From contig JAJPIV010000101.1 in the NCBI GenBank assembly GCA_021324595.1, positions 1-35,180 of the forward strand: a DNA stretch of 35,180 nucleotides, in the 5' to 3' direction. Under the pieces are notes generated by a model. That model ran no database searches. It saw only the letters and a program-made list of their open reading frames with translations, and had not been told where the DNA came from. The stretch's first letter is position 1, and every line of letters starts with the position of its first letter. The position numbers were made by a program, and so were the translations under genes. Below, piece after piece: positions 1-35,180 of the stretch. This DNA comes from Actinomycetota bacterium (GTDB lineage Bacteria > Actinomycetota > Actinomycetes > Streptosporangiales > Streptosporangiaceae).

Positions 1-60
1 GCCCGGCTCCCCGCGTCCCGGCCCGGCTCCCCGCGTCCCGGCCCGGCTCCCCGCGTCCCG
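1..60. repeat. 20-bp tandem direct repeat, three exact copies
   Basis: Three perfect head-to-tail copies of GCCCGGCTCCCCGCGTCCCG fill bases 1-60, and a degraded version continues to about base 80. The array starts at the window edge, so it probably extends further left. There are no spacers, so it is not a CRISPR array. The unit length is not a multiple of three. No open frame through it resembles a known protein. Confidence 0.9.
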
Positions 61-123
61 GCCGGCCCCCCGCGTGCGGCCCGGCGCCTGCCAGCGGGCG
101 GCGCCGGCGGGAATGATCAGGTC

Positions 124-1086
124 GTGACCGGTCAGGATCCCGGCCCCGGCGAGGCGGCGCTGCGCGCTCTCGACGCCCTCGGCTCCGGCGGATGGTGGCG
201 CGTCTTCGGCCGGGAACTGCGCCTGACCAACCTGGACAAGGAGCTCTTCCCGGGCCGGGACGGCGAGCCGCCGGTCACCAAGCGCGAGCTGGTCGGGTAC
301 GCCGCGCGGATCGCCCCGGTGATCCTGCCGTACCTGGCCGGCCGGCCGCTGCACATGTTCAGGTCCCCCGCCGGGGCCGGCCGGCCCGGCTTCTGGCACA
401 AGCAGCTGCCCGCCCACGCCCCGGCGTGGCTGCCCCGCTGGCACGACCCGGAGGCGCTTCCCGGCCGCACGACCACCTACCTGCTCGCCGACGAGCCCGC
501 CGCGCTGGTCTGGGCGGCTAACTTCGGCGCGCTTGAGTGGCACGCCTGGACCGCCCCGGCTCGCGACCGGCGGCATCCGAGCTACGCGCTCATCGACATC
601 GATCCCGGCCCGGCGACCCGCTGGGAGGACGTGCTCGTCCTGGCCCGGTTGCACCGCACGGCGCTCGACCTGCTCGGCGTGCGGGGGCAGCCGAAGGTGA
701 CCGGCCGACGGGGCCTGCAGATCTGGATCCCGGTCGCCGGCCTGAGCTTCCAGGACACGCGGTCCTGGGCCGAGCGGCTCTCCCGGTCAGTCGGCGCCGT
801 CGTGCCCGGCCTGGTGAGCTGGAGCTGGGACGTCTCCGGGCGCCGGGGCCTGGCCAGGCTGGACTACACCCAGAACGCCGCCAGCAAGACCCTCGTCGCC
901 CCGTACAGTCCCCGCGCGGCCCCCGGAGCGCCGGTCTCCGCGCCGATCGACTGGGCCGAGCTCGACGATCCCGCGCTGCGCCCGGACGGCTGGACGATCC
1001 GCACGATGCCGCGCCGGCTGGCCGCGCGCGGTGACCTGTTCGCCGGGGCGCTGGGGCCCGGCCAGCGGCTGCCCGCCCTGGGGTAG
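124..1086 (+). CDS. LigD-type polymerase/primase domain protein (stand-alone)
   Basis: 320 aa with a GTG start. It resembles the polymerase domain of bacterial NHEJ LigD (archaeo-eukaryotic primase fold), which fills ends with ribonucleotides or deoxynucleotides during Ku-dependent double-strand break repair. The metal-binding pair is DID at D158/D160 and the third acidic residue is D247 in RLDY. The nucleotide-binding segment reads TGRRGLQIW (193-201), with Q199 where many LigD polymerases have His in SGxxGxH. The C-terminal APYSPR...APVSAPIDW region is typical of the family. There is no ligase or phosphoesterase domain and no ku gene in the window, so the partners must be elsewhere. A weak AGG lies close to the GTG. 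The family assignment is secure; activity is inferred. Confidence 0.85.
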   Translation: MTGQDPGPGEAALRALDALGSGGWWRVFGRELRLTNLDKELFPGRDGEPPVTKRELVGYAARIAPVILPYLAGRPLHMFRSPAGAGRPGFWHKQLPAHAPAWLPRWHDPEALPGRTTTYLLADEPAALVWAANFGALEWHAWTAPARDRRHPSYALIDIDPGPATRWEDVLVLARLHRTALDLLGVRGQPKVTGRRGLQIWIPVAGLSFQDTRSWAERLSRSVGAVVPGLVSWSWDVSGRRGLARLDYTQNAASKTLVAPYSPRAAPGAPVSAPIDWAELDDPALRPDGWTIRTMPRRLAARGDLFAGALGPGQRLPALG

Positions 1087-1125
1087 GGACAGCCGGGCTG
1101 CGGGGCAGGCACCCCGGCGGGGCCG

Positions 1126-1662
1126 TCAGGTGCGGCGGTGCATGGCAGGGCGGCGCGGCTGAGGCACCGCCTGCGCCCCGGGGGGCGCCGCGCTGGGCAG
1201 CGGGATCAGGCGCACGATCCGCGGCGCGGCCCAGACGGCGGCCGCCGCGGCCAGCGCGCCGAGGACGTACCCCGCGGCGATGTCGAGCGGGGAATGGACC
1301 CGGGCGAGCACCCGCGCGATGCCCACCAGGAGCGCGTTGACCGTGAGCGCCGATCCCCAGGCACGGGAGTAGAACAGGACGCACACCGCGATGAACATCG
1401 TGAGCGTGGCGTGATCCGACGGGAACCCGTTGTCGGCGGGATGCGGGAACAGGGGACGCACGTGCTCGGTGACGAACGGCCGCCGGTCGTGGTACAGCGA
1501 GCCGGCCACCGCGATCAGCCCGAGCGCCACCAGGCCGCCGAGCAGGCCGGCCGTGCCGAGCGTCCATTTCCCGTAGGCGGGGAGCCGGAGCCAGAAGACG
1601 CCGGCGATCAGCACCGACAGCACGACGAAGTACTGCGCGACGATGACGATGACTTGGTCCAC
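1126..1662 (-). CDS. PAP2-superfamily membrane phosphatase (BcrC-like)
   Basis: 178 aa, GTG start with GGAG seven bases upstream. It has the three PAP2 motifs: a DRRPF segment (KxxxxxxRP type), FPSDHAT (PSGH motif, in the wording typical of BcrC-type undecaprenyl-diphosphatases), and ARVHSPLDIAAG (SRxxxxxHxxxD). About four to five hydrophobic segments surround the motifs and the C-terminus is a basic, Pro-rich tail. The likely role is dephosphorylation of an isoprenyl diphosphate such as undecaprenyl-PP at the membrane, which recycles the cell-wall lipid carrier and can give bacitracin tolerance. Other lipid phosphatase substrates are possible. The gene converges with the LigD-like gene, with a 39-bp gap. 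Confidence 0.85.
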   Translation of the reverse strand: MDQVIVIVAQYFVVLSVLIAGVFWLRLPAYGKWTLGTAGLLGGLVALGLIAVAGSLYHDRRPFVTEHVRPLFPHPADNGFPSDHATLTMFIAVCVLFYSRAWGSALTVNALLVGIARVLARVHSPLDIAAGYVLGALAAAAAVWAAPRIVRLIPLPSAAPPGAQAVPQPRRPAMHRRT

Positions 1663-1801
1663 TAGTCAGCTCCGTTCCGCGGCGGGGCGGCATCGGCCAC
1701 GCACCGGACGCACGGGGTTCACCTGGCAGACGCTCGGGTGACATCCAATGTTCCCGAATCGTACGCCCTTGGACGGGCGCCGCGCGGCCGGGAGGGCCGG
1801 T

Positions 1802-3364
1802 TCAGCCCGGGGCCATGTAGGGCCGGGCGGGCCGCCACACGTGCTCGGGGCCGTGCGGCCGGATCGCGGCGAGCGCCCGCGCGATGACCGGCTCCGGCGG
1901 CCCGGCCTGCCCCGGCGGGCCGGGCGGCTCCGGCTCCGCCGTCTCCAGCGTCACCGCCTGCGGCCAGGGGTCCTCCTCCGCCGCCAGGCGCGCCGCGATC
2001 CCCGGGTCCGCGTCCGACGGGCCGCTGGTCCTGGCCAGCATCCGGCGCCCGGCCACCTCCTGCGGCGCGGTGCAGCGCAGCGGGACCAGCCGGGCGCGGG
2101 CGCGCCGGGCCATGTCCGCCGCGGCCGAGCGCCACCGCGCCGACGTCCAGGTGGCGTCGAGGAGGACGGACTCACCGCTGGCGAGCGCCGCCTCGGCGCG
2201 GGACAGGAGCTCGGCATAGGCGCGCTCGGTCCAGGCCGGCGCGTAGATCCCGCTGCCATAGGCGGCGGGGGCTGGCTGGTCCGGCTCCAGGCCGGCCAGT
2301 TCCTTGCGGACCCGGTCGCTGGCGAGCACCACCCAGCCCAGCCGTTCGGCGAGGGCCTGGGCCAGTGAGCTCTTCCCCGTGCCAGGCAGGCCGCCGACGA
2401 GCACGACGCTGACTTCGCCGGCCCTCAGGTGGCGCAGGGCGAGGGCCATGTGCAGCCGGGCCTGGCCTCCGGAGGCCGGGTCGCCCTGCGCCGCCCGCAG
2501 GCACGCGACCTTGGCCCGCACGAACGCCCGGTACGCGACATAGTGGTGGACCAGGGACGGCGGGGCGGGGTCTCCGGAGAATTCGGCGTACCAGCCGATG
2601 AACCGCTCGGCGAGGTCCCGCGCGCCGAGGCGCTCGAGGTCCATCGCGAGGAACGCGGCATCATCCAGGCCGTCGAGCCAGCGCAGCCGGTCGTCGAACT
2701 CCAGGCAGTCCAGGACCCGGGGGCCGTCGGCGAGGCAGAAGACGTCGTCGGCCAGCAGGTCGCCGTGGCCGTCCACGATGCGCCCGGCCCGCACCCGCGC
2801 GTCGAACAGCGGCGCCCGGCCCGCCAGGAACATCCCCGCCCGCTGGTCCACCTCGTCGATCTCGGCAGCCGGGAGCAGGCCAGCCGCGAGCGGGCGGGCC
2901 TGCTCCACGTTCTCTCGCCACCTGCGCCACAGCGCGTCCCGGCCGCCCTCGGCGCTGATCAGCGCGCCGCGCGGGGCGGCGGCGTGCTGCGCGGCAAGGG
3001 CGCGCGCGACCGCGCGGACCGGGCCGTCGGCGGGCTCTCCCCGGCGCAGCAGCGCGGAGAGCCTCCGGCCGCCGGGCATGCGGCGCATCACCACCAGGTG
3101 ATCGCACACCCGGCCGTCCGCGTCCCGCACCTGGGCCACCCCGAGGTAGACGTCGGGGGAGAAGCGCCGGTTCAGCTCCGTCTCCCGCCGGCACGCGGCC
3201 TCCCGGGCCTCGGGCGTGCTGAAGTCGAGGAAGCCGGTGCGGATCGGCTTCTTCAGCTTGTATGCCCGGTCGCCGGCGAAGAAGACGACGCCCGAGTGAG
3301 TCTCCGCGACCGCGGCGAACGGCTCGTCCCCGCCCGGCCCCGGCCGGCCAGCGTCCCCGGTCAT
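1802..3364 (-). CDS. Fusion of aminoglycoside-phosphotransferase-like domain and AAA/zeta-toxin-type P-loop kinase
   Basis: 520 aa. The ATG at 3364 is chosen over upstream in-frame codons because GGAGG sits about five bases before it. Residues 15-300 form an APH/choline-kinase-like domain, with YKLKKP near residue 37 and DGHGDLLADDVF (198-209) at the Brenner-motif position. Residues 318-470 form a P-loop kinase with Walker A GGLPGTGKSS (324-333) and an LLDATW strand near 401. This architecture is that of M. tuberculosis Rv2004c, a DosR-regulon protein of unknown substrate. The C-terminus is Pro/Gly-rich. The neighbouring upstream gene is a cation ATPase, also a dormancy-regulon protein type. 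Substrate unknown; antibiotic resistance should not be assumed. Confidence 0.85.
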   Translation of the reverse strand: MTGDAGRPGPGGDEPFAAVAETHSGVVFFAGDRAYKLKKPIRTGFLDFSTPEAREAACRRETELNRRFSPDVYLGVAQVRDADGRVCDHLVVMRRMPGGRRLSALLRRGEPADGPVRAVARALAAQHAAAPRGALISAEGGRDALWRRWRENVEQARPLAAGLLPAAEIDEVDQRAGMFLAGRAPLFDARVRAGRIVDGHGDLLADDVFCLADGPRVLDCLEFDDRLRWLDGLDDAAFLAMDLERLGARDLAERFIGWYAEFSGDPAPPSLVHHYVAYRAFVRAKVACLRAAQGDPASGGQARLHMALALRHLRAGEVSVVLVGGLPGTGKSSLAQALAERLGWVVLASDRVRKELAGLEPDQPAPAAYGSGIYAPAWTERAYAELLSRAEAALASGESVLLDATWTSARWRSAAADMARRARARLVPLRCTAPQEVAGRRMLARTSGPSDADPGIAARLAAEEDPWPQAVTLETAEPEPPGPPGQAGPPEPVIARALAAIRPHGPEHVWRPARPYMAPG

Positions 3365-3557
3365 GTTCCCTCCCCGCACCACGGTGCCGGGCGCGCGGCG
3401 CATGGGCCACGGCCGGGCGTCCCGGACCGACAGGGCCTTCCTGCCCGGATTGCCCGCGGGAGATGCAGCGGAGCGGCTAGCCGGCCGTGGTGGTGGTTCC
3501 CGCACGTGGCCGTCGTCCGCCGGGTGCTGCCCGCGACGGCGGGCGCCCGGGTCAGCG

Positions 3558-6368
3558 TCAGCTTCGCCCTTGCCGCCCGGACCCGCCGGCCGCGCCCGCG
3601 CCCTGGGCGGCTCCGGCCGGGTCGTCGCGGACCACGAGCCGGTCGAGCCTGATCGCGGCGTAACCCAGAGTCGACAGCGCGAACACGACCAGCAGGTCGA
3701 GGGCCGACAGCGGCCGGGTGTGCAGCAGCTCGCGCAGCAGCGGCAGGTACAGGCCGGCTAGCTGGAGGGCGAGCGCGGCCAGCACCGAGGCGGGCAGCAG
3801 CGGGTTGGCCAGGGTGCCCGGCCGGGCGCGCGACCCGAGCGCGACGGCCAGCTGGGTCGTGCCGAGCGCGAAGAACGCCATGCTCTGCCACGGACGGCCG
3901 GTCGCGTGCCCCCAGAGCGCGACGCCGAGCGTGACCGCGGTCACCACGAGGCCTACCCGCACGATCCGCTGCCACAGGCCCGCGCCGAGGATGCTCTGCT
4001 CCGGCGGGCGCGGCGGCCGGGCCATCAGGTCGGGGTCGGCGGGCTCACCGCCGAGCGCCACGCCGGGCAGGCCGTGGGTGAGCAGGTTCACCCACAGGAT
4101 CTGCGCGGGGAGCAGCGGGAGCGCAAGGCCGAATGCCGGGCCGGCCAGCATCACGGCGATCTCGGCCGCGCCGCCGGACAAGCCGTACAGCAGGAACCGG
4201 CGGATGTTGGCGTACACGCGGCGCCCCTCCCGGGCCGCCGCCACCACCGTCGCGAGGTTGTCGTCGGCCAGCACCAGGTCGGCCGCCTGCCGGGCGACCT
4301 CGGTGCCGCGCCCGCCCATCGCCACGCCGATGTCGGCGCGGCGCAGCGCCGGCGCGTCGTTCACCCCGTCGCCGGTCATCGCCACCACGTCACCGGCCGC
4401 CTGGCGCGCCTCGATGATCGCCAGCTTGCGCTGGGGTGAGGCGCGGGCGAACACCCGCGCCATGGGGTTGCCGCCGCCGCCGTCCCCGTGGCAGTCGACG
4501 ACCTCGTCGCCGGGCTCGATGATGCCCAGCTCCGTGGCGATGGAGCGCGCGGTCGCCGGGTGGTCGCCGGTGATGAGCACCGGGGTGATGCCCGCGGCCT
4601 TGCACGCGGCGATGGTGGCCGCCGCCGAGCCGCGCGGCGGGTCGGCGACCCCGACCAGGCCGAGCAGGCGCAGGCCCTGCTCCAGCACGGTGGCATCGAG
4701 CCGGGGCGGCGCTCCCGCGCCGCCCCGCGGCCCGGCGCCGGCCGTGGCCGGCTCCCCCGGTCCGGTGCCGCGCGTGCCACCGCCCGCCGGCGCCGCGGCG
4801 AACGCGGCGGCGACCTCGCTGCCCGGCGGGTGATCGGCGGCCGCCACGGCGAGAACGCGCAGTCCCGCGCCGGCCAGATCCTCCGCTGCGGCCCGCGCCC
4901 GGCCGATCACCGCCTCGCCGCCGGCGATCACGCCGGGCCGGAGCACGGCCTCCGGCGCTCCCTTGCAGATCACCCGCACCCCGCCCGCCGGAGTGCGATG
5001 CGCGGTCGTCATGCGCTGGCGCTCGCTGTCGAACGGGATCTCGCCGACCCTCGGCAGGTCGGCGCTGAGGCGCTCGGGCCGCTGGCCGAGCGTGAAGGCC
5101 GCCGAGAGCAGCGCCGCCTCGGTCGGGTCGCCGATCGCCTGCCAGCCGTCTTCGCCTCCGGCGCGCCGCCGCAGCGCGGCGTCATTGCACAGCGCCCCGG
5201 CCGTCACCAGCTCGGTGATGGCCGCAGACGGCGGCCGCGCCGCTGCGGCGCCGGACAGGCTCACCACGTCGCCGGGCGTCCACAGCCGGCGCACCACCAT
5301 GTTCCCCTCGGTCAGCGTGCCGGTCTTGTCCGTGCCGATCACGGTCACCGCGCCGAGGGTCTCGACCGCCGGCAGCCGCCGCACCACCGCGCGGCGGGCG
5401 GTCATCCGCCGGGCGCCCAGCGCGAGCGCGAGCGTCACCACCGCGGGCAGCGACTCCGGGACCGCCGCCACGACCAGGCTGATCGCGGTGATGATCATCA
5501 GCTCGAGCGGCTGGCCGCGGGCGAGGCCGACCGCCATGACGATCGCGCACAGGACGACCGCGGCCACGGCGAGCACCCGGCCGAGGCCGGCCATCCGCCG
5601 CTGCAGCGGCGTGAGCGCCGGCCGGGCCGTCATCAGCGCCGCGATCCGGCCCATCGCGCTGGCCGGCCCGGTGGCGGTCACCACGGCGCGGCCACGGCCC
5701 CGGACCACCACGGTGCCGGCCGCGACGGTGGCCTCCGGCTGGCCGGCCGGCCCGGCCTGGCCCTCCGGCCGCCGGCCGCCGCCCGGGCCTGCCGGAGCGG
5801 CCCGCGGGGCCGCCTGCTTGCTCACCGGGACGGATTCGCCGGTGAGCGCCGACTCGTCGATCAGCAGGGCCGCCGCCTCGGTCACCATGGCGTCGGCGGG
5901 AACGATGTCTCCCTCGGCGAGGATCAGCACGTCTCCGACGACGACCTCGGCGGCCGGGACCTGGCGCTGCCCGCCGTCCCGCAGCACCCGCGCCTCCGGA
6001 GCGGTGAGCCGGGAGAGCGCAGCGATGGCCCGGTCGGCCCTGACCTCCTGCCCCACGCCCACCGAGGTGTTGACGACGATCACGAGGCCGATCACGCTGG
6101 CGTCGGTCCAGTCCCCGGTGGCGAGCGTGAGGGCGGCCGCCGCGAGCAGCACCAGGATCATCGGATCGCGCAGCTGGGCCGCGATGCGGCGCCAGAGCGC
6201 GACCGCCCGCGGCGCGGGCAGCACGTTGGCGCCATCCACGGCCAGCCGGGCCGCCGCCTGCTCCGAGCTCAGGCCGGCAGCCAGCGGCGGCGGCTCCTGG
6301 CCGGCGCCGGGCGCGCGGCAGGCCCAGGTCCGCCCGCCCGGCGATTGGGCGTCAGCGCCTGATGCCAT
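3558..6368 (-). CDS. P2-type (PMR1/SERCA-like) cation-translocating ATPase
   Basis: 936 aa. The ATG at 6368 has GGGAGG five bases upstream, so a longer in-frame extension is not used. Motifs in order: TGES 176-179 (actuator), VPESLP 303-308 (M4, where SERCA has PEGLP), DKTGT 347-351 (phosphorylated Asp347), KGAPE 469-473 (nucleotide domain), TGDGVND 665-671 (P-domain). About ten membrane helices are expected. In M5 E736 aligns with SERCA E771. In M6 the segment is NLLTHGLPG, so H765 replaces the calcium ligand Asp (D800 in SERCA). The transported ion is therefore uncertain: Ca2+, Mn2+ or another cation. Gly/Pro-rich insertions occur near 186-212 and 530-556. A gap of about 190 bp separates it from the downstream kinase fusion. 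Confidence 0.92.
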   Translation of the reverse strand: MASGADAQSPGGRTWACRAPGAGQEPPPLAAGLSSEQAAARLAVDGANVLPAPRAVALWRRIAAQLRDPMILVLLAAAALTLATGDWTDASVIGLVIVVNTSVGVGQEVRADRAIAALSRLTAPEARVLRDGGQRQVPAAEVVVGDVLILAEGDIVPADAMVTEAAALLIDESALTGESVPVSKQAAPRAAPAGPGGGRRPEGQAGPAGQPEATVAAGTVVVRGRGRAVVTATGPASAMGRIAALMTARPALTPLQRRMAGLGRVLAVAAVVLCAIVMAVGLARGQPLELMIITAISLVVAAVPESLPAVVTLALALGARRMTARRAVVRRLPAVETLGAVTVIGTDKTGTLTEGNMVVRRLWTPGDVVSLSGAAAARPPSAAITELVTAGALCNDAALRRRAGGEDGWQAIGDPTEAALLSAAFTLGQRPERLSADLPRVGEIPFDSERQRMTTAHRTPAGGVRVICKGAPEAVLRPGVIAGGEAVIGRARAAAEDLAGAGLRVLAVAAADHPPGSEVAAAFAAAPAGGGTRGTGPGEPATAGAGPRGGAGAPPRLDATVLEQGLRLLGLVGVADPPRGSAAATIAACKAAGITPVLITGDHPATARSIATELGIIEPGDEVVDCHGDGGGGNPMARVFARASPQRKLAIIEARQAAGDVVAMTGDGVNDAPALRRADIGVAMGGRGTEVARQAADLVLADDNLATVVAAAREGRRVYANIRRFLLYGLSGGAAEIAVMLAGPAFGLALPLLPAQILWVNLLTHGLPGVALGGEPADPDLMARPPRPPEQSILGAGLWQRIVRVGLVVTAVTLGVALWGHATGRPWQSMAFFALGTTQLAVALGSRARPGTLANPLLPASVLAALALQLAGLYLPLLRELLHTRPLSALDLLVVFALSTLGYAAIRLDRLVVRDDPAGAAQGAGAAGGSGRQGRS

Positions 6369-6599
6369 GCCGCCTCCCGTGCTGGCCGCCCTGCTGGCGG
6401 TGCCGCGGCCGGGCGCCCCGAGGCTACGCGGCCGGGCGCCCCAGACTACAAGGCGTTCCTGCCCCGGTCGCCGGCCGGGAACGCGCGGCGGCCACCCGCG
6501 GCCGGGCCGAGGGCGGCGCTCACCGGGTCCAGTCCTCCGCTCCGCCACGCGGGGCGGTCATCGGCGCGCCGGCGCCCCGGAGCCGCTCGGCCGGTCGCG

Positions 6600-6838
6600 G
6601 ACGTGCTGACTGGCCGGATCCGGTTTCACGCCCGTCTGCAGCGCCGCGATGCCCGTGACCGGCCGGCCGCGCGAGGTCGCCGCTGATGGCCAGGCCGCGT
6701 GCCCGCGCACGGACAGCGCCGTCGCCGCCACGTCGTGATCGCCCGCCTCGGCGGCAAGCTGCCCGCGGCCTGGTAGCGTACGCGCGCCCCGGCCAGGTCG
6801 CCGAGGCTGACATGGAGCCAGCCCGTGAACGGGACCAG
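6600..6838 (-). pseudogene. Remnant of a TPR-type transcriptional regulator, frameshifted
   Basis: On the minus strand, one frame reads FTGWLHVSLGDLAGARVRYQ (from about 6838) and the adjacent frame continues with LAAEAGDHDVAATALSVRGH and HAAW down to about 6603. Joined at about 6755-6765, they match the middle of the TPR half of actinobacterial XRE/HTH regulators, in which a GWL-SLGDLxGA repeat is followed by GDHDLAATAL. A single frameshift plus missing N- and C-terminal parts makes this a gene relic. The family is recognised from memory of the motif wording and not from a search. No start codon or complete HTH domain is visible. Confidence 0.45.
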
Positions 6839-6985
6839 CCGGCCCCCGCCGAGAGCATGGCGGGCCGCGCGGATCCGCGGGCGTCAGCGGCGAGCCGCGC
6901 GCAGATCGCGGCATGGCGGGCAGCGACATGTCGATTGTGACGCAGCGGGATGACGGGGTCGGCGACCCGGCCTCGGCGACCGGGC

Positions 6986-7230
6986 GCCGGCGGCTCGCTG
7001 TCGCTGCTGCTCGGCGAGGCCGGGAACCCGGACGGCTCCCGGGCGGCCTGCGACAGCGGCGGGCCGGGGCGCCACGCGATCGCCCAGTACGGGCCACGCC
7101 GCCTGTGGGACGAGGCCGAGGCCGCCTGCCGCTGGTGACAGTCGCGCGGCGCGCCCGGCCCGGATCGCTACCACCTGGTGGTCACCCCGGAGGGCCAGCG
7201 GCCCGGGCTCGCCGGCGAGCCGGGGTGCCG
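6986..7230 (+). pseudogene. Remnant resembling the C-terminus of a PCMT-like methyltransferase
   Basis: A plus-strand frame encodes LSLLLGEAGNPDG, then AIAQYGPRRLWDEAEAA and CRW. A TGA at 7136-7138 follows, and the same frame continues with PGPDRYHLVVTPEGQRP. Because reading resumes in the same frame, a nonsense change (for instance Trp to stop) is the simplest explanation. The wording resembles the C-terminal extension of actinobacterial protein-L-isoaspartate O-methyltransferase-like proteins (YGPRRLWDE-A-YRWW). No methyltransferase core lies upstream, so this would be a 3' fragment. Family call tentative. Confidence 0.35.
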
Positions 7231-7276
7231 GAGTGAGCCAGGCGGCCGGCTCGCCGAGGACCGCGGCGGTGCCGGG

Positions 7277-8509
7277 CTACGGGACCGGGCTGAGCACCGT
7301 GTCGCAGAACGTGGTATCCGGCCCGAATGGCCCGCCGCACCGCGGGGTGGTGGCGAACTGCGCCGCCTGGCCGTAGTCGAACAGCGTGCCCGGATAGTCC
7401 GCGCCGAAGGTGAAGGCGCCCGACCTGTTGAACGCGTACCAGGGGTAGGTGCAATACGGCCCGCCGTAGGCCGGGCAGGACGCGGTCACCTCGGCGCTGC
7501 CGCCGAGATCGCTGACGACCGCCCACTGGCTGGGGTGGGAGCCGTCGGCGAAGGTAACCGAGACGATCCGCAGCGGCGTGAAGCCGAGCCAGTGCGCGGT
7601 GTCGTAGGAGTCGCAGATCGTCTGGCCGGGGACGCAGTACTGGCCCGCCGGGCTGGCGAAATCCGAGGTGTGCCCGATCTCCCAGACGAACGAGTTCGGC
7701 GTGTCGTCCACCAGGCCCCAGCCGAGCGCGTTGCCGATCCGCTGGGTGCTGAACAGCGGGAGCAGCGGGCCGTACTTGCTGTCGAGCACGATCGTCCCGG
7801 AACGGCCGGTCGTGACGTCCGTGACCGTGACCTGCCAGCCCCGCGACAGCGCGGTCAGGTAGAAGTGGACCTCGATGGTGTCGCCGGCGTTCATCACCAG
7901 CGGCGAGTGGCTCGCGCCGTCGTAGAGCTCGGCGTTGAACGCCGCGGTCTCCGCCCCGCTGGTGGAGCTGACCTGCCAGACGGGGGAGCAGACGGAGAAC
8001 TTGTCCGGCGCGTAGGTGACGTTGAAGCCGCCGTCGGCCGAGCAGGTCTTCACGATCGCGTCCGGGTAGAACTGCAGCTCGAGGAAGGCCTGGCCGAACA
8101 GCGCGTTCGGGTTCGGGTCGGTGACCGCGCCGCCCCACCAGAACGTGGGCCCGACCGCGGACACCGGCACGCTGCCGTCCGCGGGCAGGATCGCGGTCCA
8201 CGTCAGGTCCTGCGCGGACCCGGGCAGCGAGGACACCGGGTCAAGCTCGGGCTCGTCGTGCCCCGAGCACGCGCCGGTGTACCAGACGGCTGACGGATCG
8301 GGGTGCCGCCCGATGCACACGCCGCCGCTCGGGTCGCCGGCTGCCGTCGCAGCGGCCTGCACGGCGCGCCTCGGATGCGCCGGCGCCGCGGCGGATGGCT
8401 GCGCGGCCGCCACCGTCCAGCCGGCCACGCCGAGCGCAAGCGCGGCCGTGGCCGTGGCCGGGAGATGCGGTGACCGCCAGATGCCCGCCCGCCACCGGAT
8501 TCGCCCCAT
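7277..8509 (-). CDS. Secreted cysteine-rich protein of unknown function
   Basis: 410 aa. The ATG at 8509 has GGAGG four bases upstream. An N-terminal basic stretch is followed by a hydrophobic core near residues 17-36 and an AAA-rich segment (about 38-47), consistent with an exported protein with signal-peptide cleavage around residue 42. The mature part has about ten cysteines (for example YCVPGQTIC and SCPAYGGPYC), which suggests disulfides, and is rich in Trp, Tyr, Gly and beta-strand-like segments (GPTFWWGG, NSFVWEIGHTSDF). I recall similar uncharacterised secreted proteins in actinobacteria and some acid-soil bacteria, but no named domain or catalytic motif. A glycan-binding or hydrolytic beta-sandwich is only a guess. 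Confidence 0.8.
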   Translation of the reverse strand: MGRIRWRAGIWRSPHLPATATAALALGVAGWTVAAAQPSAAAPAHPRRAVQAAATAAGDPSGGVCIGRHPDPSAVWYTGACSGHDEPELDPVSSLPGSAQDLTWTAILPADGSVPVSAVGPTFWWGGAVTDPNPNALFGQAFLELQFYPDAIVKTCSADGGFNVTYAPDKFSVCSPVWQVSSTSGAETAAFNAELYDGASHSPLVMNAGDTIEVHFYLTALSRGWQVTVTDVTTGRSGTIVLDSKYGPLLPLFSTQRIGNALGWGLVDDTPNSFVWEIGHTSDFASPAGQYCVPGQTICDSYDTAHWLGFTPLRIVSVTFADGSHPSQWAVVSDLGGSAEVTASCPAYGGPYCTYPWYAFNRSGAFTFGADYPGTLFDYGQAAQFATTPRCGGPFGPDTTFCDTVLSPVP

Positions 8510-8565
8510 CGCGCCTCCATGCCGCCCGGCCCGGCCGCGCGGATACGGCGCGCGGCAACGTGCCG

Positions 8566-8595
8566 AGCATAGGGAGAACGGCCAGCGCCGCGCAA
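8566..8595 (-). promoter_or_regulatory. Possible sigma70-type promoter of the secreted-protein gene
   Basis: Reading the minus strand, TTGCGC (8595-8590) is followed after 18 bp by TATGCT (8571-8566), about 57 bp before the start codon. The -35 matches consensus at only three of six positions and the -10 at four of six. The 155-bp gap between this gene and the upstream TetR gene gives room for its own promoter. Confidence 0.3.
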
Positions 8596-8664
8596 TGGCG
8601 GCGGCCCGGCGCGTACCCGGCGGCCGGCCTGCGGGGCGGCACCGGCCGGCACGGCCCGCTGCCG

Positions 8665-9321
8665 TTACGCCCGCGCCGCATCGGCGCGGGCCGGCGCCGC
8701 CCGGCCCGCGATCTCCGGGCGCAGGCCGTCGAGAACGAGGCCGAGCAGCCTCGGGACCTGGTCCGGGTCATCGGGCGCCGAGTCCGCCGCGATGCTGATC
8801 GCGTGCACCAGGCGGAGCACGTCGGCGGGGTCGGCGCCGGCCCGCGCGGCGCCCGCCTGCTGCGCCCGGGACAGGACGTCCGCGACCGCGCCGCGCATGA
8901 TCGCGCTGCAGGAGGACATGAGCTCGGAGTCCTTGCGCAGCGTCGCGAGCATGGTCGCGGTGAGCCTGCGCTTCGTGCGGCTGAAGTCCGCCAGGTCGAC
9001 GAGGAAGGCGGCGAGCGCTTCCCCTGGGGACGCGCTCTGGGCCAGCTCGTCGGCGCGCGAGCGCAGGGCCTCGACCTGGTCGCGGTAGACGGCCTCCAGC
9101 AGCGCCTGCCGGGTGGGGAAGTGCCGGTAGAGGGTCCCGATCCCCACCCCGGCGCGCCGTGCGATGTCCTCCAGCGACGCCTCGTCGGTGCCGCGCTCGG
9201 TGAACGTCGCGGTCGCCGCGGCGATGATGCGATCCCGGTTCCGGCGCGCGTCGGCGCGCATCGCGCGGGGCGGCCACCCGGCCCCGGTGCCGGCTTCGCC
9301 GGCAGGCCCGCTCAGGTTCAT
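8665..9321 (-). CDS. TetR-family transcriptional repressor
   Basis: 218 aa. The N-terminal HTH spans about residues 28-75, with TDEASLEDIARRAGVGIGTL and YRHFPTRQALLEAVY, the classic TetR helix-turn-helix. The C-terminal half is the variable ligand-binding and dimerisation domain. The gene is divergent from an MFS efflux gene across about 145 bp that holds two identical palindromes, so it most likely represses the pump and itself. No strong ribosome site precedes the ATG at 9321; an internal ATG at 9261 (MRADARRNRDRI) would give a more usual TetR N-terminus and is equally possible. The inducer is probably a pump substrate. Confidence 0.92.
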   Translation of the reverse strand: MNLSGPAGEAGTGAGWPPRAMRADARRNRDRIIAAATATFTERGTDEASLEDIARRAGVGIGTLYRHFPTRQALLEAVYRDQVEALRSRADELAQSASPGEALAAFLVDLADFSRTKRRLTATMLATLRKDSELMSSCSAIMRGAVADVLSRAQQAGAARAGADPADVLRLVHAISIAADSAPDDPDQVPRLLGLVLDGLRPEIAGRAAPARADAARA

Positions 9322-9339
9322 CGTCGTCGCCCATCAGGT

Positions 9340-9368
9340 TTGCAAACCGGAGGGATCCTCCGTATAGT
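9340..9368 (+). promoter_or_regulatory. Promoter of the MFS efflux gene
   Basis: TTGCAA (9340-9345) and TATAGT (9363-9368) are separated by exactly 17 bp and point toward the MFS gene. The -10 matches consensus at five of six bases, the -35 at four of six. The first operator palindrome lies in the spacer. Transcription would start near 9375, inside the second palindrome. Confidence 0.6.
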
Positions 9369-9386
9369 TACCGGAGGGATCCTCCG
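9348..9386. promoter_or_regulatory. Tandem palindromic operators, probable TetR sites
   Basis: Two identical perfect inverted repeats, CGGAGGGATCCTCCG, lie at 9348-9362 and 9372-9386, with centres 24 bp apart. Each has 6-bp arms around GAT. The first fills the -35/-10 spacer of the MFS promoter and the second covers the predicted transcription start and may overlap the divergent TetR promoter. Position and symmetry fit sites for the adjacent TetR repressor. Binding is inferred. Confidence 0.7.
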
Positions 9387-9466
9387 AATACATCGTAGCC
9401 CGTCCAGGCGCCCGGGGCCACCCGGCCGTGCCGTACGCCCGCCTGACCGTTCCGGGAAGGAACCCA

Positions 9467-11089
9467 GTGCCCACCTCCTGCATTCCCCCGCGGCATCGCG
9501 CGCGCCGGGCGGCGCGCCGCCCGGCGGCCGCCCGCCCGCTCCCGCCAGCCCCGCTCGCGGCCGGCCGCGCGCTCCCGGCCCGCCGCCGCCGCGCGGCCCG
9601 CAGGGCCGCCGCGCAGTCCCTGCCTGCTCCCGCCCGGCCCGCTCCCGTGCCGCGCGGCGGGCGTGGCATCACCCTGGCCGTCGTGCTGTGCGCCCAGCTC
9701 ATGATCGTGCTCGACATGACGGTCGTGAACGTGGCCCTGCCCAGCATCGCCCACGGCCTTCACCTGTCGGCACCCGGCCTGGCCTGGGTGCTCAACGCCT
9801 ACTCGCTGACCTTCGGCGGCCTGCTGCTTCTCGGCGGCCGTGCAGGCGACATCCTCGGCCGCCGGACGGTGTTCCTCGCCGGGGTGGCGATCTTCACCGC
9901 GGCCTCCCTGGCCGGGGGGCTGGCGACGTCGGCGGCCGCGCTGCTCGCCGCGCGGGCCGTCCAGGGCGCGGGAGGCGCGATCGCCTCGCCGGCCGTGCTC
10001 GCCACGATCGCGTCGAGCTTCCCCGGGGAGCGCGAGCGGGCGAGGGCGCTCGGCGCCTTCACCGCCGTGAGCACGGGAGGCGGCTCGCTCGGCCTGATTC
10101 TGGGCGGGATCATCACGCAGTGGGCGTCATGGCGGCTGGTCCTGTTCGTCAACGTCCCCGTCGGCATCGCCGTGGTGATCGCCGGGCGCCGCCTGCTGCC
10201 CCGGTCCGCCCGCCGGCCCGGGCGCTTCGACCTGGCCGGCGCGCTGACCTCGACGGCCGGGGTGTCCGCGCTCGTGTACGGGTTCATCCGGGCCGCGTCG
10301 GATGGCTGGTCCGACCGGGTGACGCTGGCCGCATTCGCCGCAGCCGGCGCGCTCCTCACGGCCTTCGTCGCGGTGGAGGCCCGCAGCGCCGAGCCGGTGA
10401 CGCCGCTGCGGCTGTTCGCCGACCGCAGCCGCTCCGCCTCGTACGGCGTGCGCATGCTCCTGGTCGGCGGCATGTTCGGGATGTTCTTCTTCCTCACCCA
10501 GTTCGTCCAGGAGGTGCTGCGGTTCAGCCCGCTGCGGGCCGGCCTGGCGTTCGTGCCGATGACCGTGACCCTGTTCGCGGTGTCGCGCTTGGCGCCCCGC
10601 CTGCTCGCCAGGTTCGGGTCCAAGGCCCTCATGGTGGCCGGCAGCGTGCCGGTGATCGCGGCGATGGCCTGGCTGACCCGGATCACGCCGGCGACCAGCT
10701 ACCTGCCGGGGATCGCGGGCCCCATGGTGCTCTTCGGGGCCGGGGTGGGCCTGGCCCTCGTTCCGCTGGCCATGGCCTCGCTCGCCGGGGTGCGCCCCGC
10801 GGACTCGGGCGCGGCCGCCAGCATGGTGAACGTGACCCAGCAGGTCGGCGGCGCGCTCGGGCTGGCGATCCTGGTCACGGTCTTCGGCGCCGCGGCGCGC
10901 GTGGCCGGCGCGTCCCGGGGCGCGCCCCGGACGGCGGCCGGGCCGGGGGAGCGGGCGCACCTGCTCGCCCGTGCGGTGGCGGCCTCGTTCGGGACGGCGC
11001 TGGCCTTCGACGTGCTGGCGCTGCTGGTGATCCTGCTGGCCATCTCGGTGACCGGGCAGCCCGCCGCTGTTCCCGCCGCGGAGTCATGA
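9467..11089 (+). CDS. MFS drug efflux transporter, DHA2 (14-TMS, EmrB/QacA) family
   Basis: 540 aa. The GTG at 9467 is preferred because AAGGA precedes it by five bases; an in-frame GTG at 9428 has no ribosome site. An unusual, roughly 60-residue Arg/Ala/Pro-rich N-terminus comes before TM1. TM1 contains LDMTVVNVALPSIAHGL, the DHA2 motif D1, and GRAGDILGRRTVFLAG is MFS motif A. About 14 hydrophobic segments follow, with VQGAGGAIASPA after TM4 and TTVTL-type segments in the second half. It exports hydrophobic or cationic compounds by proton antiport. The divergent TetR gene and the promoter-embedded operators indicate drug-inducible expression. The true N-terminus could be shorter. Confidence 0.9.
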   Translation: MPTSCIPPRHRARRAARRPAAARPLPPAPLAAGRALPARRRRAARRAAAQSLPAPARPAPVPRGGRGITLAVVLCAQLMIVLDMTVVNVALPSIAHGLHLSAPGLAWVLNAYSLTFGGLLLLGGRAGDILGRRTVFLAGVAIFTAASLAGGLATSAAALLAARAVQGAGGAIASPAVLATIASSFPGERERARALGAFTAVSTGGGSLGLILGGIITQWASWRLVLFVNVPVGIAVVIAGRRLLPRSARRPGRFDLAGALTSTAGVSALVYGFIRAASDGWSDRVTLAAFAAAGALLTAFVAVEARSAEPVTPLRLFADRSRSASYGVRMLLVGGMFGMFFFLTQFVQEVLRFSPLRAGLAFVPMTVTLFAVSRLAPRLLARFGSKALMVAGSVPVIAAMAWLTRITPATSYLPGIAGPMVLFGAGVGLALVPLAMASLAGVRPADSGAAASMVNVTQQVGGALGLAILVTVFGAAARVAGASRGAPRTAAGPGERAHLLARAVAASFGTALAFDVLALLVILLAISVTGQPAAVPAAES

Positions 11090-11103
11090 CGCCCGCGCGG
11101 CGC

Positions 11104-11132
11104 GTTCACGAACAGGCGTTCTGTATGTGAAC
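11104..11132. promoter_or_regulatory. Nested inverted repeat with an SOS-box-like core
   Basis: GTTCAC (11104-11109) and GTGAAC (11127-11132) form outer arms. Inside them lies CGAAC-AGGC-GTTC (11109-11121), close to the actinobacterial LexA box CGAAC-N4-GTTCG. It sits 15 bp after the MFS stop and about 70 bp before the AraC-type gene. It could be a LexA site, another operator, or part of the MFS transcript end. Confidence 0.35.
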
Positions 11133-11200
11133 ATGGGACGGCGGCGCGGCGTGCTGACCGCGCCGGGCCGGATGAAGGACGACGGGACGGGAGGCGGGAC

Positions 11201-11590
11201 ATGACCGGTGCCGGGGCTCCGCGGGGCGCGGACGCGCCGCCGGCGGACCTGCCGCGGATCCGCGACTGGATCGACGCGCATCTCGGCGATCCGGGGCTGG
11301 GCCCCGCGGCGATCGCCGCCGCCAACCACCTGTCGGTCCGCTGCCTGCACCAGCTGTTCCACGACAGCGGGACGTCGGTGACCCGGTGGATCCGCGAGCG
11401 CAGGCTCGACCGCTGCCGGCACGACCTGGAGGACCCGGCCCAGGCCGGCCGCGGGATCGAGGCGATCGCGCGCCGGTGGGGGTTCGAGGACGCCGCGTCC
11501 TTTGGCAAGGCGTTCAAGGCCAGGTACGGCGAGCCACCCGGCCGCTACCGGCTGGCGGTCGCGGCCCGCTGGGCCGGCGCGGCCCGCTGA
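11201..11590 (+). CDS. AraC-family DNA-binding domain protein lacking a sensor domain
   Basis: 129 aa. ATG at 11201 with GGGAGG a few bases upstream. The whole protein is an AraC-type double HTH: first helix pair around LGPAAIAAANHLSVRCLHQL (about 30-50), second around GIEAIARRWGFEDAASFGKA, and the closing FKARYGEPPGRYRL signature. It matches the C-terminal third of AraC regulators whose N-terminal ligand-binding domain is normally about 200 aa. Here that domain is absent, and the upstream 110 bp shows no remnant. It may be a truncated survivor or a genuine stand-alone regulator. A 23-codon ORF (11133-11204) overlaps its start by ATGA. It converges with the TrmB-type gene. Confidence 0.8.
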   Translation: MTGAGAPRGADAPPADLPRIRDWIDAHLGDPGLGPAAIAAANHLSVRCLHQLFHDSGTSVTRWIRERRLDRCRHDLEDPAQAGRGIEAIARRWGFEDAASFGKAFKARYGEPPGRYRLAVAARWAGAAR

Positions 11591-11627
11591 CACCGGCGGC
11601 CCGGCCGGGTCAGCGCGGCCCGCTGAC
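11577..11627. repeat. 15-bp direct repeat spanning two convergent stop codons
   Basis: GCGCGGCCCGCTGAC occurs at 11577-11591 and 11613-11627. The first copy contains the AraC-type stop codon. The second lies in the last codons of the minus-strand TrmB-type gene. Confidence 0.8.
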
Positions 11628-12503
11628 GGCCCCGCGCCGCGCCCGCCGGTGGCCACTCCCGGCACCCGCCGCCCGCCCGGCCGGCGTCGCCGACAGCTCG
11701 CCGACGAGCTGCTGCATCCCCGGGCCGAACCGCTCGGCCAGCACGTCGTGGAACTCGTCCCAGATCTGCTGGACGTAGATGTCGTGCCTGATGTAGCCCT
11801 TGGCCAGGGCGCCGAGCAGCTCGTCGTCCCCGGCGATGCACTGCCAGTGCGCGCCGTCGGGGGCCAGCGCCCACACCACCCGCGCGCTGTCCGCGACGAC
11901 CGCGACGTGGCGGGCCTGATGGCGCCGGTAGAGCACTCCGCGCGTGCTGTCGTGCCCGACGGTCCGCCCGTGCCGCAGCTTCACGATCGGCTCCCCGAAG
12001 TGCAGGACGTCGCAGATCACGCCGCGGTCGTCGGCCCGGGCCGCCGCCGCCGCGATCGCCTCCGTCTGCGGGCAGTTGACCGAGACGTAGACGTGGCGCA
12101 GCGCCTCGTCGATGACCCGCGCCGCGTGCCGCTCGATGTCGGGCCAGCGCGAGAACGAGCGCAGCACCCGGAAGTCGGCGCCGTCGGCGCGGCCGGCGGC
12201 CCGGGCCAGCTCCCGCTGCGCGCTGGAGAGCCGCTCGGCGAACGAGGCCTCCAGGCCCGACAGCACCCGGTCGGCGGGGACGGCGACGAAGCGGGCGGGC
12301 TCGCCGGGCAGCGGCGCCACGACCTCTTTCGCGGCGAGCCTGCGCAGCGCCTCGTAGACCTTCGGCTGCGGGATTCCGGTGGCGTTCGACAGCGCGTAGC
12401 CCGTCATCGGCTCGCGGCCGAGCAGGCCCACGTAGGCCTGCGCCTCGTACTGGGAGAATCCGAGGTCGACGAGCCGCTGGACGGCCGCGCTCTGGCTGGT
12501 CAC
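11610..12503 (-). CDS. TrmB-type transcriptional regulator
   Basis: 297 aa, GTG start with GGGGAA about seven bases upstream. The N-terminal winged HTH (about residues 8-75) has the TrmB signature: LVDLGFSQYEAQAYVGLL, then GIPQPKVYEALRRL. The C-terminal half, with VYVSVNCPQTEAI near 140, resembles the PLD-like effector domain of TrmB proteins that senses a small ligand. It is the last gene of the long minus-strand catabolic locus, 66 bp after the SDR stop, and is the obvious candidate to bind the paired ACCTAC/GTAGGT palindromes in that locus. The last residues lie in a duplicated 15-bp segment, so the C-terminus may be recently altered. Ligand unknown. Confidence 0.88.
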   Translation of the reverse strand: MTSQSAAVQRLVDLGFSQYEAQAYVGLLGREPMTGYALSNATGIPQPKVYEALRRLAAKEVVAPLPGEPARFVAVPADRVLSGLEASFAERLSSAQRELARAAGRADGADFRVLRSFSRWPDIERHAARVIDEALRHVYVSVNCPQTEAIAAAAARADDRGVICDVLHFGEPIVKLRHGRTVGHDSTRGVLYRRHQARHVAVVADSARVVWALAPDGAHWQCIAGDDELLGALAKGYIRHDIYVQQIWDEFHDVLAERFGPGMQQLVGELSATPAGRAAGAGSGHRRARRGAVSGPR

Positions 12504-12569
12504 GGCGGTTCCCCTCGGTCGCGTCCGCCCGCGCGGCGGCGCCGGCGGGCCGGGACGGCGGCCCGGCGC

Positions 12570-13370
12570 TCACGTGGTCGCACTGTAGCCCCCATCGACG
12601 ACGATCACCTCGCCGGTGACGAACGGGTTGGATGTGATCAGGGACAAGATCGTGGCGGCCACGTCCTGCGCGGTCACGCAGCGGCCGAGCGGCGTGCGGC
12701 GGGCCCGCCGCTCCATGAGCCGGTCGTAGCCCTCCCCGAGCCGCGTGCGCATCCAGTCCCCTTCCATCCAGCCGGGCGCCACCGCGTTCACCCTGATCCG
12801 CGGGCCCAGCGCGCCGGCCAGCGTCCGGGTCAGGCTGACCACGGCCGCCTTGGACGCCGCGTACGGGAACGGCTGGGGCCCCGGGCGCAGGCCGACGATG
12901 CTGGCGGTGTTCACCACCGCGGCGGCGGGCGCGGCCCGTAGCAGCGGGACGCACGCCCTGGTGACGCAGAACAGGCCGCGCACGTTGACCGCGAACACCC
13001 GGTCCCAGTCTGCCATGCGGAGCGCCTCCAGGTCGGACGGCGGGACATCGACCGTCACCCCCGCGTTGTTCACCAGCGCGTCCAGCCTGCCGAACTCCTC
13101 GCCCACCGTGGCGGCCATCCGCAGGACCGCGTCCTCGTCCGCGACGTCGGCCCGGATCACCACCGCGCGCCCGCCGCGCTCGGCGACCTCATCGGCCACC
13201 TGCCTGGCCGCGGCGTCGCTGGCCGAGTGGTTCACGGCGACGTCGTAGCCGTGGTCGGCGAGCGCCAGCGCGGTGGCGCGCCCGATGCCGCGGGACGCCC
13301 CGGTCACCAGCGCGGCGGGGCGACCGGCCCGCGCCGGCGCGCCCGCCGGCGGGGCCTGGGGGCCGCTCAC
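12570..13370 (-). CDS. Short-chain dehydrogenase/reductase (SDR)
   Basis: 266 aa from a GTG at 13370 that overlaps the upstream amidohydrolase stop as GTGA. The cofactor motif is TGASRGIG (23-30), NNAG is at 101-104, the catalytic Ser lies in VVNTASIVG, and the YxxxK motif is Y170-AAS-K174. The C-terminus TGEVIVVDGGYSATT is typical of classical FabG-type SDRs. It is an NAD(P)-dependent alcohol/ketone oxidoreductase. Position in the locus suggests it oxidises or reduces a hydroxyl/keto group on the pathway intermediate. The overlap implies translational coupling. Family secure, substrate unknown. Confidence 0.9.
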   Translation of the reverse strand: MSGPQAPPAGAPARAGRPAALVTGASRGIGRATALALADHGYDVAVNHSASDAAARQVADEVAERGGRAVVIRADVADEDAVLRMAATVGEEFGRLDALVNNAGVTVDVPPSDLEALRMADWDRVFAVNVRGLFCVTRACVPLLRAAPAAAVVNTASIVGLRPGPQPFPYAASKAAVVSLTRTLAGALGPRIRVNAVAPGWMEGDWMRTRLGEGYDRLMERRARRTPLGRCVTAQDVAATILSLITSNPFVTGEVIVVDGGYSATT

Positions 13371-14341
13371 TGCTGCCCGCCCAGGCCGGCCGGCGTGCCC
13401 CGCGAGGGCTCCGCCGCCCGGGCGCCCGGGCGCCCGCCGTCGGCCCCGGCCGGGGCCCTGCGGTGCGGATCCGGGCCGACCGGGGCCGGGCGGGCGGGGG
13501 CGAGCCCGAGCACCCGCTCGGCATTGGCGTGGAACACCTTGTGCATGACCTCCTCGCTGAACCCGAGCTCGTCCCACTCCCGCAGGATGCGGTCGAGCGG
13601 CAGGCTGGGGTAGTCCGAGCCGAACATGATCTTGTCCTGCAGCCGGCCACGCACGTCCGTCCTCAGCCCGGCCGGGAAGTGCTTCGGCGCCCAGCCGGAC
13701 AGCTCCCAGTAGACGTTCCCCTTGTGCAGCGCGACGGCGGTCATCTCATCCACCCAGGGCCAGCCGGGATGCGCCGCGATCACGGTCAGCGTCGGGAACG
13801 CAGCGGCCAGCGCGTCGATCGCCTGCGGGTGGGCGTGCCGGATCAGCGCGCCGTCGCCGCCGGGCAGGCCGGCGCCCATGCCGGTGGTGCCGACGTCGAT
13901 CATCACCGGCACGCCGAGCCCGTCGATCGCCTCGAAGAGCGGCCTCAGCCCGGGGTCGTCCACCGAGTACCGCCCCATGATCGGGTGGAAGTGGAACCCG
14001 GTCACCTTGTGCTCGGCCACCGCCCGCTCGGCGGCGGCGATCGCCCGCTCGCCCAGCAGCGGGTCGACCGCCCCCCACGCGCCGATGAAGACGTCCGGGT
14101 GCCGGTCCCGCATCCCGGCCACGTACTCGCTGGTGCACGCCGGCGCGCCGGTCACCGACTGGATGTCGAAGGCCACCAGCAGCGCCTCGATGCCGTGGGC
14201 GCGGAAGTCCGCGGCCACCTCGTCCTCCGTCCTGGCCGTCCACTCCCGCTTCCAGTAACGGCCCAGCGCCTCCACGTAGGGTCCCTGCGATGCGATCCAC
14301 TCCGCGGTGCCGGGGTAGGCATGCAGGTCCACCCGTCTCAT
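13367..14341 (-). CDS. Amidohydrolase_2-family protein with altered metal-site residues
   Basis: 324 aa, ATG at 14341 overlapping the upstream ligase stop (ATGA). It has the TIM-barrel amidohydrolase_2 layout shared by ACMSD and gamma-resorcylate-type nonoxidative decarboxylases: the first strand VDLHAYPG (4-11), IAAHPGWPW (189-197) and FGSDYPSLP (240-248, metal Asp at D243). The N-terminal HxH pair is H7-A-Y9, so the second His is Tyr. The strand that normally carries the third His reads VMIDVG with D149. H191 and D243 remain. The protein may be metal-free, bind metal differently, or catalyse something other than decarboxylation or hydrolysis. It is co-transcribed with the aryl-acid adenylating enzyme and the SDR. 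Confidence 0.85.
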   Translation of the reverse strand: MRRVDLHAYPGTAEWIASQGPYVEALGRYWKREWTARTEDEVAADFRAHGIEALLVAFDIQSVTGAPACTSEYVAGMRDRHPDVFIGAWGAVDPLLGERAIAAAERAVAEHKVTGFHFHPIMGRYSVDDPGLRPLFEAIDGLGVPVMIDVGTTGMGAGLPGGDGALIRHAHPQAIDALAAAFPTLTVIAAHPGWPWVDEMTAVALHKGNVYWELSGWAPKHFPAGLRTDVRGRLQDKIMFGSDYPSLPLDRILREWDELGFSEEVMHKVFHANAERVLGLAPARPAPVGPDPHRRAPAGADGGRPGARAAEPSRGTPAGLGGQQ

Positions 14342-16053
14342 CCGACCTCCTGCGTCACGTCGTCCCGCCGCGCGGCGAGCCTGGCGGCCAGCTCCCGCTT
14401 GGCGACCTTGCCGACCGGGGACAGCGGGAAGCTGCCGACGATCTCGAGCCGCTCGGGGAGCTTGTGCCGGGCGATCTCCTGGGCCTTCAGGAACTCCACG
14501 AGGTCGCCGAGCGTCAGTCCGTGGCCCGGGCGCAGGATCACGCACGCGCACATCCGCTCGCCGAGGACGGGGTCGGGCACCGGCACGCAGGCCACGTTGA
14601 GCACGGCGGGGTGGGTGAGGATGAGGTTCTCCACCTCCTCGGCCGAGATCTTCTCGCCGCCCCGGTTGATCAGGTCCTTGCTCCGGCCCGCGACCACGTA
14701 GTTGCCGCTCGGGTGGCGCCACATCAGGTCGCCGGACCGGTAGAAGCCGTCCGGGGTGAACGCCCGCTGGTTGTGCTCGGGCGCGTTGTAGTAGCCCCGC
14801 AGGGTGTAGGGGCCGCGGGCGAGCAGCTCCCCGACCTCGCCGTCGGGGACGTCGGCGCCGTCCTCGCCGACCAGCCGCACCTCGTCGTCGGGGCAGACCG
14901 GCCGTCCCACGGTCTCCAGCCTGACCTCGGGCGGGTCGTCGAGCCGGACGAACATGAGCAGGCCCTCGGACATGCCGAAGTTCTCCTGGACGGTCACGTT
15001 GCGGAACACCTTCTCCGCCCGCCGCCGCGTCTCCGGCTGAAGCCGCTGGCCGCCGCTCTGGATGACCCGCACCGACCCGAGGTCGTGCCGGGCGGCCAGC
15101 GGGTCGTTGATCCAGCGGATCAGCAGCGCCGGCACCACGTGGATGTGGGTCACCCGGTGGCGGTCGATGACCGCGAACACGTCGGCCGCCCGGTTCGACC
15201 GGGCGAGGTAGACGGTCGCCCCGGACAGCAGGAACCCCTGCAGCCCCGGGCAGGCGAGCGGCAGGTTGTGCGAGATCGGCAGCACGTTGAGGAGCACGTC
15301 GCCGTCGCGCACGTCGCACACGGAGACGGCGAGCTTGGAGTTGAACGCGTAGTCGTTGTGGGTGCGCGGGATCAGCTTGGGGATGCCGGTCGTGCCCCCG
15401 GAGAGCTGGAAGACCGCCGGGTCGCAGGGGTCGATCCGCGCCGCGATCTGCTCCAGGTCGGCGGGGCCGTGACCGGTCGGCCTGCGCTCGTGCAGGTACT
15501 CAAGGCTCACCGTGCCCGCGCCGCCCGGCCCGGCCCGCCCGTCTTCGCCGGCCGGCGCCCCGCCGTCCCCGTCCGCCCCGGCCAGGATGCTCAGCCGCAG
15601 GTGGCCGTGCTCGGCGCGCAGCCTGCGGTGGAGCTCGGCGAAGTCGGCGTCGCCCAGCGACGCGGGCGCGGCTGCGGCCACGGCGCCGGACAGCGCCACG
15701 AACTGGCGCAGCTCCCGGTAGCGGTGCGAGGGCAGCGCCATGATGGGGATCGCGCCGATCCGCTGCAGCGCGAAGTACAGCGAGGCGAAGCGCCGCGTGT
15801 TCGGGAGCTGGAGCACGACCCGGTCGAGCGGGCGCAGGCCCAGGTCGAGCAGGTTGAGCGCGACGCGCTCGGAGGCCGCGGCGAGCTCGGCGTAGGTGTA
15901 GGAGCCCTCATCGTCGATGACCGCGACCCGGCCGGCGTGGTCGCGGAACGCGGCGAGGAAGTGGCTGATCAGCGGGCGGTCCTCCCAGTAGCCGCGGGCA
16001 CGGTAGCGCGCGGCGAACTCTTCCGGGAACGGGATCACCCCGGGCAGGGCCAT
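14338..16053 (-). CDS. Aryl-acid adenylating enzyme (AMP ligase), DhbE/EntE-like
   Basis: 571 aa; ATG at 16053 with GAGGTG about eight bases upstream. The N-terminal wording (RGYWEDRPL, QLPNTRRFASLYFALQRIGA, ALPSHRYREL) closely follows 2,3-dihydroxybenzoate-AMP ligases such as DhbE and EntE. Motifs: A3 LSGGTTGIPK (217-226), H232-N233 (the Asn that contacts the aryl hydroxyl/carboxylate in DhbE), A5 QENFGMSEGL, A8 NRGGEKISAEEVE, A10 PVGK with K549. It should activate a benzoate- or salicylate-type acid to an acyl-AMP and pass it to CoA or a carrier protein. No NRPS or carrier gene is nearby, so a catabolic aryl-CoA ligase is more likely than siderophore synthesis. A low-complexity insert lies at about 160-180. 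Its promoter region carries the shared palindrome. Confidence 0.88.
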   Translation of the reverse strand: MALPGVIPFPEEFAARYRARGYWEDRPLISHFLAAFRDHAGRVAVIDDEGSYTYAELAAASERVALNLLDLGLRPLDRVVLQLPNTRRFASLYFALQRIGAIPIMALPSHRYRELRQFVALSGAVAAAAPASLGDADFAELHRRLRAEHGHLRLSILAGADGDGGAPAGEDGRAGPGGAGTVSLEYLHERRPTGHGPADLEQIAARIDPCDPAVFQLSGGTTGIPKLIPRTHNDYAFNSKLAVSVCDVRDGDVLLNVLPISHNLPLACPGLQGFLLSGATVYLARSNRAADVFAVIDRHRVTHIHVVPALLIRWINDPLAARHDLGSVRVIQSGGQRLQPETRRRAEKVFRNVTVQENFGMSEGLLMFVRLDDPPEVRLETVGRPVCPDDEVRLVGEDGADVPDGEVGELLARGPYTLRGYYNAPEHNQRAFTPDGFYRSGDLMWRHPSGNYVVAGRSKDLINRGGEKISAEEVENLILTHPAVLNVACVPVPDPVLGERMCACVILRPGHGLTLGDLVEFLKAQEIARHKLPERLEIVGSFPLSPVGKVAKRELAARLAARRDDVTQEVG

Positions 16054-16073
16054 GCCGGCTCACCTCTCGTCCT

Positions 16074-16089
16074 ACCTACCGCCGTAGGT
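16074..16089. promoter_or_regulatory. Operator-like inverted repeat upstream of the adenylating-enzyme gene
   Basis: ACCTACCGCCGTAGGT is a perfect 6-bp inverted repeat with a 4-bp spacer. It lies 20 bp upstream of the adenylating-enzyme ATG on the minus strand, in a 96-bp gap after the CocE-type gene. Possible -10-like TAGAGT lies about 10 bp further upstream. A near copy lies upstream of the first gene of the locus at 25595-25610. Confidence 0.6.
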
Positions 16090-16149
16090 GGGAACCACTC
16101 TACCCGGCTCACCGCGGCGCCCCGCCCGGCCGGGCCATGGCGCGGCCGG

Positions 16150-17904
16150 TCACGACGGCACCGCCTTCTGCCGGGCGATCTTGGCGGCGGGCACGGTCTG
16201 GGCGGCGGCCGACAGCACCCCGCCGGACAGGAACGTCCCGAGCACGTTCCCCCGGGTCACCGGGACGAGCAGGGCGGAAGGGTGCTCCTCGTCGTGATGC
16301 ACGGTCACCAGCGCGGCCGTCTGCCTGCTCACGTGACCGACCGCGGTGCCCCGCACCATGTCGGCCGGCGGCTCGTCCTCGTCGGACGCCTTGATCCGCA
16401 GGACCAGCCGGTCGCCCGGCCGGAGCAGGCAGGCGGCCGGGACGACCGGGATCAGGTACTCGCGCACCTGGCCCGGCGGGACCGGCTCGCGGCGGTCGTG
16501 CCGGTGGACGGGCAGCCAGGGGAGCGACTCGTCCTCCGCGAGGGCGGACTGGGAGGCGCGCAGCCAGCCCCGGGTCAGCTCCTCGGCGCGGCCCTGCGCG
16601 TCCTGCGCGAGGACGGTAACGAAGAACAGCGCGTCGGTGTCGGTGGTCGAGGCGTGCAGGCGCAGCACCATCGGGCCGATGATCTCGGTTGCCTCCACCA
16701 TCGGCGGGGTGCGGAAGACCGCCTCGCCGTGGCCGAACGGGGAGTCCTCGAACGACGTCGCCAGGTCCGAGGGCCAGGTGTCGTGCTCGCTGAGCAGCCC
16801 CCCGGAGTGCAGGAAGAACTCCGTCCACCGCGTCCGCGGCAGCGGCCAGGCCGCCGCCTCGGTCCACTCGCCGGTGCCGGGCACGAACAGCCGCACGGCC
16901 GGCTCGGCCAGGAACCCGGTGTCGTTGCCGGCCAGCCAGTGGTCGAACCAGCGCAGCGCTTCCAGGTGCATCTGGTAGAACGGCCGGTCCAGGTAGAGCG
17001 GCGGCCCGACGACCAGCTTGCGCGGGCCCTGCCAGCGCCCGAAGGTGCGGAACGCCGCGGGCAGGTGCAGGCCGTGCAGCCCCCAGCAGGCGCCGAAGTA
17101 GCCGGGTACCCCGGTGTTGCCGTAGCCGACCCTGCGCTCGGCGAAGAACTCGCCGTCCGTGCGGGCGAGCACGATGTCGGTGACGAGCGCGTTGGCCCCT
17201 CGCGGGTCACGCAGGCAGGCGACGATCGGGGGGAGCGCCGCGATCTCGTCGTCGTCCAGGGCCTGCCCGATCGCCTGCGCGAACCCGTGCTCGCCCAGGC
17301 GCCGCAGGTGCCAGCTCTCATAGCGCACGCCGTCGAACTTGTCCTTCCAGTGGGCGAGGAACCGCCAGGAGAAGATCCCGCCGTGGTAGAGGAAGTCCCG
17401 GTAGAAGTCGGTGGCCCCGAACGGGGCGAAGATCGCGGCCAGCGACGGCGGGGCGAGCATCGCGATCTGGATGGACAGCCAGGCGAAGTAGGAGATCCCG
17501 AACAATCCCGCCCGGCCCGTGCACCATGGCTGAGCGGCCAGCCATTCCAGCGCGTGCGCTCCGTCCGCGGCCTCGCCCGGGCCCATCGCCTGGAACGTGC
17601 CGGACGACTTGCCGGTGCCGCGCACGTTGAAGATGGCGTGCGCGTACCCGCGCCGCGCGAAGAAGTACGGGTCACCCGCCTCCAGCCAGCCGCGCTGGAC
17701 GCTGAAGCCCTCCGGCCGGATCGGCTGGGCCTGGAACTCGTTGTTGTACGGGTGGAAGCCCGCGATCACCGGCACCGGCTCGCTGGTGTCGGGGCGGAAC
17801 ACGTCGCCCACCAGCACCGCCCCGTCCGGCAGCGGGATCCGCACGTCGCGGTCGGCGATCACCCGGAACCGCCGCCGTGAGCACGCCCACTCTGGTCCGA
17901 ACAC
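16150..17904 (-). CDS. CocE/NonD-type alpha/beta-hydrolase (S15 family) without the usual Asp and His
   Basis: 584 aa from GTG 17904, which has GGGAGG eight bases upstream. The first ~320 residues are an alpha/beta-hydrolase of the CocE/NonD (X-Pro dipeptidyl-peptidase S15) type: FNVRGTGKSSG near 92-102, the nucleophile elbow FGISYF with S138, and ALRWFDHWLAGNDTG near 316-330. The rest is the jelly-roll domain that follows in this family (FLHSGG, VLRLHASTTDTDALF). Where CocE has GGWYD and GPWxH, this protein has GACWGLHG (271-278) and GPPLYLDR (300-307), so the catalytic Asp and His are not at their usual places. It may be a divergent esterase/amidase or non-hydrolytic. It follows the ThDP enzyme by 72 bp in the same direction. 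Confidence 0.85.
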   Translation of the reverse strand: MFGPEWACSRRRFRVIADRDVRIPLPDGAVLVGDVFRPDTSEPVPVIAGFHPYNNEFQAQPIRPEGFSVQRGWLEAGDPYFFARRGYAHAIFNVRGTGKSSGTFQAMGPGEAADGAHALEWLAAQPWCTGRAGLFGISYFAWLSIQIAMLAPPSLAAIFAPFGATDFYRDFLYHGGIFSWRFLAHWKDKFDGVRYESWHLRRLGEHGFAQAIGQALDDDEIAALPPIVACLRDPRGANALVTDIVLARTDGEFFAERRVGYGNTGVPGYFGACWGLHGLHLPAAFRTFGRWQGPRKLVVGPPLYLDRPFYQMHLEALRWFDHWLAGNDTGFLAEPAVRLFVPGTGEWTEAAAWPLPRTRWTEFFLHSGGLLSEHDTWPSDLATSFEDSPFGHGEAVFRTPPMVEATEIIGPMVLRLHASTTDTDALFFVTVLAQDAQGRAEELTRGWLRASQSALAEDESLPWLPVHRHDRREPVPPGQVREYLIPVVPAACLLRPGDRLVLRIKASDEDEPPADMVRGTAVGHVSRQTAALVTVHHDEEHPSALLVPVTRGNVLGTFLSGGVLSAAAQTVPAAKIARQKAVPS

Positions 17905-17976
17905 CGGCCATGCCTCCCTTCGCCGCTGCGAGATGGCCCGGCCCGCGCCGGGCGCTTGCCCCGCGCCGGGCGCCGC

Positions 17977-19659
17977 TCATGGCCGGACCTCGGCGACCGG
18001 CACGGCGATCACGTGCGTCCCCCCGGCCGTGAACGCCTCCGCGACCGCGGCGGCCACCTCCCCGGGCCGGCTCACCGTGGCCCCGGCCGCCCCGTAGCCG
18101 GCCGCGATGGCGGCGTGGTCGATCGCCGGCAGCCGGGTGCCGGGATGCTCCCTCGGATCGCGCGGCACGCCGAGGTGGGCCTCGATCGCCCGCTTGACCG
18201 CCAGGTAGCCGCCGTTGTCGAGCACGACCACGACCAGGTCGCACCGCTGCCGCACCGCGGTCCAGGTGGCCTGCACGCTGAACTGGTAGCTGCCGTCGCC
18301 GACCACGGCGAGGGCCGGCCGGTCCGGCCGGCCGATCGCGGCGCCGATCGCCGCGGGCACCCCCCAGCCCAGCCCGCCGCCGGTGCTGCGCAGCATCGGC
18401 TGGTCCTCGCCGAGCTCGAGGTGGCGCAGCAGCCGGGTGGAGGATCGCACGCCCTCGTCGACCACCGTCACCCGGGCCGGCAGGGCCGCGTTGAGCTCGG
18501 CGGCGACCGCCTCGACGGCCAGCGGCGCGCCCGGCCCGGCCCCGCCGGAGCGCTCGGCCAGCTTGGCCCGCTCCCGCGCCGCGCGGAGCGCGGCGAGCCG
18601 GCCCGCGCGGGCCGCCGCGGCGTCCGGGCTCAGGGCGCGGTCCAGGTGCGGGGCGAGGGCCGCCAGCGCCGCCGCGGGGTCTGCCACGATCCCCGCCACG
18701 GCGGGCACCTCCCGGCCCACCCGGTCGGGGTCGGGGTGGATGTGGATCAGCGAGGCGCCCTCCGGCAGGCGCGGATGGCGGGCCGAGGAGAACGGGTAGA
18801 ACACCCGGCTGCCGATCGCGAGCACGAGGTCGCACCCGTCCAGGACGGCGGGGTCCTCGCCGAGCAGGCCGAGGAAGCGGGGGTCGGCGGTGGGGAACGG
18901 CACGTCGCCCAGGTCGGTGAAGTCGGTCAGCAGCAGCGGCGCGGCCAGCCGGTCCGCGAGCTCCCGTAGCTGGCCGGCGCACCGGCGGGCCGCGCTGCCG
19001 GCCACGATCACCGGCCAGCGGGCCGCCGCGATCAGCCTGGCCGCAGCGGCGCAGGCCGCCTCACCCGGCACGGCGCCCCCGCGCGCCCAGCAGTCCCAGA
19101 GCGCGGTGTTGGCCAGCGGCGGCTCCGGCGCCCCCGCGGGCACCGGGCCGCGCAGCAGGTCCTCGGGAACGGCGAGGTAGGCCGGCCCGGTCGGCGGGCT
19201 CATCGCGGCGTGCAGCGCCCGCCACAGGTCGCGGCCGACCTCGCCGGGGCTGAGGGTCTGGTGCGCCCACTTGGTGAACGGCCTGACCGCCTCGGGCAGG
19301 TGCGGGTGGGCGCAGAACCCGTCCTCGCTGAGCACGGCCAGGTCCTTGTGGCCGGCGGTCACCACGACCGGCGAGCCGTCCTGGCGGGCGTTGTACAGGC
19401 CGCTGGCGCCGTTCAGCGTCCCCACGGTGGTGTGCAGGCCCGCGACCCCGGGCCGGCCGGTCACCCGGGCGTAGCCGTCGGCCATCGAGACGACCGCGCC
19501 CTCGTGCAGCCCGAGCACGTAGCGCAGCCCGGGCCGCGCGCGCAGCGCCTCGAGGAGGGCCGCCTCGGTGGAGCCGGGCAATCCGAAGAAGGTGTCCACC
19601 CCGGCGGCGGCGAGCACGTCGGCGAACAGGTCGGCGCCGGTGCGAGTCGGGTCGGTCAC
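17977..19659 (-). CDS. ThDP-dependent enzyme, benzoylformate decarboxylase-like
   Basis: 560 aa from GTG 19659, overlapping the LivF stop as GTGA. Three-domain ThDP fold: the PYR domain has LPGS (S30), cofactor-activating E53 in GLHEGAVVSMADGYAR, and H76 in AGLHTTVGTLNG. The PP domain has GDG 454-456 and N482 for Mg-ThDP. The S30 and H76 positions and surrounding wording match MdlC (Ser26 and His70). The second active-site His of MdlC (His281) aligns by eye with F290. It likely decarboxylates or ligates an aromatic or branched 2-oxo acid to an aldehyde. An acetolactate-synthase-like or oxalyl-CoA-type activity cannot be excluded. It is fused by overlap to the transporter operon. Confidence 0.85.
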   Translation of the reverse strand: MTDPTRTGADLFADVLAAAGVDTFFGLPGSTEAALLEALRARPGLRYVLGLHEGAVVSMADGYARVTGRPGVAGLHTTVGTLNGASGLYNARQDGSPVVVTAGHKDLAVLSEDGFCAHPHLPEAVRPFTKWAHQTLSPGEVGRDLWRALHAAMSPPTGPAYLAVPEDLLRGPVPAGAPEPPLANTALWDCWARGGAVPGEAACAAAARLIAAARWPVIVAGSAARRCAGQLRELADRLAAPLLLTDFTDLGDVPFPTADPRFLGLLGEDPAVLDGCDLVLAIGSRVFYPFSSARHPRLPEGASLIHIHPDPDRVGREVPAVAGIVADPAAALAALAPHLDRALSPDAAAARAGRLAALRAARERAKLAERSGGAGPGAPLAVEAVAAELNAALPARVTVVDEGVRSSTRLLRHLELGEDQPMLRSTGGGLGWGVPAAIGAAIGRPDRPALAVVGDGSYQFSVQATWTAVRQRCDLVVVVLDNGGYLAVKRAIEAHLGVPRDPREHPGTRLPAIDHAAIAAGYGAAGATVSRPGEVAAAVAEAFTAGGTHVIAVPVAEVRP

Positions 19660-20504
19660 GCCTGCGCCGCTCCCTTCTCCGGCACCCGGCCGCCGAGGAA
19701 GATCTCGGCCATCTCCGGGCTGGCGAGCACCTCGCCGGCCGGGGCCGACATCGCCACCCGCCCCTGGACCAGGACCGCCGCCGTGTCGGCGAGCCGCAGT
19801 GCCGCCCGCGCCTTCTGCTCGACGAGCAGGACCGCGTGGCCGTGGTCGGCGAGGGCCCGGACCTGCTCGGTGAGCACGGCATCGGTCAGCTCCGCCGACA
19901 GCCCGGCGGTCGGCTCGTCGAGGATCAGCACCCGGGGCGCCAGCATGAGCGCCCGCGCGATCGCGGTCATCTTCCGCTCGCCGCCGCTCATCGTCCCGAC
20001 GTAACGGTGAAGCTTGTCCCGCAGCGGCGGGAAGATCGCCAGCACCTGCTCGGCCCGCTCGGCGCGCTGCGCCTTGCCGAGGAGGTAGCCGCCCATCGCG
20101 AGGTTCTCGCTGACCCGGAGCGAATCGAACACGTCGTCGGTCTGCGGCACGTAGCCGATGCCCAGGCGCGCCAGGCGGTCGAGCCGCCAGCCGCTGATCT
20201 CCCGCCCGTCGGCGAGCACCCGGCCGCCCATGACCCGCGCCAGGCCGAGGATCGCCTTGAGCAGCGTGCTCTTGCCCGCGCCGTTGGGGCCGACCACGGC
20301 GACCAGCTGGCCGGCGTGGACCTGCAGGTCCACGCCGCGGATGACCTCGACGTCGCCGTAGCCGGCCACCAGGCCCTCGGTGGCCAGGGCCGGGGCGGAC
20401 GGCGCGGCGGGCTGCCCGGAGCCCGCCGGCTGCCCGGGGGCGGTGCCGGCTCGCGCGGGGGCGGCCCGGGCCGGCCATGGCCGGGCGTCCTCAGCCGACG
20501 ACAT
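19656..20504 (-). CDS. ABC transporter ATP-binding protein, LivF type
   Basis: 282 aa; ATG at 20504 overlaps the end of the LivM-LivG fusion by 14 bp. A 40-residue Ala/Pro/Gly-rich N-terminal extension precedes the ATPase core. Walker A is GPNGAGKST, the signature is MSGGERK, Walker B is RVLILDEP, and the LivF-type SENLAMGGYLLG Q-loop region follows DDVFDSLRV. It pairs with the LivG domain to energise import through the LivH/LivM-type permease. The family is usually called branched-chain amino acid transport but includes many importers of aromatic acids, amides and urea. Location in the cytoplasm at the membrane. Confidence 0.93.
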   Translation of the reverse strand: MSSAEDARPWPARAAPARAGTAPGQPAGSGQPAAPSAPALATEGLVAGYGDVEVIRGVDLQVHAGQLVAVVGPNGAGKSTLLKAILGLARVMGGRVLADGREISGWRLDRLARLGIGYVPQTDDVFDSLRVSENLAMGGYLLGKAQRAERAEQVLAIFPPLRDKLHRYVGTMSGGERKMTAIARALMLAPRVLILDEPTAGLSAELTDAVLTEQVRALADHGHAVLLVEQKARAALRLADTAAVLVQGRVAMSAPAGEVLASPEMAEIFLGGRVPEKGAAQA

Positions 20505-22317
20505 AGGCGTCCTGCACCTCCTTCCTGGTGCGCAGCTCGGCCATCCGGCCCTGGGAGATCACCGTGCCCTGGGCCATGACCACCACCTTGGCGCACAGCC
20601 GCTCGACCGCGCGCAGCTCGTGCTCGACCAGGAGGATGGACAGGCCCGCGCCGGCCAGCGCCAGGCACGCCTCCTCCAGCTGCTCGGCGAGCGCCGGGGC
20701 GAGGCCGGCCATCGGCTCGTCGAGCAGCAGCAGGCGGGGCTGCGCCATCAGCGCGCGCATGACCTCCAGCAGGCGCTTCTGCCCGCCCGACAGGCGCCCG
20801 GCGCGCTCGTCCCGCTTGCCGGCCATGCCGAACAGCGTCAGCAGGGCCGTCGCCCGCTCCACCAGTTCCTCCTCCTGGCGCCGCCACAGCCACCGGCCAG
20901 CGAGCACGCCCGCGGCCGATTCCCCGCGCTGGCGGGGCGCGGCGACGAGCAGGTTCTCGATCGTGGTGAGCGCCCCGAACTCGCGCGGAAGCTGGAAGAT
21001 CCGCACGATGCCCAGGCGGGCCCGGCGGTGGGCGGGCAGCGCGGTGACGTCGCGGCCCTCGACGCGGACGCGCCCGCCATCCGGCCGCAGGAAGCCGCTG
21101 ATCAGGGCCAGCGCGGTGGACTTGCCGGCGCCGTTGGGGCCGATCAGCCCGGTGATCTCGCCTGGCTCGGCCTCGAAGGTCGCGCCGTCCACCGCGCGCA
21201 CCCCGCCGAACCGCTTGACCAGGCCCTCCACGGAGAGCGCGGCGGGGCGCCCGGATGCGGCGGCGCCGGCTGCCTTCGGCGCGGCGGCCGGCCGGGGCAG
21301 CGCGATCAGCGCGGCGACGGTGCTGGCCGGCCGGGCGCCGCCCGGCGGCGCCTGCGCCGCGTCCTGGCCGGCGGGCGCGTGCCGCGGCCTGCGCTCGGCG
21401 ACCAGGCCCTGCGGCCGGGCGAACACGAACGCGATCGTGAGCAGGCCGAGCACGATCCAGCCGAGGTCGCTGGCCAGCTCGGGGGAGCTCTGGAACTGCG
21501 GCAGGAACTGGGCGCCCTGCAGGATCAGCACGGGGACGATGACGACCCCCACTGCCACGCCCGCGTCGTTGCCGATGCCGCCCACGATGATGGCGGTGAG
21601 CAGCGCCAGGGTCTCGACGTACTCCCACGACGACGGGGACCAGCCCCCGATGAAGCCCGCCAGGAGCGCGCCGCTGAGGCCGGCGTACGCGCCGCCGGCC
21701 GCCTGGACCGCCAGGCGCAGGCCGACGACGTTCTTGCCGACCGCGGTGGCCGCGTCCTCGTCCTCCCGCATCGCCCGCAGCGCTCGCCCGAGCGGCCCGC
21801 CGGTGAACCGGCGCAGGGCGAGCCAGCCGGCCAGGCAGGCGGCCGCGACCAGCGCCACGTACCACCAGCCGCGGCTGGCATCGCCGAGCGAGGCCAGGGG
21901 GTTGGGGATCAGGCTGAGCCCGAGGTTGCCGTTGAACAGCCCGGAGTCGGCTCCCACGACCGTCGTCGCGAGGATCGAGATGACCAGCATCACCATCGCC
22001 TGGTAGTCGGCGCGCAGCCGCTTGAGGCCGGTGACGCCGATCAGGCAGCCGAGCGCGCCGCAGATGAGCGCGGCCAGGATGATGGCCAGGGCCACCGGGA
22101 GCCTGGCGCCGATGATGTACTGCTGGAACGACCCGGAGGCGGCCGGCGGGCCGAGCGTGAACGCCGCGTACAGGTACGCCCTGGCGGCGACCAGCACGAT
22201 GTAGGCGAAGTTGGCCACCCCGGCGACGCCGAACTCGAGGTTCAGGCCCCAGGCCGCGAGCAGGTCGGTGCCCAGGTAGACCAGCAGCACCACGGCGTAG
22301 TAGGCGACGGAGCTGAT
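20491..22317 (-). CDS. LivM-LivG fusion: ABC permease joined to ATP-binding domain
   Basis: 608 aa. Residues 1-300 are a LivM-type permease with 8-10 helices (WGLNLEFGVAGVANFAYI, RAMREDEDAATAVGKN EAA-like loop, IIVGGIGNDAG). A Pro/Ala linker (about 310-358) joins a LivG ATPase with Walker A GPNGAGKST (393-401), signature RLSGGQKRLLEV and LLLLDEPMAGLAP. The start is unusual: a perfect AGGAGG is followed six bases later by ATC at 22317, with no ATG, GTG or TTG in the window expected. The next in-frame GTG (22293) lacks a ribosome site and would remove part of TM1. A CTG overlapping the LivH stop (22341) is another option. The fusion is known in other actinobacteria. Confidence 0.85.
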   Translation of the reverse strand: MSSVAYYAVVLLVYLGTDLLAAWGLNLEFGVAGVANFAYIVLVAARAYLYAAFTLGPPAASGSFQQYIIGARLPVALAIILAALICGALGCLIGVTGLKRLRADYQAMVMLVISILATTVVGADSGLFNGNLGLSLIPNPLASLGDASRGWWYVALVAAACLAGWLALRRFTGGPLGRALRAMREDEDAATAVGKNVVGLRLAVQAAGGAYAGLSGALLAGFIGGWSPSSWEYVETLALLTAIIVGGIGNDAGVAVGVVIVPVLILQGAQFLPQFQSSPELASDLGWIVLGLLTIAFVFARPQGLVAERRPRHAPAGQDAAQAPPGGARPASTVAALIALPRPAAAPKAAGAAASGRPAALSVEGLVKRFGGVRAVDGATFEAEPGEITGLIGPNGAGKSTALALISGFLRPDGGRVRVEGRDVTALPAHRRARLGIVRIFQLPREFGALTTIENLLVAAPRQRGESAAGVLAGRWLWRRQEEELVERATALLTLFGMAGKRDERAGRLSGGQKRLLEVMRALMAQPRLLLLDEPMAGLAPALAEQLEEACLALAGAGLSILLVEHELRAVERLCAKVVVMAQGTVISQGRMAELRTRKEVQDAYVVG

Positions 22318-22337
22318 GGCGGTCCTCCTTCCGCGGC

Positions 22338-23228
22338 TCAGGCCCGGGTCAGCCGCCGCGCCGCCGCCCCCGAGGCGAACAGGCCGCGCGGCCGGAGCAT
22401 CAGCACCAGCACCAGGACCGCGAACGCGTAGGCGTCCTGGTAGGCGGGGCTGGTGTAGGCGGCGGCCACCTGGCTCACCACGCCGACCACCAGGCCGCCG
22501 AGCATGGCGCCGTAGGGCTGCCCGATGCCGCCGAGGACGGCCGCGGCGATCATGTAGATGAGGAACGTCGGGCCGATCGTGAAGTCGAAGGTCACCGTGC
22601 TGATCGCCAGGGCGACCCCGGCCGCGCCGCACAGCGCCCCGGTGATCAGCCAGGCCAGGTCGGTGACCCGGTCGGTCCGGATCCCGCAGCTGCGGGCCAC
22701 CACCGGGTTCGCCGAGGTCGCCCGCATCGCCCGGCCGAGCTGGGTCCTGGTGAGCAGCAGGTGCAGCGCGAGCATCACCGCCACGGTGATCGCGATGATG
22801 ACCAGCTGCGAGGTGGTGAACACGAACCCGGCGCCGCTCACCGTGCTCCCGGCCTGCTGGCCGTAGGAGATCGTGTCCGCCCCGGCGATCGCGACGATGC
22901 AGTACTGGATGATGATCCCGGCCGAGACCGTGACGATGACCACGCCGACGAACCCGGTGCCGCGCCGGACGAGCGGGGCGATCAGCCCCCGGTTCAGCAG
23001 CGCCGAGGCGATGGCGATCGCCGCCGCGGCGACCGCCATCGCGACCCAGACGTTCACCCCGGCGCCGAGCAGCGCGTAGCCGAGGTAGGCGGCGAGCGTC
23101 ATCAGCGCGCCGTAGGTGATGTTCAGCACGTTGCTGATGCCGAACTGCACGGTGAAGCCGACCGCGCCGAGCGCGATGATCGCGCCCGAGGCGATGCCGA
23201 ATCCCAGCGACTCGATCAGGAGCCTCAT
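22338..23228 (-). CDS. ABC transporter permease, LivH type
   Basis: 296 aa, ATG at 23228 overlapping the solute-binding-protein stop by ATGA. Eight or so hydrophobic helices; typical LivH wording at the N-terminus (LGAVGFTVQFGISNVLNITYGALM) split over TM1-2, the loop GRAMRATSANPVVARSCGI is the cytoplasmic EAA-like ATPase-contact region, and LGGIGQPYGAMLGGLVVG follows near the C-terminus. It forms the import channel together with the LivM domain. All transporter parts are present in order, so the importer is complete. Confidence 0.93.
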   Translation of the reverse strand: MRLLIESLGFGIASGAIIALGAVGFTVQFGISNVLNITYGALMTLAAYLGYALLGAGVNVWVAMAVAAAAIAIASALLNRGLIAPLVRRGTGFVGVVIVTVSAGIIIQYCIVAIAGADTISYGQQAGSTVSGAGFVFTTSQLVIIAITVAVMLALHLLLTRTQLGRAMRATSANPVVARSCGIRTDRVTDLAWLITGALCGAAGVALAISTVTFDFTIGPTFLIYMIAAAVLGGIGQPYGAMLGGLVVGVVSQVAAAYTSPAYQDAYAFAVLVLVLMLRPRGLFASGAAARRLTRA

Positions 23229-24547
23229 GACAGAAGCTGCTGGACGGTGGTGCCCGGGATCACGCCGAGCAGCACCGGGTTGCCGCTCGCGGTGAACCCG
23301 GAGGCCGAGAAGTTGCCGGGCGAGTTGTGGAAGGCGTTGAAGTGGATCGGCCCGCCCACGCCCACGTAGTGGATCTTCTTGCCGGCCTTGAGCGCGGCGA
23401 GCCCGGCCGCGTAGGAGTCGACCGTCACCGCGCCGGGCGCGCCCGCGGCGATCGCGGCGATGTCCTTGTTGTAGACCGGCCCGCTCGTGCTGTGCGCCTG
23501 GACCATCGCCAGCGCCATCAGGCTGATCCCGTCGTAGATCGAGGCGATCACGCCGACCCCGAGGATCGTGGCCGGGTCCTTGACCTGCGAGGCGCTGTAG
23601 ACCGCGTGCTTGTACAGGGCGTAGGCCTGGCTGGAGGGGTTCACGTACCCGCCGATGAAGAACATGTCGTGGGTGACGTAGCTGGTTCCCATCACCTTGC
23701 GCACCGCGGAGAAGTAGGCGGGGGTGATCGAGTCCGTGGAGGTGATCACCGGCGGCACCTTGCCGCCGGAGAGCTGGCGGTACTCGGACAGGAACGTCGC
23801 CGAGGTCTGCGGGTCGCCGGCCAGGATCAGGGCCTGCGGCCGGCCGGCCAGCACCCTGGCGACCACGCTGGAGTAGGAGGAGGCGTCGCCGGGGATCGTG
23901 AGGTTGGCGGTCATCGTCCCGCCGATCTTCCGCACCGCGGCGACCACCCCGGGCTCGTTCCCCTGGGCTCCGATGTTGTTCTGGAACACCACCGCGTACC
24001 GCTTGTAGCCCTTGCGCGCCGCCCAGGCCACGAACGCGGCGCCGTTCTGGTCGTCCGACGGGGTCATCCGCCAGAAGTAGGCGTCCCGGGTGGTGTCGAA
24101 GGCGACCAGGCCGTTGGTCGACACCATCGGGATCTTGGCGGCGTTGACCAGCGGGATCGTGGTCGCCGCCGTGTTCGACTCCAGCCCGACCGCCATGCTC
24201 AGCGTCGTCGTGGCCAGGGCCTTGCTGACGTTGGGCACCGCGTCGGCCGGGTCGCCGGTGTCGTCGATGAGGTCGCAGCTGATCTTGCGGCCGAGCACGC
24301 CGCCGGCCTGGTTCACGCTGTACTGCGCCGCGTAGCAGGCGCCCGACATCAGGTTCCCGATCTCGGCCGCCGGGCCGGTCATCGGCCCGATCACCCCCAC
24401 GTTCAGCGGCCCGGACGGCGGGGCGCCCGTGCCGCCGCCGCTGGAGCCGCCGCACGCGGCCAGGGGGAGCGCGGCCGCGAGCGCGCCCGCGAGCAGCAGG
24501 GCGCCGGCCGGGCGGGGCCGGGGCAGGGTGAGGTTCGTCGTTCTCAT
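23225..24547 (-). CDS. Lipoprotein solute-binding protein of a Liv-type ABC importer
   Basis: 440 aa, ATG at 24547 overlapping the upstream amidohydrolase stop by ATGA. The signal peptide ends in the lipobox LPLAAC with the lipidated Cys at residue 32, followed by a GGSSGGG linker. The mature protein is a type I periplasmic-binding (Peripla_BP_6) fold: VGVIGPMTGPAAEIGN, DDTGDPADAV, AVGLESNTAATTIP, WRMTPSDDQNGAA. The family binds branched-chain amino acids, amides, urea or aromatic acids. The neighbouring aryl-acid enzymes make an aromatic ligand plausible. It is anchored outside the cell and delivers ligand to LivH/LivM. Confidence 0.93.
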   Translation of the reverse strand: MRTTNLTLPRPRPAGALLLAGALAAALPLAACGGSSGGGTGAPPSGPLNVGVIGPMTGPAAEIGNLMSGACYAAQYSVNQAGGVLGRKISCDLIDDTGDPADAVPNVSKALATTTLSMAVGLESNTAATTIPLVNAAKIPMVSTNGLVAFDTTRDAYFWRMTPSDDQNGAAFVAWAARKGYKRYAVVFQNNIGAQGNEPGVVAAVRKIGGTMTANLTIPGDASSYSSVVARVLAGRPQALILAGDPQTSATFLSEYRQLSGGKVPPVITSTDSITPAYFSAVRKVMGTSYVTHDMFFIGGYVNPSSQAYALYKHAVYSASQVKDPATILGVGVIASIYDGISLMALAMVQAHSTSGPVYNKDIAAIAAGAPGAVTVDSYAAGLAALKAGKKIHYVGVGGPIHFNAFHNSPGNFSASGFTASGNPVLLGVIPGTTVQQLLS

Positions 24548-25545
24548 TGCTGGTCATCCTTCGGCGAGTGCGGCAGTTGGAGGATGCGGTGCAGGTTCCC
24601 GCCGAGTACGAGGTCGAGGTCGGCCCGGGGCAGGCCGAGGGAGCGGATCGTGCCGAGCACCTCCACCGGCCAGTCCTCGCCGTCGCTGGGCCCCATCGGG
24701 AAGTCGGTGCCGTACATGACCCGTCCGGCGCCGAAGAAGTCCAGGCCGCAGCGCATGGCGCTGGCCGAGCCGTTGACCATCGAGTCGTTGTAGAACTTGC
24801 GGAAGTACTCCGACGGCTTGCCGGGCAGCGCGGCGGAGGCGTCGGTGAGGGACGCGGCCCGGTACTTGGCGATCTCCTGGCTCATCGCGTCGGCGCGGCT
24901 GGCGTAGAACGGGACCATGCCGCCGAGGTGGTGGGTGACGAACATCAGGTCCGGGTAGCGCCCCAGCACGCCGCCGAAGACCAGGCGCGCCATCGCGAGC
25001 GTGGTCTCGAACGGCCAGCCGAACAGCCGGTCGAGCAGGTCCTTCTTCAGCCACTCGTAGGAGTGGCCGTGCTGGGGGTGGATCCAGATCGGCACCGCCC
25101 GGCGCGCCGCTTCCTCGTACAGCGGCCACATCGAGGCGTCGTCGAGCGGCAGGCCCTCGATGTTGGAGAAGATCAGCACCCCGCGGACGCCGAGCTCGCC
25201 GGTCAGCCGGGCGAACTCGGCCATCATCTCGTCGTCTACCACGGGCAGGACGCCGACCGGGATGAACCGGTCCGGCCAGCGCGCCGCCATCTCCGCGATG
25301 CTCTCGTTGGCGACCCTGGTCAGCTCGTGGACCAGCGGCCGGGGCATGCCGAGCCACATCGGCGGCCGCACCAGGACCAGGACCTGCTGGTCCACGCCGA
25401 TCCGGTCCATGTACCGGAGCCTGCGCTCGCCGTCGTACAGGTAGCTGTTCTTGCGCAGCGCGGCGACCTCGGCGCCGGGGTGCCGTTCGCTGATCGCGTC
25501 GAGCAGCCGTTCCGGGCAGACGTGCGAGTACGCGTCGACGATCAT
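24544..25545 (-). CDS. Amidohydrolase_2-family protein (ACMSD-like), first gene of the locus
   Basis: 333 aa; ATG at 25545 with a G-rich ribosome site (GGGGGG) five bases upstream. TIM-barrel amidohydrolase_2 protein: DAYSHVCP (4-11), IHPQHGH (155-161), VTHHLGG (203-209), MYGTDFPMG (277-285, metal Asp D281). Compared with ACMSD-type decarboxylases, the first His of the HxH pair is Tyr6, while H8, H156 and D281 remain, so a metal could still be held. Family members include nonoxidative decarboxylases of aromatic acids and lactonases. It heads the operon, directly before the transporter genes, and its promoter region carries the shared palindrome. Confidence 0.88.
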   Translation of the reverse strand: MIVDAYSHVCPERLLDAISERHPGAEVAALRKNSYLYDGERRLRYMDRIGVDQQVLVLVRPPMWLGMPRPLVHELTRVANESIAEMAARWPDRFIPVGVLPVVDDEMMAEFARLTGELGVRGVLIFSNIEGLPLDDASMWPLYEEAARRAVPIWIHPQHGHSYEWLKKDLLDRLFGWPFETTLAMARLVFGGVLGRYPDLMFVTHHLGGMVPFYASRADAMSQEIAKYRAASLTDASAALPGKPSEYFRKFYNDSMVNGSASAMRCGLDFFGAGRVMYGTDFPMGPSDGEDWPVEVLGTIRSLGLPRADLDLVLGGNLHRILQLPHSPKDDQQ

Positions 25546-25594
25546 GGAACCCCCCAACGGGTCCGGGCGCTGCCCGCGTCGGCGGATGTGTGCC

Positions 25595-25610
25595 ACCTAC
25601 CGGAGTAGTG
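25595..25610. promoter_or_regulatory. Operator-like inverted repeat upstream of the transporter operon
   Basis: ACCTACCGGAGTAGTG contains CTAC-CGGA-GTAG and matches the palindrome at 16074-16089 at 12 of 16 positions (shared ACCTACCG left part and GTAG right part). It sits 50 bp before the first gene of the locus, next to a locally AT-rich tract (AGCAAAATGTAA) unusual for this DNA. The intergenic region 25546-25783 is shared with the divergent B3/B4 gene, so the site could act on both. Confidence 0.6.
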
Positions 25611-25783
25611 AGCAAAATGTAACGTGCGCCATGGGGCGGCGCAAGAGCTCCCGGGGCGCCTGCGCCCGGGCCGGGCGGGCCGCGGGGAGCCCCCGGGGAG
25701 CGGGCGGGGGCGTGCGGGAGAATGTCCCCGGCGATCGTGCGGCCGCGGGCCTGGCGCCCGGGGGCGAAGGAGAGGGCAGCACC

Positions 25784-26509
25784 GTGGACACCCCGCTGGA
25801 TGAATGGCTGGCGCGCGCCTGGGTGGACCGGGCCGTCTGGGACCTGCGGCCCGATTACCGCGCCGCCCTGGTCGCCGCCGACCACCTGGTCGGCGGCCCG
25901 GGCGACGAGGTGAGCGAGAAGCTGCTCTGCGGGGCGATCGCCGCGGCGCGCGAGCGGCTCGCCGGGCGGAGCCCGGACGAGCTGCCGCACGTGCGGGCCT
26001 GGCAGGAGGCGTACCGGGCGTTCGGCGCCAAGCCGCAGCGGACCCGGCCGAGCGTCGATGCGCTGCTGCGCCGGATCGAGGCGGGGATCCCGCGGATCGA
26101 CCGGCTGACCGACGCCTACAACGCGATCTCGATCAGCCACCTGCTGCCGGCCGGGGGGGAGGACCTCGCCGCCTACGCCGGGCCGATCCGGCTGGTCCGC
26201 GCCGACGGGACCGAGGACTTCGACACGGTCGCCTCCGGCGCGCCGGCCGTCGAGCACCCGGCGCCCGGCGAGGTCGTCTGGCGGGACGATCTCGGGGTGA
26301 CCTGCCGGCGCTGGAACTGGCGGCAATGCGCGCGCACCCGGCTCACCGCGCGGAGCACCAGCGCGGTGTTCGTGCTCGACGGGCTCGCCCCGGTGACGGC
26401 GCGGCAGCTGTCCGCCGCGGCCCGCGACCTGGCCGCCGCGCTGATGCTGCTGTGCCCGCAGGCGCGGGTCGCGAGCCGGCTGCTCGCCCCGCCCGGCGCC
26501 GGGGAGTAG
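25784..26509 (+). CDS. B3/B4 tRNA-binding-domain protein
   Basis: 241 aa; GTG at 25784 preceded by GAAGGAGAGG. It resembles COG3382-type proteins built on the B3/B4 domain of the phenylalanyl-tRNA synthetase beta subunit: FGAKPQRTRPSVDALLRRI, YNAISISHLLPAGGEDL, and a C-terminal strand-rich segment with WNWRQCARTRL. In PheT this domain edits mischarged tRNA; in free-standing homologues an amino-acid or aminoacyl-tRNA hydrolysing role is suggested but not proven. The oxoprolinase-like gene starts 7 bp downstream, so the two are probably one transcript. It is divergent from the catabolic locus. Confidence 0.82.
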   Translation: MDTPLDEWLARAWVDRAVWDLRPDYRAALVAADHLVGGPGDEVSEKLLCGAIAAARERLAGRSPDELPHVRAWQEAYRAFGAKPQRTRPSVDALLRRIEAGIPRIDRLTDAYNAISISHLLPAGGEDLAAYAGPIRLVRADGTEDFDTVASGAPAVEHPAPGEVVWRDDLGVTCRRWNWRQCARTRLTARSTSAVFVLDGLAPVTARQLSAAARDLAAALMLLCPQARVASRLLAPPGAGE

Positions 26510-26516
26510 CCAGCCG

Positions 26517-29500
26517 ATGGCCGGCCAGGAGGGGGGAACGGGCCGCTGGGAGTTCTGGATCGACCGCGGCGGCACGTTCACCGACGTGGTCGCCCGGCGC
26601 CCGGACGGCACGCTCGCGGTGCACAAGCTGCTCTCGCAGGACCCGGCCAGGTACGCCGACGCGGCGGTGGCCGGCATCCGGCACCTGCTGGGCGTCCGGC
26701 CGGGGCAGCCCCTGCCCGCCGACGAGATCGCGGTGGTCAGGCTCGGCACGACGGTCGCCACCAACGCTCTGCTCGAGCGCACGGGCGAGCCGACCGCGCT
26801 CGTCATCACCGCCGGGTTCGCGGACGCGCTGCTCATCGGCTACCAGGACCGGCCGGGGATCTTCGACCTGCGGATCGCCCGCCCGCCGGTGCTCTACGAC
26901 CGCGTGATCGAGGTCACCGAGCGGGTGGGCGCCGGCGGCGAGGTGCTCGTGCCGCTCGACGAGGACGCGGCCGAGCGCGACCTGCGCGCGGCGTTCGCCG
27001 ACGGGCTGCGCAGCGTGGCGGTCGTCTGCCTGCACGGCTACCGCCACCCGGCCCACGAGCGGCGGATCGGCGAGATCGCGCGGCGCGCCGGGTTCACCCA
27101 GGTCTCCCTCTCCCATGCCACCAGCCCGCTGATGAAGCTGGTCTCGCGGGGCGACACGACGCTGGTGGACGCCTACCTGTCCCCGGTCATCGCCCGGTAC
27201 GTGGATCAGGTCGCCCGCGAGCTCGGCGGGGCGCGGCTGCAGTTCATGCAGTCCAACGGGGGGCTCACCGACGCGCGCCTGTTCCGCGGCAAGGACGCGA
27301 TCCTGTCCGGCCCCGCGGGCGGGATCGTCGGCATGGCCCGCACCGCCCAGGCGGCCGGGTTCGGCCGGGTGATCGGCTTCGACATGGGCGGGACCTCCAC
27401 CGACGTGTCCCACTTCGCCGGGGAGCTGGAGCGGCAGTACGAGACCGAGGTCGCCGGGGTGCGGATCCGCGCGCCGATGCTGTCGATCCACACGGTCGCC
27501 GCGGGCGGCGGATCGGTCCTGCACTTCGACGGCGGCCGGTACCGGGTCGGGCCGGACTCCGCCGGAGCCGACCCAGGCCCGGCCTGCTACCGCCGCGGCG
27601 GGCCGCTCACCCTCACCGACGCGAACGTGCTGCTCGGCCGGATCCAGCCGGCGTGCTTCCCCGCCGTGTTCGGCCCCGGCGGCGACCAGCCGATCGACGC
27701 GCGGGTCGTCGCGGACGGGTTCGCCGCGCTGGCGGCGCGGATCGGCGCGGCGACCGGGGAGATGCCGGAGCCCGAGCAGGTGGCGGCCGGGTTCCGCTCC
27801 GTCGCCGTGGAGAACATGGCGAACGCGATCAAGAAGATCTCCGTCCAGCGCGGCTACGACGTGACCCGGTACGCGCTCGCCACGTTCGGCGGGGCGGGCG
27901 GGCAGCACGCCTGCGCGGTGGCCGACGCGCTCGGGATCACGACGGTGCTCATCCATCCGCTGGCCGGGGTGCTGTCCGCGTACGGCATCGGCCTGGCCGA
28001 CGTGACCGCGATGCGCGAACGGGCGGTGGAGGCGCGGCTGGACGCCGGGCTGGTGCCCGAGCTCGCCCGGCTCGCCGGGGAGCTGGCCGACGACGCCGCC
28101 GCCGAGCTCGCGCGGGAGGGCGCGGACCCGTCCCGGGCGGTCGTCACGCGGCGGGCGCACCTGAAGTACGAGGGGACCGACACCGCGCTGCCGGTCCGGC
28201 TCGGCCCGCTTGCCGAGATGACCGCCGCGTTCGAGCGCGCCTACCGGCGGCACTTCTCGTTCCTCATGCCCGGCAAGGCGATCGTCGCCGAGGCGGTCTC
28301 GGCCGAGGTCGCGGTTCCCTCCGCCGTGCCCGCCCCGCCCGGGGCGGTCTCCCCCGCCGTGCCCGCCCCGCCCGGGGCGGTCTCCCCCGCCGTGCCCGCC
28401 CCGCCCGCGCAGGCCGGCCGGGGCGTTCTGGTCCCCCTGTTCGCCGACGGCGCGTGGCGCCAGGCGCCGCTCGTCCGGCGCGGCGAGCTGACCCCCGGCC
28501 GGCGGCTCGCCGGCCCGGCGATCATCGCGGAGGACCTGGCCACCACCGTGGTCGAGCCCGGCTGGCAGGCCAGCCTGGCCGGCAGCGGCGACCTGCTGCT
28601 CACCAGGGTGAGCGCGCCGCCCGCCCGGCGCGCCGCGGGCAGCGGGGCGGGGACCGCGGCGGACCCGGTGATGCTGGAGATCTTCGGCAACCTGTTCATG
28701 TCGGTGGCCGAGCAGATGGGGGCGCGGCTGCGGGCCACCGCGCACTCGGTGAACATCAAGGAGCGCCTCGACTTCTCCTGCGCGGTCTTCGACTCGCAGG
28801 GCGGGCTGATCGCGAACGCGCCGCACATCCCGGTCCACCTGGGCTCGATGGGCGAGTCGATCAAAATCGTCGCCCGGCGCAACGCCGGGCGGATGCGCCC
28901 CGGCGATGTGTACGCGCTCAACGACCCCTACCACGGCGGCACCCACCTGCCGGACGTGACCGTGGTGACGCCGGTGTTCGGCGAGGGGCCGGGCGAGTCC
29001 GGGCGGGTGCTGTTCTACGTGGCCTCCCGCGGGCACCACGCCGAGATCGGGGGGATCACGCCCGGGTCGATGCCGGCGTTCAGCACCCGGGTGGAGCAGG
29101 AGGGGGTGCTGATCGACAACTGGCTGCTCGTGCGGGACGGGCGGCTGCGCGAGGCGGAGACGCTCGCGCTGCTGCGGGGCGCGCCGCACCCGTCCCGCAA
29201 CCCCGAGGTCAACCTCGCGGACCTGCGCGCCCAGGTGGCCGCGAACGAGCGCGGGGTCGCCGAGCTGCGGAAGATGTGCGGCCACTTCGGGCTGGACGTG
29301 GTCACCGCCTACATGGGGCACGTGCAGGCCAACGCCGAGGAGGCGGTCCGGCGGGTGATCGGCGGGCTGCGCGACGGCGAGTTCGCCTACGAGACCGACA
29401 GCGGGGCGGTGATCCGCGTCGCCGTGCGCGTCGATCGGGCCTCCCGCGGCGCCGTGATCGACTTCACCGGGACGTCGCCGCAGTCGCCGGGGAACCTGAA

Positions 29501-30224
29501 CGCGCCGTCGTCGGTCGCCATGGCCGCGGTCCTGTACGTGCTCCGCTCGCTGGTCGCCGACGACATACCGCTGAACTCCGGCTGCCTGGCGCCGGTCCGC
29601 GTGATCATCCCGCCCGGGTGCCTGCTCGCGCCCGAGTACCCGGCGGCGGTCGCGGCGGGGAACGTGGAGACCTCCCAGGCGATCACCGGGGCGCTGCTCG
29701 GCGCGCTCGGCGTCATGGCCGAGGGGTCGGGCACGATGAACAACATCACGATCGGGAACGCGCGGCACCAGTACTACGAGACCGTCGCGAGCGGGTCGGG
29801 CGCGGGAGACGGCTTCGACGGGGCCGACGCGGTGCAGACGCACATGACCAACTCCCGCCTCACCGACCCCGAGGTGCTGGAATGGCGGTACCCGGTGCGC
29901 GTGGAGCGCCACGAGGTCCGGCGCGGCAGCGGCGGGGCCGGGCGGTGGCGCGGCGGCGACGGGGCCCGGCGGGTGATCAGGCTGCTGGAGCCGATGACCG
30001 TGACCACGCTGGCCGGCCACCGGCGGGTCGCGCCGTACGGGATGGCCGGCGGGCGGCCGGGCGCGCTCGGCCGGCACTGGATCGAGCGGGCCGACGGGTC
30101 CGTCACCCCGATGCGCGGCTACGACTCGGCGGAGGCCGGCGCCGGGGACGCGTTCGTGATCGAGACCCCCGGCGGGGGCGGTTACGGGCCTCCCGCGCCG
30201 CAAGGTGACGCCGGCCGGGAGTGA
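26517..30224 (+). CDS. Fused HyuA-HyuB hydantoinase/5-oxoprolinase-like enzyme
   Basis: 1235 aa, about the size of eukaryotic 5-oxoprolinase. Residues 10-700 are the HyuA half: WIDRGGTFTDVV (14-25) and DMGGTSTDVS (289-298) are the ASKHA-type nucleotide-binding motifs. From about residue 719 (MLEIFGNLFMSVAEQMG) the HyuB half begins, with HGGTHLPDVT and SRGHHAEIGGITPGSMP. Such enzymes open cyclic amides (5-oxoproline, hydantoins) with ATP, or carboxylate ketones in acetone-carboxylase relatives. A run of near-identical 11-residue segments (AVPAPPGAVSP) lies near residue 603-630, a minisatellite in a surface region. Start: ATG 26517 with GGGGAG about ten bases upstream. Substrate unknown. Confidence 0.92.
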   Translation: MAGQEGGTGRWEFWIDRGGTFTDVVARRPDGTLAVHKLLSQDPARYADAAVAGIRHLLGVRPGQPLPADEIAVVRLGTTVATNALLERTGEPTALVITAGFADALLIGYQDRPGIFDLRIARPPVLYDRVIEVTERVGAGGEVLVPLDEDAAERDLRAAFADGLRSVAVVCLHGYRHPAHERRIGEIARRAGFTQVSLSHATSPLMKLVSRGDTTLVDAYLSPVIARYVDQVARELGGARLQFMQSNGGLTDARLFRGKDAILSGPAGGIVGMARTAQAAGFGRVIGFDMGGTSTDVSHFAGELERQYETEVAGVRIRAPMLSIHTVAAGGGSVLHFDGGRYRVGPDSAGADPGPACYRRGGPLTLTDANVLLGRIQPACFPAVFGPGGDQPIDARVVADGFAALAARIGAATGEMPEPEQVAAGFRSVAVENMANAIKKISVQRGYDVTRYALATFGGAGGQHACAVADALGITTVLIHPLAGVLSAYGIGLADVTAMRERAVEARLDAGLVPELARLAGELADDAAAELAREGADPSRAVVTRRAHLKYEGTDTALPVRLGPLAEMTAAFERAYRRHFSFLMPGKAIVAEAVSAEVAVPSAVPAPPGAVSPAVPAPPGAVSPAVPAPPAQAGRGVLVPLFADGAWRQAPLVRRGELTPGRRLAGPAIIAEDLATTVVEPGWQASLAGSGDLLLTRVSAPPARRAAGSGAGTAADPVMLEIFGNLFMSVAEQMGARLRATAHSVNIKERLDFSCAVFDSQGGLIANAPHIPVHLGSMGESIKIVARRNAGRMRPGDVYALNDPYHGGTHLPDVTVVTPVFGEGPGESGRVLFYVASRGHHAEIGGITPGSMPAFSTRVEQEGVLIDNWLLVRDGRLREAETLALLRGAPHPSRNPEVNLADLRAQVAANERGVAELRKMCGHFGLDVVTAYMGHVQANAEEAVRRVIGGLRDGEFAYETDSGAVIRVAVRVDRASRGAVIDFTGTSPQSPGNLNAPSSVAMAAVLYVLRSLVADDIPLNSGCLAPVRVIIPPGCLLAPEYPAAVAAGNVETSQAITGALLGALGVMAEGSGTMNNITIGNARHQYYETVASGSGAGDGFDGADAVQTHMTNSRLTDPEVLEWRYPVRVERHEVRRGSGGAGRWRGGDGARRVIRLLEPMTVTTLAGHRRVAPYGMAGGRPGALGRHWIERADGSVTPMRGYDSAEAGAGDAFVIETPGGGGYGPPAPQGDAGRE
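28323..28410 (+). repeat. 33-bp minisatellite inside the oxoprolinase-like gene
   Basis: Two exact 33-bp units (28323-28355 and 28356-28388) and a partial third encode repeated AVPAPPGAVSP. The unit is in frame, so copy number can change without breaking the gene. Confidence 0.85.
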
Positions 30225-30268
30225 CCTCCCGCGCCGCGGCGCCTCGCGCCTGGCGGATCGGGCCCTGG

Positions 30269-31096
30269 TCAGGGCTTGCGGGCGACCCCCGCCCACATGG
30301 GGACGCTGGCGGCCTGCGGCGCGTCCCCCGGGTCGGGGCGCCACAGGGGAGTCTGGGTCACCCCTGGCTCGAGGATCTCCCAGTCGCCGAAGAACCCGGT
30401 CACCTCGGCGTGGTCGCGGCGGGTCTGGCCGGTCACCACCATCGCGTTGTACCGGCGCGCCACCTCGGCCACGGCGTCCTCCTGAATGTCGCTGGCCGGG
30501 TGGGAGATGACCAGGTGGCTTCCGGATGGCACGGCGTCCCGCAGCCGGGCGACGATGCCGCGCGGGTCGTCGGAATCGGGGATGTGGTGCAAGATCGCCA
30601 CCAGCATGATCGCGACCGGCTTGGCGAGGTCGAGCGTCCGCGCGGCCTGCGCGAGGATGCGCCCGGGGTCACGCAGGTCGGCGTCGATGTAGTCGGTCCT
30701 GCCCTGCGGCGAGGAGGTGAGCAGCGCCCGCGCGTGGGTGAGCACGATCGGGTCGTTGTCCACGTAGACGACGCGGCACTGCGGGGCGACGGACTGGGCG
30801 ACCTGATGGGTGTTCTCCGCGGTCGGCAGTCCCGTGCCGATGTCGAGGAACTGCCTGATCCCCGCCTGGCCGGCCAGGTACCGGACCGCCCGGCCGAGGA
30901 ACGCCCGGTTCGCCCGGACGTCGGCGCGGATCGCGGGCCGGACCGCGATGACCTGCTCGGCCGCCTCCCGGTCGGCGGCGAAGTTGTCCTTGCCGCCCAG
31001 CCAGTAGTTGTAGACCCGGGCCGAGTGGGCGACCGACGTGTCCAGCGTCCTCGGGGCCTCGCGCTCCGGGCCGCCCAGAGGGATCTGTCCGGCCAT
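30269..31096 (-). CDS. SAM-dependent methyltransferase, DUF574 (Methyltransf_19) family
   Basis: 275 aa. Hallmark ARVYNYWLGGKDNFAADR at residues 26-43, the SAM-binding loop FLDIGTGLPT (about 83-92), and VYVDNDPIVLTHARALL. This family is abundant and paralogous in actinomycetes; its substrates are mostly unknown. There is no ribosome site before the ATG at 31096. Instead a TATGAT -10 box (31108-31103) lies six bases upstream, which would put transcription start at the ATG itself. It follows dnaJ by 21 bp but may have this promoter of its own. It converges with the oxoprolinase-like gene. Confidence 0.93.
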   Translation of the reverse strand: MAGQIPLGGPEREAPRTLDTSVAHSARVYNYWLGGKDNFAADREAAEQVIAVRPAIRADVRANRAFLGRAVRYLAGQAGIRQFLDIGTGLPTAENTHQVAQSVAPQCRVVYVDNDPIVLTHARALLTSSPQGRTDYIDADLRDPGRILAQAARTLDLAKPVAIMLVAILHHIPDSDDPRGIVARLRDAVPSGSHLVISHPASDIQEDAVAEVARRYNAMVVTGQTRRDHAEVTGFFGDWEILEPGVTQTPLWRPDPGDAPQAASVPMWAGVARKP

Positions 31097-31102
31097 TAGC
31101 CA

Positions 31103-31108
31103 ATCATA
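31103..31108 (-). promoter_or_regulatory. -10 box giving a leaderless methyltransferase mRNA
   Basis: TATGAT on the minus strand, five of six matches to TATAAT, ends six bases before the ATG of the methyltransferase. No convincing -35 is seen 16-18 bp upstream. Leaderless messages are common in actinobacteria. Confidence 0.45.
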
Positions 31109-31117
31109 TCGGGCGAA

Positions 31118-32203
31118 TCACCGGGTGCCGCCGGCGGTGCGGAGCAGCTCGTAGAGCTCGCGCTCGCGCGGGGTGAGCCGGCGCGGGACCTCGACGACAA
31201 CCCGCACGTTCAGGTCCCCGCGGCCGTGGCCCCGGTGCCTGGGCAGGCCCTTGCCGGGAACCCGCAGGACGGTGCCCGGCTGCGTCCCGGCCGGGACGAC
31301 GATCCGCGCCGACCCGTCGAGCGTGGGGACCTCGGCGGTGACGCCGAGCGCGGCGTCGGGCACCGGGACATGCAGCTCGTGCCACAGGTCGGGGCCGTCC
31401 CGGCGGAGCCTGGGGTCGGCCCGGGTGCGGACGATCACGTAGGCGTCGCCGGGACGGCCCCCGGGCTCCGGCGCGGGCATGCCGTGCCCGGCCAGCCGCA
31501 GCACCGCGCCCTCGGGGAGGCCGGGCGGCACCCGGATGGTCACGGTCTCCCGCGCCTCGCTGCGCCCGGTGCCCTGGCAGGCCGGGCACGGCTCGTCGAT
31601 CACGGTGCCCCGGCCGGCGCAGTCCGGGCAGGCTGTCACCTGCTGGACGAGCACGGTGCCGCGCCGGCTCGCGGTCACGCGCTGGCCCGTCCCGCCGCAC
31701 GCGGGGCAGGCCCGCGGCGCGGTTCCGGGCCTGGCCCCGCTGCCCGAGCACACCGGGCAGGGGGCCTGCCGGGGCAGCGTCACCGTCCGCCTGCCGCCAG
31801 TGAGCACCAGGCGCAGCGGGACCGTGACCGCCACCTGCACGTCGGCCCCCCGGGCCGGGGCGCGGGCGGCCGCCGCCCGGCCGAACAGCCGGTCGAACAG
31901 GCCGCCGAACACCGGGGCGCCGGCGCCGAAGACGTCGGAGAAGTCGATCCCGCCCCACACGTCCTCCGGGGTCTGCCCGCCCACCCCGGCGAACCCGCGC
32001 GCGTCGTAGCGGGCGCGCTTGTCCGGGTCCGACAGCACGCTGTAGGCCTCGGCGACCTCCCGGAAACGCTCCTGGGCGTCCGGCTCGCTGCTGGTGTCCG
32101 GGTGGTACCGGCGGGCCAGGCGGCGGAACGCGCTCTTGATCGTCTTGGCGTCCGCGTCCCTGGGCACGCCGAGCACCTCGTAGTAGTCCCGCTGGGCGGC
32201 CAT
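31118..32203 (-). CDS. Chaperone protein DnaJ (Hsp40, type I)
   Basis: 361 aa from ATG 32203, whose TGATG overlaps the preceding gene's stop; a GTG one codon earlier is also possible. J-domain residues 5-70 with H34-P35-D36, a short Gly/Phe-rich stretch (about 72-115), four CxxCxGxG zinc repeats (CPVCSGSG, CPACGGTG, CPDCAGRG, CPACQGTG), then the C-terminal substrate-binding domains ending in LTPRERELYELL. It recruits and stimulates DnaK. No dnaK or grpE lies beside it, so this is probably a second DnaJ copy separate from a main dnaK operon. Confidence 0.95.
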   Translation of the reverse strand: MAAQRDYYEVLGVPRDADAKTIKSAFRRLARRYHPDTSSEPDAQERFREVAEAYSVLSDPDKRARYDARGFAGVGGQTPEDVWGGIDFSDVFGAGAPVFGGLFDRLFGRAAAARAPARGADVQVAVTVPLRLVLTGGRRTVTLPRQAPCPVCSGSGARPGTAPRACPACGGTGQRVTASRRGTVLVQQVTACPDCAGRGTVIDEPCPACQGTGRSEARETVTIRVPPGLPEGAVLRLAGHGMPAPEPGGRPGDAYVIVRTRADPRLRRDGPDLWHELHVPVPDAALGVTAEVPTLDGSARIVVPAGTQPGTVLRVPGKGLPRHRGHGRGDLNVRVVVEVPRRLTPRERELYELLRTAGGTR

Positions 32204-32997
32204 CACCCGCGCCCCGGCTCAGCCCCGCCCGGGGCGCCGAGCGCGGTGCAGGCCGGCCCCCCCGGGCAGGAGGTCATCCGGCGGCCGTGCTCCAGCGCCA
32301 GGCGGACCAGGCCGCTCTCCAGGTCCCGCAGGTCGAGCCCGGCCAGGCGCGCCAGCTCACCCAGGGCCGGCAGGGCCGCGCCCGCCGGGGCCGGCGGCAG
32401 CAGGCCCAGGTGCCGGGCCGCCGCGACCGCCCGCTCGTCGGGCGGCGGCCGGGCGCCGGGCCAGACGCCGCGCAGCTCCCGCAGGAAGAGCCGGATCGTC
32501 ACCTCGCCCCAGCCCGGGAGGGCGTCCAGGGCGGTGCGCAGGCCGGCGTAGGTGGTGAACCGCTGCCCGATCCGCGCCACCTCGCCGCCGTACCGCTCGC
32601 CGATCAGGTCGGCCAGGGCCAGCAGCCGGGACGCCATGCGGAAGTCGTACCGGGCGTATCCGCCCTCGTCGAGCAGGGCGATCAGCTCGTCGGACGCCAG
32701 GTGTCGCACCTGGGCGATCCGGGTCAGCCCCGAGCGGGCGAGCACGTGGTAGGTCCGTTCGGCGACCGATGCGAAGATCCGCGCTCCGAACAGGGTCGCC
32801 GCGAGGAACCACCGTTCGACCTGGTCCTCGCCCGCGTCGATGTCGATGCCGAGCTCGGTGGAGTACCGCCCGCCGAGGGCCGCCACGACCATCCTGGCGG
32901 TGGCGGCCCGCTCGCGCTCGCCCGCCGCGGCGGCGGGCACGCACCCCGCCGTCCCGGCCGCGGCCTTGATCCTGGCCATGCACCCACTGTCGGCCAT
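32203..32997 (-). CDS. HhH-GPD-type DNA glycosylase/endonuclease-like protein
   Basis: 264 aa from ATG 32997; GTG 33015 and ATG 32979 are in-frame alternatives and none has a clear ribosome site. The helical core resembles HhH-GPD base-excision proteins: the segment LDALPGWGEVTIRLFLREL (hairpin, where family members have LPGVGxKTA) is followed by GARPPPDER, whose Asp could be the catalytic residue. The C-terminus has only two Cys (TSCPGGPAC), so the four-Cys iron-sulfur cluster of Nth/MutY is absent. It may be a divergent glycosylase or a structural relative. Its stop overlaps dnaJ, so the two are co-translated. Confidence 0.7.
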   Translation of the reverse strand: MADSGCMARIKAAAGTAGCVPAAAAGERERAATARMVVAALGGRYSTELGIDIDAGEDQVERWFLAATLFGARIFASVAERTYHVLARSGLTRIAQVRHLASDELIALLDEGGYARYDFRMASRLLALADLIGERYGGEVARIGQRFTTYAGLRTALDALPGWGEVTIRLFLRELRGVWPGARPPPDERAVAAARHLGLLPPAPAGAALPALGELARLAGLDLRDLESGLVRLALEHGRRMTSCPGGPACTALGAPGGAEPGRG

Positions 32998-33057
32998 CGC
33001 CGCGGGCGGCCCCACCGGTCCATCGGCCCGATGACCGGGACCTTGGCCCCGTGTCCT

Positions 33058-33125
33058 GCGGGCACGGGCCGCGTCCGGGGCCCGCGGGCACGGGGGCGGT
33101 CCGGCCCTCCGCGGGCACGGGCCGC
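33058..33125. repeat. Three imperfect GCGGGCACGGG repeats
   Basis: GCGGGCACGGGCCGC occurs at 33058-33072 and 33111-33125, with a shorter GCGGGCACGGG at 33084-33094. The spacing is 26-27 bp. They lie between the HhH-GPD-type gene and the Rieske promoter; no function is evident. Confidence 0.6.
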
Positions 33126-33150
33126 CTCACGGTCGCGCGGGCACTCGCCA

Positions 33151-33181
33151 TTGACTTCAAGCCAACTTGAGGAACTACGGT
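33151..33181 (+). promoter_or_regulatory. MerR/SoxR-type promoter of the Rieske fusion gene
   Basis: TTGACT (33151-33156) and TACGGT (33176-33181) are separated by 19 bp, longer than normal. CTTCAAGCCAACTTGAGG (33155-33172) fills that spacer: it differs from the E. coli soxS operator CCTCAAGTTAACTTGAGG at three positions, and its right half CTTGAGG is identical. A 19-bp spacer with a palindrome inside is the arrangement activated by MerR-family proteins, which untwist the DNA. Predicted start of transcription is about 33188. No merR or soxR gene lies in the window. Confidence 0.65.
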
Positions 33182-33215
33182 GCGGGACAGGGCGGGAAGC
33201 GTCCGGGAGGATGGG

Positions 33216-35078
33216 ATGAGCGAGTGGGTTCGGGCCGCGGCGGTCGCGGACATCAGGGTGGGCGGCGCGCGGTCGTTCGCGTGGCGGGACAAGCGGATCG
33301 CGCTGTTCCGCACGGACGGCGCGGTGTTCGCGTGCGACAACCGGTGCCCGCACCAGGGCTACGCCCTCGTCCGCGGTGACGTGAGGGACGGCCAGCTCAC
33401 GTGCGCGTGGCACAACTGGAAGTTCGACCTGCGCACGGGCACCTGCCGTCACGGCGGGGAGAACGTGCGCACCTACCCGGTTCGGGTCGCCGGCGGCCAG
33501 GTCTACATCGACGTGGCCGATCCGCCCGCCGAGGTGATCAGGCCCGAGCTGTTCGCGAGCCTGGCCGCCGCGATGGAGGACCTGGACGTGGGCCGGGTGG
33601 CGCGGGACGCGCTGCGGCTCCAGCGCATCGGGACGCCCCTGGCCGAGGTGATCCGCGAGGGCGTGCGGTACGCGGCGCCGCGGGCCGAGGACGGCTGGGA
33701 CCACTCGCTCGCCACGCTGACCGACTGCCTGGCGATGAGCGGGTTCTTCGCCGAGTCGCTGCGGGCGCTCCCGGTCATCCAGGGGCTGTCGGTGGCCGCC
33801 CAGGACCAGGTGCGCAGGCCCGCCAGGCGCCGGCCCGACCCCGTCGACCCAGTCGCCGCCTTCGGCTCGGCCGGCGAGGCGCTGCGGGCGTTCCCGGTGC
33901 TGGTCGAGGAGGAGCGCCAGGACGAGGCGGAGGCGCTGCTGCGCGGGCTGATCGCGGAGCGGGTGCCGCCGGCCAGCCTGCGCCACGCCATCCTGACCGC
34001 CGCGACCGACCACTTCCTCGCCTACGGGCACTCGGTGATCTTCGTTCAGAAGGCGTTCGAGCTGCTCGGCCGGATCGGCTGGCAGGAGGCCGACGCGGTG
34101 CTGTCGCCGCTGGTCCCGCAGATGGTCCTGGGCACCAGGTACGACCGGCTCCCGTACATGCGCCGGTTCCTGCGCGCCTGGCAGGAGGCCGGGCCGGACC
34201 TGACGGCGCTGGCCGGCCAGGCCGGCGCGCGGGGCGCGCCTCGCGGGAGGGGCCGGGCCCGCCGGGGGGACCCGGCCGGCCGGGGAAGCGGGCCGGGCGG
34301 GACGGGGTTCGACGAGGCCCGCTACCGGAGGGCGCTGACCGATGGCTCGCCGGCGGACGCGGCTGCTGCGCTGGCCGCCGCCCTGGAGGCCGGCGGCCCG
34401 GTCACCGCGATCATCGACGCGACCGCGCGCGCCGCTGCCGAGCGGCTGGCCAGGTTCGACATCGACATGGACCTGGACGATTCCAACGACTTCGGCTGGC
34501 TGGACGTCACCCACACGCTGACCTACATCGACGCGCTCCGCTGGGCCTGGTCCGCCGATCCGTCACCGCAGGTGCTGCGGGGTCTGGTGCACGCGGCCTG
34601 GTTCGTGCAGTGGACCGGCCAGTTCGACGAGCGCCGCGCGCCGGCCGGCCGCGCTGCCGGCGGCGCCGCTCGCGCCGGCTGGAGCCGGCCGGGAACGCGC
34701 CGGGCCGGCGCCCCGGAGCTGCGCGAGGCCATCGCCCGCCGCGACCCGGAGGCGGCGGTGGCGCTGGTGACCGGGTACTCCGGCCCGCGGGCCGAGCTGG
34801 AGCGGTCGCTGGTCCAGGCGGCCGCGGAGGACCACTCGGCCGCGCCGATCATGGTCGCGCACGTGATCAAGACCGCCCATGCGGCGGTGAGCGAGTCCCG
34901 CGCCCTCGGCGAAGGCCCGGCGTCCGCCGAGCCGCTGGCCGCCGCGGCCAGGTTCCTGGCCAGCCCGAAGCGCGAGCGGTTCGTCGTGCAGTCCGTGCTC
35001 GACGCGATGACCACCCTGCGCGGCGTGCCGAGGCCGGAGTCGGAGCGGATCCGGAACGCGGGCGCCGCCGGGTCCTAG
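33216..35078 (+). CDS. Rieske [2Fe-2S] domain fused to a helical histidine-rich domain
   Basis: 620 aa; ATG at 33216 with GGGAGG five bases upstream. Residues 1-105 are a Rieske domain: NRCPHQGYAL (C-x-H) and LTCAWHNWKF (C-x-x-H) bind the cluster, and the fold resembles Rieske ferredoxins/NirD-type subunits. The remaining ~500 residues are mostly helical, with repeated His segments (RHAILTAATDHFLAYGHS, DVTHTLTY, RGLVHAAWF, EDHSAAPIMVAHVIKTAHAA), and no recognised domain. Two low-complexity Arg/Gly/Pro linkers interrupt it near 345-368 and 475-500. An electron-transfer oxygenase or metal-dependent role is possible; the His residues could bind a metal. The promoter has a SoxR-like box, which suggests redox control. 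Confidence 0.8.
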   Translation: MSEWVRAAAVADIRVGGARSFAWRDKRIALFRTDGAVFACDNRCPHQGYALVRGDVRDGQLTCAWHNWKFDLRTGTCRHGGENVRTYPVRVAGGQVYIDVADPPAEVIRPELFASLAAAMEDLDVGRVARDALRLQRIGTPLAEVIREGVRYAAPRAEDGWDHSLATLTDCLAMSGFFAESLRALPVIQGLSVAAQDQVRRPARRRPDPVDPVAAFGSAGEALRAFPVLVEEERQDEAEALLRGLIAERVPPASLRHAILTAATDHFLAYGHSVIFVQKAFELLGRIGWQEADAVLSPLVPQMVLGTRYDRLPYMRRFLRAWQEAGPDLTALAGQAGARGAPRGRGRARRGDPAGRGSGPGGTGFDEARYRRALTDGSPADAAAALAAALEAGGPVTAIIDATARAAAERLARFDIDMDLDDSNDFGWLDVTHTLTYIDALRWAWSADPSPQVLRGLVHAAWFVQWTGQFDERRAPAGRAAGGAARAGWSRPGTRRAGAPELREAIARRDPEAAVALVTGYSGPRAELERSLVQAAAEDHSAAPIMVAHVIKTAHAAVSESRALGEGPASAEPLAAAARFLASPKRERFVVQSVLDAMTTLRGVPRPESERIRNAGAAGS

Positions 35079-35155
35079 ATGAGTGATTCCCAACTCGTGC
35101 TGGCGCGGCGTGTCGGGTTGATCGTGGAAAGGGAGGAGGGCATCGATGGTCGCTT

Positions 35156-35180
35156 GTGACTGCAGACCTCGACACCCTCC
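35156..35180 (+). mobile_element. Probable start of an IS982-type transposase, cut by the window edge
   Basis: A GTG at 35156 begins VTADLDTL, the opening wording I associate with actinobacterial IS982-family transposases (MTADLDTLLTALY). Only eight residues are visible. A 26-codon ORF starting right after the Rieske stop (35079-35159) ends in a TGA overlapping this GTG. A GGAGG lies about 20 bases upstream. No terminal inverted repeat can be judged. Confidence 0.35.

Follow-up and report, generated by a model that had tools for sequence, protein, structure and literature searches.

The window analyzed here is the whole 35,180-nucleotide stretch of contig JAJPIV010000101.1 from an actinomycetote of the family Streptosporangiaceae. 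It carries a predicted acid breakdown cluster that ends with a gene for a TrmB-type regulator (Table 1). Best matches of the AMP-ligase, the first amidohydrolase (AH1), and the thiamine-diphosphate (TPP) enzyme do not suggest a name for the pathway, and no paper containing four of five terms for this gene combination was found in the open-access literature searched.

Table 1. Coordinates of genes and predicted regulatory features in the window.
Feature	Position	Strand	Remarks
TrmB-type regulator	11610..12503	-	PF01978; winged helix and PLD-like domain in AF2 model; last gene of locus; candidate binder
SDR-family oxidoreductase	12570..13373	-	Start approximate
Amidohydrolase_2 (AH2)	13367..14296	-
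Aryl-acid AMP-ligase	14338..16053	-	Top match among solved structures, salicylate-AMP ligase 5wm2; first gene behind operator A
Operator A (predicted)	16074..16089	-	Perfect 6-bp inverted repeat ACCTAC-CGCC-GTAGGT; between CocE-type gene and AMP-ligase gene
Candidate -10 TAGAGT	16097..16102	-	7 bp before operator A; by eye
CocE/NonD-type hydrolase	16150..17904	-	Last gene of upstream module
Thiamine-diphosphate enzyme	17977..19662	-	Best matches benzoylformate decarboxylases
ABC transporter subunits, LivF-, fused LivM-LivG- and LivH-type	19656..23225	-
ABC transporter substrate-binding protein	23225..24547	-
Amidohydrolase_2 (AH1)	24544..25545	-	ACMSD / 5-carboxyvanillate decarboxylase type; first gene behind operator B
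Operator B (predicted)	25595..25610	-	CACTAC-TCCG-GTAGGT on - strand; 5' of first gene of transporter operon
Candidate promoter, operon B	25616..25644	-	TTGCGC-N17-TACATT, 5 bp before operator B; by eye
Divergent B3/4-domain gene	25784-26509	+	Possibly co-regulated via operator B
Fused hydantoinase A/B gene	26517-30224	+	Possibly co-regulated via operator B

An earlier note on this DNA had described two palindromes with shared blocks at equal spacing, and both are present: ACCTACCGCCGTAGGT (site A) and ACCTACCGGAGTAGTG (site B) have ACCTACCG-N2-GTAG in common. Site A ends 20 bp from the ATG of the AMP-ligase gene (complement, 16053), exactly as had been claimed. Site B ends 49 bp (50 bp in the note) from the amidohydrolase ATG (complement, 25545), in a divergent region common to the transporter operon and the B3/4 and HyuAB genes. 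Scans of the window for ACCTACCGNNGTAG and for the family core defined below also agree with the note that there is no third copy. Exact matches to ACCTACCGNNGTAG occur only at sites A and B, and the third row returned at up to two mismatches (a scan that gives at least three rows in 9 of 100 shuffles) is site A read on the opposite strand. No exact core lies directly upstream of the TrmB gene in the window, and the looser pattern ACCTACN4GTAGGT at up to three mismatches is not significant there (6 matches versus 3.5 expected).

Both sites lie close to candidate promoter elements. Similar sequences were noted by eye in relatives: TTGCGC-N18-TACATT precedes the copy in genome G074, and TAGAGT lies 9 bp before the AMP-ligase copy in genome G104. 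Promoter scans identified no sigma-70-like consensus promoter at site A or site B, so the -10 and -35 elements named here are by-eye readings. One scan also predicted a hairpin resembling a terminator that covers the proposed promoter of operon B.

A motif scattered at random over the genome was among the outcomes that the note had named as evidence against its proposal, and a motif search of the genome and relatives was its suggested check; the searches below did not refute the proposal on this point. Within the 4,086,512 bases of the genome, ACCTACCGNNGTAG has exact matches at sites A and B alone, and two one-mismatch places lie elsewhere. The consensus derived from relatives, MCTACN4GTAGGT (that is, (A/C)CTAC-N4-GTAGGT), is likewise exact only at these two sites, and no further site appears at the family consensus. 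With ACCTACN4GTAGGT, up to one mismatch returns only site A and C9:100533 (a place scanned for the motif only), and up to two mismatches returns 43 places, including site B. A control pattern read backwards was as frequent or more so (17/18 versus 3/2 for ACCTACCGNNGTAG and 2/2 versus 1/2 for the consensus from relatives), and the genome-wide number is thus not above control. The unusual point is that the only exact copies precede two genes of one locus.

A comparison with other genomes of the family provides a background rate. Genomes without a TrmB match hold 8 consensus sites (24 genomes, approximately 160 Mb as summed from listed sizes), or about 0.2 site per genome of this size, and the six TrmB carriers hold 10 sites, of which 8 fall within these clusters; the backwards control was no rarer in this comparison either. 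Six of the 10 sites outside the clusters were inspected (G004:C146, G010:C1, G027:C1, G029:C61, G017:C376, and G074:C42). No homologue of a window gene was present nearby at E <= 1e-8, except for weak matches to the LivF/LivMG-type ATPases (29-33% identity) near G017:C376, and we treated the inspected sites as background.

TrmB itself has matches (E <= 1e-25) in 6 of 150 genomes of this family, including the one studied. AMP-ligase matches of at least 60% identity were found in four of 60 genomes, again including its own (G000, G006, G017, and G033), and all four carry TrmB; those in G033 are two contig-end fragments. Copies of the palindrome precede orthologous genes in G006 (one mismatch) and in G017, G074, and G104 (zero to two mismatches). 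A perfect copy in G017:C79 lies directly 5' of the AMP-ligase gene in an otherwise different gene context. In G104:C127 the AMP-ligase and transporter genes are each preceded by a copy, and in G074:C138 one copy lies at the start of the transporter operon. These arrangements support the two-promoter regulon proposed in the note, but its internal branch is not universal because G074 has no core site between the CocE and AMP-ligase genes. Only three-mismatch variants accompany the second AMP-ligase copy of G006, and no copy at up to one mismatch was found in G033, where the cluster is broken up among small contigs.

The note had put forward the TrmB-type protein as the natural candidate for the binder. 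An N-terminal PF01978 winged helix spans residues 13-77 (E 4.7e-19; 68.4 bits against a cut-off of 25.6), the N-terminal domain expected of the TrmB superfamily, and the helix TG[IV]PQPKVYE is kept in six orthologues. The effector domain PF11495 gave no match; in the AF2 model, residues 113-246 align with 2f5t_X, but only across residues 110-239 of the latter, the PLD-like part (Z 14.8 and rmsd 2.3, calculated over 123 residues). Scores against the NCBIfam models for archaeal sugar-sensing TrmB (NF040851; 30.4 bits, cut-off 600) and haloarchaeal TrmB (44.3, cut-off 500) are far below threshold. The best full-length Foldseek match is TrmBL2 (5bqt, E 6.2e-13), but a TM-score of 0.34 and an rmsd of 21 indicate that the domains are arranged differently.

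Wider conservation was assessed in 63 loci around TrmB relatives. Four distant loci (L139-L142, with no core site in any) were left out, and the remaining 59 were merged at near identity into 41 clusters (45 with those four). The core (A/C)CTAC-N4-GTAG(G/T), a form chosen after the relatives had been seen, occurs 47 times in the 59 unmerged loci versus approximately 2.5 expected, and 11 permuted half-sites give 0 to 10 sites. Counting one locus per cluster leaves 34 sites in 41 loci, with the core present in 26 of the 41 clusters. In the sequence retrieved for the other 15, no exact core occurs; some of these have variants with one or two mismatches, and some are short contigs. None of the 47 sites lies inside a homologue of a window gene, 39 either precede a crude open reading frame start or fall just within it (a zone making up 25% of the sequence), and 4 lie deep inside crude open reading frame calls.

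Further analyses addressed the same dyad. When 3,840 four-base dyads were ranked blind over the 200 bp upstream of TrmB, CTAC-N4-GTAG came first (16 of 41 clusters); across 100 dinucleotide shuffles it averaged 0.06 with a maximum of 1, and the best count for any dyad was at most 8. A blind scan with five-base halves was less clear: CTACC-N6 (7 of 33 clusters) ranked below two dyads rich in GC (9 of 33). The window-derived ACCTAC-N4 pattern was applied to 28 held-out clusters, of which 13 have a site at up to two mismatches, versus a mean of 1.0 for the other 59 half-sites. At up to one mismatch, CACTAC came ahead of ACCTAC (9 versus 7 of 28); we take CACTAC to be the alternative form of this consensus. 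The 21 upstream rows from this test correspond to 16 distinct sites, as counted from the listing, because divergent regions were counted twice. A spacer of four is found in 13 of 34 clusters, compared to at most 5 for any other spacer within 0-12. Two held-out sites, 5' of CocE-type genes in loci L104 and L106, look unconvincing.

The observations are the two sites, the lack of any other exact copy in the genome, their placement before the two modules, and their conservation with TrmB across phyla; from these we infer a scheme that extends to TrmB binding, repression (as opposed to activation), autoregulation, an effector, and a pathway. It is quite probable that sites A and B are operators of the locus's own TrmB, which would repress both modules until an effector binds. 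A TrmB dimer would contact (A/C)CTAC-N4-GTAG(G/T) with one winged helix on each half-site. In both promoters a plausible -10 element would be followed closely by the operator, which would lie near the expected transcription start, and bound TrmB would therefore block initiation. Operator A would control the AMP-ligase, AH2, SDR, and TrmB genes, and its unit includes the regulator gene, which implies autoregulation. Operator B would control AH1, the ABC transporter, the TPP enzyme, and the CocE hydrolase, perhaps with the divergent hydantoinase genes. The effector, most likely an imported aryl or cyclic carboxylic acid or its AMP- or CoA-activated intermediate, would bind the PLD-like domain and free TrmB from DNA, switching on uptake and breakdown together.

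Palindromes this short are also typical of TetR- and MarR-type operators. Another regulator of such a type, possibly unlinked, might bind the sites while TrmB merely accompanies the pathway, and the window does hold a TetR gene (8665-9321) and a short AraC-type gene (11201-11590). We consider this unlikely because the dyad tracks TrmB across phyla even where the neighbors are unrelated, as beside a RidA-type gene in Paraburkholderia (L130) and beside citrate-synthase and MmgE/PrpD genes in Calditrichia (L121). Among 22 loci with AMP-ligase paralogues and no TrmB nearby, no core site was found. The window's TetR is disfavored as the binder since a different tandem palindrome, ACCGGAGGGATCCTCCG, is present at 9346 and 9370 in its own divergent intergenic region, where neither A nor B lies.

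Alternatively, TrmB could bind the sites as an activator or dual regulator. Available accounts of archaeal TrmB proteins describe repressors, activators, and dual regulators (PMC4158304). This reading is improbable too, given that the predicted position of the operators downstream of a candidate -10 element, near the expected start, favors blocking. The only bacterial example encountered in the literature, dgeo_1985R of Deinococcus geothermalis, is described as a putative TrmB-family repressor whose disruption overexpresses a cystine importer (PMC8533066). Finally, the genome is GC-rich, and a chance similarity between two inverted repeats with no relation to each other would fit the nonsignificant looser scan and the frequent backwards control, but is extremely doubtful given two exact copies in 4.09 Mb, both 5' of genes of one locus, sequence and position conserved in other species, and the results from the held-out clusters, the blind scan, and the 59-locus count.

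TrmB as repressor of both modules, the reading we prefer, resembles the systems of Pyrococcus furiosus and Thermococcus litoralis in its PF01978 winged helix, a partial match of its model to the PLD-like part of the effector domain, TAC...GTA half-sites, and, as predicted here, a palindromic operator at the promoter and control of an ABC transporter operon. It differs in lacking a PF11495 match, in its low NCBIfam scores, in its bacterial promoters, and in a predicted acid rather than sugar pathway, and CTAC-N4-GTAG is not the archaeal operator, TACT-N3-AGTA in the accounts available. Halobacterium TrmB (TACT-N7-8-GAGTA) and TrmBL1/Tgr (TATCAC-N5-GTGATA) are described there as TrmB-family proteins with palindromic operators, with autoregulation described or proposed for some, but their half-sites and spacing are different and their regulons span sugar metabolism and gluconeogenesis rather than one local pathway. 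TrmBL2 is depicted as a chromatin-type protein bound to coding as well as intergenic regions, in contrast to the window protein, which the present comparisons tie to one short palindrome. dgeo_1985R is bacterial and represses an importer, as is predicted for the window protein, a likeness by description rather than by sequence or promoter, and no operator is given in the available parts of that report (PMC8533066). An operator for a bacterial TrmB-type regulator was not found in the open-access literature searched, which was covered mostly at abstract level.

The TrmB family has so far been worked out mainly in archaea, and the sequence comparisons suggest a new, predicted bacterial regulator-operator pair with an operator unlike archaeal ones. 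In relatives, (A/C)CTAC-N4-GTAG(G/T) lies 5' of the regulator gene or of presumed target genes, and in some the AMP-ligase and transporter modules each have their own copy. We somewhat favor the view that a bacterial TrmB branch in Actinomycetota, Dormibacterota, Chloroflexota, Calditrichota, and alpha- and beta-Proteobacteria reads this one operator whatever the local pathway, with TAC...GTA half-sites as in archaeal TrmB. Joining the AMP-ligase, transporter, decarboxylase-like, and perhaps hydantoinase genes as one regulated unit would help in the search for the substrate. A defined operator would make regulons of the bacterial branch predictable and offers a quickly testable DNA target; if it is branch-wide, the motif would predict the regulons of a regulator family that is little described in bacteria.

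The two predicted operators of the locus, site A and site B, have ACCTACCG-N2-GTAG in common. Site A is a perfect inverted repeat, and site B carries two mismatches to ACCTACN4GTAGGT. A motif search of the window bore out the earlier claim that one palindrome precedes two genes of the locus, with no third copy of ACCTACCG-N2-GTAG in the window. The proposed distance of 20 bp for site A was confirmed, and the 50 bp given for site B was measured as 49 bp. Another palindrome, ACCGGAGGGATCCTCCG, lies outside the gene run, and its tandem pair is a candidate TetR operator unrelated to the CTAC dyad.

Genes, candidate operators, and a second palindrome in the window
Feature	Position	Strand	Placement
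Site B	25595-25610		49 bp before the AH1 ATG
AH1 amidohydrolase	24544-25545	-	Start of the run of minus-strand genes
ABC substrate-binding protein, LivH, fused LivM-LivG, LivF, TPP enzyme		-	After AH1
LivM-LivG fusion	20491-22347	-	LivM-type permease and LivG-type ATPase in a single reading frame
CocE-type hydrolase	16150-17904	-	After the TPP enzyme
Site A	16074-16089		20 bp ahead of the AMP-ligase start codon (ATG), within the 96-bp CocE/AMP-ligase gap
AMP-ligase	14338-16053	-	Past the 96-bp gap after the CocE-type gene
AH2 amidohydrolase, then SDR		-	Between AMP-ligase and TrmB
TrmB-type regulator	11610-12503	-	End of the gene run
ACCGGAGGGATCCTCCG in tandem	9346-9366, 9370-9390		24-bp offset, in the region separating an MFS transporter gene from a divergent TetR gene

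When the organism's own genome (4,086,512 bases searched, 96.9% complete) was checked for random occurrence of the motif, as the earlier note had proposed, exact copies were limited to sites A and B, both at one locus. This holds for the shared 12-base form and for MCTACN4GTAGGT, a form derived from relatives. The loose ACCTACN4GTAGGT form is unremarkable by frequency within the window alone, and because a control pattern (the motif read backwards) is no rarer in this genome than the motif itself, the genome-wide count alone says little. The telling point is that the genome's sole exact copies precede two genes of a single locus.

TrmB matches were found in 6 of 150 Streptosporangiaceae genomes, including the organism's own. 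MCTACN4GTAGGT occurs at 10 sites in these six carriers (~36 Mb), eight of them within the clusters treated here, and at 8 sites in 24 genomes of the family that gave no TrmB match (~160 Mb, summed sizes). Two carriers, G006 and G033, have no site of this exact form. Allowing one mismatch, a copy lies immediately before TrmB in G006 (contig C142); none was found in G033, whose cluster is on contigs of ~3 kb. In G017, the AMP-ligase gene (63% identical), which lies behind an MFS-type gene, is directly preceded by a perfect ACCTACCGCGGTAGGT (C79), and a copy with one mismatch stands before SDR (C197). In G104 (C127), copies with 0 to 2 mismatches to ACCTACN4GTAGGT precede the AMP-ligase, transporter, TrmB, a second transporter operon, and AH2. 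These copies stand before orthologous genes, so modules that the window holds in one run form separate units with their own copies in G017 and G104.

In G074 the modules are joined, a copy heads the transporter operon (C138), and no core site, (A/C)CTAC-N4-GTAG(G/T), occurs between CocE and AMP-ligase. The candidate promoter and operator are kept on this contig, but AH1, the first gene behind them, has shrunk to a remnant of ~56 residues (fetched locus L064:4421-4588). Between CocE and AMP-ligase, the contig carries a molybdenum-hydroxylase (xanthine dehydrogenase-type) gene (L061:5267-7567), a piece of which also lies between these genes in G033 (C937, L053:837-1193; 64% identical over 119 residues). 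This enzyme might provide a step that the window's cluster lacks.

The genome_contigs set was then scanned using six aligned TrmB orthologues as the query, yielding 63 loci. Four distant loci (L139-L142), which have no core site, were left out, and merging near-identical loci among the remaining 59 gave 41 clusters. The core site occurs 47 times in the 59 loci (1.03 Mb) compared to 2.5 expected from base composition, or 34 times when one locus per cluster is counted, and it is present in 26 of the 41 clusters. Eleven other half-site permutations occur 0 to 10 times each in the same loci. None of the 47 sites falls inside homologues of the window's genes; 39 are close to the start of a crudely called ORF, either up to 300 bp on its 5' side or just inside it, in a zone covering 25% of the sequence, and 4 are deep within crude ORF calls.

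The core form was picked after the relatives had been looked at, and two analyses are free of this post hoc choice. In the first, every 4-base dyad with a spacer of 0-14 was scored blind over the 200 bp preceding TrmB, and CTAC-N4-GTAG came out on top, with 16 of 41 clusters; in 100 dinucleotide shuffles this dyad averaged 0.06 (maximum 1), and the best of all dyads reached at most 8. Furthermore, the window-derived ACCTAC-N4 was compared among 60 half-site permutations in 28 held-out clusters, allowing up to two mismatches. It shared first place with CACTAC, its sister form, each reaching 13 clusters, and the mean for the 59 half-sites other than ACCTAC was 1.0 cluster. With 5-base halves and a wider upstream set, two GC-rich dyads (9/33 clusters) scored above the CTACC dyad (7/33), which is probably a compositional effect.

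Paraburkholderia, Hyphomicrobiales, and Saccharibacter loci have the dyad before TrmB, mostly as ACTAC-N4-GTAGT; L130, the sole annotated locus of this set, has a RidA-type gene divergent from TrmB. In a Calditrichia locus (L121), the dyad precedes TrmB, followed by citrate-synthase and MmgE/PrpD genes. The dyad thus stays with TrmB beside unrelated genes, and the factor common to these loci is the regulator, not the pathway, which makes TrmB the probable binder. The core site is absent from all 22 AMP-ligase paralogue loci that have no TrmB nearby.

Some loci show variations in arrangement. The dyad flanks TrmB on both sides in the Burkholderia-type loci L130 (8267, 9443, 9465), L132 (9925, 9949, 11070, 11094), and L133 (9914, 10949). 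Pairs spaced 22-24 bp apart occur in L130, L132, and L134 (9927, 9951), and such pairs could permit cooperative binding. CAAC/GTTG replaces CTAC/GTAG on both sides at L089:9055 and on one side at L096:9956.

By analogy with the TrmB family, the TG[IV]PQPKVYE region, identical in the six orthologues, would be the recognition helix. An AF2 model of the window's TrmB (pLDDT 88.8, pTM 0.58) comprises a winged helix, a linker helix, a PLD-like domain, and a long C-terminal helix. It matches TrmBL2 (5bqt) with an E value of 6.2e-13, but with a whole-chain TM-score of 0.34, and the TrmB effector domain 2f5t with Z 14.8 and rmsd 2.3 over 123 residues. Past residue 239, 2f5t has no counterpart in this match, and therefore sugar sensing should not be assumed for the window's protein.

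Archaeal operators are described as TACT-N3-AGTA, TATCAC-N5-GTGATA, and TACT-N7-8-GAGTA (PMC4158304), and the Haloarcula TrmB motif as 19 bp and partly palindromic (PMC10817205). The bacterial dyad differs from the archaeal operators in sequence and spacing, whereas TAC...GTA is common to both. The literature searched, largely at abstract level, yielded no operator for a bacterial TrmB-type regulator and one genetic report, in which disruption of Deinococcus geothermalis dgeo_1985R led to overexpression of a cystine importer (PMC8533066). Given these differences and the outcome of this search, the dyad would represent a bacterial variant of the known TrmB-operator type.

Candidate promoter elements were recognized by eye. 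At site B, 5 bp separate the palindrome from a preceding TTGCGC-N17-TACATT (in the G074 copy, 4 bp from TTGCGC-N18-TACATT); at site A, 7 bp separate it from a preceding TAGAGT (9 bp in the G104 copy). A promoter scan at both sites scored neither element, and a scan placed a terminator-like hairpin over the candidate operon B promoter. The operator would cover the transcription start, an arrangement that suits repression, and TrmB, as the final gene of the operon behind site A, would keep its own level in check. The locus encodes a salicylate-type AMP-ligase, an ACMSD-type decarboxylase, a benzoylformate-decarboxylase-like enzyme, and a LIV-type transporter. Around the Streptomyces locus there are genes for thiolase and enoyl-CoA hydratase, and around the Microbacterium locus there is one for thiolase. 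This gene content suggests that the inducer may be an aryl or cyclic carboxylic acid.
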